Shown: piece after piece, positions 1-43,394 of the stretch
Position numbering within the stretch: the first letter of the stretch is position 1
How the letters are laid out: each line of letters opens with the position of its first letter
NCBI GenBank assembly: GCA_023251725.1
Contig: JAHEYG010000018.1
Span: 1-43,394, forward strand
Length of the DNA: 43,394 nt
Source of the DNA: Sphingobacteriaceae bacterium
GTDB lineage: Bacteria > Bacteroidota > Bacteroidia > B-17B0 > Aurantibacillaceae
Direction: 5' to 3'
Notes under the pieces: generated by a model
What the model saw: only the letters and a program-made list of their open reading frames with translations
Database searches by the model: none
Told to the model about the DNA's origin: nothing
Position numbers and translations under genes: made by a program

Positions 1-578
1 CGCGACCGAAGTGCATTAATACAAACATCGTGCTCACGCAAATGGTAATTTAAATATCTTACAAAAACTTCCATTACCGTTTTTGATGCCGCAACATAAT
101 CGTAACCGATTGAGTAGGCATCCGGACCGGTAGAAGAAACACCAATAATATATTTGGGATATTTTTTAAACGCAGCAAAAATTTCTTTTGTGTAGCCAAC
201 CATGGGCCAGGTAGAGTAGGAGATGCTTTGTTTTAATCCTTTTAAAGTATAATCTTCGAAACAATTAATTACCATCGACGAAGAAACATTTGAAATAAAA
301 ATATCGATTTGTTTTACGCCTTGTTTTTTTACTTCTTCCAATAAAGCTTTAGTATCGTCGTTATGCGCCACATCGGCCTGAATTAAAATTGGTTTTGGCG
401 CTTTTACTTTTTCGAACGCAGTGTAAATTCCCGAATCATCGTGATCGCCCCAGCGGTAAGTTAAAATACAAAGTGCACCGCGTTTGCCGAATGATAATCC
501 GGTTTCTAAACCAATCCCGCGCGTTCCGCCTGTGATTAGAACAACTTTGCCGGAAAAATCTAAAAAAGAATTAGTCAT
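1..578 (-). CDS. FabL-like enoyl-ACP reductase / SDR (3' end cut by window edge)
   Basis: The first 192 residues of a short-chain dehydrogenase/reductase; the C-terminus lies beyond the left edge. The Rossmann glycine motif TGGTRGIG is at residues 16-23. The catalytic stretch reads GYDYVAASK, so Tyr and Lys are separated by six residues (Y-x6-K). That spacing is typical of FabI/FabL enoyl-ACP reductases; FabG-type ketoreductases have Y-x3-K. The usual NNAG is replaced by ISNVS. It is a clear paralogue of the gene at 1903-2703, sharing SYSTWPM and YPKY. The start ATG overlaps the TAA of the upstream acyl carrier protein gene by one base (TAATG), implying translational coupling. Proposed role, by inference: NADPH-dependent reduction of an enoyl group on the ACP encoded just upstream. 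An SDR of other specificity cannot be excluded. Confidence 0.8.
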   Translation of the reverse strand, partial: MTNSFLDFSGKVVLITGGTRGIGLETGLSFGKRGALCILTYRWGDHDDSGIYTAFEKVKAPKPILIQADVAHNDDTKALLEEVKKQGVKQIDIFISNVSSSMVINCFEDYTLKGLKQSISYSTWPMVGYTKEIFAAFKKYPKYIIGVSSTGPDAYSIGYDYVAASKTVMEVFVRYLNYHLREHDVCINALRS

Positions 579-820
579 TAATTTTTCGAATAGGTCTCGA
601 ATTTATCTATTAATCCCTTGATGTTTTGGATATCGTTTAATTCGGTACGGGGAATTTTAACTTTAAGTTCGCGCATAGCGCCAGAAACTATTTCAACAAT
701 ATCTAAACTGTTTGCACCGTAATCAGTAAACTTTTTTTCAGGATCAATTGTGGTTGTAATGCCCGCTACCGATTTAACTAAATGTTTTTCAATAACTTTT
801 AAAATTTCTGTTCTTTCCAT
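578..820 (-). CDS. Acyl carrier protein
   Basis: An 80-residue acyl carrier protein. The phosphopantetheine attachment site is Ser38 in GANSLDIVE, a variant of the usual DSLD in which the Asp is Asn. Length and helical pattern fit a free-standing ACP. It is the first gene of a minus-strand unit and its stop overlaps the start of the FabL-like reductase. A possible promoter with a perfect -7 box lies about 45 bases upstream. In HMGS beta-branching cassettes a dedicated donor ACP carries the acetyl group used by the HMGS-like enzyme (AcpK in the bacillaene pathway). The surrounding PksG/H/I-type genes make that role plausible here, but it could equally carry the growing chain. Confidence 0.88.
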   Translation of the reverse strand: MERTEILKVIEKHLVKSVAGITTTIDPEKKFTDYGANSLDIVEIVSGAMRELKVKIPRTELNDIQNIKGLIDKFETYSKN

Positions 821-862
821 TTTTGAAATAATTGTTAATTAATACGTTAATGATTGAAGCGA

Positions 863-897
863 CAAATTTAATAAAATTTGAATTCTTTCCTATCAAA
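863..897 (-). promoter_or_regulatory. Putative Bacteroidota promoter for the ACP-reductase unit
   Basis: On the minus strand TAAATTTG (863-870) matches the -7 consensus TAnnTTTG perfectly, and TTTG (894-897) could be the -33 element. The 23-base spacer is at the long end of the accepted range. It lies in the 331-base gap between the divergent ACP and ECH2 genes, in which I see no gene. Confidence 0.4.
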
Positions 898-1031
898 GGC
901 GAAATAATCGAAACACATTATCTTAACAAGTTCTGAGAAAAAAATGCCAAGCTGATTAACCATATTCAATTTTTTAACTCTCTGCAAACCCGAATGATAC
1001 AATAAAATAAAACTGAATTTCTCAATAAAAG

Positions 1032-1039
1032 TATATTTG
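1032..1039 (+). promoter_or_regulatory. Putative -7 box for the ECH2-reductase unit
   Basis: TATATTTG matches the -7 consensus TAnnTTTG. No convincing -33 TTTG is seen at the usual distance, and the leader to the ATG at 1152 would be about 105 bases. Weak support. Confidence 0.28.
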
Positions 1040-1151
1040 ATATACAGTTGAATATCAGTGTATTTTAGCTCTGCAAATATTTTTTACTACTTTTACGACA
1101 GTATTAAAACTTATAAACATTTCATTAAAATAAGAGCGTAAAAGCATTAAA

Positions 1152-1919
1152 ATGAGTGATTCAAAGCAAAATAAATTAGTCACACTTTCTTACCAAAAGT
1201 CGGGCGTTGTGACTATGCAGATGATTGATAAAGAAAATAAAAACGGATTAACACCCGAATTTGTTGACGCCTTAATGCATTGTTTAAACGAGGTAAAATT
1301 AAATGAAGAAATAAAAGTTTTGGTGATGACCGGCACAAGCGATATTTTTTGCTCTGGGGCTGATTTAAATACATTGGTTCGTTTAACAAAAAAAGAATTA
1401 AAACCGGTTGATATTGTTCTTAGTAAAATGATTTTAGATATTCCGGTTCCGGTAATTGCGGCCATGGAAGGTCACGCAATTGGCGGAGGTTTTGCTTTGG
1501 GATTGTGTGCCGACATGGCTATTTTAGCTGAGGAAAGCAGATACGGTTGTTCGTTTATGAATATGGGATTTACACCCGGAATGGGAATTACAAAATTGAT
1601 GGAACATTATATGACGCCTGCTATTTCGCAGGAAATGCAATACACCGGCAATTTTTATCAGGGAAAAAATTTAATTGGTAAAACTAATTTCAATTATATT
1701 TTACCGAAAGCAGAAGTTTTAGAAAAAGCAAATGCATTGGCCGATGCAATGGCCGAAAAACCGCGACAAGCATTATCTGTATTAAAAAGATATCATAGCA
1801 TGCAGCGCCGCCAAAAGTTTGAAGAAACTTTTACTTTAGAAACCATGATGCACGAATTAACTTTTAATCAGGAAGAAATATTAAAAATTATAGAACAAAA
1901 TTATGTCAGATACAAATAA
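1152..1919 (+). CDS. ECH2-type enoyl-CoA hydratase-family decarboxylase (PksI-like)
   Basis: A 255-residue crotonase-fold protein. Visible are FCSGADL (residues 66-72), the oxyanion-hole segment EGHAIGGGF (106-114) and GFTPGMG (139-145). From memory, GFTPGMG is characteristic of ECH2 enzymes of beta-branching cassettes such as PksI. These decarboxylate a 3-methylglutaconyl-ACP to a beta-methyl enoyl-ACP. The gene's end overlaps the start of the next FabL-like reductase by 17 bases, so the two are co-translated. An HMGS-like gene and an ECH1-like gene sit in the nearby minus-strand operon. By inference it performs the last carbon-removing step of beta-branching; an ordinary enoyl-CoA hydratase is the alternative. 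Confidence 0.8.
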   Translation: MSDSKQNKLVTLSYQKSGVVTMQMIDKENKNGLTPEFVDALMHCLNEVKLNEEIKVLVMTGTSDIFCSGADLNTLVRLTKKELKPVDIVLSKMILDIPVPVIAAMEGHAIGGGFALGLCADMAILAEESRYGCSFMNMGFTPGMGITKLMEHYMTPAISQEMQYTGNFYQGKNLIGKTNFNYILPKAEVLEKANALADAMAEKPRQALSVLKRYHSMQRRQKFEETFTLETMMHELTFNQEEILKIIEQNYVRYK

Positions 1920-2703
1920 GCGAGTAGTATTAGTAACCGGCGGTACTAAAGGAATAGGAAAAGAAATTGCATTAAAATTTGCCGAGCATGGCGATGATGT
2001 AGTAATTACTTATGGCTGGGGAAGTATTGAAGACGATGATTTAATAAAAGAATTTACTTCGCGCGGATTGCCGGCGCCCATGTTAAAACAAGCCGACGTA
2101 ATTAATAATGAAGACACGATTGATTTGTTAACTGAAATAAAAAAACGTTACGGTAAATTAGATATTTTTATTTCGAATGTGTCGTTTGCTAATTTGGTAA
2201 AAGGTATTGACGATTACAGCGAAGCTTCGCTTTTAAAAAGTATTGAATACAGCACTTGGCCAATGATTGAATACACCCGCCAAATGAAAAATGTAATTGG
2301 TGCTTATCCTAAATATGTATTGGGATTATCATCGCACGGGCCGTCGCGTTTTCATAAAAGTTACGATTTTGCTGCGGCTACAAAAGCATTGAACGAAACG
2401 TTTGTAAAATATTTGACCTATCATTTTTATAATGAGAATGTAATTTTTAATATTTTAAGAACCCGTCCTGTTATTACTGATTCTCTTCTCTCCACTTTTG
2501 GTAAAGAGTGGGAAACTTTTATTAAAAAATATGATATTCCCGGAACCCACATTGAGTTGGAAGAAGTAGCAAAAGTTACTTACGCGATGTGCAGCGGTTT
2601 AATGGATGGCATCCGCGGACAAACCATCATCGCCGACCGTGGTTACGATTTTGCCGAAGGTTTGATGCGCATGTACATGGATAAAGAAAAGTTGGGGATG
2701 TAG
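1903..2703 (+). CDS. FabL-like enoyl-ACP reductase (SDR family)
   Basis: A 266-residue SDR, complete. The cofactor motif TGGTKGIG is at residues 12-19. Ser143/Ser144 and SYDFAAATK give Tyr154 and Lys161 (Y-x6-K), the enoyl-reductase spacing of FabI/FabL. The C-terminal GIRGQTIIADRG resembles, from memory, the RGQTIIVDGG of Bacillus FabL. ISNVS (90-94) replaces the common NNAG. The start ATG is inside the 3' end of the ECH2 gene. As ECH2 makes an enoyl-ACP, an adjacent enoyl reductase would give a saturated beta-methyl branch; this is inferred from context. It is paralogous to the truncated gene at 1-578. A three-part inverted-repeat region follows before the convergent gene. Confidence 0.83.
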   Translation: MSDTNKRVVLVTGGTKGIGKEIALKFAEHGDDVVITYGWGSIEDDDLIKEFTSRGLPAPMLKQADVINNEDTIDLLTEIKKRYGKLDIFISNVSFANLVKGIDDYSEASLLKSIEYSTWPMIEYTRQMKNVIGAYPKYVLGLSSHGPSRFHKSYDFAAATKALNETFVKYLTYHFYNENVIFNILRTRPVITDSLLSTFGKEWETFIKKYDIPGTHIELEEVAKVTYAMCSGLMDGIRGQTIIADRGYDFAEGLMRMYMDKEKLGM

Positions 2704-2716
2704 CAGCCTCACTCCC

Positions 2717-2749
2717 TCCCGATAGCTATCGGGACTCTCCAAAGGAGAG
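2717..2749. repeat. Palindromic intergenic element between convergent genes
   Basis: A perfect 18-base palindrome TCCCGATAGCTATCGGGA (2717-2734) is followed directly by a stem-loop CTCTCC-AAA-GGAGAG (2735-2749). The same 18-base palindrome recurs at 8505-8522, so it is a dispersed repeat. Its place between convergent stop codons fits a bidirectional transcription end, though no long T-run follows. Confidence 0.65.
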
Positions 2750-2777
2750 AGGGGTACTTTTTCTCTTTGAAAAGCTT

Positions 2778-4577
2778 TTACTTTGTAATGATTAAACGTT
2801 TACTAACGGTTTGGTTATTGCCGTTGGTTATTTTTAGAATATAAACTCCACTTGAGAGTTCGGAAGTTGATAGCGTTACATTTCCATTTATTACTGCAGA
2901 TTCTTTATTTATTAATTCTTTACCTGTAATATCAAAAACACTTAATGAAATTAATGATTCATTAAAATTAGCAAAGGCAATATTTAAAATGTCTTTTGCG
3001 GGTTGCGGATATAAATAAATATTTTTAGCCAATTCATTTTCTTCTTTTATTCCCGCCGCAGGACTAATATTTACAGTACCGGTGCCAACGGTTAATCCCG
3101 CAAAAATACCGAGATTATTAATTCGTTGGGCATTTAAAATTCCCAAATTTAAAACTGTATTGGTTGCAATGCTTGCTTTTGCTTTATAATGTAAAATAGC
3201 AATGTTGCCAAACCCGGTTACGTTGGCAGTATTTGTTCTTACACTGGCGGCATAAACAGTACTGTTTGCAAAAATTTCTTTTCTGAACTTTATATTTGGA
3301 CTTCCGGCATTTAAAAACGAACTTGGATATTCTAAATAAACACTATCGGTTTGAATTAAGGAATTATCAAAATTTATTTCGAAAGCCAAACCGTAAATGC
3401 CGTTTATGGGTGTTCCAATGCTGCCAAGATTAATATTGGAGGTGCCCCAGGTTCCGGCAACAATATTTGCCTGATTTGGAATAATACTTAAATCGGGATT
3501 AACAACTTCGATATATAACGGTTTGAAAGCGTGAGTTTGTAAAAAATTTAAATTCACCGCTAAGGTATCCTGTAAGCTTATAAAACCATCGCCATTGCAA
3601 TCGCTGTGGCAAAGATTTTTTCCGGTGGTAACTGTTCCTGTCCAGTTATTAGAAAAATAGGAAACATAACTATTACTTGTTATAGCGCGCGGCGGGCCAC
3701 TTTGCGAAATATGCAAACCAATTTCTAAAATGTCTAAAGTATTTGCAACACCATCGCTGTTGGCATCACCCGGCCAAACATCCGAACAAGTATTGTTTAC
3801 CGAAACTGTAACTGTATTATTTCCCACACAACCATTTGCACCCGTAGCACTAAGCGAATAAGTTGTTGTAACCGTTGGTAAAACATTTACGGTATTTAAT
3901 GTTGCTCCTGTACTCCACGTATAAGTTACTGCGCCGCTTGCTGTAAAATTTGTGCTTGTGCCTAAACAAACTGTTGGAGTGCCGGTAATGCTAATAGTTG
4001 GAGTTGTGGTATTTGTAAAAATACTAACGGTTTGGTTTGCCCAACATCCATTTGTTATGTTTGCTACTGTTACTGTATATACTCCTGGGTAATTAACACA
4101 TAGTGGTAGAACATTATTAAGAGGTCCAATGAGAGAACCCAGCGGATCAAGCCAAATCCCTGAAATACTAAGTGAAGGGGAGGCGGTAGCAGTAAAACAA
4201 CAAATCGAATTTGTACAAGTAACAGTACCTGAAGATGAAGTTACAGTAATAGTTGGCGCAACGGTATTTTGACTTATACTTATTGTTTGCGTAAAAATAC
4301 AAGCGAAAGAAGCGTCCTTTGCATCAACTGTATAAATTCCGGGAGTTGTGCAGGTGTAATTTGTGCCTGTAACGGTGCTTGCCGATGGGGTTGTCCAGGT
4401 ATAAGTTACGCTTGGCATTGTAGAAGTATTAATTGCGGTTAATGTAAGTGTGTTAGGATTACATCCCAATAAAGTGCCGGAAGGGGCGCTTATACTAAAA
4501 GTCGGGCATTGCGCTTGAATAAAATTATTGAAGGTAATTCCCAAAAAAACAAGAAATGTAAAATAGATTTTTTTCAT
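2778..4577 (-). CDS. T9SS-secreted Ig-like/PKD-type protein with dockerin-like segment
   Basis: A 599-residue secreted protein. Residues 1-22 form a signal peptide ending at QAQ. About 250 residues of Thr/Ser-rich Ig- or PKD-like repeats follow (patterns such as TYTWTTP, VTYTWSTG, GVYTVTV). Around residues 267-350 are two calcium-loop-like motifs, DANSDG and DCNGDG, spaced like a dockerin or EF-hand pair. A cohesin-like beta region precedes the T9SS type A sorting domain, with LYPQPAKD and a tail ending SKRLIITK. It is unrelated to the lipid genes around it and lies between two halves of that locus. Binding partner and function are unknown; a surface adhesin or scaffold-type role is a guess. 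Confidence 0.85.
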   Translation of the reverse strand: MKKIYFTFLVFLGITFNNFIQAQCPTFSISAPSGTLLGCNPNTLTLTAINTSTMPSVTYTWTTPSASTVTGTNYTCTTPGIYTVDAKDASFACIFTQTISISQNTVAPTITVTSSSGTVTCTNSICCFTATASPSLSISGIWLDPLGSLIGPLNNVLPLCVNYPGVYTVTVANITNGCWANQTVSIFTNTTTPTISITGTPTVCLGTSTNFTASGAVTYTWSTGATLNTVNVLPTVTTTYSLSATGANGCVGNNTVTVSVNNTCSDVWPGDANSDGVANTLDILEIGLHISQSGPPRAITSNSYVSYFSNNWTGTVTTGKNLCHSDCNGDGFISLQDTLAVNLNFLQTHAFKPLYIEVVNPDLSIIPNQANIVAGTWGTSNINLGSIGTPINGIYGLAFEINFDNSLIQTDSVYLEYPSSFLNAGSPNIKFRKEIFANSTVYAASVRTNTANVTGFGNIAILHYKAKASIATNTVLNLGILNAQRINNLGIFAGLTVGTGTVNISPAAGIKEENELAKNIYLYPQPAKDILNIAFANFNESLISLSVFDITGKELINKESAVINGNVTLSTSELSSGVYILKITNGNNQTVSKRLIITK

Positions 4578-4610
4578 TGCTAAATTAAATAGGCAATAAC
4601 CGTGCCAAAA

Positions 4611-4628
4611 TCGGGATAAATATCCCGA
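4611..4628 (-). terminator. Stem-loop after the desaturase gene
   Basis: Inverted repeat TCGGGATA/TATCCCGA followed on the minus strand by TTTT, ten bases after the desaturase stop. It fits a short intrinsic terminator for the lipid operon. Confidence 0.5.
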
Positions 4629-4638
4629 CCAACGTATA

Positions 4639-5679
4639 TTAAACCGGAATCCTTCTGGTTCTCTCTTTCAAAAGTGCAATAGCTTGCTCTTGTGTGGTAA
4701 TATTTGGATTTACTATTACCATATTTTTTGCGAGGATATCGTAGCGTTTAAACATTAAGAAAAACCACACCGAAAAAAAATCGAGTTTTTTAAAGATGAT
4801 AGAATTTTCGTTAGCATATTTATCGGTATTCTTTAAAAATTCGCCGGGTAATTCTAAAAAATGCATGGCGGGTTTTAAATGGTGTACAATGTGATAACCA
4901 TCGTTAAAACAAGTTTTATTATAACGCGAATTAATGCAATTGATGGCACTGGTATAATTATTTTTAGGATCGTTACGATCAATGAAAGCGTGTTGCCCCC
5001 AATTACCTGCCATCATTAAAAAGCGCACCACAAAAACAGGAATCACAAAAACAAATATAGAAGCGAGCGGATTAAAAAACATTAATGCGATGGCCATTAC
5101 CCAAAACGAAAATTCTCCCAATAAAAACTTCGTTCTAATCTTATCGCGCTTTTTGCCTTTTAAATAAACTGCTAAATCGTAAATCCCAAAAATGATAAAC
5201 GTAAAATAATAATTTAAAAAAGACCGGAAACTGTCGCGCTGATGTTTCATAGTGCTGCTATGATCGGTAGGCATATTATCTTCGGCATGATGCATACCTA
5301 AATGGTGGGCAAAATACGCTTCGGGTGTTTCACCAAAAAACGGACCAATTACCCAAGGAATTACATAATTTAAAGCGCCGTATTCTTTTTTAAACAGCGG
5401 ACGGTGCGAAGTTAAATGCAGCATTAAAACAAATGGCCCGGTAAAATATCCAAAGTTTATCGCATAATAAATGGGTATCAACCACCAATGAAATAATCCC
5501 GGTATAAATAAAATAACAGCGAAAGGAATTATTGTTACAAAAAGAATTCCACTTAATTTTATAAATGCTAAATCGCGTTTATCATTGAGCATTTTAATAA
5601 AAAAACGTTCAATAAAATTAAACTCTGTTTTTTCTTTATAAACAGGGTCGGTAATTGTGATTTCGCTGATAGGAATCAT
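4639..5679 (-). CDS. Membrane fatty acid desaturase family protein
   Basis: A 346-residue multi-pass membrane protein. It has the histidine clusters of the membrane di-iron desaturase/hydroxylase superfamily: HLTSH (88-92), HHLGMHH (125-131), an isolated His230 in NWGQH, and HIVHH (263-267). Hydrophobic helices flank these at about 40-62, 65-90, 105-116 and 190-225. The family introduces double bonds, or sometimes hydroxyls, into lipid acyl chains at the membrane. It is the last gene of a minus-strand series, 12 bases after the fatty-acid hydroxylase, with a stem-loop behind it. Adjacency to the synthase genes suggests it modifies their product. Regiochemistry cannot be read from the sequence. 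Confidence 0.85.
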   Translation of the reverse strand: MIPISEITITDPVYKEKTEFNFIERFFIKMLNDKRDLAFIKLSGILFVTIIPFAVILFIPGLFHWWLIPIYYAINFGYFTGPFVLMLHLTSHRPLFKKEYGALNYVIPWVIGPFFGETPEAYFAHHLGMHHAEDNMPTDHSSTMKHQRDSFRSFLNYYFTFIIFGIYDLAVYLKGKKRDKIRTKFLLGEFSFWVMAIALMFFNPLASIFVFVIPVFVVRFLMMAGNWGQHAFIDRNDPKNNYTSAINCINSRYNKTCFNDGYHIVHHLKPAMHFLELPGEFLKNTDKYANENSIIFKKLDFFSVWFFLMFKRYDILAKNMVIVNPNITTQEQAIALLKERTRRIPV

Positions 5680-5691
5680 TTAAAAAGAAAA

Positions 5692-6327
5692 TTATTTATT
5701 TGGATTTACATCTTTAAAATCGGTACGGAAAATTAAATCCCAAAATTTTGAACTCACACCGTAACCATTATCGTGGTCGCGGTAATGATGAATCATGTGA
5801 TGCTGTTTTATTTTATTCCAAAAACCATTATTAAACGAAAAATGGTGAATGGCGTAATGCGATAAATCGTAAAACAAATATCCCATTACAAAACCGCTGA
5901 AAAAAGGCGCTACGTATGCTTCGCCAATTAAATAGCGGAATGAATAATAAAATGCAAATGCCAACGGAACACTAACTGCAGGCGCCATTACCAAGCGATT
6001 TTTATCGTTAGGATAATCGTGATGCACACCGTGAAAAACAAAATGAACACGCTTACCAAATTCTGAAGTGGGTTTGTAATGAAATAAAAAACGGTGCAAA
6101 ATATATTCTACAAATGTCCATGCAAAAATACCTGCGGCGATAAATAAAATAATATACAAGGCCGAAAGATGATAAGTTACAATTGATAAATAAATAAAAT
6201 AGGCTACAACCGGTACAAATAAAAAAATAGGCACCGTAAAATGAATTTTTGAAAATGCTTCGTAAAAATTGCTTTTAAACATCCGAGATGATTCCTGAGC
6301 GTTGGATACAAATAATTTTTCTGCCAT
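5692..6327 (-). CDS. Fatty acid hydroxylase superfamily protein (Scs7/FA2H-like)
   Basis: A 211-residue integral membrane di-iron enzyme. Histidine motifs run in the order expected for the fatty-acid hydroxylase/sterol desaturase superfamily: HRFLFH (78-83), HGVHH (99-103), HYAIHH (157-162) and HHMIHH (176-181). The sequence DYPNDKNRLVMAP after the second box closely recalls the fatty-acid 2-hydroxylases (yeast Scs7, animal FA2H), which hydroxylate the C2 of sphingolipid acyl chains. Hydrophobic segments lie at about 30-75 and 115-155. It is tightly linked to the desaturase (12 bases). Assignment as a 2-hydroxylase is an inference from that motif. Confidence 0.82.
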   Translation of the reverse strand: MAEKLFVSNAQESSRMFKSNFYEAFSKIHFTVPIFLFVPVVAYFIYLSIVTYHLSALYIILFIAAGIFAWTFVEYILHRFLFHYKPTSEFGKRVHFVFHGVHHDYPNDKNRLVMAPAVSVPLAFAFYYSFRYLIGEAYVAPFFSGFVMGYLFYDLSHYAIHHFSFNNGFWNKIKQHHMIHHYRDHDNGYGVSSKFWDLIFRTDFKDVNPNK

Positions 6328-6433
6328 TGGTATTAATTTTGCCGTAAAGATACTAAAAAACGGCGTAGATTTTTAAGCAATTATGATGAGAATCATAATG
6401 ATTTTAACAATAATCAGAGCAAAATAGAACGCG

Positions 6434-6475
6434 CCTGCCTGCCCTTGCCCAAGCCTGTGTGCTACGGCAGGCAGG
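6434..6475. repeat. GC-rich intergenic hairpin
   Basis: CCTGCCTGCC (6434-6443) pairs perfectly with GGCAGGCAGG (6466-6475) across a 22-base loop, in an AT-rich 179-base gap. The downstream bases repeat CGCGGATT-like units (about 6480-6507). It looks like a dispersed extragenic repeat; it could also attenuate transcription into the hydroxylase-desaturase pair. Confidence 0.55.
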
Positions 6476-6506
6476 GATGACGCGGATTGGGCGGATTAAC
6501 GCGGAT

Positions 6507-7208
6507 TTAATCAAGAAATTCTGAAAGATTGATTAATCGCTGTTTAATTTCGGGGTTTTTGAGTTTTGATAATAGCAGATTCATTCCTTTTTGGGAAAGT
6601 TGCGTTTTGCTAAGGTGAGAATTATATAATAAATTTTTAAAATCGCCGACAGAATCTTGTTTGCACGATTTCATTGAATGCACTGCTTTATTTAAAGTAT
6701 TTTCTATTTCGTTAGATTGTACAACTTCATCGGCAATTCCCCAGGAAAGCACATTTGCTGATGAATATTTTTGTCCGCTTAAAAACATTTTTTTAATAAT
6801 GTGAGGCGTTAATTTACTTAACAGAGGAGGAAGGATGGTTCCCGGAATTAATCCCAATAAACCTTCGGGCAAACTAAAGGTGCTTTTTTCGCTCGCAATT
6901 ACATAATCGCAGGCGCAAACAATTCCCATGCCGCCGCCCGAAACGCTTCCGTTAATTATAGCAATGGAAATAAATTTTGAAGTCTGTAATTTTTTTAAAA
7001 ACAATCCGAAGGCCGCTATTTCCTTTTTAAACCCTGCCGGTTTATTGTTAGAAACCCATTTAATATCCAATCCTTCGCAAAAACAATTTTCGTTTCCTTT
7101 TAAAATTATGAAACGAATATTTTCTTTCTCTGCTTTTTTTAACTGCAAATTTAAATCGCCAATGGTTTTGGGATTTAAAAATTTGGGAATATTAATTTCT
7201 GTAATCAA
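6507..7208 (-). CDS. ECH1-type enoyl-CoA hydratase-family dehydratase (PksH-like)
   Basis: A 233-residue crotonase-fold protein, shorter than typical enoyl-CoA hydratases (about 260). It has FCEGLD (43-48), the oxyanion segment NGSVSGGGMG (86-95) and FSLPEGLLGLIPGTILP (111-127). From memory the last resembles the FSL-x-LLFGLFP segment of PksH. ECH1 enzymes dehydrate the HMG-like intermediate made by the HMGS-like enzyme. The HMGS-like gene ends two bases upstream, so they are coupled. An in-frame stop lies just upstream, leaving TTG at 7208 (or ATT) as the only possible start, an unusual initiation codon. A generic hydratase is the alternative. Confidence 0.8.
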   Translation of the reverse strand: MITEINIPKFLNPKTIGDLNLQLKKAEKENIRFIILKGNENCFCEGLDIKWVSNNKPAGFKKEIAAFGLFLKKLQTSKFISIAIINGSVSGGGMGIVCACDYVIASEKSTFSLPEGLLGLIPGTILPPLLSKLTPHIIKKMFLSGQKYSSANVLSWGIADEVVQSNEIENTLNKAVHSMKSCKQDSVGDFKNLLYNSHLSKTQLSQKGMNLLLSKLKNPEIKQRLINLSEFLD

Positions 7209-7210
7209 AA

Positions 7211-8434
7211 TTAGCTAAATTCGTAAGTTCTGTAATAACCTTTTGAGCCGGTGAAGATCAATAATCCTTTTCCTTTGTAAGCTTTTTCGAATAAACCTGC
7301 AACACCACTAAAATCGGGCGTGAAGTCGCTTTCTTTAATTCTTTCTTCGCGGTCTTGCTCCATTTTTTCGTATTGCGCCACCGAAATGGTATAACGGTTT
7401 GCCAACAATTCTTTTAAACCTGATTTTTTTGCAATCTCTTTTGATTTATCGGTAACCAAAACTGTATAAAACTCAGCGCAAGAACCGGAACCGTAAGAAA
7501 ACACACCGATGCGGTCGTTTGCTTTTGCTTCAACGGTATCAATTAATCCCAACAAGGCTAAAAAAATACTTCCGCCATAAGTGGCACCAATCTTTCTTGC
7601 ATAGGCAATTGATGGTAAAACTTTTTGAGAATAATTTTCAGCGACTTCTGCATCTGTTGCATCCGAATTCATCCGCATCAATAATTTGTGCGCCCTAAAA
7701 CTTATTCCGCTAAACGGCACATGGTAAATATTGTATTTGAAATAAGTTTTGAAATCAATTTCACCTACGTTTAAAACAAAATCATCATAAGCAGCCGCTA
7801 AAGCTTCCATATAAGAAAACAAACTATGTTCGCTGTTTCCGGTCTCTAACCAAGGTAACGGTCTTATTACATCGGCAACTTCGTGAGCGTAAATTCCTGA
7901 TTTTTCTAATTCTAATTCTAAAAACTCAGGTTTATCAGAAACCAACATCGCCACCGCACCGCCACCGCAAATATATTCCCAAGGTTTCATTAATGAATTT
8001 AAACTTTCGTCGGTGGTAATTACCAATGCTTTTTGCCCTTTTTTTATCATCCCCGACGACAACCATCCAACCGCCATTTTTAAAGCGGCAGTTCCCGAAT
8101 AACAGGCAATTTTAATTTCGAAATGGCGACAATTACTTGGCAGTCCTAAATAATGAAATACCCAAGAGCTCAAAGATTTTTCGTGATCTAATCCTGTTTC
8201 GGTGGCGAGAATTAATAAACCAATGGAATCAATATCTTCTTTTGTAAGCATTGGCTTCGCTGCATTCACTGCCATGGTTACAGGGTCTTCCCAGCTTGGA
8301 TTTACGCCACGCTGCTGCACCATTAATTCTTTTTTCATGTGAGCCACATCGTAACCGCGCGCGTTTGCTAACTCTTCTAAATCGAGCTGCAAGGCTGTGG
8401 GATAAACTCTTATTTTTTCGATTCCGTATGTCAT
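7211..8434 (-). CDS. HMG-CoA-synthase-like beta-branching enzyme (PksG-like HCS)
   Basis: A 407-residue thiolase-fold protein with all three catalytic residues of HMG-CoA synthase: Glu79 in ATETGLD, Cys111 in ACYSGTAAL, and His238 in YHVPFSG. E79 and C111 match the numbering I recall for staphylococcal HMG-CoA synthase. The family condenses an acetyl donor onto a beta-keto acyl thioester. In polyketide pathways the PksG-type enzyme does this on ACP-bound chains to start beta-branching. It is followed after two bases by an ECH1-like gene, and ACP, KS, KR, DH and AT genes surround it. No mevalonate-pathway gene is nearby, which favours the polyketide-type role over isoprenoid synthesis. Confidence 0.87.
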   Translation of the reverse strand: MTYGIEKIRVYPTALQLDLEELANARGYDVAHMKKELMVQQRGVNPSWEDPVTMAVNAAKPMLTKEDIDSIGLLILATETGLDHEKSLSSWVFHYLGLPSNCRHFEIKIACYSGTAALKMAVGWLSSGMIKKGQKALVITTDESLNSLMKPWEYICGGGAVAMLVSDKPEFLELELEKSGIYAHEVADVIRPLPWLETGNSEHSLFSYMEALAAAYDDFVLNVGEIDFKTYFKYNIYHVPFSGISFRAHKLLMRMNSDATDAEVAENYSQKVLPSIAYARKIGATYGGSIFLALLGLIDTVEAKANDRIGVFSYGSGSCAEFYTVLVTDKSKEIAKKSGLKELLANRYTISVAQYEKMEQDREERIKESDFTPDFSGVAGLFEKAYKGKGLLIFTGSKGYYRTYEFS

Positions 8435-8504
8435 CTGTTTTAAAAATAAAAGAGGATAATTATTTCCTCTTTATTAATTTTATTTTTTAAATGTGATTTC
8501 GACG

Positions 8505-8563
8505 TCCCGATAGCTATCGGGATCAATCACCATTTTCAGATGGAGGCTGAGCCCGTCGAAGCC
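8505..8563. repeat. Dispersed REP-like elements in the FabG-HCS gap
   Basis: The 18-base palindrome TCCCGATAGCTATCGGGA (8505-8522) is identical to 2717-2734. GGAGGCTGAGCCCGTCGAAGCC (8542-8563) is a 22-base element found again, same orientation, at 36443-36464. They occupy a 138-base gap inside the operon. Confidence 0.75.
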
Positions 8564-8572
8564 GGTGTTATT

Positions 8573-9313
8573 TTATTCCGACCAGTCTAACCCTCCGGTT
8601 ACACTGATTACTTGTCCGTTTACAAAACTTGCCGCATCCGATCCTAAAAATAAAACTACTTCCGATAATTCTTCTAAATTTCCCATACGTTTAACCGGAC
8701 AATGCTGCATCCAAAAATTTCTTAACGCAGTACTCATTGTTCCTTTTGTCATGTCGGTTTCAAACATTCCGGGTACCACAACATTACTGGTAATTCCTTT
8801 TGAGCCGTATTCTTTTGCAATTGTACCGGATAAACCAATTAAGCCTGATTTGCTGGCGCTGTAATTTGCCTGTCCTGATATACCGTCTTTCGCTATTGAC
8901 GAAAGGGCAACGAAATGTCCTTTTCGATTGGAAAGAAACACGGGTAAAAAAGCGCGCATTACATAAAATGTTCCGTTTAAATTGGTATCAATTACATCGT
9001 GCCATTCTTCATCGCTCATGCTAAACGCTAAATTATTTTTATTGATACCGGCGTTATTTACAACGGTATCAATCGAATCAAAATCATCAAGCACGGCATC
9101 TGCAACATTACTCACATCATCCGAATTACGAACATTAAGTTGATACGCTTTACACATTTGTTTTGGCGCAATACTTTTTGCTTCGGCTAATAATTTATTT
9201 ACATCCGTATCGGGATTGCTGTACGTAAAAGCAACATCATGACCTTTTGCCAAAGCCGTCATCACAATATTGTGACCAATTCCTCTCGAACCTCCTGTTA
9301 CAAAAATTTTCAT
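8573..9313 (-). CDS. 3-oxoacyl-ACP reductase, FabG-like
   Basis: A 246-residue classical SDR. The cofactor motif TGGSRGIG is at residues 6-13, NNAG at 86-89, and the catalytic set is Asn111 (TNLNG), Ser139 and YSASK (Tyr151, Lys155). The Y-x3-K spacing and length are those of FabG, unlike the two Y-x6-K reductases elsewhere in the locus. It would reduce the beta-keto group after each condensation, using NADPH. It lies four bases after the ketosynthase gene, so the two are translationally linked. A gap of 138 bases with repeats separates it from the HMGS-like gene downstream. Confidence 0.87.
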   Translation of the reverse strand: MKIFVTGGSRGIGHNIVMTALAKGHDVAFTYSNPDTDVNKLLAEAKSIAPKQMCKAYQLNVRNSDDVSNVADAVLDDFDSIDTVVNNAGINKNNLAFSMSDEEWHDVIDTNLNGTFYVMRAFLPVFLSNRKGHFVALSSIAKDGISGQANYSASKSGLIGLSGTIAKEYGSKGITSNVVVPGMFETDMTKGTMSTALRNFWMQHCPVKRMGNLEELSEVVLFLGSDAASFVNGQVISVTGGLDWSE

Positions 9314-9317
9314 ATGA

Positions 9318-10601
9318 TTATGCTTTATACTTTTTAATTAAGCTTATACAATTTATTCCGCCAAAGCCGAATGAATTTTTTAATAAAATATTTACATCTT
9401 TTTTCTTTTTTACATTCGCGCAAACATCAATATCCACTTCCGCATCTAATTGATCGATGTTAATGGAAGGATGTAACTCGCCTTTATTCATTTGTAAAAT
9501 GGCGGCAACTGTTTCAACTGTGGCAGCCGACCAGCAAGTATGACCTAACATTGATTTAGGCGCATTGATAACTAATTTTTTGCAATGATCGCCAAACACA
9601 TCTTTTATAGAACGCAATTCAGTTAAATCTCCCAATGGAGTGGATGTTGCATGCGCATTAATATAATCCACTTCTTCAGGTTTTACGCCGCAATTTTTTA
9701 ATAAGCGTTTCATTAAGCGTGCTTGTCCTGCTTGTGAAGGCTGCGGTAAATGACAGCCATCAGTTGAAGATTCAACACCTAAAATTTCGGCATAAATTTT
9801 TGCACCGCGTGCTTTGGCGTGTTCCAATTCTTCGATAATTAAAGCTGCCGCTCCGTGAGCGGGAACAAATCCTTCGCGTTTTGTATCGTAAGGACGACTT
9901 GCTTTTTCGGGCGTATCGTTATAAGATTTATAAGTGATGGCTCCCATGATACTCATTCCCTGAACATCGAGTAAAGAAAAATCTAACATTGGCGCAACAA
10001 CTGCAGCAACATTTACATCGTGCATTTGAATTTCATCAACTGCGCAACGTAATGCAATGTTTCCGCTGGCGCAGGCACCGCCCACTGTGTAACCCGGGCC
10101 AAACGTTTGCAAAACATCAGTAACGCCACCCACGTGATGTGTATCTAAACCATACAGTGCGAATAAACCATCAACAAATTCAGGCTCATCGTTAAAAATA
10201 TCGTGATTTTCGAAAGTATATTTTTGATTTAAGTTATGGCCGGCAACAACAGTAGCAATATTGTTTCCTTCTTTAATTTCGTTAATGTAACCCGAATCTA
10301 AAAAAGCTTCAACGGCAACTTGCAATGACATTGCACTTGAAAAAGGAAATTTGCTTCCCAATTTTAAAAACTTGTCATACATCGGTTTTGGAATTTTTCC
10401 TTCGTAAGTTTTTATTTTTGATATGATATCATACTCCCCTAAATCGCTTCCTACTTTAGCGGCAATTTTTTCGGTATTCAGAGTTTTCCATCTTGTAACA
10501 CCAGATTTACCGGCTAATAAATTTTCGAGGAACGAATTTAAATTATCGCCAAGCGGACTATTAATCGACATTCCTGTTACTACTACGCGTTTTTTTAACA
10601 T
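9318..10601 (-). CDS. Beta-ketoacyl-ACP synthase (FabF/PksF-like)
   Basis: A 427-residue ketosynthase with the full Cys-His-His set: Cys177 in GGACASGN, His317 in NAHATSTP, Lys349 in APKS and His354 in MLGHTCWSA. FabF usually reads GHTLGAAGA there, so GHTCWSA marks a divergent subfamily. C-terminal FGFGG (411-415) is normal. Free-standing KS proteins of known HMGS cassettes have the active Cys replaced by Ser and only decarboxylate malonyl-ACP. This one keeps Cys and should be able to condense. It may therefore elongate the chain, with the decarboxylation role shared or done elsewhere. It sits between the dehydratase (65 bases) and FabG-like (four bases) genes. Confidence 0.87.
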   Translation of the reverse strand: MLKKRVVVTGMSINSPLGDNLNSFLENLLAGKSGVTRWKTLNTEKIAAKVGSDLGEYDIISKIKTYEGKIPKPMYDKFLKLGSKFPFSSAMSLQVAVEAFLDSGYINEIKEGNNIATVVAGHNLNQKYTFENHDIFNDEPEFVDGLFALYGLDTHHVGGVTDVLQTFGPGYTVGGACASGNIALRCAVDEIQMHDVNVAAVVAPMLDFSLLDVQGMSIMGAITYKSYNDTPEKASRPYDTKREGFVPAHGAAALIIEELEHAKARGAKIYAEILGVESSTDGCHLPQPSQAGQARLMKRLLKNCGVKPEEVDYINAHATSTPLGDLTELRSIKDVFGDHCKKLVINAPKSMLGHTCWSAATVETVAAILQMNKGELHPSINIDQLDAEVDIDVCANVKKKKDVNILLKNSFGFGGINCISLIKKYKA

Positions 10602-10666
10602 AAAATTTATTTTTTAATTCTTATAGTTCTTAATTTTTAATTTTTAATTCTTCATTCTTAATTTCC

Positions 10667-11200
10667 TTAAGGATAGTATACTTCTAAAATACTGTGCGAA
10701 TACAATTCTTTACCAATGAAAACCTGGGCCGACATTAACCCCATAAAATCATCGTCTTCAATTATTTTTACTCTCACACTTAAATTATCACCCGGCATCA
10801 CAGGTTTATTAAATCCTGTGTTGTGAACTCTTGTAAATAATCCTTTAACCGGTTCGCTGTTATTTTTTATTTCGGAAGTATTATTTTTTACAAAATAAGC
10901 GAGACATAATCCTGCTTGTCCCATTGTTTCGATTTGAAAAACGCCCGGATAAACCGGTTGACCGGGAAAATGGCCTGCAAATACCGGATCTTTCGGATCT
11001 ACTTTACTTGTAACTTCAATAATTTGATTTGTTAGATTAATAGCAGTTATGGTAGAAATTAAATTAAACGGTTCGCGATGAGGAATAATTTTATTCACTT
11101 CATTTTTCCCATAATTTACTTTTACGCAACCATCGGCCGGCAAATCCATTATTTCTCTTTTAAGAGAGTGGGTAAGAATTTCTTTTTCTTCGGTAGTCAC
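10667..11200 (-). CDS. 3-hydroxyacyl-ACP dehydratase, FabZ/FabA-like hotdog protein
   Basis: A 177-residue hotdog-fold protein. IPHREPF (39-45) and GHFPGQPVYPGV (76-87) followed by IETMGQAG (90-97) match the FabZ pattern, with catalytic residues expected at His77 and Glu91. It is longer than FabZ (about 150) through an N-terminal extension of about 35 residues. It would dehydrate beta-hydroxyacyl-ACP to enoyl-ACP. The start codon is GTG at 11200. Gaps of 84 and 65 bases separate it from the acyltransferase and ketosynthase genes on the same strand. Conserved as part of the synthase set, it supplies substrate for the FabL-like reductases. Confidence 0.83.
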   Translation of the reverse strand: MTTEEKEILTHSLKREIMDLPADGCVKVNYGKNEVNKIIPHREPFNLISTITAINLTNQIIEVTSKVDPKDPVFAGHFPGQPVYPGVFQIETMGQAGLCLAYFVKNNTSEIKNNSEPVKGLFTRVHNTGFNKPVMPGDNLSVRVKIIEDDDFMGLMSAQVFIGKELYSHSILEVYYP

Positions 11201-11284
11201 TTTACAATTTTTTCAAATCAGGAATAAAAATACAAAAACATTTAACAAGGCGAAAATGCAGTTTTTAATCTTAATAAAGGCATT

Positions 11285-12130
11285 TTAATTTCTTATTTTT
11301 TTAAGTACATTGCTTAGCACTTCTCCGGGGCCTACTTCCATAAAATTATAATCGCCCTGATAAAGCACATATTCTACACTTTGCATCCATTTTACCCTAC
11401 TATCGATTTGATTAACCATATTTTTAATAATCCCCTCCATTTCTTCGGGATAAGGAGCAGCGGTATAATTGGAAATAACTGGAACAGTACATTTATTTAA
11501 TTTCATTTCTTTTATAAAACTGTGAAATTTTTCTTTGATGGGATTCATGTATCGCGAATGAAAAGCGCCACTTACTTTTAAGGGAATAAATACTAATCCT
11601 TCTTCCTCAAAAAAATCGGCGGCTTTTTCTAGTGATTCGAGCGGACCTGAAATAACCATTTGAGAAGGCGTATTAACATTGGCAATATCTATATCAGAAA
11701 AATGCGAATTTAAAATTTGTTTTATTTCTTTATAGTCTGATCCAATTACTGCCGCCATTCCTGTTCCTCCAATAGAAAACATTAATTCGCCCCGTTTCTG
11801 AACAATGCGTAAACCGGTTTCAAAATCAAAAACCCCGGCAGCATTTAAGGCATTAAATTCTCCCAAACTATGTCCTAAAATGTAAACGGGCATAATATTT
11901 TCTTTGAGATATTTTTGATAATAGAGGTAATTTACCAAAAACATTGCCGGTTGAGTATAATTGGTTTGATTTAATAAGTTATTAATATTGTTAAGACAAA
12001 TATCGGCCACATCGTAACCCAGAACAGCGCTTGCTGCAACAACGGTTTCGGGGAATTCTTTAAACAAGTCTTCGCCCATACCTTTAAACTGCGACCCTTG
12101 ACCGGGAAACATAGTTACTTTATATGGCAT
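11285..12130 (-). CDS. Malonyl-CoA:ACP acyltransferase (FabD/trans-AT type)
   Basis: A 281-residue acyltransferase. The nucleophile is Ser88 in GHSLGE, with Gln11 in PGQGSQ, Arg113 in QKRGELM and His191 in GAFHSRYMNP. GAFHS is the motif usual in malonyl-specific enzymes. Length matches FabD and the discrete acyltransferases of trans-AT polyketide systems. It is the first gene of the minus-strand series and has the best promoter match in the locus just upstream. It would load malonyl groups on the ACP. It may be a second FabD dedicated to this locus or the genome's only one; the window cannot tell. Confidence 0.88.
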   Translation of the reverse strand: MPYKVTMFPGQGSQFKGMGEDLFKEFPETVVAASAVLGYDVADICLNNINNLLNQTNYTQPAMFLVNYLYYQKYLKENIMPVYILGHSLGEFNALNAAGVFDFETGLRIVQKRGELMFSIGGTGMAAVIGSDYKEIKQILNSHFSDIDIANVNTPSQMVISGPLESLEKAADFFEEEGLVFIPLKVSGAFHSRYMNPIKEKFHSFIKEMKLNKCTVPVISNYTAAPYPEEMEGIIKNMVNQIDSRVKWMQSVEYVLYQGDYNFMEVGPGEVLSNVLKKIRN

Positions 12131-12147
12131 GGTTTAAATTTATATGG

Positions 12148-12177
12148 CAAAAATATGATTTTATGGCAATATTCAAA
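12148..12177 (-). promoter_or_regulatory. Putative Bacteroidota promoter of the lipid/polyketide operon
   Basis: Minus-strand TATTTTTG (12148-12155) is a perfect -7 TAnnTTTG box and TTTG (12174-12177) a -33 box, with an 18-base spacer. It lies 17 bases before the acyltransferase start, giving a short leader. Confidence 0.5.
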
Positions 12178-12254
12178 GGCAAAAAATACCAACATCTGAC
12201 ATTTTCAGCTTATTTAAAATTTATTCTAAAAAATTAATTTATGGTAAAGCACTG

Positions 12255-13181
12255 CTATTCAAATTCATCTTGCCCAACAGCTGTTTTAGCTGATATTTTG
12301 CTGTAAATAAAATTGGCGATTGCTATGAAAATAGGAACAGAAATTATCCCGGCAAACACATCCACCGCATAATGTGCTTTTATGTAAACGGTAGCAAAAC
12401 AAATACCAATTACAAATGGCCAAATAACATAAAAAAGTTTACGCATGTGTTTGTAGGTAATGTAGGCAACAATAATAATAACACCCACATGCGAACTCGG
12501 AAATGCGCCTGTAGGTTTCTCAATTATTTCGGCACCGTATTGTATTATTTTGCCAAAAATGTATGGACTTGAAATTGAAGAATCGGGAGGAGTAAAATAA
12601 AATTGCGGCCCCACCACCGGCAAAAAACAAAATATTATGTAGTACATGTAAAAGGCCGAAACGATAATAAAAATACTTTTTTTAGATTCTTGGCGGTCTT
12701 TTATAAAATGCACTATGCAAACCAGTAAAATAAAAAAATAATACGAGAAATAGCAAATATGCATCAATTCATTAAACCAATCGTGAGGTATGGCTTTACA
12801 GAATTCAACACTTGGCTGGCAACCAAAAATAGTTTGCTCGCAACCTGAAACAAAACCATCGAAATCGCTGTTAATCAAAATATTTCTAAGATAACTTGTT
12901 TCGGGATAAAATATATTGAGAATGATAAGAGGATAGAAATGCCGTGCAATTTCGAGGGGTTTATTGGGATTTTTTTTATGTAAATAGGCCATTAAGAAAA
13001 CCACACCGAAAACAATCATTCGGTAAATAAAATGCCATAAGGTATTTGGTAAATAAGAAACTCCGAGGCATAAATACACAGTAGAAAATAAAATATAGAA
13101 AATGGTTACTTTATCCAACGGAGAAAAAAAACTTTCCGTTTTAGAGCCATTTTTCTTGTTTATTTTAATCAACCGTTTCAT
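12255..13181 (-). CDS. PAP2-superfamily membrane phosphatase / phosphotransferase
   Basis: A 308-residue membrane protein with about six hydrophobic helices. It has the PAP2 motifs GAFPSSHVG and AHYAVDVFAG, giving His231, His270 and Asp274 in this numbering. The preceding LPVVGPQFYF resembles the first conserved block of inositol-phosphorylceramide-synthase-like members. The family handles lipid phosphates or lipid head-group transfer at the membrane. A TTG start at 13211 is possible, but ATG at 13181 is preceded by AAGGAG, one of the few clear ribosome sites here, so I chose it. It lies between the GNAT gene and the synthase operon on the same strand. A role in maturing that operon's lipid is inferred. 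Confidence 0.8.
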   Translation of the reverse strand: MKRLIKINKKNGSKTESFFSPLDKVTIFYILFSTVYLCLGVSYLPNTLWHFIYRMIVFGVVFLMAYLHKKNPNKPLEIARHFYPLIILNIFYPETSYLRNILINSDFDGFVSGCEQTIFGCQPSVEFCKAIPHDWFNELMHICYFSYYFFILLVCIVHFIKDRQESKKSIFIIVSAFYMYYIIFCFLPVVGPQFYFTPPDSSISSPYIFGKIIQYGAEIIEKPTGAFPSSHVGVIIIVAYITYKHMRKLFYVIWPFVIGICFATVYIKAHYAVDVFAGIISVPIFIAIANFIYSKISAKTAVGQDEFE

Positions 13182-13230
13182 AAACTCCTTATTTGAAATC
13201 GCATTCAGCAATAAATTTTAAATCTACCTG

Positions 13231-13238
13231 CAAAGGTA
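13231..13238 (-). promoter_or_regulatory. Putative -7 box for the PAP2 gene
   Basis: Minus-strand TACCTTTG matches TAnnTTTG; no clear -33 element. It gives a leader of about 43 bases to the ATG at 13181. Confidence 0.35.
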
Positions 13239-13338
13239 ATAGATTACTTTTTCTATTATCGATGTTAAGTTCTCTGATTTTTTTTGAATTTAAAATCATT
13301 TCCCGTACGGCAAATCCTATATTCTTTCCAAAAAATAA

Positions 13339-14466
13339 TTAACCCTTTATGGATTTAATATACATTCGTGATGTTTTGTAAACTGTTGCATTAATTCTGA
13401 GCAATCCCTGATTCATCATTTCATTATTTTCCAGAATAAGGGAAGCCTCGGCAGTATGTATATTTTTTGCTTTACACGTTGTAATTATTTTCGAATAAAA
13501 AATAGCTTCAATACCCATTTTTCTGTAGCCCTCTATAACCCCAAGTACAACAATGCGGATACTGTTAATTTTTTTGAGACCAAATAATAATTTAAATATT
13601 CCGAAGGGGAGTAATCGTCCGCGTTTTATTTTTTGCAATATTTGATTGATATTAGGAATTGCAAAAGCGAATCCAATCATTTTACCTTCGTGTTCGGCCA
13701 CCAAACATAATTCAGGATCAACAATCAGTTTCATATCCTTACATAAGTGTAAAAATTCGTTTTTTGTCATAGGAACGAAACCTAAATTTTTATCCCAGGC
13801 GGCATTATAAACATGGCTTGCTGCTTCTGCTTCCTGATTATAAATTTTCATATTAATTGGTCGGATGGTTATTCCTTTTGTTTTGAGTCTTTCTTCAAAA
13901 GCCTGAGATAATTTTACGGATTTATCTGAAACGCTGGTATCTTCTATTTTATAAGCAAACAAATCCACTTTTTTAGCGAAACCATATTGCTCAATTAATT
14001 TTGCGTAATACGGAAAATTATAAGTAGTATTAATCATCGCGGGCGTATCAAAGCCATCTATTAATAAACCGAAAGGCTCGTTGGTTGAAAAATTAGCGGG
14101 ACCAATTATCGAATTCAACCCTTCTTTTTTTACCCAATCACAAGCGGTATCAAATAATTTTCCCGCAACTTCTTCATCGTTTATTGCATCAAAAAAACCA
14201 AAGAAGCCTTCGTTGTTTCCGGTAAATTTAATGTGATTGTTATTTCTGATGGCGGCAATACGGCCAACAATTTTATTATCGCGGTAAGCTAAAAATAAAT
14301 CGAGATGAGAATGTTCGAAAAACGGATGTTTTTTAGGATCTAATAAATCTTTTTGTGCCAAAAAAAGTTCCGGTACATAATTCTTCTCATCTTTATATAA
14401 TTCGTGGGGAAAATCGATGAAGTCACTAAGCTTTTTTGTTCCGGTAATTTTTTCTACAGTAATCAT
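13339..14466 (-). CDS. Large GNAT-fold acyltransferase (YghO-like family)
   Basis: A protein of about 375 residues, widespread in Bacteroidota. It has two GNAT-like halves: the N-terminal half shows YVPELFLAQ, HPFFEH and FLAYRDNKIVGRIAAI, and the C-terminal half shows MIGFAFAIPN and VLGVIEGYRKMGIEAIFY. An ATG at 14502 would add 12 residues, but ATGATTACTGTAGAA at 14466 looks the more typical start for this family. I recall that the bacterial ceramide synthase described in Caulobacter is a GNAT protein that may belong to this type, but I am not certain. It precedes the PAP2 gene on the same strand. Acyl transfer to an amine of a lipid is therefore possible and untested. Confidence 0.72.
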   Translation of the reverse strand: MITVEKITGTKKLSDFIDFPHELYKDEKNYVPELFLAQKDLLDPKKHPFFEHSHLDLFLAYRDNKIVGRIAAIRNNNHIKFTGNNEGFFGFFDAINDEEVAGKLFDTACDWVKKEGLNSIIGPANFSTNEPFGLLIDGFDTPAMINTTYNFPYYAKLIEQYGFAKKVDLFAYKIEDTSVSDKSVKLSQAFEERLKTKGITIRPINMKIYNQEAEAASHVYNAAWDKNLGFVPMTKNEFLHLCKDMKLIVDPELCLVAEHEGKMIGFAFAIPNINQILQKIKRGRLLPFGIFKLLFGLKKINSIRIVVLGVIEGYRKMGIEAIFYSKIITTCKAKNIHTAEASLILENNEMMNQGLLRINATVYKTSRMYIKSIKG

Positions 14467-14637
14467 TTTTAGTTTTAAAATCGGTGGTGTAAAATTATGC
14501 ATTTCTTTTTATTAATTCGTATAATTTTAAATTGTATTTTAAACATAATAAAGGGTAAAATTCCTAATTTCGTTCGATAAATTAAAGGTAGTTTACCGCT
14601 TCAGAATTGCCTCAAAATTGTATCCGACATTTGTTTT

Positions 14638-15315
14638 ATGAAGATTTTGGTGATAGAAGATGAGAAAGAACTTTGTGACAGTATTGTAAAATATCTGAAG
14701 CAGGAAGGTTATGTTGTGGAAACGGCTAAAGATTTTTATTCGGCCCAAGAGAAAGTGGGTATTTATGATTACGATTGTTTAATTGTAGATATTTCTTTAC
14801 CCGGCGGAAGTGGTTTGGATATCATCAAAAAAATTAAAAAAAGCGATAAACCTGCCGGGATAATTATTATCTCGGCAAAAAATTCGCTCGACGATAAAAT
14901 TGAAGGATTGGATATAGGTGCTGATGATTACATTCCAAAACCTTTTCATTTATCGGAATTAAATGCCCGTTTAAAATCATTATTCCGAAGAAAAAATTTT
15001 GAAGGTAAAAAAGAAATAGTTTTAAATGAGATTGTTTTAATTCCTGAGTTAAACAAAGTCACAATTAATAAAAAAGAATTAGATCTCACCAAAAAAGAAT
15101 ACGATTTGCTGATGTATTTTGCTACTAATAAAAATAGGGTACTAACAAAAGATGCTATTGCCGAACATTTGTGGGGCGATAATATTGACGGGGCCGATAG
15201 TTTGGATTTTGTTTACCAGCATGTAAAAAATTTACGCAAAAAAATAATGGAAAAGGGCGGTAAAGATTATATTAAGACAGTTTACAGCATGGGATATAAA
15301 TTTTGCATAGATTAA
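14638..15315 (+). CDS. OmpR-family response regulator
   Basis: A 225-residue two-domain regulator. The receiver domain has acidic residues at 7-9 (EDE), the phosphoacceptor Asp51 in CLIVDISLPGGSG, Ser79 and Lys101 in YIPKPF. The winged-helix DNA-binding domain spans about 130-225, with DLTKKEYDLL, RVLTKDAIAEHLWG and VKNLRKKI. It lies one base upstream of the histidine kinase gene, so they form a cognate pair. A TonB-dependent receptor and a PepSY-like protein follow on the same strand and are likely targets or sensors of the same stimulus. The gene is divergent from the GNAT gene. Confidence 0.93.
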   Translation: MKILVIEDEKELCDSIVKYLKQEGYVVETAKDFYSAQEKVGIYDYDCLIVDISLPGGSGLDIIKKIKKSDKPAGIIIISAKNSLDDKIEGLDIGADDYIPKPFHLSELNARLKSLFRRKNFEGKKEIVLNEIVLIPELNKVTINKKELDLTKKEYDLLMYFATNKNRVLTKDAIAEHLWGDNIDGADSLDFVYQHVKNLRKKIMEKGGKDYIKTVYSMGYKFCID

Positions 15316-15316
15316 A

Positions 15317-16579
15317 ATGAAACTTCTAAATAAAACCGGCATTTATACTATTTTGGGTTCAGCACTTGTGTTTGTGTTGGGTGGTTTTATTTTTTATAAT
15401 TTTTTAAATATGGAAATAAATACAGAGCTGGCAGAAAAATTATATCAGGAAAAATATAAAATTGAAAGCCAATTGCAAAAACTCGACAGTTTACCGGCAT
15501 TAATTTTAGAGCCGAGCGACCCTGTGCAATTTGAGGAAGTTGAGGCCAATGAATTTAAAACCGAATTTAAATTTGTTGACACCTTAATTTATGATAAATA
15601 CGAAGACGAAAATGTTCCTAGCAGGCAAATTCGTTTTTATGCCAAAGCCAAAGCCAAAATTTATTATGTAATCATCAGCAAATCTTTATTGGAATCGGAA
15701 GATTTGGTGGATGTCATCACAAAAGCCTTGGCTATTTTATTTGTAATTTTTTTATTTTTTATTTATTTATTGAACCGTTTTGTCTCAAAAAAAATATGGA
15801 GTCCGTTTTTTGTAAATCTTAATAAAATAAAAGAATTTGATTTGTCCGCCTTAAAACCCTTACAGCTTGAAAATTCTGACATTAACGAATTTAAACAACT
15901 GAACCAAGTAATATTAAATATGACCAGCAAAATGCAGGGCGATTATAAAAGTTTAAAAGAATTTTCAGAAAATGCTTCTCACGAAATTCAAACGCCGCTG
16001 GCAATTATAAAATCTAAATTAGAATTATTAATACAATCCGAAAGTTTAAAGGAAGATCAAATGCAGGCTATTCAGTCGGTTTACGATGCCGCTAACCGGC
16101 TCTCGCGTTTAAATCAAGCTTTGATTCTTCTTTCTAAAATTGAAAACCATCAGTTCGAAAAGCGCGAACAAATTAATTTTAGCGAATTAATTAAAAAACA
16201 TATTTCTAATTTTAGTGAGTTAATAGAGGCAAAAGAAATAAAATTAAAGCAATCAGTACAAAATAATGTGATACTTACCATTAATCCGATATTAGCAGAT
16301 ATATTAATTTCTAATTTAATTACCAACGCCATTAAGCATAATGCAGAGAAAGGAGAAATAGAAATTAAATTGTTGGCGGATTCATTCTTAATTTCCAATA
16401 CCGGCGAAGATTTAAAAGCAAATCCCTTAGAATTGTTCGAGCGATTTAAAAAAGAAAATACAGGATCAGAGTCATTAGGGCTTGGACTTTCAATCGTAAA
16501 AAAAATAATTGAATCGGAAAAGCTGCTTATTGAATATTCTTACCAAAAACCAAACCATATAATCCAAATTAAATTTTAA
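15317..16579 (+). CDS. Sensor histidine kinase
   Basis: A 420-residue membrane kinase. TM1 is about 9-30 and TM2 about 136-154, with a periplasmic sensor of about 105 residues between. The phosphoacceptor is His222 in ENASHEIQTPLA (H box). The N box is LISNLITNAIKHN and the G box SLGLGLSIVKKI. The catalytic domain is compact and the D/F boxes are weak. It starts one base after the response regulator stop and is followed after 32 bases by the TonB receptor gene. The ligand is unknown. As in many Bacteroidota loci, the pair may control uptake of a metal or small nutrient by the receptor. Confidence 0.92.
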   Translation: MKLLNKTGIYTILGSALVFVLGGFIFYNFLNMEINTELAEKLYQEKYKIESQLQKLDSLPALILEPSDPVQFEEVEANEFKTEFKFVDTLIYDKYEDENVPSRQIRFYAKAKAKIYYVIISKSLLESEDLVDVITKALAILFVIFLFFIYLLNRFVSKKIWSPFFVNLNKIKEFDLSALKPLQLENSDINEFKQLNQVILNMTSKMQGDYKSLKEFSENASHEIQTPLAIIKSKLELLIQSESLKEDQMQAIQSVYDAANRLSRLNQALILLSKIENHQFEKREQINFSELIKKHISNFSELIEAKEIKLKQSVQNNVILTINPILADILISNLITNAIKHNAEKGEIEIKLLADSFLISNTGEDLKANPLELFERFKKENTGSESLGLGLSIVKKIIESEKLLIEYSYQKPNHIIQIKF

Positions 16580-16611
16580 ATCGGCAATCTTAATTATATT
16601 TCAACGGAATA

Positions 16612-18783
16612 ATGAAAAAAGGGATTTGGTTAGCAATTTTGTATTTGGGATATTTCTGCTTTTCCTTTTCTCAAAATGTTTTAAGGTTAAATTTAACCGA
16701 CAGTGCTACCAAAGAAAAATTGATTGGAGTTACAGTTTCCATTGAAAATACAACAAGGGCAAGTTCAACCGATGTTAATGGTTACGCCGAAATAAAAGAT
16801 CTTGACAGTGGCAAACACAGATTCGTAATCACTTATTTGGGATATAAAAAAGAAATTCTCGAAATTAATTTCCCGTTAGAAAATCAGGATAAAATTTTTA
16901 ATATAAAACTGGCTGAAGAAAATTCAGACCTTGAAGAAGTTATTATTTCTACCACAAGAACTAATTCGCGTATTGATGATTTGCCTATTAAAGTTGAAGT
17001 GCTTGGTGAAGATGATATGGATGAAGAAAGTACAATTGTCCCCGGCGGTATAGGAAGTATTTTGGGAGATTTGTCGGTGATAACCATTCAAAAAACTAAC
17101 CCTGTAAATGGAAATGACGCGGTAAGGATGCAGGGTTTGGATTATAAATATACGCAAATGCTTCGTGATGGCTTGCCCTTGTACGAAGGGTTTTCGGGAA
17201 GCTTGGGTGTGTTATCATTGCCACCTTTAGATTTAAAGCAAGTAGAAATAATTAAAGGTTCGGCTTCTACACTGTACGGCGGCGGTGCTATTGGGGGATT
17301 AATAAATTTTATTTCAAGAACTCCCGGCGATTCAATGCGCGTTACACTTACCTTAAATCAAACTTCTCTTCTCGAAACAAATCTTAATACATTTTTAAGT
17401 AAAAAAAACAATAAAATAGGAACTACATTATTTGCCGGTGTAAATTTGAAACAGGCCATTGATATTAATAACGATGGATTCGCCGAAATTCCGGAACAAA
17501 AACATTTTATTGTTCATCCGCGTTTATTTCTTTACTTAAATAAAAAAGTGAACGCCGATGTGGGATTAACTGTTACTTCCGATAATCGCAGAGGAGGAGA
17601 TATGTTTGCTATTCGTTACAAAGACGACACAACACATACTTTTTTATTCAACGAAAAAATTCTTCGCTCAACAATAGACGCACATATTTCTTTTCAGCTT
17701 AATCAAAAGAATTCAATAAATATAAAGACTACAGGAAGTATGTTTGACCGTTCACTGTATTATGTGGGATTTAATTTTTCGGGGAACCAAATATCAACTT
17801 ATTCTGAAATTAATTATTTATTAAAAACCGAAAAACATTCATGGGTGAGCGGTATTAATTTTAATACCGAGCAATTTCAAAAACTACAGGGCGATACGGT
17901 TCGTTTTAATAATTATAATTATCAAACTATTGGTATTTTTTCGCAGGAGGACTGGCAAATATTTAAAAAGCTTTCGCTTGAAGCAGGACTGCGTGCCGAT
18001 TACCATAATCGCTATAATTGGTTTTTTCTTCCTCGAGTTGGATTGTTTTATAGGCCGGGTGAAAAATTATCGGTTCGTTTGCACTATGGAATCGGATATA
18101 AAATACCAAATATGTTTACATCATCGCAACCGGTCGATTATGCGAGATTAATCTCGATAGATAATAATGTAAAACCCGAATCCTCTAACGGAGTAAACAT
18201 GGATATTAATTATCATACTCTTGTTTTTGGAAAATTATCGGTACAACTAAATCAGGCATTTTACTATACCGATATTTCTAATCCCACCATTTTACAAAGT
18301 GATGTTTTAGGAAATCGTTTTATCACCAATGCTTCTTATTCGGTTACCAGTTACGGAACCGATACGTATTTGCGTTTTAAATTAATGTCATGGGAATTGT
18401 ATTTAGGATATAATCACACCGAAGCGCAACAAACCGGCACCAACATTAATTTTAATATGCCATTTAATCCTAAAGATAAATTCGCAACAACTTTGGCGTA
18501 CGAAATTGAAGGTAAATGGCGAATGGGAATAGAAGCGGCATACAATGCGAACCAATATATTTATAATAATGTTAAAGTTCCTAATTTTTGGTTTTTAGCG
18601 GGCATGATAGAAAGCAAATTCAGATTTGGCAGCCTTGTATTGAATTGCGAAAATATTCTTGATTATCGCCAGTCGAACTACGAGCCATTAGTTACAGGAA
18701 CGGTAAAAAGTCCGGCCTTTAAAAATATTTGGGGACCGGTTGAAGGTCGGGTAATTAATTTATCTTTGAAGATAACTTTATAA
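16612..18783 (+). CDS. TonB-dependent outer membrane receptor
   Basis: A 723-residue outer-membrane receptor. The signal peptide is residues 1-20, ending CFSFSQN. A carboxypeptidase-regulatory-like domain spans about 24-105, with DSATKEKLIGVTV and AEIKDLDSGKHRFVITYLGY. The plug spans about 110-230, with LDYKYTQMLRDGLP and VEIIKGSASTLYGGGAIGG. The rest is a 22-strand-type barrel rich in aromatic residues, ending VINLSLKITL. No SusD partner follows, so a polysaccharide utilisation role is unlikely; siderophore, haem, metal or small-molecule import is more likely. It follows the two-component genes closely and is probably co-transcribed with them. Confidence 0.92.
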   Translation: MKKGIWLAILYLGYFCFSFSQNVLRLNLTDSATKEKLIGVTVSIENTTRASSTDVNGYAEIKDLDSGKHRFVITYLGYKKEILEINFPLENQDKIFNIKLAEENSDLEEVIISTTRTNSRIDDLPIKVEVLGEDDMDEESTIVPGGIGSILGDLSVITIQKTNPVNGNDAVRMQGLDYKYTQMLRDGLPLYEGFSGSLGVLSLPPLDLKQVEIIKGSASTLYGGGAIGGLINFISRTPGDSMRVTLTLNQTSLLETNLNTFLSKKNNKIGTTLFAGVNLKQAIDINNDGFAEIPEQKHFIVHPRLFLYLNKKVNADVGLTVTSDNRRGGDMFAIRYKDDTTHTFLFNEKILRSTIDAHISFQLNQKNSINIKTTGSMFDRSLYYVGFNFSGNQISTYSEINYLLKTEKHSWVSGINFNTEQFQKLQGDTVRFNNYNYQTIGIFSQEDWQIFKKLSLEAGLRADYHNRYNWFFLPRVGLFYRPGEKLSVRLHYGIGYKIPNMFTSSQPVDYARLISIDNNVKPESSNGVNMDINYHTLVFGKLSVQLNQAFYYTDISNPTILQSDVLGNRFITNASYSVTSYGTDTYLRFKLMSWELYLGYNHTEAQQTGTNINFNMPFNPKDKFATTLAYEIEGKWRMGIEAAYNANQYIYNNVKVPNFWFLAGMIESKFRFGSLVLNCENILDYRQSNYEPLVTGTVKSPAFKNIWGPVEGRVINLSLKITL

Positions 18784-18860
18784 TCTTCAAAATTGCTTCA
18801 GATTCATATATTAATATTGTAATATAAAATAACAACCAAACAAAAAACCAAAATAAAAAA

Positions 18861-19325
18861 ATGAAAAATCTAATGTTAATTGCAGCACTTAGCTTGGGAG
18901 TAAGCGGTGCTTTTGCTCAAAAAATGAAAGAAGCAGATGTTCCGGCTGCTGTTAAAACCGGATTTACAAAAAGTTTTCCGGGTGCTAAAGTAACTAAGTG
19001 GGAGAAAGAAGACGGTAATTTCGAAGCTGAATTTGATAACAACAAAGTAGAAACTTCAGCAGTATTTAACGCCGCAGGTAATTTATTGGAAACCGAAGTT
19101 GAAATTGGAGCCAGTACTCTTCCCGGAACAATTGTGGAATATTGCAATAAAAATATGCCGGGTGTTGCCATTAAAGAAGCTGCTAAAATTACCGGTGCCG
19201 ATGGTAGTGTTAGATTCGAAGCAGAAGTAGGCGATGCCGATTATCTTTTCGATTCTAATGGCACTTTTATTAAGAAAGAAGTGGATAAAGATAAAAAAGA
19301 CGACGACGATAAGAAGAAAAAATAA
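18861..19325 (+). CDS. PepSY-like (beta-lactamase-inhibitor-like) periplasmic protein
   Basis: A 154-residue exported protein. The signal peptide is residues 1-20 (SGAFAQ). Two PepSY-like units follow: VPAAVKTGFTKSFPGAKVTKWEKE with FEAEFDNN, and LPGTIVEYCNKNMPGVAIKEAAK with FEAEVGDADYLFDSNG. The C-terminus is a run of Lys/Asp ending DDDDKKKK, which could bind metal or be disordered. Such proteins are common beside two-component systems and TonB receptors in Bacteroidota. Function is unknown; envelope sensing or metal binding is possible. A strong terminator follows. Confidence 0.82.
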   Translation: MKNLMLIAALSLGVSGAFAQKMKEADVPAAVKTGFTKSFPGAKVTKWEKEDGNFEAEFDNNKVETSAVFNAAGNLLETEVEIGASTLPGTIVEYCNKNMPGVAIKEAAKITGADGSVRFEAEVGDADYLFDSNGTFIKKEVDKDKKDDDDKKKK

Positions 19326-19346
19326 TTTTAGGAATCTAAAAAAGAG

Positions 19347-19373
19347 AATCGGCTCCAAAGGCCGATTTTTTTT
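19347..19373 (+). terminator. Intrinsic terminator after the PepSY-like gene
   Basis: Stem AATCGGC/GCCGATT (19347-19353 with 19361-19367) with a seven-base loop, followed by a run of eight T. It can end transcription of the regulator-kinase-receptor-PepSY series. Confidence 0.85.
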
Positions 19374-19382
19374 GTTTATTTT

Positions 19383-19739
19383 TTATGAATTAAAATATTT
19401 TATACCCAAGAGTATTAAAACAAAAAGATTTATAGAGATAGTAACCATCGATTTTAGGAAGGGAAAAATCATTCCGCAATACACCAATAAACTAAGGGCG
19501 GCTACTGTAGCGATGGCCATTGCCCAATTTTGATTTTGTTGCAAGCCGTTAAACGCAATCACTTGTATAATTCCGCAAGTAATTAAAATGTGTCCGTCCA
19601 TTAATAACCTGAGCAAATCTCTGTCATACGGCTTTTTATGTTGTATCAAAATAAAAATATCGTGAAGAATGCCATTCGCTAAGGCCCATCCACCAGCGAA
19701 CAAAGTGACGTAAGGCAAATAAGAGATTAATTTTTGCAT
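19383..19739 (-). CDS. Small four-helix membrane protein, function unknown
   Basis: A 118-residue hydrophobic protein with four predicted helices at about 5-28, 46-66, 70-92 and 94-115. Between the first two is a charged loop QHKKPYDRDLLRLLMDGH. I do not recognise a named family. It converges with the PepSY-like gene and shares its terminator region. The start ATG at 19739 directly precedes the helix pattern. Composition and codon use look like neighbouring genes, so it is likely real. No function can be inferred from its neighbours. Confidence 0.7.
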   Translation of the reverse strand: MQKLISYLPYVTLFAGGWALANGILHDIFILIQHKKPYDRDLLRLLMDGHILITCGIIQVIAFNGLQQNQNWAMAIATVAALSLLVYCGMIFPFLKSMVTISINLFVLILLGIKYFNS

Positions 19740-19851
19740 GCTAAAACGGTTTATCTAATATACAATTTTTTTTGACCAAACAATTTGCTAAATCGCCTTT
19801 TTTTTTGCTAATTTAAACAAGCATTCAAATCAAATAATTAAAAGCAATATT

Positions 19852-22392
19852 ATGAAAAAAATTTATTTTATTTTTTCCGCATTAGTCATTAATGTTTTAT
19901 TAAATGCTCAACCCGCTTCTTTTTCTTCGCGCGGTATCGGCGGCGGCGGCGCTTTATTTGCAGCAGCCATTAATCCCACTAATACTAACGAATATTATAT
20001 CGCTTGTGATATGGGAGAATTATTTCACACCGCCAATTCGGGCGGGTTATATGATCAGGTAAATTTTCAGCAACTTATTGGGGGCCATAATTCAAAAGTA
20101 TGTTTTACTTCTTCGGTGGGATTATTATACAGCATTAGTTATGCCCGAAACAAGGTTGTTCCAATGAAAAGTTTGAATAATGGCGTAAGCTGGCAAAAAT
20201 TAATCGGGAATCCCGATAGTACACAAGAAACTTTTAGCATTGATGCCGATTATAATAATCCTAACCGCGTTATAATTTCTTATTATGGCGATATTTATTT
20301 TTCGGCCAATGGCGGCAACACTTTTACAAGTATTCACACTGCAACAACTGCTGCCGGAAATACAATGGGCGGCGTGGTTTTTGATGGTAATAATATTTAT
20401 ATCGGAACCAACGATGGTGTTTTGGTGTCGACTAACGGTGGAGGAACATGGACAACCGCGGTCATAACAGGTTTACCAGCTACTGACCGAATATGGTCGT
20501 TTGCCGGTGCAAGAGTAGGAGCCACTACAAGATTTTTTTGTATTACAGCCGATGTTTCCAATCTTTATGTAGGAATAGAAGGTTCCGATTATTTTAATTA
20601 TCCAACCGGAGTTTATTCGTGTGATTATGGTGCCGGTAACTGGGTTCCTAAAATGACAGGCATAAATACAGCAACGGCTTTCCCCATGTTTGTAGGAATG
20701 GCCAACAACGATATTAATACGGTTTATTTAGCAGGAAGCAATTCTAATTCTGAACCTGATATTTTTAAAACCACAAGTGCCGGAACCGGATGGAATCATG
20801 TTTTTACTACTACAAATAATTTTAACATCAATACCGGCTGGAGCGGGCAAGGAGGAGACCGTAACTGGACTTATGGAGAGTGTCCGTTTGCCATTGCGGT
20901 TTGTCCGAATAATGTTAACAGTGTAATTTTTGGTGATTTTGGTTTTATTCATAAAACAACTAATGGCGGCGGAACTTGGCAACAGGCTTATTTGAATCCG
21001 GCAGGTCAGCACGTGGCGGGCGTAAATACCCCTGTCAATCAAAGTTATCAAAGTGTGGGAATAGAAAACACTACTTGTTGGCAAGCGCATTGGATAAATG
21101 CAACAAATATGTGGGCTTGTTTTTCTGATATCAGAGGAATAAGAAGTATTGACGCCGGAAATTCGTGGTCGTTTAATTATACGGGTAATACAGCCAATTC
21201 AACTTATCGCGTAGCGCAACATCCCGTTAACGGAACTTTGTATGCGGGTACTTCTAATATACACGACATGTATCAAAGCACACGTTTGCAGGATGTTATT
21301 TTGGATCCTATTGATGCAAACGGAAAAATAATTTATTCGATTAACAATGGAGCTACTTGGCAAAATTTGAAAATATTTAATCATCCTGTTTTTTGGATTG
21401 CATTGGATCCTAACAATTCAAATCGCGCTTACGCGAGTGTTATTCATTATGCCGCGGGCGCGGGTGTTGGAGGAATTTATGTAACGAGCGATTTAAATAA
21501 TTTAGCAACATCTACCTGGACACTTTTACCAAATCCGCCGCGTACCGAAAAACATCCGGCGAGTATTGTTGTATTAAACGATGGTAAAATGGTTTGTACT
21601 TATTCGGGCAGAAGAACAGCTGGTGGTGCTTTTACAAATAGCTCCGGCGTTTTTATTTATAATCCCGCTTTAAATACATGGACCGATGTTTCTCACCCGG
21701 GAATGTTTTACTGGACAAAAGATATTGTACTTGACCCGAACGATCCTTTACAAAATACCTGGTACGTTGGTGTGTTTAGCGGATGGGGTGGAGCGCCTAA
21801 CGGTCTGGGTGGACTGTACAAAACTGTAAACAGAGGATTAAGCTGGACCAAATTAACTAATGCCGCAATTATTGACAGAGTAACGTCTTGTACCTTTAAT
21901 CCTAATAATATAAATCAAATTTACATGACCAGCGAAACCAACGGTTTATGGATTAGTAATAATATTAATGCGGTTACTCCTACTTTTTCATTGGTAAATT
22001 CGTATCCTTTTCAGCAACCTGAGAGAGTATTTTTTAATCCGTACAACACCGGCGAAATTTGGATAACCAGTTTTGGCAACGGAATGAAAACCGGAACGGT
22101 AACGGTGACGGGCGTTGCTGAATTTGGGAATACCAATTATGACAATGTGTTTAATTTATTTCCGAATCCTTCAACTAAAGAATTAAATATTGATTACAAG
22201 TTAGTTCAGGGAAGTTTTGGTAAGATGGAGATAAGAGATTTAACGGGTAAATTAATTTCCGAAACTGTTTTAAATAAGGATGGCAACAGTACTAAAATTG
22301 ATATTTCCTTTTTACAAAATGCAACTTATATCGCCACTATTTTTGTAGATGGTAAAATGATTAAAGCCAAAAAGTTTTTGGTGGTAAATTAA
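19852..22392 (+). CDS. T9SS-secreted BNR/sortilin-type beta-propeller protein
   Basis: An 846-residue secreted protein. The signal peptide is residues 1-20 (LLNAQ). The body is a seven- to ten-bladed propeller of BNR or VPS10-like repeats, with blade marks SNNGVSW, SANGGNTF, STNGGGTW, TTNGGGTW, SINNGATW and TVNRGLSW. This architecture is shared by secreted glycosidases of the GH74 type and by non-enzymatic adhesins. Catalytic Asp residues cannot be assigned here with confidence. The C-terminal 80 residues are a T9SS type A sorting domain (NLFPNPSTKELNI, ending KKFLVVN). It stands alone on the plus strand. Confidence 0.83.
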   Translation: MKKIYFIFSALVINVLLNAQPASFSSRGIGGGGALFAAAINPTNTNEYYIACDMGELFHTANSGGLYDQVNFQQLIGGHNSKVCFTSSVGLLYSISYARNKVVPMKSLNNGVSWQKLIGNPDSTQETFSIDADYNNPNRVIISYYGDIYFSANGGNTFTSIHTATTAAGNTMGGVVFDGNNIYIGTNDGVLVSTNGGGTWTTAVITGLPATDRIWSFAGARVGATTRFFCITADVSNLYVGIEGSDYFNYPTGVYSCDYGAGNWVPKMTGINTATAFPMFVGMANNDINTVYLAGSNSNSEPDIFKTTSAGTGWNHVFTTTNNFNINTGWSGQGGDRNWTYGECPFAIAVCPNNVNSVIFGDFGFIHKTTNGGGTWQQAYLNPAGQHVAGVNTPVNQSYQSVGIENTTCWQAHWINATNMWACFSDIRGIRSIDAGNSWSFNYTGNTANSTYRVAQHPVNGTLYAGTSNIHDMYQSTRLQDVILDPIDANGKIIYSINNGATWQNLKIFNHPVFWIALDPNNSNRAYASVIHYAAGAGVGGIYVTSDLNNLATSTWTLLPNPPRTEKHPASIVVLNDGKMVCTYSGRRTAGGAFTNSSGVFIYNPALNTWTDVSHPGMFYWTKDIVLDPNDPLQNTWYVGVFSGWGGAPNGLGGLYKTVNRGLSWTKLTNAAIIDRVTSCTFNPNNINQIYMTSETNGLWISNNINAVTPTFSLVNSYPFQQPERVFFNPYNTGEIWITSFGNGMKTGTVTVTGVAEFGNTNYDNVFNLFPNPSTKELNIDYKLVQGSFGKMEIRDLTGKLISETVLNKDGNSTKIDISFLQNATYIATIFVDGKMIKAKKFLVVN

Positions 22393-22539
22393 ATCGAAAT
22401 AAAATTTAAAGATTTATTAATAAAAGTTCAAAATAAGGAAATGAAAGAACAGGGTTTGTTTTTAGAAAATTTTGCGGAAACTTGGCGGGGAAATACCGAA
22501 CAGGTGGATGATATTTTAGTGATAGGGGTGAGGATGTAA
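22393..22539 (+). pseudogene. C-terminal remnant of a SpoIIE-type phosphatase gene
   Basis: The 48 codons after the propeller gene's stop, in the same frame, read KFKDLLIKVQNKEMKEQ followed by an ENFAETWRGN segment, and end EQVDDILVIGVRM before a stop at 22537-22539. From memory this closely matches the extreme C-terminus of Bacteroidota SpoIIE-family serine phosphatases (often ending QVDDVLVIGIRI). No upstream coding remainder exists, since the preceding bases encode the unrelated T9SS tail. It could be translated as a 32-residue peptide from ATG 22441, but a relic of a deleted gene is the simpler reading. Confidence 0.55.
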
Positions 22540-22568
22540 GTTTATAGTTTATAGTTAAATTGGAAGAA

Positions 22569-23069
22569 ATGAAATTAATTTATAAAATAATAATTGTTCT
22601 AATAAGTTTTACTTTATTTACGGGTTGTCCTTTAGAAACGGCATTTCCTCTAGGAGAAACTACAGTGCCTGTTGATTCAACATTGCTTGGTAAGTGGCTT
22701 GGTGTGGATACTAAAAGCAGTAAAGACACTATTTGTTTTAATTTATTTGCGTTTAATAAAAACGAATACTTTATGGAGTTTTACGAGAAAGGAAATTTTA
22801 ATTCTAAAGAACGTGATAACCTGAGATGCTTTGAAACTAATTTGGGAGGAAACAGAATTATGAACATTAGTGAAATTGGCAACACTCAAAAATATTCGTA
22901 TTATAAATTTATTTTAAACGGAAAACAATTAAAGTTGAGTTATATTAGTGACGAATTTATTAAAGAACGTTTCGCCAACTCAAGCCAATTTATAAACACC
23001 ATCAATAAAAATATTGGGAACGAGAAATTATTTGAAGGAAATATTGTTTTGAAGAAAGCGGATAGTTGA
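22569..23069 (+). CDS. Predicted lipoprotein, function unknown
   Basis: A 166-residue lipoprotein. After a basic N-terminus and hydrophobic core, LFTGC is a lipobox, giving Cys21 or so as the lipidated residue. The mature part begins PLETAFPLGETTVPVDSTLLGKWLG, then beta-strand-like segments that recall small lipocalin-like proteins with a GKW start motif; this is only a shape similarity. An in-frame TTG at 22560 would add three residues, but ATG at 22569 is the better start. It lies just after the phosphatase remnant and before a Rossmann-fold gene. No function can be assigned. Confidence 0.72.
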   Translation: MKLIYKIIIVLISFTLFTGCPLETAFPLGETTVPVDSTLLGKWLGVDTKSSKDTICFNLFAFNKNEYFMEFYEKGNFNSKERDNLRCFETNLGGNRIMNISEIGNTQKYSYYKFILNGKQLKLSYISDEFIKERFANSSQFINTINKNIGNEKLFEGNIVLKKADS

Positions 23070-23135
23070 TAGTCAATAGTTTATTAAGTGCCAATTATTT
23101 TAATTTATTAACCGATAACGAGTAACATTTCCCAA

Positions 23136-23663
23136 ATGAAACACGCATTAATAATAGGAGGCTCCGGAATGTTAGCCAACGTAACAGTTTGGCTGGCCGA
23201 AAATGGATATGGTGTTTCTGTTATTGCGAGAAATCCTGATAGATTAATAAAGCTGGCCAAAAGAAATATTAATATCAAAGCAATTAATCTCGATTATTTT
23301 AATGTGGAAGCTTTGGGCGCTGAATTAGAAAAGGCAATACAATTAAACGGACCAGTTGAAACTGTTGTAGCCTGGATTCATAAAGAGGAAGAAAAAATAA
23401 TTAAAACAATAGGCAACGAAATAAATACTAACTCAAATCGTACATGGAAATTATTTCATGTTTGTGGAAGTTCAACATCAAATAAAATTAATTTTCCGAT
23501 TAATTGTATTTACCATTTAGTAAAATTAGGATTTAAAATAGAAAATAATAGTTCGCGGTGGCTCAATAACGATGAAATTTCAATAGGCGTTATAGAATCT
23601 ATTAAATCCGGAAACCCCGAAAGTATCATTGGAGTTTTAGAGCCGAGCGATAAAAAACCTTAA
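23136..23663 (+). CDS. Short Rossmann-fold NAD(P)-binding protein (SDR-like)
   Basis: A 175-residue protein with an N-terminal nucleotide-binding motif GGSGMLA at residues 8-14 and VSVIARNPDRL at the second strand, where an Arg after the strand favours NADP. The rest is shorter than a full SDR and lacks a clear Y-x3-K pair. From memory, similar proteins in Bacillus and Bacteroidota are annotated as short-chain dehydrogenases of unknown substrate. It lies between the lipoprotein and DUF1801 genes on the same strand with short gaps. Activity is uncertain. Confidence 0.7.
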   Translation: MKHALIIGGSGMLANVTVWLAENGYGVSVIARNPDRLIKLAKRNINIKAINLDYFNVEALGAELEKAIQLNGPVETVVAWIHKEEEKIIKTIGNEINTNSNRTWKLFHVCGSSTSNKINFPINCIYHLVKLGFKIENNSSRWLNNDEISIGVIESIKSGNPESIIGVLEPSDKKP

Positions 23664-23702
23664 ATAATTTAAAATTAGATATTAACCAATAACCTCTAAC
23701 CA

Positions 23703-24113
23703 ATGGCAGTATTAAAAACAAAAAAAACAGTAGCAAGTGTCGAAACATTTGTAAAAAGTGTAAAAGACAAAACCATGCAAAGCGATAGTCAAATCATAAT
23801 TGACTTAATGAAAAAGGCCACAAAGGCTGAACCTAAAATGTGGGGTGGTGCAATAATTGGATTTGGGGACACCAAATTGAAATACGAAAGCGGACGTGAA
23901 TTAGAATGGTTTGTGATGGGATTCTCTCTCCGTAAAACAGCTATTTCACTTTACATTCCTGGTACAGTCGAAAAACAACAATCCTTACTTAAAAAATTGG
24001 GAAAACATAAAATGGGTAAAGGTTGTGTATACGTTAACAAACTTGAAGATGTTGATGTGAAAGTACTGAAGGAAATTATCGCTGCTTCGGCAAAGAGTAA
24101 TAAGACAAAATGA
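23703..24113 (+). CDS. DUF1801 family protein
   Basis: A 136-residue soluble protein with the DUF1801 pattern: TVASVETFVKSVKD, DLMKKATKAEPKMWGGAIIGFG, ELEWFVMGFSLRKTAISLYI, and a C-terminal KMGKGCVYVNKLEDVD. The family has a small alpha/beta fold related to YdhG-type proteins and has no established activity. Length is typical. It is the last of three small plus-strand genes before TIGR03032. Its role here is unknown. Confidence 0.82.
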   Translation: MAVLKTKKTVASVETFVKSVKDKTMQSDSQIIIDLMKKATKAEPKMWGGAIIGFGDTKLKYESGRELEWFVMGFSLRKTAISLYIPGTVEKQQSLLKKLGKHKMGKGCVYVNKLEDVDVKVLKEIIAASAKSNKTK

Positions 24114-24239
24114 TACCTAACTATTTTATTATCGCGTTAAGTTAATATTGGTAAAATCCGGTTTATAAATAAAGTTTTTCAAGTAATTATTTAGAACTAT
24201 ATTTACCTTATAATTGAGTCTAATATATTAATAAACACG

Positions 24240-25328
24240 ATGGAACAAATGCCAACCGATAATTTAGGATTAGCACCATTTACCTGTTCATTCACTCCGC
24301 AATTATCCGAATTATTATTTAAACTTAATTGCAGTATTGCCATTTCAACTTATCAGGCGGGTAAACTTATTTTTATTAGTCCGGTTGACGCAGACCGCAT
24401 TACCCAACTTCCACGTGATTTTATAAAACCAATGGGTTTCGATATTTCGGATGATAAAATGGTTCTTGCCACAAAAGATGAAGTACTTTGTTTCGAAAAC
24501 TCAAAAGAGCTGGCTGCGCATTATCCCAATAAAAAAAATACATACGATAGTTTATTTTTACCTCGCGCTACTTTTTATACCGGGCAAGTAGATATGCACG
24601 ATGTGGCCATAGGTAACGATGGCATTTGGGCCATAAACACTTCTTTTTCTTGTTTATGTTTGGTGTCGGGCAACTTTAATTTTATTCCTAAATGGCAGCC
24701 AAAATTTATTAGCCAGCTGGTGTCAGAAGACCGTTGTCACCTTAACGGATTGGTTTTGGTAAATGGTAATCCAAAATACGTTACTGCTTTATCCACCACC
24801 GATACGGCTCAGGGATGGCGCGAAAATATCATTAACGGAGGAGTTGTTATAGACGTTGAAACAAATGAAATTATTCTCGACAAACTACCAATGCCGCATT
24901 CACCGATAATGCATGATGGCGAATTATATTTGCTTTTATCAGCTTCGGGTGAATTTATAAAAGTAAATATTAAAGAAAAAAAGTACGAAGTAATAAAAAA
25001 ATTGAACGGATTTTGTCGAGGGTTGGATATCTACGGCGACTATGCATTTATTGCCATGAGCAAACTTCGAAAAAATTCTTCAACTTTTGCAAAGCTTCCG
25101 TTTGCCGATAATGCGGATGTGGCCGCCATTAAAGTAATTCATTTGGCTTCAAAAGCGGTGGTTGGCGAAATGGTTTATAAAACAAGTGTAGATGAAATAT
25201 ATTCATTAAAAATTTTAAAAAATTCGAATCGTCCCAATATTTTAAATACAACAAACCCTTTGCATAAATATTCACTAAGTATACCCGGACAAACATTCTG
25301 GGCAAATCCTGAAAAAAATAATCCATAA
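24240..25328 (+). CDS. TIGR03032 family protein (propeller-like)
   Basis: A 362-residue soluble protein with no signal peptide. It shows the features I associate with TIGR03032: SIAISTYQAGKLIFI (32-46), LPRDFIKPMGFDIS, DMHDVAIGNDGIWAINTSFSCL, DRCHLNGLVL, and MPHSPIMHDGELYLL. The repeated WAINT/LYLL strands suggest a beta-propeller. The family is scattered, and from memory is often found near surface polysaccharide or repeat-protein genes. The FG-GAP repeat T9SS gene follows after 28 bases, so the two are likely co-transcribed. A functional link, such as processing or modification of that cargo, is speculation. Confidence 0.82.
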   Translation: MEQMPTDNLGLAPFTCSFTPQLSELLFKLNCSIAISTYQAGKLIFISPVDADRITQLPRDFIKPMGFDISDDKMVLATKDEVLCFENSKELAAHYPNKKNTYDSLFLPRATFYTGQVDMHDVAIGNDGIWAINTSFSCLCLVSGNFNFIPKWQPKFISQLVSEDRCHLNGLVLVNGNPKYVTALSTTDTAQGWRENIINGGVVIDVETNEIILDKLPMPHSPIMHDGELYLLLSASGEFIKVNIKEKKYEVIKKLNGFCRGLDIYGDYAFIAMSKLRKNSSTFAKLPFADNADVAAIKVIHLASKAVVGEMVYKTSVDEIYSLKILKNSNRPNILNTTNPLHKYSLSIPGQTFWANPEKNNP

Positions 25329-25356
25329 ATTAATTTAACAACCAAAAAAAATCACG

Positions 25357-26685
25357 ATGAATAAAAACTACAATTACAACAAACTCGTACGGTTCTACAA
25401 CCGGAGTCAAAAAAAACTATGTAAGCTAATCGCTTTGGGGAAAAATCTTTATAAACAGGATATTCTTAAAAGACGGTTAGCGCGTTTGTATGAATTACTT
25501 ATTGGCGTACAAACAAATCTTAAATTAAGTACTGTAAGCGTTGCTCTGGCAACTGGTTTTATTTTATTTAGTCCCGACGCAGTAAAAGCACAAAATTATC
25601 CTGCAATGGTTAGCAATCCATTTAATCTTACTAATGTTGGAGCTAATTGGAGTGCGGCTGGATTAACAGATTTGGATAACGACGGAGATAAAGATTTGCT
25701 TGCAGGCGATAAAACCGGCGCATTTAAATATTATAAAAATGTGGGCACTGCCAGTACTCCTAATTTCACCGTATCGGTACTTAATCCGTACGGATTAACA
25801 ACTCTTCCAAGCGCTTCGTATTCTACAATTGCATTCGTTGATCTGGATAATGATGGAGATAAGGATATGCTTTCGGGAGATGGCGCGGGAGATTTTTATT
25901 ATTACAAAAATACTGGAACCGCTTCTGTTCCGTCTTTTACAACACCGGTGATGAATCCGTACGGATTAACAAATGTGGCTACCACTTATTCTTGGCCTAC
26001 TTTCGTTGATCTGGATAATGATGGTGATAAAGACATAATGTCGGGCGATAAAAATGGTGACTTTTATTACTTTCAAAATAACGGAACCGCCGCTTTACCA
26101 GCTTTTGGCGCTCAACAGATGAATTTTTTCGGTTTGGTAATTACCGGAGGAAAATATTCGACCCCGGCTTTTGCTGATTTGGATGGTGATGGAGATAAAG
26201 ATTTGATGTCGGGAAGAAATGATGGCAGTTTTAGTTATTATCAGAATAATGGTACACCAACAGTTCCGGCATTTTTTGCTCCGGTAGTCGATCCATTTTC
26301 GTTAACACCTTCAACTAACGGCGGTTCAACACCGACCTTCGTTGATTTGGATAATGATTCTGATATGGATATTATGACAGGAGAAGCTTATGGTGATCTT
26401 ATTTATTACGAGAACACAGCGCCATTAGCAATTAAAAATAATAATTTGTTTACAGGCTTAAATATTTCTCCGAATCCAACTGTTAATGATGTAACGGTTC
26501 ATTTTAAAAATTCAAATGAAAATTTAACCATTGAAGTTTCTAATTCAATTGGTCAGGTGGTTTCATTAACTAAAACTAATTTTGAAACTAATACCATTGC
26601 ATTGCCGGAAGCAAAAGGACTTTATTTTATAAAAATCACAAATGCTTTAAACGAAAGTAATTTGTATAAAATTGTAAAGGAATAA
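25357..26685 (+). CDS. T9SS-secreted FG-GAP/VCBS repeat protein with extended N-terminus
   Basis: A 442-residue exported protein. About 55 basic residues precede the hydrophobic core VSVALATGFILFSP, with export cleavage probably near KAQN (about 80). This N-terminal region, rich in Lys, Arg and Tyr, is much longer than an ordinary signal peptide. Five FG-GAP-like repeats follow, each with a calcium-binding loop of type DLDNDGDKD and a following GDFYYYKN-type strand. The last repeat has DLDNDSDMD. The C-terminus is a T9SS type A sorting domain (NISPNPTVNDVTV, ending LYKIVKE). It follows the TIGR03032 gene and ends at a strong bidirectional terminator. Confidence 0.86.
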   Translation: MNKNYNYNKLVRFYNRSQKKLCKLIALGKNLYKQDILKRRLARLYELLIGVQTNLKLSTVSVALATGFILFSPDAVKAQNYPAMVSNPFNLTNVGANWSAAGLTDLDNDGDKDLLAGDKTGAFKYYKNVGTASTPNFTVSVLNPYGLTTLPSASYSTIAFVDLDNDGDKDMLSGDGAGDFYYYKNTGTASVPSFTTPVMNPYGLTNVATTYSWPTFVDLDNDGDKDIMSGDKNGDFYYFQNNGTAALPAFGAQQMNFFGLVITGGKYSTPAFADLDGDGDKDLMSGRNDGSFSYYQNNGTPTVPAFFAPVVDPFSLTPSTNGGSTPTFVDLDNDSDMDIMTGEAYGDLIYYENTAPLAIKNNNLFTGLNISPNPTVNDVTVHFKNSNENLTIEVSNSIGQVVSLTKTNFETNTIALPEAKGLYFIKITNALNESNLYKIVKE

Positions 26686-26711
26686 ATAAGCAATTAATTT
26701 AAAACAATTAA

Positions 26712-26745
26712 ATTAAAAAGACTGTCGATTGACGGTCTTTTTAAT
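26712..26745. terminator. Bidirectional intrinsic terminator
   Basis: A 15-base stem (26712-26726 with 26731-26745, one G-U pair) around the loop GATT, flanked by A-run and T-run. It serves the convergent FG-GAP and amidase genes. Confidence 0.88.
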
Positions 26746-26760
26746 TTTAGGAAATATTTT

Positions 26761-28587
26761 TTATTCTTTTAAGAGTTTTTTGTACAAAATATTTTTCCCG
26801 GTATCTAATTTTATCCAGTAAACACCGTTTGCTAATTGTGGGGCGCTAATGGTTTTAATTATTGTACCCGGATTTTCTTTTGATTTTGTATTTAGTATTT
26901 CTCTTCCCAAAACATCCAACAAAGAAATATTTACGTCGCCCGAATTTTCTAAATTAAAAGAAATGTTTATTTGATTGGTAAACGGATTCGGAAAAACAAC
27001 TAAGGAATTATTTTGCACGGAAGAAATAATATCAAGCGAAGCAGCAACAATGCCGTTAATTGTGTAATTCGCCGCCCATCCGGAGCTAACGATTCCACAA
27101 TCACTCCTGAACTCTACCAGCAAACTATCGTTGGTGGAAGTAATAGTGCCCGGACTAACAGTCCCGCTATATTTTCCAATTAATGGCGAGTTAATATTTC
27201 CACCATTACGAATAAATAAATAATCGTAACCGCTCTCGGTGCTAAAGGCAGTAAAATTTAAAGTAATGTTTGTGGCGCCGGGGCTTGTAAATAAATAAAC
27301 TTTGCGTTCATCGTCGGTATAATTTCCGCCTGCTCCTCCGCTGTCATAAAAATTTCCGGTAACTGCGGTGTAAGTTATTAGAGAGTAAGTATTGTTAATG
27401 AGTTTGTAATATTTATCCCAATTCCAATACGGACCCGGATCGGTATGCGTTTGGTTGGGAAACATTTGATGACCTTTTACTTTTACGCAAGAACCTTGTA
27501 AGCAAGAAGTGTAACCGCCCGAGCAGCCCGGACCATAATAAGTACGTAAAGGATTTATGCCATTGTCTACACAAATATCTTTTACCAATGCTGCGGATGC
27601 TGTATACATTGGCAGTGTGTACCAAATAGGAGTGTTGTTATAACCTTCGTGTTCGATACCAACGCAATAACTATTTTCACTTCCAACATGCCAGGCGCGG
27701 TTTATTTCTAAAACCATTTGTGTTATTTGTCCGTCGCTGCTGCGCACAACATAATGCGCGGATACAGAGGAAGCACAATTTTGAAACCACGAAATACATC
27801 CTGCGTAAGAACCTTCTACATCGTGAATGGTTACAGCGGTAATTGCCGTTCCTCCACGACCGTTATAGTTGCAGGAAGGAGCGGGAGTCCATAATGCAGG
27901 AGGATAGTCGGGTGATAAAATATTATTTAGCTTATAGTTTTGTCCCTCGTTATTAGAAATATTTGTTTTAGAAAGTTTAACGGAAGAAGAACTTAAAATT
28001 TCGTAGTTAGAACCAAAAATAGTTTTAAGATTAAGATGGTAATCGGGGAAACTGTATGCGTCCTGAAATTCGCCGTTATTTAAGAACCAATAAATTTGGT
28101 AGAGGTGAGAGTTAAGCGCGAAATTATTTATTAAATCGTTACTCACCGGCAATTCGCTTAATTCTGTAAAGATGCTTTGATAATCGCCAATTGATTTATT
28201 GAATAAATTATTTTGTTGTTGTAAAGCATTAAATGCGGCGGCGTAGGCGATAATATTTGTTTCGGGATTATTTTTTATTTCGCTTTCGCTGAAACCAGAA
28301 AGTTGTGAAATTTTGGTGAGATTGTTTCTGAAATAATTTTTTCCGTCGGCAATTAATCCCATTACACCATAAGCTTTTGGTAAACCAATGCAGCTTTGTT
28401 CTTGAGAATCTAAATGTGTAAATCTGCTTTGCGTAAAAGCCACCGATTCTAATAAACCTTTAGGAATGGAAGGATACAAAGCATAAGCTTTTTTGAACTG
28501 CGCCGAGTAGGGATTTGCAACAATTAATTCGTGGGCTTTAATGCCGAAACTTCCCAATAAGAAAAGTAAAATGTAGATTTTTTTCAT
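26761..28587 (-). CDS. T9SS-secreted peptidoglycan hydrolase: lysozyme-like + amidase_2 + CUB
   Basis: A 608-residue secreted protein. The signal peptide is about 1-18. Residues 30-140 resemble a lytic-transglycosylase/lysozyme fold, with GLLESVAFTQSRF (candidate catalytic Glu in LLES) and AYGVMGLIADG. About 235-400 is an N-acetylmuramoyl-L-alanine amidase_2/PGRP domain: TIHDVEG, SAHYVVRSSDGQI, AWHVGSENSYCVGIEHEG and GHQMFP with HTDPGPYWNW. The expected zinc ligands (His in TIHD, His and Asp in HTDPG) are visible. About 412-520 is a CUB-like domain (YDSGGAGGNYTDDE, YDYLFIRNG, VEFRSDCG). A T9SS type A sorting domain ends the protein (VFPNPFTNQINISF, ending KKLLKE). Likely role: cleaving peptidoglycan outside the cell. 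Confidence 0.86.
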   Translation of the reverse strand: MKKIYILLFLLGSFGIKAHELIVANPYSAQFKKAYALYPSIPKGLLESVAFTQSRFTHLDSQEQSCIGLPKAYGVMGLIADGKNYFRNNLTKISQLSGFSESEIKNNPETNIIAYAAAFNALQQQNNLFNKSIGDYQSIFTELSELPVSNDLINNFALNSHLYQIYWFLNNGEFQDAYSFPDYHLNLKTIFGSNYEILSSSSVKLSKTNISNNEGQNYKLNNILSPDYPPALWTPAPSCNYNGRGGTAITAVTIHDVEGSYAGCISWFQNCASSVSAHYVVRSSDGQITQMVLEINRAWHVGSENSYCVGIEHEGYNNTPIWYTLPMYTASAALVKDICVDNGINPLRTYYGPGCSGGYTSCLQGSCVKVKGHQMFPNQTHTDPGPYWNWDKYYKLINNTYSLITYTAVTGNFYDSGGAGGNYTDDERKVYLFTSPGATNITLNFTAFSTESGYDYLFIRNGGNINSPLIGKYSGTVSPGTITSTNDSLLVEFRSDCGIVSSGWAANYTINGIVAASLDIISSVQNNSLVVFPNPFTNQINISFNLENSGDVNISLLDVLGREILNTKSKENPGTIIKTISAPQLANGVYWIKLDTGKNILYKKLLKE

Positions 28588-28680
28588 GATGTGAATTTAA
28601 GGATAACAAATCACAATAAAGAAGGTTTAAAATTTAAAATCGTTTTAGGAAACTAGTATTCTGTAAAGAGGGGAATTTGT

Positions 28681-29118
28681 TTATTTTAAATTATCCAAAT
28701 CATCTATGTCTCTTGGCCGACCTGAAGCTTTTTTATTTTTAAGAAGATCGTTATATCCAATGAAATTTACAACAAGGTCGTCAATTTCAACTTCTTTTCG
28801 ATTCTTAAAACATTCTTCAAATGTTACACCATCGATATTTGTGAGAAGATCAATTCGAAGTGGAGGATAACCTAATTGAATTACATTACCTTCGGTTGTA
28901 AGATCAGATTCCTTGAGTTTGAAAGATGAAAATCCAAAAAGATTTACGCATTTTAATATTTTGGAAGCATTTTCGGGAGTTGGATTAAGCCAGATATCGA
29001 GGTCGCCGGTATATCTTGGATGCCCGTGTATTCCTACAGCGTAACCTCCAACAATAAGATACTCCGCTTTACTTTTTATCAATAATTCTACAAACTCTTT
29101 GAAGTCTTGGCTGAACAT
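28681..29118 (-). CDS. Nucleotidyltransferase-fold protein (MNT/AbiEii-like)
   Basis: A 145-residue protein of the DNA polymerase beta-like nucleotidyltransferase superfamily. GGYAVGIHGHPRYTGDLDIWL (23-43) contains the GG...DxD metal-binding core, and RIDLLTNI supplies the third acidic residue. Family members include AbiEii-type toxins and MNT-type antitoxins. Its start lies inside the upstream 60-residue gene, overlapping by 50 bases in a different frame, so the two are translationally coupled. The closing segment GRPRDIDDLDNLK is typical of these Bacteroidota proteins. Whether it modifies RNA, protein or a small molecule is unknown. Confidence 0.83.
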   Translation of the reverse strand: MFSQDFKEFVELLIKSKAEYLIVGGYAVGIHGHPRYTGDLDIWLNPTPENASKILKCVNLFGFSSFKLKESDLTTEGNVIQLGYPPLRIDLLTNIDGVTFEECFKNRKEVEIDDLVVNFIGYNDLLKNKKASGRPRDIDDLDNLK

Positions 29119-29251
29119 CTTTTTTAAAATTTATAAATTGTTGCCTCAATAATTCAATGGTTGCCAAACGTTCAGTTACACTTTTTGTCATCCAATATTC
29201 AAAATCGTTTTGTTTATCTTTCAATGAAATTATTTTGAGAACTTTATCCAT
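29069..29251 (-). CDS. Small partner protein of the nucleotidyltransferase
   Basis: A 60-residue charged helical protein, starting at ATG 29251 (MDKVLKIISLKDKQ). Longer readings begin inside the meaB stop region and add a spurious hydrophobic N-terminus. Segments DFEYWMTKSVTERLATIELLRQQ and PRLQRVCRIID match, from memory, a small protein frequently encoded just before DUF6036/NTase genes in Bacteroidota. The 50-base overlap with the nucleotidyltransferase supports a functional pair, possibly a toxin-antitoxin or regulator-enzyme module. Confidence 0.72.
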   Translation of the reverse strand: MDKVLKIISLKDKQNDFEYWMTKSVTERLATIELLRQQFINFKKDVQPRLQRVCRIIDKK

Positions 29252-29286
29252 AATCAAATATAAACAAAAACCAGCAAATAATAAAA

Positions 29287-30279
29287 CTACTTCTTCCATT
29301 TCTTCACCAATTCCGAAGCCAATTTATAAGGATTTACATTTTTACCACTCAGTTTTTTTTCGATGGCCTGAATTTGTTTTTTTATTTTAGGATTGGTATA
29401 AAATTTCTCCAATAAAGAATTGGAAACACTGCGATGAAACCATTCTAATTGCTGAGCTTGTCGTTTTTTATTAAAATATTTATTGCTTATTGTTAAGCGT
29501 TTATACTCTTCAATAACATCATAAACTTCTTTAATGCCTTCGTTTTGTATGGCCGAACAGGTGTTTACTTTTGGTATCCATCCGCTTTCGGTGGCCGGAA
29601 ATAAATGAATGGCATTGGCATATTCTGCCCGCGCACCTTTTGCTTTCTGAATATTATTGCCATCGGCTTTTGTAATTATAATTGAATCGGCCATTTCCAT
29701 AATGCCGCGTTTTATACCTTGTAATTCATCGCCTGCCCCTGCTAACATCAGTAATAAAAAGAAATCGGTCATTTCATTCACCGAAATTTCGCTCTGCCCA
29801 ACACCCACCGTTTCCACAATAATAAAATCAAATCCTGCGGCCTCACACAATAAAATGGTTTCATTAGTTTTGCGCGCCACTCCTCCCAAACTTCCGGAGC
29901 TCGGCGAAGGACGAATATAAGCACCGGGATGAACCGATAATTTTTCCATCCGCGTTTTATCTCCCAAAATACTGCCCTTGCTTTTGCTACTGCTGGGGTC
30001 AATGGTTAAAACAGCTAGGTGGTGACCGTTAGTTACCAAATGCAAACCAAAACTTTCAATAAATGTACTTTTACCAACTCCCGGCACACCGGTAATTCCC
30101 AAACGAAACGATTTACCGCTTTTACCAATGATGCCGTCAATAATTTTTTCTGCAATTTTTTGGTGTTCGTCTTTTGTAGATTCTACCAATGTAATGGCGC
30201 GACTGAGAATAGAAATATCGCGTTTTAAAATCCCTTTAATGTAAAATTCGGGCTTAAATATTTCGGAAGTTTTTTTCAA
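29287..30279 (-). CDS. meaB: Methylmalonyl-CoA mutase-associated GTPase MeaB (ArgK)
   Basis: A 330-residue G3E-family GTPase. The P-loop is GVPGVGKST (64-72), with DPSSS at Switch I, DFIIVETVGVGQSE at Switch II and ITKADG as the base-recognition motif. MeaB loads and protects the adenosylcobalamin-dependent methylmalonyl-CoA mutase. The mutase genes are not in this window. It starts at TTG 30279 immediately after the stop of the AMP nucleosidase gene (no spacing); no internal Met is suitably placed before the conserved part. The short final extension and the downstream small gene complete a four-gene minus-strand series. Confidence 0.93.
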   Translation of the reverse strand: MKKTSEIFKPEFYIKGILKRDISILSRAITLVESTKDEHQKIAEKIIDGIIGKSGKSFRLGITGVPGVGKSTFIESFGLHLVTNGHHLAVLTIDPSSSKSKGSILGDKTRMEKLSVHPGAYIRPSPSSGSLGGVARKTNETILLCEAAGFDFIIVETVGVGQSEISVNEMTDFFLLLMLAGAGDELQGIKRGIMEMADSIIITKADGNNIQKAKGARAEYANAIHLFPATESGWIPKVNTCSAIQNEGIKEVYDVIEEYKRLTISNKYFNKKRQAQQLEWFHRSVSNSLLEKFYTNPKIKKQIQAIEKKLSGKNVNPYKLASELVKKWKK

Positions 30280-31053
30280 TTAATCGAAACGTAAATGTTT
30301 TACGGAAATACCTTTGTTTTGTAATTCTTTTAAAGATTCAATGCCAATTCTTAAATGTTCGTTCACAAAATTTTCAGTAACTATTTTGTCGCTCGCTTCT
30401 GTTTTTACACCTTCGGGTGTCATCGGCTGATCGGTTACTAATAACAAAGCCCCTGTAGGAATTTCATTATGAAAACCAACAGTAAAAATGGTGGCGGTTT
30501 CCATATCAATAGCCATTACGCGCAGCACTTTTAAATATTCTTTAAAATTATCATCGTGTTCCCAAACTCTTCTGTTAGTTGTATAAACTGTACCGGTCCA
30601 ATAATCTTTATTGCTTATTCTAATAGTATACGAAATTGCTTTTTGTAGATTAAAAGAGGGCAGAGCAGGAACTTCTTTTGGTAAATAATCATCGCTGGTT
30701 CCGTCGCCACGTATAGCCGCAATCGGTAAAATTAAATCACCTATCTGATTTTTCTTTTTCAATCCGCCGCACTTTCCTAAAAATAAAACAGCTTTAGGAT
30801 GAATTGCACTTAGCAAATCCATAACAGTTGCCGCGCCCGCACTTCCCATGCCAAAATTAATTATTGTAATTCCGTTAGCGGTGGCGTTGCACATTGGCCG
30901 GTCTAAACCTTTTACTTCAACATTATTTAATTTAGCAAACAGGTGAACATAATTACTAAAATTCACCAATAAAATATACTGACCAAATTCTCCGAGCGCT
31001 AAACCCGTATAACGAGGTAGCCAGTTGTTTACTATTTCTTCTTTACTTTTCAT
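30280..31053 (-). CDS. amn: AMP nucleosidase
   Basis: A 257-residue nucleoside phosphorylase-fold protein of the short Bacteroidota AMP nucleosidase type, without the N-terminal domain of the E. coli enzyme. Key parts are INFGMGSAGAATVMDLL, LFLGKCGGLKKKNQIGDLILPIAAIRGDGTS, and AIDMETATIFTVGF with the catalytic Glu. Later, LLLVTDQPMTPEG carries the active-site Asp. It hydrolyses AMP to adenine and ribose 5-phosphate. It is the first gene of a series with meaB, and is divergent from the HSDR_N gene with a 44-base gap that must hold both promoters. Confidence 0.93.
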   Translation of the reverse strand: MKSKEEIVNNWLPRYTGLALGEFGQYILLVNFSNYVHLFAKLNNVEVKGLDRPMCNATANGITIINFGMGSAGAATVMDLLSAIHPKAVLFLGKCGGLKKKNQIGDLILPIAAIRGDGTSDDYLPKEVPALPSFNLQKAISYTIRISNKDYWTGTVYTTNRRVWEHDDNFKEYLKVLRVMAIDMETATIFTVGFHNEIPTGALLLVTDQPMTPEGVKTEASDKIVTENFVNEHLRIGIESLKELQNKGISVKHLRFD

Positions 31054-31097
31054 TATAATCTGATAATATGTAAATATATTTATAAAAATTTAATTTA

Positions 31098-31553
31098 TTG
31101 GAAGGCGCACTAAAATATCCAACATTTAATATACGCATAAAAAACGAAAGCGGAAAAGCTTTTATTTTCGATTCCGTTCGTAAAAAATGGCTGGTTTTGA
31201 GTCCGGAAGAGTGGGTGCGCCAGCATTTAATTAATTTTTTGACTGGTTATAAAAATGTTCCTGCCTCATTAATTTCTGTTGAAAAGGAAATCATCTTAAA
31301 CAACACCAAAAAACGCTACGATATTGTTATTTATAATAAAACGTTGAATCCGGTTTTATTAATAGAATGCAAATCGCCCGATGTAGAATTAAATAATTCA
31401 ACCATTGAACAGGCCATGCGTTATAATTTAATTTTGGGAGTAAATTATTTGTTATTAAGCAACGGATTAAAAGATGTAATGATAAAAATAGAAGAAGGAA
31501 AAACTAATGTATTAAAAGAAATTCCGGATTATGAAGAATTAATTAAACTTTAA
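31098..31553 (+). CDS. Stand-alone HSDR_N-type nuclease-fold protein
   Basis: A 151-residue protein matching the N-terminal domain of type I restriction R subunits. It shows SPEEWVRQHLINFL, an RYDIVIYNK strand with Asp, and LLIECKSPDV, giving the PD-(D/E)xK core D...ExK, then TIEQAMRYN. No helicase or HsdM/HsdS gene follows. From memory such short proteins are widespread in Bacteroidota and are annotated as HSDR_N_2 domain proteins. The start appears to be TTG at 31098, since no in-frame ATG is near. It is divergent from amn. Function is unknown; a nuclease role in DNA repair or defence is possible. Confidence 0.82.
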   Translation: MEGALKYPTFNIRIKNESGKAFIFDSVRKKWLVLSPEEWVRQHLINFLTGYKNVPASLISVEKEIILNNTKKRYDIVIYNKTLNPVLLIECKSPDVELNNSTIEQAMRYNLILGVNYLLLSNGLKDVMIKIEEGKTNVLKEIPDYEELIKL

Positions 31554-31567
31554 AGGTGGGAAAAAAG

Positions 31568-31620
31568 ATTAAAGATATAAGATTAAAGAGATTTAAGGGA
31601 CCCAAGGGACTTAAGGGATA
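31568..31620. repeat. Purine-rich repetitive stretch after HSDR_N gene
   Basis: Irregular repeats of GATTAAAGA and AAGGGAC/TTAAGGGA fill most of the 91-base gap between convergent genes. The same words build the longer repeat at 32803-32968, on the other side of the esterase gene. Confidence 0.6.
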
Positions 31621-31644
31621 AAAACACTAAACACTAGGAACTAA

Positions 31645-32775
31645 TCACTCTTTCACAATTTTAGTATTAAAAAAACTTCCTTCGCAAGAAATTTTTATAA
31701 AATAAATTCCGGGATTTAAATTGCTGAGATTAATTTCTTTTGTTTTTGTTGGAGAAATAATTTCTTTCCCAAAAATATCATTCACACTAACCGAAATTTC
31801 TTTATCGGTATTAATAAATAGTTTTTCAGAAGAAGGATTAGGATACACACTAAAACTTAATTGTTCGGGAGCTAAATTATTTATTCCCATTAATAAATTC
31901 AATTTATATTTTCTAAAAAATCTCCATATTTCAACCGAAGCATTAAAATCCTGATTAGTTACCCCAATAATTGTAGTGGCACCCGGCCAGGTATGACCGC
32001 CGCCAATAATTTTATACAATTCATTGGTAGAACCCGAATTTCCGCCCGACCATAAATATCGTGTGGCTGTACCGCCATCTGCGGGAACAATATCCGGCAA
32101 ATTTGTAAAAGTTGGAATGGCATTACAATTATTATGAAGTCTCCAATATTTCATTAACGAATCAACAGCAATTTCTCCCGCCGCCCCATTATACGGAACC
32201 GTTGCATCAGCAGTGCCATGAATATGGATTACCGGAACTGGACGGGAAGGATTGCAAGTGGGAGAAAAAGAAGTAAACATTGTACCCGCAACACTTCCGA
32301 TAGCCGCAATTTTATTACTTAAATTACATGCTAAGTAATTACTCATAAATCCGCCGTTACTTAATCCTGTGGAATAAACAGCATTTAAATCAATATTATA
32401 ATGCGCTTTTAAAGTATCAATCAATTCAGAAACAAATTGCAAATCTTTTGCACCGGAGGGAGACAAGCCCGCATTCCAATAGGGCTGGTTGCTTCCGTCG
32501 AGCGTACCTTGCGGATGAACAATTAAAAATTTTGCCGTGTCGGCCACAGGCATAAAGTTTCCATAATATTGCTGCGCTAAGGCGGTGGATGTATATCCGT
32601 GAAAATTCATTACTAAAGGATAAGCGGTGGCTCCTGTATAAGAAAGCGGTTTATACAAACGATACTTGCGCCAGATAGCGTTTGATTTTATGCTGTCGAT
32701 TTTTGTAATGCCCGTTTGGGAATAAATAAAAAATCCGGAAAAAATAAAAACTGTAAAAAGTAATTTTGATTTCAT
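31645..32775 (-). CDS. T9SS-secreted PHB-depolymerase-family esterase
   Basis: A 376-residue secreted alpha/beta hydrolase. The signal peptide is 1-19 (FIYSQ). The nucleophile elbow is Ser in STGLSNGGFM (GxSxGG type). The acid is Asp in HIHGTADATVPYNG, and the base is His in GGGHTWPG, completing a triad typical of the Esterase_PHB/LpqC group. Such enzymes cleave short polyhydroxyalkanoates, feruloyl or acetyl esters of plant polysaccharides. A T9SS type A sorting domain closes the protein (VYPNPSSEKLF, ending FNTKIVKE). Purine-rich repeat tracts flank the gene on both sides. The substrate is not evident from the sequence. Confidence 0.88.
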   Translation of the reverse strand: MKSKLLFTVFIFSGFFIYSQTGITKIDSIKSNAIWRKYRLYKPLSYTGATAYPLVMNFHGYTSTALAQQYYGNFMPVADTAKFLIVHPQGTLDGSNQPYWNAGLSPSGAKDLQFVSELIDTLKAHYNIDLNAVYSTGLSNGGFMSNYLACNLSNKIAAIGSVAGTMFTSFSPTCNPSRPVPVIHIHGTADATVPYNGAAGEIAVDSLMKYWRLHNNCNAIPTFTNLPDIVPADGGTATRYLWSGGNSGSTNELYKIIGGGHTWPGATTIIGVTNQDFNASVEIWRFFRKYKLNLLMGINNLAPEQLSFSVYPNPSSEKLFINTDKEISVSVNDIFGKEIISPTKTKEINLSNLNPGIYFIKISCEGSFFNTKIVKE

Positions 32776-32802
32776 AAAGCTAAGATACGGAAAAAAGATT
32801 TA

Positions 32803-32968
32803 AGATTAAAGACTCAAGAGATTGAAGGGACTTAAGGGACGGAAGGGATTGGAAAGATGGAAGGGAGGATGAAAGACAAAAGATTAAAGACTCAAGAGAT
32901 TGAATGGATTTAAGAGACTTAATGGATTGAAGGGATTGGATCGAAGATGAAAGACAAAAGATTAAAGA
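32803..32968. repeat. Purine-rich tandem repeat, 78-base period
   Basis: The 24-base word at 32803-32826 recurs exactly at 32881-32904, and the 23-base word at 32868-32890 recurs exactly at 32946-32968. Both are shifted by 78 bases. Two diverged full units and a partial third are present, almost free of C on this strand. It lies before the esterase start, in the 265-base gap to the restriction gene. Confidence 0.85.
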
Positions 32969-32985
32969 TGTAAGACAATTACTGG

Positions 32986-33017
32986 TAGGTGTTTTTAGCC
33001 GCTATATCGGACACCTA
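32986..33017. other. Stem-loop between repeat and restriction gene
   Basis: TAGGTGT (32986-32992) pairs with ACACCTA (33011-33017); within it CCG/CGG can add a short inner stem. It lies 24 bases after the restriction gene's stop and may end its transcript, though no T-run follows. Confidence 0.35.
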
Positions 33018-33040
33018 GTTTTCAATCACGTCTGCTTATA

Positions 33041-34039
33041 TTACATTGGACCTAAAAATTTATGCCCATTAAAGTGTACTAAGTGATCTTTATTATCGGC
33101 CGTCCATACTTCAGTTTCCCATGCAATACTGTTTCCCCCCATTTCTTTTCTAAAATCTTCTCTGGTAAGGAAAGCCGTAACAAAAATTAATCCAGCCTTA
33201 CATTTAGACAAGTTCTTTTTCAATTCTTTTAAGCGAATTTCGCTTATTGTCCCTGTAGAATAGAACGCTTCTATTAAGAACAACCAATTTTTATTTTTAT
33301 TGTATGCAACAATATCTGGAAGCATTCCATGTGAGATGTTGAAGAAATTTAAACGCTTAAGCTCTTCCTCATTTTTATAAAGTGATTTATTTGCTCCGTC
33401 TCCTACGTATAAGACTAAACAGTCTTGTCCAAAACGAGGCAAGAAACTCTCAATTATTTCTTTTTGCAATTCATTGTGTGAACCAGGACTGAATTTTAAT
33501 TCCTTTCCTCCAGGAAGAATAACAGGCAGGAGGTCAAGATTTCGAAGTCTTTTTATTTCTTCTCGAAGCAAAATTTTATCTTTATTGAATTCTTTTAATT
33601 TTGTGAGCCATTTATCTGTTTTATAATGGATGACTAGATCTCGTAAGAACTTCGGAATTACATATTTTCTTGTCGGACTGTTGTAATTTTCTTTTGGATT
33701 AATACCGCTTTTGACAACAAAATCTGTTACGAGCAGAAGTTTAAGATATTCTCGTGGTACATCATCATATGACCCGGGACTTATTTTGTCTTCAAAGTTT
33801 GTATTGAAATAATTTATTACTTCTTTAGATGATAACCCGTAATTATCTTCAACACATTTAGCATTTTTCCATTTTTTTTTAACATCCAGTAAAGCAAGAA
33901 AGCTCATTGCCATTTTCTCTAACCCGCGATCTTTCTTACCTTCAAGTGGAATGCCAATACTAAATAGAATATCGATAGCTTCGTTAATTATCTTTTGAAC
34001 CGGCTTTGATTTCGTGCTTTTAAAAATATAATTTTTCAT
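33041..34039 (-). CDS. BsuBI/PstI-family restriction endonuclease
   Basis: A 332-residue protein. About 1-165 is a helical domain with winged-helix character (GLSSKEVINYFN). About 175-332 is the BsuBI/PstI-type nuclease domain: SPGSHNELQKEIIESFLPRF, LYVGDGANKSLY, LPDIVAYNK with Asp242, and LIEAFYSTG with Glu257. BsuBI and PstI cut CTGCAG, but specificity here cannot be predicted. The gene starts one base after the methyltransferase stop, so the two form an R-M system. In the classical members the partner methylates adenine; here the partner is a cytosine-C5 enzyme. Length is close to the roughly 315-326 residues of the family. Confidence 0.9.
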   Translation of the reverse strand: MKNYIFKSTKSKPVQKIINEAIDILFSIGIPLEGKKDRGLEKMAMSFLALLDVKKKWKNAKCVEDNYGLSSKEVINYFNTNFEDKISPGSYDDVPREYLKLLLVTDFVVKSGINPKENYNSPTRKYVIPKFLRDLVIHYKTDKWLTKLKEFNKDKILLREEIKRLRNLDLLPVILPGGKELKFSPGSHNELQKEIIESFLPRFGQDCLVLYVGDGANKSLYKNEEELKRLNFFNISHGMLPDIVAYNKNKNWLFLIEAFYSTGTISEIRLKELKKNLSKCKAGLIFVTAFLTREDFRKEMGGNSIAWETEVWTADNKDHLVHFNGHKFLGPM

Positions 34040-34040
34040 T

Positions 34041-35093
34041 TTAGAAAAGAGTCAGTACGTTATTTGCTGCCATTTTATTTTTAATAATTTCTTCGGGAGT
34101 AAAAGATTCTTTTTGACGATAACATTTTTTCACCGCCAAAGCAATTTGATAAGCTAATAAGGGCGGTACAGCATTACCGATCTGATTAAATTGACTTGTT
34201 TCGTTACCAGTAAATTCAAACCAATCAGGAAAACTTTGTAATCGAGCAGCTTCTCGTATTAATACTCTTCTTCTTCTTCCGTCTTTTAATCTTACCCTTT
34301 GCATATCACCAGTAGCGCCAGCGAGATTTCTACAAGTTAATGTTCTTGCAGGTTTGTTTGGATATAAATCTCGCGGATTAATACAAGACGAGGCTTTTTC
34401 GTATTTAGCAACATAGGTGTCCATTGAAGCATTAAAGAACTTGCTTTCTGGTGGTGTTGTAAACATTAAATCTCCAATTGCCTCGCCAACGGTAGTTTTT
34501 TTTTGCTCAATTTTTGGGAAAACAAAACTTGAACGATGACCAACTACAAATAGTCGTTCTCTATTCTGAGGAACGCCATGGTATACTGCATTTAGTAATT
34601 TGTAATCTATAATGTATCCAAGCTTTAGTAATTCTTGAATTACTAAATTGAAATACCATTTATTAGAATAAAGAAGTCCTCGGACGTTTTCAAAAACAAA
34701 AACTTTTGGTTGAAGTTTTTTAACTGCATCAATAAAAATTGGAAATCCATCTCGAGCATCTTCCATTCCTTTTTGATATCCACCTACGCTAAAAGGTTGA
34801 CAGGGAGGTCCACCAATAATTATAGAAGCACTTGGATATTCAAATGAAAGATCAAGTTTGGTAGCGTAACAATCTCCTTTTAAATTTTTTCTATAAGTTT
34901 CTGCTGCCGCTTCATTCATTTCATAACCAACTGTTTTAAAGCCCACAGATTCAAAGCCAAGTGAAAGTCCGCCGCAACCCGCAAACAGGTCTAAGACAAG
35001 TTCTTTTTCAGTTATTTTTGGCTGAAGAAGTTCATTTATATAACGAACATATTCCATTGTTTGTAAGCTCAAATTTAACAAAAAGTTATGCAT
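34041..35093 (-). CDS. DNA (cytosine-5) methyltransferase
   Basis: A 350-residue C5 methyltransferase. Motif I is DLFAGCGG (35-42), motif IV GGPPCQPFS with catalytic Cys98, motif VI FENVRGL (134-140) and motif VIII QNRER (176-180). Motifs IX-X near the end read REAARLQSFPDWF and QIGNAVPPLLA. The target recognition region is short (about 200-290). An alternative start at Met13 (35057) is possible; a purine-rich AGAGAG eight bases before ATG 35093 slightly favours the longer form. It protects host DNA from the restriction enzyme downstream. The pair separates dnaN from an unrelated esterase gene, consistent with a mobile R-M insertion. Confidence 0.93.
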   Translation of the reverse strand: MHNFLLNLSLQTMEYVRYINELLQPKITEKELVLDLFAGCGGLSLGFESVGFKTVGYEMNEAAAETYRKNLKGDCYATKLDLSFEYPSASIIIGGPPCQPFSVGGYQKGMEDARDGFPIFIDAVKKLQPKVFVFENVRGLLYSNKWYFNLVIQELLKLGYIIDYKLLNAVYHGVPQNRERLFVVGHRSSFVFPKIEQKKTTVGEAIGDLMFTTPPESKFFNASMDTYVAKYEKASSCINPRDLYPNKPARTLTCRNLAGATGDMQRVRLKDGRRRRVLIREAARLQSFPDWFEFTGNETSQFNQIGNAVPPLLAYQIALAVKKCYRQKESFTPEEIIKNKMAANNVLTLF

Positions 35094-35290
35094 TAAATAC
35101 TCTCTTGAAATTGAGTTTTCAACGTGTTTTGTCCTCTAAAGGGTTGTTGTTGAACTGGAATGCCGTTGGGCAAATTATTCTAACGCTATTGTCGCTGACT
35201 ATTCGACACTAATAACAAAAACTTTAAATGACGAAGTGCATTCGCCATTGCGAACATTGCCTCGCGACTAAAAACTTTAAACTTTCAAAA
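35094..35290. other. Non-coding gap between the R-M system and dnaN
   Basis: About 197 bases without a supported gene. A 12-base direct repeat AAAAACTTTAAA occurs at 35217-35228 and 35270-35281, and a short TTCAAC...GTTGAA inverted pair lies near 35120-35155. No promoter box is convincing. It may mark the edge of the R-M insertion. Confidence 0.4.
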
Positions 35291-36412
35291 TTAATTATTC
35301 AACATCACCGGCATTACCAGCATTAAAACATCTTCGCCGGGATTTGCTTTTTGAGAAGGAACAATAATTCCTGCACGATTGGGCGCGCTCATTTCAATGG
35401 TAATTTCGTCGCTTTCTAAATTGCTTACCATCTCCACTAAAAATTTCGAATTAAAACCAATTTCCATATCCTCACCAATGTAAGAACATTTTAAACTTTC
35501 GTGACCTTCATTGGCAAAATCTAAATCTTCGGCGGATACAATTAGTGATGAACCATTAATTTTTAATCGCACCTGATGCGTTGCTTTATTGGCAAACACA
35601 CTCACGCGTTTAATAGCACCCAAAAAAGAACTGCGGTCGATAGTTAATTTATTTGGATTTTGTTTTGGAATAACGGCTTCGTAGTTGGGATATTTTCCAT
35701 CAATTAATCTGCAAATTAAATTTACATTGCCAAAAGAAAATAAAGCGTTGGTTTTATTAAACTCAACTTTTATCGCATCATCTACTCCCACCAATAAAGT
35801 TTTTAAAACATTAAGTGGTTTTTTTGGCATGATAAAAGAAGCTGAAGATCCTGCCTTAGCATCGTTACGAATGTAACGTACTAATTTATGCGCATCGGTA
35901 GCCACAAAAATGGTATTGGTTTCGGTAAACTGACAATACACACCACTCATCACCGGCCTCAAATCATCGTTACCCGTTGCGAAAATAGTTTTATTAATGG
36001 CCGATGCTAAAACATCGCTTTTAATTACAATAGAAGTTTGCGATTCTAATTTCGGCATTTTGGGATACTCATCGCCGTTATGGCCGGTTAAAGTATAATC
36101 GCCGGTTTCGGTTTTTAGTTTGGCCGAAAACTTTTTGTTATCAATAATAAATGAAATAGGTTGCTCTGGCAAATTGGCTAATGCATCCAATAAAGTTTTT
36201 GCAGGTATTGCTAATGTTCCTCCCTGAGTGGCTTCAATTTTTAAACTGGTGGTAATGGTGGTTTCCATATCGCTGGCCGATAAGGTTAGCTCACCGTTTT
36301 GTATTTCAAATAAAAAACAATCTAAAATTGGAATAGTGTTATTCGAATTTAAAACACCGCCAATCGATTTTAAATGTTTTAATAATGTAGATGATGAAAT
36401 AACAAAATTCAT
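35291..36412 (-). CDS. dnaN: DNA polymerase III sliding clamp, beta subunit
   Basis: A 373-residue beta clamp, full length, with three similar domains. Recognisable parts are FLFEIQNGELTLSASDMET in domain 1, LRPVMSGVYCQF and VATDAHKLVRY in domain 2, and GIIVPSQKANPGEDVLMLVMPVML at the C-terminus, the usual clamp ending (LVMP-x-L). The dimeric ring tethers the replicative polymerase to DNA and recruits repair proteins. In this lineage it is not next to dnaA. A dispersed repeat and a -7-like box TAAATTTG (36524-36531, minus strand) lie in the gap before it. Confidence 0.97.
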   Translation of the reverse strand: MNFVISSSTLLKHLKSIGGVLNSNNTIPILDCFLFEIQNGELTLSASDMETTITTSLKIEATQGGTLAIPAKTLLDALANLPEQPISFIIDNKKFSAKLKTETGDYTLTGHNGDEYPKMPKLESQTSIVIKSDVLASAINKTIFATGNDDLRPVMSGVYCQFTETNTIFVATDAHKLVRYIRNDAKAGSSASFIMPKKPLNVLKTLLVGVDDAIKVEFNKTNALFSFGNVNLICRLIDGKYPNYEAVIPKQNPNKLTIDRSSFLGAIKRVSVFANKATHQVRLKINGSSLIVSAEDLDFANEGHESLKCSYIGEDMEIGFNSKFLVEMVSNLESDEITIEMSAPNRAGIIVPSQKANPGEDVLMLVMPVMLNN

Positions 36413-36442
36413 AAGCTTAAAATTTATTTTAATTATTACCTC

Positions 36443-36464
36443 GGAGGCTGAGCCCGTCGAAGCC
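36443..36464. repeat. Dispersed 22-base repeat, second copy
   Basis: GGAGGCTGAGCCCGTCGAAGCC, identical to 8542-8563. It lies in the dnaN-DUF4340 gap (164 bases). Confidence 0.8.
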
Positions 36465-36576
36465 TTTTTAATGTTTTATTTTTCCCAAAACAAACACACC
36501 TCACCGGAAGTGTGAATAAGTAACAAATTTAAACTTCGCTTAGGATTAGGCCGAGAATATGACCTTTATTTTTGAA

Positions 36577-37617
36577 CTACTTTTTAACAGTATTTTGTGG
36601 TAAGAAATAACTGTAGTTAGGAAGCATTTTTCCGAATACATAATACTGTACAAGGGCCACTTCTTTATCATTGTCATAACGCATATAAAAACGGTCGGGA
36701 TCATAAGTGTATTTGGTATCGTATTTTCTATTTATATCAATAGTAGAGTATTTTTGTAAAAAACTAAACACCCGTGTTTCGCCTTTGGTATCGGTAATGC
36801 TCATTCGTAAAAACGGAATCGCATTTTTTAAAGAATCTACTAATCTCAAATTAACGGTGGTGAGTAATTTTTCGAAATTGATGTTTTGAAAGTAAGCCAA
36901 ATATTGTTTCATTTTCATTTCATCAAATGGAATTGGTTGTCCTTTTAAACTTTTTAGTTCAAACGAATTGGTGTTTTTTAAATTAATAACAAAAGATGAA
37001 TCCGACACAGCGGCGTTTTCAATTTTAATGGAACGCATTTGCGGGGGAATGTAATTAATGATTAAACGGCTTCTCCATTCGGCTTCATCCAAAAAATAGC
37101 GCGACGATAAATAACCGGTGAAACCCGGAATGTGCATTAAAAAAGGATCGTCGTAATTTTCGCCCGAATCTAAATTAGTAAGCAACATAAAGGTAGCATC
37201 GTTATCCTGATTTTCGTGACCCACATAATATTGTTTAATTAAATCTCCTTCGCTGTAAATCTCCACCTTAACCGATTTACCGCTCATTAATTTTATTACA
37301 TTATCTTTTCCTGCTTTGGTTACCGGCGATTTAATATCCAAAGTACGCATCGTGTAAATTAATAAATTAATGGCGTCTTGTCGCGCAGGGTATTTTCCGT
37401 TTATCATCCAACAAATTTTTCCTTTCTCCAATGTAATCCGCTTACCGTTTTTATCGGCCATAAATATTTTGGTAATACTCGCCGTATCTTCAACTTTAAA
37501 ATTGCTCGAATCTTTATTTAATGTTGAACCACTTGTTTTATTTTTATACAGATAATAAGAAACGCTACACAGCGCTATTAAAATAAAAATAACAGTCAGG
37601 GAAGATTTATTCTTCAT
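36577..37617 (-). CDS. DUF4340-type membrane-anchored protein
   Basis: A 346-residue protein with one N-terminal membrane helix (7-24) and a large outside domain. Segments DTASITKIFMADKNGKRITLEK, WMINGKYPARQDAINLLIYTMRTLDIKSPV and GFTGYLSSRYFLDEAEWRSRLI have the pattern of DUF4340 proteins of Bacteroidota. The family is otherwise linked to gliding/ABC-type GldG neighbours, but none is here. It is followed on the minus strand by dnaN and preceded by the PorP/SprF gene (24 bases), so co-transcription with the latter is possible. Function is unknown. Confidence 0.75.
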   Translation of the reverse strand: MKNKSSLTVIFILIALCSVSYYLYKNKTSGSTLNKDSSNFKVEDTASITKIFMADKNGKRITLEKGKICWMINGKYPARQDAINLLIYTMRTLDIKSPVTKAGKDNVIKLMSGKSVKVEIYSEGDLIKQYYVGHENQDNDATFMLLTNLDSGENYDDPFLMHIPGFTGYLSSRYFLDEAEWRSRLIINYIPPQMRSIKIENAAVSDSSFVINLKNTNSFELKSLKGQPIPFDEMKMKQYLAYFQNINFEKLLTTVNLRLVDSLKNAIPFLRMSITDTKGETRVFSFLQKYSTIDINRKYDTKYTYDPDRFYMRYDNDKEVALVQYYVFGKMLPNYSYFLPQNTVKK

Positions 37618-37641
37618 CTTAAAATTAAAAACTAAACCAAA

Positions 37642-38694
37642 TTATTTACTGCGGCCATATTCACTTTTTTTCTTGAATAAAGCATCGGCCAGCATATTGT
37701 AGCGAAGCGAAATCTCGAAGCCACCCACCGAATTTGATACTTGCTTGTACGCCGAAATATTAGCATCATAAGAAATTCCAATAGCGTAACCGCCCATATC
37801 TAACATTACCTGCGGAATTAAAGCATCGTCTAAACGGTAGTAAGCGCCAATGGCAAGTCCTCTTTCAAATTTTTCTCCGGTAATTTTAGTTCCGTTTTTA
37901 AAACGATATTTTACTAAGGCTCCAAAATTATATTGTGCGGCGGAGGCCTGATAAAAAACAACTACACTTGGTAATATCGAAAGATTTCTATTGGGAATAT
38001 CAATTCTCATATTGGCATGAAAAACATATTTTATAGGAAGTCTGTATCCTAAACCGGTTCCAAATTCTTGTTTGGGTTTATTTAAATGATACGCCGCCGC
38101 CCCAATTTTTAAACTTATAATGTCATCACGGTCATTATCCACTTTTGTAGAAGTAAATTCATAAGCTACTCCGGCACCGATATCGCTGGTAACAAAAGTA
38201 CGAAAAATCACTTTTTCGCCGGTAGGTAAACCCGGATCAATGGCGGTACCATTAAATTGTGAAGAGTAATTTAATTGATTGTAATTTCCATTATTACTTA
38301 TACTTCCGCCATAAATGCCGGCCGAAAATAAACTTTTTTTATTGAGCTTAACAATACCGCTGACATTTAAATTAACCTGAGTGCTTCCTAAATCGGCCGC
38401 TCCGGCAAGATCATTAAAAATAGTTAAGCCCAATCCTAAATACGCCGCTTTTTTCCGGCTCTTAAAAAGTGCCCCGTCAACCGAAAGCCCCATGGTTTGG
38501 TAAGGTTTTCCCATCGAAATCCATTGGTTACGGTATTGAGCGATGGCCCTGAAATAACCCTGAAAAAATCCGGTGTTGGCCGGATTAATTAACATGGGCG
38601 ATTCCTGTATTTGTGCAAAATGAAGGTCCTGTGATTTTACTGTTGAACAAATTGCAAGTAGTAATATACAGACCGTTAGTGATGTTTTTTTCAT
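37642..38694 (-). CDS. PorP/SprF-family type IX secretion outer membrane protein
   Basis: A 350-residue outer-membrane beta-barrel protein. The signal peptide is 1-21 (STVKSQ). The mature start DLHFAQIQESPMLINPANTGFF and the following AQYRNQWISMGKPYQTMGLSVDG are diagnostic for the PorP/SprF family. Later strands include GLGLTIFNDLAGAADLG, LSILPSVVVFYQ and GAYYRLDDALIPQVMLDMGGYAIGISYD. SprF-type members are needed for export or surface attachment of particular T9SS cargo with type B sorting domains. The upstream gene, 44 bases away, encodes exactly such a cargo, so they are a likely cargo-partner pair. Confidence 0.92.
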   Translation of the reverse strand: MKKTSLTVCILLLAICSTVKSQDLHFAQIQESPMLINPANTGFFQGYFRAIAQYRNQWISMGKPYQTMGLSVDGALFKSRKKAAYLGLGLTIFNDLAGAADLGSTQVNLNVSGIVKLNKKSLFSAGIYGGSISNNGNYNQLNYSSQFNGTAIDPGLPTGEKVIFRTFVTSDIGAGVAYEFTSTKVDNDRDDIISLKIGAAAYHLNKPKQEFGTGLGYRLPIKYVFHANMRIDIPNRNLSILPSVVVFYQASAAQYNFGALVKYRFKNGTKITGEKFERGLAIGAYYRLDDALIPQVMLDMGGYAIGISYDANISAYKQVSNSVGGFEISLRYNMLADALFKKKSEYGRSK

Positions 38695-38738
38695 AAAAAT
38701 CTTCTGGCTTCGTGCCGAACAATCAAGACCGATTTTAA

Positions 38739-41603
38739 TTATCGGATTAATGTAACGTTGCCTTTAATTTGTTTGTATTCGTTTAATATGTTTTTGTATT
38801 TTATTAAATACGCATACACGCCCGTTTGAGCCTGGTCGCCGTTAAAACTTCCGTCCCAACCCGTATGAACATCGGCGCTTCGATAAACTTCTTGCCCCCA
38901 ACGGTTCCATACCTGAAACTCGTAATCACGCGCAAATCTTGTGCCGGGGCCCAAAGGCGAAAACACATCGTTAAGTCCGTCGCCATTTGGTGTAAAGCCG
39001 GTTGGTAAAACGATATCATTACGCCTATCGGTAAACACGGCGGTAATATTATCACTCGAAGAAATGACAATTGCGATAGAATCGGCGCCCAATAAATTTT
39101 GATGAACATACTTAGCCGGTGATGCTGTTGTGGAGTTAGTGCAACAAGCGGTCCACTCCCAATGGTCGAAAATATATTTATTGGTATCGATGGGAGTAGC
39201 TTTTAAATAACTTAATAAATAAGGCGCCAATTTGTTTTGGTAATAAGTTCCGCTCCAAACATAACTGGATAATTGTAAGCTATTAAAATTTACATTACCC
39301 GAACCTACAGGCTTAACATCAATATTAATAGTGTAAGGACCATTAAAATTATAGCAAACCGGTTTAGCCAATAAACTCTGTGTAAGGGCACAGCGGGTAG
39401 TAATTCTTTGTTTTAATGTATCCATATTAGCATCCCAATCGCTAAAATTTATTGTTGCCCAAGGAACAGGGCTAGTAACATGGTTATTCATTTCGGGAGT
39501 AAAAATATTTCGGAAATATTGGAAATGGGCCAATAATTTATCGCAACGCAGGGTGGTATTTAATAAATCCATCCATCGATTTAAATAATCGTTTTTGAAT
39601 TGCACATTTTGCAATAAGGCCTTTAAAATAAAACCATGACCGTTGTAGGCCGCCGCAGGAGTATTTTGCGCGGCTACTGGCGCAAGACCTTGTGTATATA
39701 TACACGGTGTAACCGACATGTTTGTAGATGAAGTGGGTAATGTTTTTGGAGTTAAATTCAATCCTAAAACATTATTCATATCCCACATAAAATAGCGCCA
39801 TTTAGAACTGCTTGAATCGTTTTTAAGAATAGAAGGTGTAAAGCCGCGCCACCACGAATTATTTAATCCCATTAAATCGGCATTCACCAAATAACTATTG
39901 TAAATCATAAAATCCATAAAACTTTTTTGGTCAATTCGCTTAATTATTTTTTGATAAAATTTTGCAACATTCATTACGTTGTAAAAAGTTTGTACCTGAT
40001 TAAACACACCGGTAGTAAAAGTAAGAACGGGTGTAGTAAACCAAGCCGTATCTTGCCCGGCCATAATTAAATTACCCGCGTAAGTTCCTAAAATATCGGT
40101 AGAGTCTTTGTGGTGTTTGTAATAATAATTAGTGTAATTAACATCGGCCAACTCTCTGAACTCATAAACGCCCCAATAGCATCCGTTAACAAAAGTTTTT
40201 ATGGGTTTGTAATGCAATCCATCGAGGTTTAAATTATTGGTGATAGCGTAGGTTTGTACAAATGCATCGCGCATGTGAGTACCCGGTAACGTATAAGCTG
40301 TAGTAACACTTGGAGTAAGCTGAGTAAAGTTATCTACTCCGGCACATTTTACGGCAAAATCGGTAAGTATGTTTCGGTTACTAACACCAAAAGTAGGGTC
40401 ATTAAACACCTGGCCGGTTATTTCGCAACCAAAACCCGTTTCATCATCGAGCCCAACATTAAATGCCTTTTGTTCGTTAACCCAAGTATCGTTTACGGGT
40501 TTAGTAAGATTGGCGTAACCTTCGGAATATTGTTTTAATTTATCAAAATATTCTACATGTAAGGTAGTTCCTCCTGCAGGTGGAAACAAAACGGTGCCGG
40601 CAAATACCTCAGGGTAAGCTGAAGGAGATGCAACCGAAAGAACTCCAAATCCGGGGTTAACCGTAATATCTGCTCCATCAAAATAAGTATTGGTTTCAAC
40701 AAAACTTGGTAAATACATTTGAGCGATTGTTGGTGTGTAGGTATAGTAAGCCGGTGTTCCAATAATCGTGTTACTGGTATTAGAGGGTTTAGGAATAGTT
40801 ATCGCTCTAATCATTTCAGTAACCCCAAAAGGATAAGGAGGGGATAATGGAGATACAGCATCGTCAACATAAGTATAAGTTATAGGGGCTGTAGGACAAC
40901 CCCCCATAGTCAAACAAGGAGCAGTACCATCCTTCCAAGTTTGGCAATCGCTAATTGTATAATGAATCTCAAAGTTTACGGTATCACCAATAGCAAAAAA
41001 ATTAGCCGGTGTAGCACCCGGCCATCCCGGAGGGGCCATAAACACCGGTGTTGGTGCATAACCAAAATAAACATTTGCAGGAGGATTTGAAATATTTGGA
41101 GCATCAGGAAAAAAAGCAGAACCACCTGAAAATAATCTCCAAATATTAGAGCCGTCAGGATATTTTCCCCAGGTATCGCCAATTTTGGTTTGTCGAATTA
41201 AAACCGAATCGGCAATAACACCATTGTTACGAACCAACATCAACCACTTATCTTTACACTGTTTAATATCAAAATTAGTGTGGTAACGCCCCGCAACACC
41301 AGGCTCCTTAACATCTTTCCCATCGCACCAAAAAGTAACAAATCCACCCGGAGGAAGTGTAATTGCGCCCGGAATTTTCCATTTAAATAAATTGGTTTTA
41401 TCGTTGGTTAAATAATATACGTTAACAGAAAAACTTTGCGGAGTTAGCTGGGCATTAAAAATCTCAACATAATCGGGATTACCCGGCGGAACAAGCGCAT
41501 CTGCATTGACTTTATTAGAAATATTATACTCATTAATTTTTATTTGTGCGTTCAAGGAAACGAATCCTATCACAAATAGGGCGACAAAAATCACTTTTTT
41601 CAT
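38739..41603 (-). CDS. Giant T9SS cargo: lamin-tail + CotH-like kinase + type B sorting domain
   Basis: A protein of about 954 residues. I chose ATG 41603 (MKKVIFVALFVIGF...LNAQ), which gives a normal signal peptide; the longer reading from 41657 adds 18 residues and would begin at or before the predicted promoter's transcript. After the signal is a lamin-tail-like domain (KINEYNISN, DYVEIFNAQ, FWCDGKDV). Then a CotH-kinase-like region with THMRDAFVQTYA, KPIKTFVNGCYWGVYEFRE and WRYFMWDMNNVLG, in which the conserved WGVYE and D-x-N parts are visible. The end is a CHU_C type B sorting domain: PTGFTPNGDGLNDVF, YEFQVWNRWGQEVYRS, GWDGSFNG. CotH proteins phosphorylate spore or surface proteins; activity here is inferred only. 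Confidence 0.87.
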   Translation of the reverse strand: MKKVIFVALFVIGFVSLNAQIKINEYNISNKVNADALVPPGNPDYVEIFNAQLTPQSFSVNVYYLTNDKTNLFKWKIPGAITLPPGGFVTFWCDGKDVKEPGVAGRYHTNFDIKQCKDKWLMLVRNNGVIADSVLIRQTKIGDTWGKYPDGSNIWRLFSGGSAFFPDAPNISNPPANVYFGYAPTPVFMAPPGWPGATPANFFAIGDTVNFEIHYTISDCQTWKDGTAPCLTMGGCPTAPITYTYVDDAVSPLSPPYPFGVTEMIRAITIPKPSNTSNTIIGTPAYYTYTPTIAQMYLPSFVETNTYFDGADITVNPGFGVLSVASPSAYPEVFAGTVLFPPAGGTTLHVEYFDKLKQYSEGYANLTKPVNDTWVNEQKAFNVGLDDETGFGCEITGQVFNDPTFGVSNRNILTDFAVKCAGVDNFTQLTPSVTTAYTLPGTHMRDAFVQTYAITNNLNLDGLHYKPIKTFVNGCYWGVYEFRELADVNYTNYYYKHHKDSTDILGTYAGNLIMAGQDTAWFTTPVLTFTTGVFNQVQTFYNVMNVAKFYQKIIKRIDQKSFMDFMIYNSYLVNADLMGLNNSWWRGFTPSILKNDSSSSKWRYFMWDMNNVLGLNLTPKTLPTSSTNMSVTPCIYTQGLAPVAAQNTPAAAYNGHGFILKALLQNVQFKNDYLNRWMDLLNTTLRCDKLLAHFQYFRNIFTPEMNNHVTSPVPWATINFSDWDANMDTLKQRITTRCALTQSLLAKPVCYNFNGPYTINIDVKPVGSGNVNFNSLQLSSYVWSGTYYQNKLAPYLLSYLKATPIDTNKYIFDHWEWTACCTNSTTASPAKYVHQNLLGADSIAIVISSSDNITAVFTDRRNDIVLPTGFTPNGDGLNDVFSPLGPGTRFARDYEFQVWNRWGQEVYRSADVHTGWDGSFNGDQAQTGVYAYLIKYKNILNEYKQIKGNVTLIR

Positions 41604-41654
41604 CTGCATGGCAATACTAAAATTTAGATTAACTACTTTATACATACTAAGTTT

Positions 41655-41685
41655 CAAATTTAATTATAAATAACGAAAAATCCAA
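41655..41685 (-). promoter_or_regulatory. Putative promoter of the CotH-PorP unit
   Basis: Minus-strand TAAATTTG (41655-41662) is a perfect -7 box and TTG (41683-41685) a -33 core with a 20-base spacer. Transcription would begin near 41648, past the ATG at 41657, which supports the later start at 41603. Confidence 0.45.
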
Positions 41686-41721
41686 CTTATTTTGGGGAAA
41701 CATTAGAGGTTAATCGTTAAT

Positions 41722-41940
41722 GGTTATCCGTTATAAGGTTATAAGGTTATAGGGTTATAAAGTTATTTGGTAATACCCTTTATTTAATAACGTTTATTCT
41801 AATCCTAAAATTTAAAAAATAATTACGTTCGCTGGTTTTCACTAATAAAGACGTGTTTTTTTATGAAAGGGTTGGCTGCAAAAAGTTAAATCTGTAATAG
41901 AACAGTTATTTTTATTTTATAACGGATAACCTTATAACCT
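41722..41940. repeat. Inverted pair of GGTTATA-type repeats in a 434-base gap
   Basis: The left tract (41722-41770) contains GGTTATCCGTTATA and repeated AGGTTATA units. The right tract (41918-41946) carries their exact complements: 14 bases 41722-41735 with 41918-41931, and 15 bases 41736-41750 with 41926-41940. About 150 bases without a gene lie between. I see no coding region in the whole gap 41604-42037. Confidence 0.75.
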
Positions 41941-42020
41941 ATAACCAACTGATGAATTCAATTTTAGAACTAAAAAATTATTTGTTAAAACATTCTTTAT
42001 AAAAAACCATATCAAAACCC

Positions 42021-42028
42021 TACCTTTG
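42021..42028 (+). promoter_or_regulatory. Putative -7 box for the purF-like gene
   Basis: TACCTTTG, a perfect TAnnTTTG match, ends ten bases before the ATG. A TTTG at 41981-41984 is too far upstream to be a normal -33 element. Confidence 0.35.
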
Positions 42029-42037
42029 TATCCCTAA

Positions 42038-43394
42038 ATGAGCGATGCAATAAAACACGAATGCGGCGTAGCACTTATTCGCCTTCTTAAGCCGATTTCT
42101 TACTACAAAACCAAATATGGTTCGGCGCGGTACGGTTTGCACAAAATGTATCAGCTCATGGAAAAAATGATTAACCGCGGACAAGACGGCGCCGGGGTTG
42201 CCACCATAAAATTAGATGCAAAACCCGGTACTTCTTACATTGATAGAATGCGCTCTGTTGAAAATAAAGCCACCCGCGATATTTTTTCGAACATAAACGA
42301 TTTATTTGTCGATGCGCAAACCAAACACCCCGAAGAGTATAAAAATCCGGATTGGCAAAAAGAAAATATTCCGTTTTGCGCCGAATTAGTGTTGGGACAT
42401 TTGCGTTACGGTACTTTTGGCAAAAATGCCATTCATAGTTGTCACCCTTTTCGCCGTCAAAATAACTGGATGGCCCGTAATTTAGTGGTGGCGGGCAATT
42501 TTAATCTCACCAACGTTGACGAATTGTTTGAACATTTAGTGGAGCTGGGCATGCACCCCCGCGAAATGGCCGACACTGTTACCGTGTTAGAAAAAATAGG
42601 ACATTTTTTAGATAAAGAAAACGACAGATTGTTTCGTAAGTTCAAAGAAACGGGCGCCGACAATATGGAAATCTCCAAAAAAATTCAGGATAATATTGAT
42701 GTGGCCTCCATTTTAATTGAAAGCAGCAAACGATGGGATGGCGGGTATTTAATGGCGGGCATGATTGGTCATGGCGATGCGTTTGTGCTGCGCGATCCGA
42801 ATGGCATTCGTCCGGGTTTTTATTATAAAGATGAGGAGGTAATTGTAATTGCCAGTGAGCGACCGGTAATTCAAACGGTATTTAATATTGCTTTTGAAGA
42901 TGTTCATGAAATACAACCCGGGCATGCGGTTATCATTAAGAAAAACGGAGATTTTACTCAGGAAGAAATAATTGCACCTTTAGAAAAAAAAGCCTGTTCG
43001 TTTGAGCGTATTTATTTTTCGCGCGGTAACGATGCCGATATTTATAACGAGCGCCAGGCTTTAGGCCGTTATTTAGTGCCCCCGGTTTTAAAAGCAGTTA
43101 ATTACGATTTAGCTAATTCGGTGTTTAGTTACATTCCTAATACTGCTGAGGTAGCATTTGGCGGATTGATTGAAGGATTGGATGATTATTTAAATAAATT
43201 TAAGGCTACCGAAATATTAAAAGGAGGAAAAATTTTAGTGGAGCCGGAGTTAAGTAAATTACTTTCTATACAACCGCGCATTCATAAAGTAGTTTCTAAA
43301 GACGCCAAACAAAGAACTTTTATTACCGACGATGAAAACAGAGATGTATTGGTAAATTTAGGTTATGATATAACTTATGGTACCGTAAAAAAAG
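42038..43394 (+). CDS. purF: Amidophosphoribosyltransferase-like protein (3' end cut)
   Basis: The first 452 residues of a PurF-like enzyme, cut by the right edge. An eight-residue propeptide-like lead precedes Cys9 in HECGVA, the class II glutaminase nucleophile. RGQDGAGVA and GHLRYGTFG follow in the glutaminase domain, then RDPNGIRPG, ASERPVIQT and the start of the transferase part FERIYFSRGNDADIYNERQALGR. The canonical HNGN of the glutaminase oxyanion site is here GNFN (in VVAGNFNLTN), so it is a divergent member, perhaps the second, longer PurF-like protein found in Bacteroidota. The canonical enzyme makes phosphoribosylamine in purine synthesis. Whether this is the housekeeping copy is not certain. 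Confidence 0.82.
   Translation, partial: MSDAIKHECGVALIRLLKPISYYKTKYGSARYGLHKMYQLMEKMINRGQDGAGVATIKLDAKPGTSYIDRMRSVENKATRDIFSNINDLFVDAQTKHPEEYKNPDWQKENIPFCAELVLGHLRYGTFGKNAIHSCHPFRRQNNWMARNLVVAGNFNLTNVDELFEHLVELGMHPREMADTVTVLEKIGHFLDKENDRLFRKFKETGADNMEISKKIQDNIDVASILIESSKRWDGGYLMAGMIGHGDAFVLRDPNGIRPGFYYKDEEVIVIASERPVIQTVFNIAFEDVHEIQPGHAVIIKKNGDFTQEEIIAPLEKKACSFERIYFSRGNDADIYNERQALGRYLVPPVLKAVNYDLANSVFSYIPNTAEVAFGGLIEGLDDYLNKFKATEILKGGKILVEPELSKLLSIQPRIHKVVSKDAKQRTFITDDENRDVLVNLGYDITYGTVKK

Follow-up and report, generated by a model that had tools for sequence, protein, structure and literature searches.

In known systems, HMGS beta-branching supplements giant modular polyketide synthases (PKSs), as in antibiotic assembly lines. 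The locus described here raises the question of whether a complete branching set can be built from discrete enzymes with no such PKS, and of what it would make. The window, meaning the whole stretch of 43,394 nucleotides analysed, is the entire contig C117 of a Sphingobacteriaceae metagenome-assembled genome (MAG G000, 75% complete, 132 contigs). Because it is one complete contig, its left end is a contig break, situated inside the gene of the first enoyl reductase (ER1).

Gene content and extent of the locus

The genes of the locus are listed below. Counts of recurrence are from a survey of 19 locus sets (18 genomes and the locus L033), which leaves aside the HCS contigs of G471 and G495 and misses genes at contig ends.

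3..578, minus strand: ER1, SDR enoyl reductase of the FabL/FabI-like type; the contig ends within the gene, leaving the N-terminal 192 aa
578..820, minus strand: free acyl carrier protein (ACP), 80 aa, Ser in GANSLD; closest model PRK07117, below cut-off
1152..1919, plus strand: ECH2, PksI/CurF-type enoyl decarboxylase; by family model and tree
1903..2703, plus strand: ER2, second FabL/FabI-like SDR enoyl reductase; 17-base overlap with ECH2
4639..5679, minus strand: fatty acid desaturase family protein, tailoring candidate; present in 5/19 locus sets
5692..6327, minus strand: fatty acid hydroxylase family protein (PF04116), tailoring candidate; present in 4/19 locus sets
6507..7208, minus strand: ECH1, cassette-type enoyl hydratase/dehydratase; tree grouping not starred
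7211..8434, minus strand: HCS, HMG-ACP synthase of the PksG/CurD kind; by Glu79/Cys111/His238 and tree
8573..9313, minus strand: FabG-like ketoreductase (KR); YSASK motif, family search
9318..10601, minus strand: ketosynthase (KS) with active Cys; clade sister to Cys-less cassette KSs
10667..11200, minus strand: FabZ-like dehydratase; below FabZ cut-offs
11285..12130, minus strand: FabD-like malonyl acyltransferase (AT); GHSLGE, FabD model passed (305 bits, cut-off 261)
12255..13211, minus strand: PAP2_3 membrane protein, candidate head-group transferase; beside the cluster in 9/19 locus sets
13339..14502, minus strand: tandem-GNAT protein that may act as an N-acyltransferase; adjoins the cluster in 7/19 locus sets

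All the enzymes and motifs named in the original prediction were found in place by ORF and motif reading and by family searches. Its interval of 1..12130 covers the enzyme set but ends too early on the right, the set reaching 14502 with the PAP2_3 and GNAT genes that recur alongside. Both SDR enoyl reductases carry Y-x6-K (YDYVAASK and YDFAAATK), and the ACP was the only one noticed in the cluster. The ORF at 2778-4577, although inside the interval, was set outside the pathway, its product being a surface protein that ends in a sorting tail of a secretion system. The cassette is more than a chance assembly, since its genes recur in other genomes. Other Bacteroidota MAGs have its proteins at 52-85% identity; in L031 and L034 (titled Spirochaetes) and L032 (titled bacterium) the identity is 26-60%. 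A contig scan with short patterns of the window's HCS gave 10 loci, including L031, L032 and L034 at 44-46% identity.

A continuation beyond the left end was found in the MAG itself, on contig C79. Its start and the first 1.5 kb of the window share 92.7% DNA identity, so that C79 appears to carry a strain variant of the window's locus. On C79 ECH2, ACP and ER1 (the full gene, 282 aa) stand in the window's order, followed by the genes of an alpha-oxoamine synthase (AOS; 433 aa), an SDR (261 aa) and a DUF4833-type protein. The same continuation past ER1 was seen in G001 and G031, and L033 has ACP, ER1, AOS and SDR consecutively. No PKS-like gene occurred in the 20 kb of C79 examined (of 72.6 kb), and the modular PKS that might have stood directly left of the window was thus not found there. 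Searching with the ketosynthase domain PF02801 gave five matches in the MAG, in open frames of 384-431 aa. In 10 further genomes with the cluster there were 32 matches, the longest frame among them having 460 aa. A modular or iterative type I PKS was accordingly absent from this search of the 75% complete MAG and the 10 genomes, most of which are incomplete drafts, G451 being a single 4.6-Mb contig. With every ketosynthase match in an ORF of at most 460 aa, this check went in favour of HMGS beta-branching by discrete enzymes without a modular PKS.

Probable branching enzymes and ketosynthase

The residues Glu79, Cys111 and His238 are all present in HCS. Its best NCBIfam match is the prokaryotic HMG-CoA synthase model, at 264 bits under the equivalog cut-off of 360. 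In the PDB sequence search CurD came first (3e-82), with PksG at 5e-73, the HMG-CoA synthase-like 8s81 at 2e-68 and HMG-CoA synthases from 6e-55. In a tree of 31 rows the discrete HCSs form a clade (100/99, starred) of 13 Bacteroidota-type sequences, L031, L032, L034 and one from a Serratia plasmid. Nine PKS-cassette HCSs adjoin this clade (91/85), and the mevalonate HMG-CoA synthases are separate (100/100, starred), so that the grouping of HCS with them that would have spoken against a branching role is not seen. The label PKS-cassette of the nine comparison HCSs, and likewise of the six comparison KSs, was given by the neighbouring genes. A gene of PKS size (>2.5 kb) lies near six of the nine HCSs (Enterobacter, Methylosinus, Pseudoalteromonas pTML1, Azospirillum, Ensifer and Eleftheria) and near five of the six KSs. 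For the HCSs of Sandaracinus, S. xanthii and B. velezensis no gene of that size was seen within the stretch fetched.

Of the two hydratase-like proteins it is ECH2 that is placed most firmly. It has GFTPGMG at residue 139 and passes the polyketide ECH model PRK07110 (282 bits, cut-off 215). Discrete and PKS-cluster ECH2s form one clade (100/100, starred) in a tree whose outsiders were three other hydratases of the MAG and one of Methylobacterium. ECH1 has FSLPEGLLGLIPG at residue 111 and clusters with cassette ECH1s at only 94/89, not starred; its PDB matches are mixed, with PksH fourth. The expected separation from other hydratases is thereby obtained in full for the decarboxylase and with less support for ECH1. 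For the free donor ACP the best model was PRK07117, which we take to be an AcpK-type model, at 46.9 bits against a cut-off of 79.

The KS has an intact Cys-His-His triad and is closest to model PRK07103, at 341 bits under the cut-off of 445. The active Cys is present in the KSs of all 11 discrete clusters and replaced in all six PKS-cassette KSs, by Ser in five and Met in one. The 11 do not include L032_KS1, a FabF-type second KS with Cys, the MAG's four other KSs, also with Cys, or the Serratia KS pieces, in one of which Cys was read. Discrete and PKS-cassette KSs form one clade (100/98, starred) apart from the MAG's other KSs, each being a subclade of it. Since Cys is found in the other KSs, it would most simply have been retained by the discrete KS and lost by the cassette KS, an order that we infer from a midpoint-rooted tree. 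The retained Cys supports the elongating role foreseen for this enzyme, against that of a decarboxylating KS of the cassette type.

Association with an alpha-oxoamine synthase

Alpha-oxoamine synthases make up the serine-palmitoyltransferase (SPT) superfamily. The C79 enzyme has the PLP Lys and the conserved His and Asp and belongs to the AOS superfamily at the level of the fold family; its relatives match the Pfam aminotransferase class I/II. The best NCBIfam models were of BioF, Kbl and SPT types, none above cut-off, and the PDB search with the G001 AOS gave AOS enzymes, BioF and Kbl first and SPTs among them. Against curated SPT models the AOS scored 239-272 bits and fell short of cut-offs of 500-670, which two SPT references passed (833 and 618). 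In the tree it forms its own clade on an unresolved backbone, and it shares TFSK and DEAHS with both SPT references. A canonical SPT was not found in the carriers, NF047600 being above cut-off in 0/18 genomes (the 17 with HCS and G003). A further AOS of G451, beside which a G001 relative stands in the tree, was rejected as the cluster AOS and probably belongs to sulfonolipid synthesis; its best PDB matches were the 7-keto-8-aminopelargonate synthetase-like 7u7h (2e-170) and the cysteate-C-fatty acyltransferase 28eh (8e-165), with SPT far lower at 1e-62.

Among 87 genomes of the family f1, HCS (E <= 1e-60) was found in 17 and the cluster-type AOS in 16, the latter at 77-81% identity to the C79 AOS, with other AOSs at <=36% among the matches listed. 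Both occurred together in 15 genomes, HCS only in G456 (60% complete) and G485 (56%), AOS only in G003 (82%) and neither in 69 (Fisher p = 8e-14, with genomes counted as independent of kinship). The two genes share one contig in six of the 15, 3.6-6.4 kb apart, and are on separate contigs in nine, mostly at contig ends. In G013, G015, G486 and G496 HCS lies well inside its contig, and the set is therefore split over two loci there. AOS and SDR are adjacent in all 17 loci with AOS, and ECH2 is present in 16 of these, divergently beside ACP in 15. The exception is G015, with HCS alone in 40 kb and no ECH2 in the 14 kb fetched of its AOS locus. In L032 and L034, both distant, a single run contains KS, KR, HCS, ECH1, ECH2, ER, ACP, AOS and FabZ. 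A Serratia fonticola plasmid carries a type II HMGS set that is partly duplicated and partly broken, with no AOS in the stretch examined. A wider spread in Bacteroidota was not borne out, HCS (E <= 1e-60) occurring in one of 395 sampled genomes of the phylum, the source MAG alone.

Carotenoid genes stand beside ECH2 in L033; they were not seen among those of the other loci that were searched for them and were taken as local to L033.

The predicted structure of PAP2_3 is most like inositol-phosphorylceramide synthase/Aur1, and its PDB sequence search gave no matches. For the GNAT protein that search gave six, unrelated and with a best E of 0.036, and its middling model (pLDDT 63) shows the tandem-GNAT fold only. 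The closed carrier G451 has MIPS, PgpA, a CDP-alcohol transferase and PAP2_3 near the cluster, which suggested a general inositol head group. This idea was dropped because MIPS is found in only 3/87 family f1 genomes, one of them a carrier.

Proposed pathway and relation to known systems

The locus probably encodes a dedicated beta-branching synthase of type II, with release of its chain as a sphingoid-type base. This reading is built on the genes present, their families and catalytic residues, and their linkage and co-occurrence. From these we infer every reaction, the iteration, the identity of the amino acid, how many branches there are and where, and the accessory steps. AT would load malonyl onto the cluster ACP and the Cys-bearing KS would extend the chain, with reduction by KR, FabZ and an ER in plain cycles. 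In at least one cycle HCS would add acetyl at the beta-ketone, ECH1 dehydrate and ECH2 decarboxylate the product, and saturation by an ER would then leave a beta-methyl branch. One ACP may be sufficient, or the core fatty acid synthase (FAS) ACP may assist. The AOS would condense the ACP-bound branched chain with an amino acid, probably serine, and the adjacent SDR would reduce the ketone left. GNAT may N-acylate the base, PAP2_3 may add a head group, and the desaturase and hydroxylase may tailor the chain. The original prediction is thereby kept in its core, HMGS beta-branching by discrete type II enzymes, while a free or ordinary acyl chain is probably not the product. Since the set is tied to AOS and SDR, a sphingoid-type amino ketone or amino alcohol is favoured.

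Where the branch would lie is a separate matter. The cassette might act only once, on acetoacetyl-ACP, giving 3-methylcrotonyl-ACP and then isovaleryl-ACP independently of leucine, with straight cycles leading to an iso-branched long-chain base. This is a special case of the proposed pathway, with an identical gene set and a different place for the single branch, and we regard it as possible while giving it less than even weight. Iso-branched long-chain bases are usual in Bacteroidota, and the set would be used most economically with a single round of HCS action. A leucine-independent route to isovaleryl-CoA, by decarboxylation of 3-methylglutaconyl-CoA, is also described in Myxococcus (PMC7756340). 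A dedicated KS, KR, DH, AT and ER would however be superfluous if the core FAS could extend the primer, and the sequence fixes no particular HCS cycle. At the other extreme, the base might bear several beta-derived methyl branches, made by an iterative type II synthase switching on a single ACP between HMGS cycles and plain ones. The discrete Cys-KS system would also preserve the ancestral form behind the modular PKS cassettes, the KS Cys having been lost afterwards. We offer this combination, which would mean new sphingoid bases, as a speculative and rather doubtful extension.

A small polyketide or branched fatty acid as the product, with AOS and SDR belonging to another pathway, appears unlikely. 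The Serratia set, in which no AOS was seen, would fit it, as would the genomes with HCS and AOS on different contigs, at least four of which have truly separate loci. The presence of ECH2 at nearly every AOS locus argues against it, as does a co-occurrence of AOS and HCS that includes the genomes with separate loci. The clusters of L032 and L034, distant as they are, likewise include an AOS. Very improbable is a role in HMG-CoA or leucine/isoprenoid metabolism, with a mevalonate-type HCS and degradative ECHs. The best NCBIfam match of HCS would point that way, but the score is well under the cut-off, tree and PDB matches side with PksG and CurD, and ECH2 passes a polyketide model.

On the proposed reading, a complete discrete set would offer a minimal system for in vitro reconstitution of branching, ACP choice and cycle control, and possibly a surviving relative of the form from which the cassettes came. 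From the tie to AOS follows the prediction of a branched lipid, so far undescribed, in uncultured Bacteroidota and Spirochaetes, for which lipidomics could search. No description of type II HMGS branching combined with AOS or sphingolipids was found in the open-access literature searched. PMC11334938 reports proteins like Spt from many phyla and does not use the term polyketide in its main text.

The HCS, ECH2 and KS of the locus have homologues in the HMGS cassettes of modular PKSs, such as those for bacillaene (PksG/PksI) and curacin (CurD/CurF), and its ECH1 and free ACP probably do as well. The locus differs in that no modular PKS was found, the KS has its Cys, and KR, DH, ER and AT are discrete and adjoining; HCS and KS here fall in clades of their own. 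Canonical SPT draws its fatty acyl chain from core metabolism, and unlike canonical SPT loci the cluster holds a dedicated chain synthase. The canonical SPT locus on a Sphingomonas parapaucimobilis plasmid (L109) has ACP followed by AOS; here likewise ACP adjoins AOS, with a reductase-type gene near. The L109 AOS passes the SPT models, whereas the cluster AOS is of another clade. An Aur1-like protein near long-chain-base genes is shared with the Bacteroides inositol sphingolipid operon BT1522-1526 (PMC9246714, PMC8791184), but with MIPS so scarce in the family an inositol head group is not a general feature here. PKS-derived sphingolipids are already known, since in Pseudomonas fluorescens MYb115 the iterative type I PKS and AOS of PfSgaAB are described as making sphingolipids (PMC12134224). 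PfSgaAB and the present locus have in common a chain-building synthase and an AOS in one cluster, but SgaA is a single iterative type I PKS, whereas the enzymes here are discrete and include those of beta-branching (PMC12134224).

Doubled locus and a 16-base palindrome

The first 1500 nucleotides of the window were 92.7% identical to positions 1-2055 of L038, another contig (C79) of the same MAG, so that one locus is present twice in a single assembly; this doubling is probably a mixture of strains in the bin. The following features lie within the cluster of the window.

2718-2733 and 8506-8521: CCCGATAGCTATCGGG, a perfect palindrome of 16 bases, once in each of two intergenic gaps
2778-4577: surface protein whose sorting tail is of the Por secretion type

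The palindrome occurs 16 times in the MAG and its reversed control 0 times, and it is possibly a dispersed repeat or a terminator.

DUF4833-type neighbours

Proteins of the DUF4833 type were located in two fetched loci as follows.

L038, 4448-5005: DUF4833-type protein
L061, 14707-15291: DUF4833-type protein

Such a protein adjoins the pair of alpha-oxoamine synthase (AOS) and reductase (SDR) in 8 of the 19 locus sets, while in the closed carrier genome G451 it is found next to a CDP-alcohol transferase and PAP2_3 and not next to that pair. The family is possibly lipid-related.

Restriction genes and a database record

33041-35093 of the window: C5 cytosine methyltransferase and adjoining BsuBI/PstI-type restriction endonuclease

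These two genes are a restriction-modification pair. Record CAJCJB010000183.1 (L028), titled Candidatus Saccharibacteria, agrees both in length and in its match with a contig of G021, from the Bacteroidota family of the MAG; the title may be wrong.

Related gene sets in other replicons

Carotenoid-type genes immediately adjoin the enoyl decarboxylase gene ECH2 in fetched locus L033.

L033, 13550-17637: polyprenyl synthase, lycopene cyclase, phytoene synthase and amine-oxidase-type desaturase

Plasmid pSF001 of a cultured Serratia fonticola isolate (L040/L041) carries a type II HMGS set in which KS-KR-HCS pieces are duplicated and some of these are broken, and no AOS was seen in the stretch of the plasmid read. 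On a Shinella plasmid (L115, 2731-4939) a type I PKS, AOS and SDR are consecutive, and this PKS-AOS pair is a further example of the SgaAB kind, the iterative type I PKS and AOS by which Pseudomonas makes sphingolipids.
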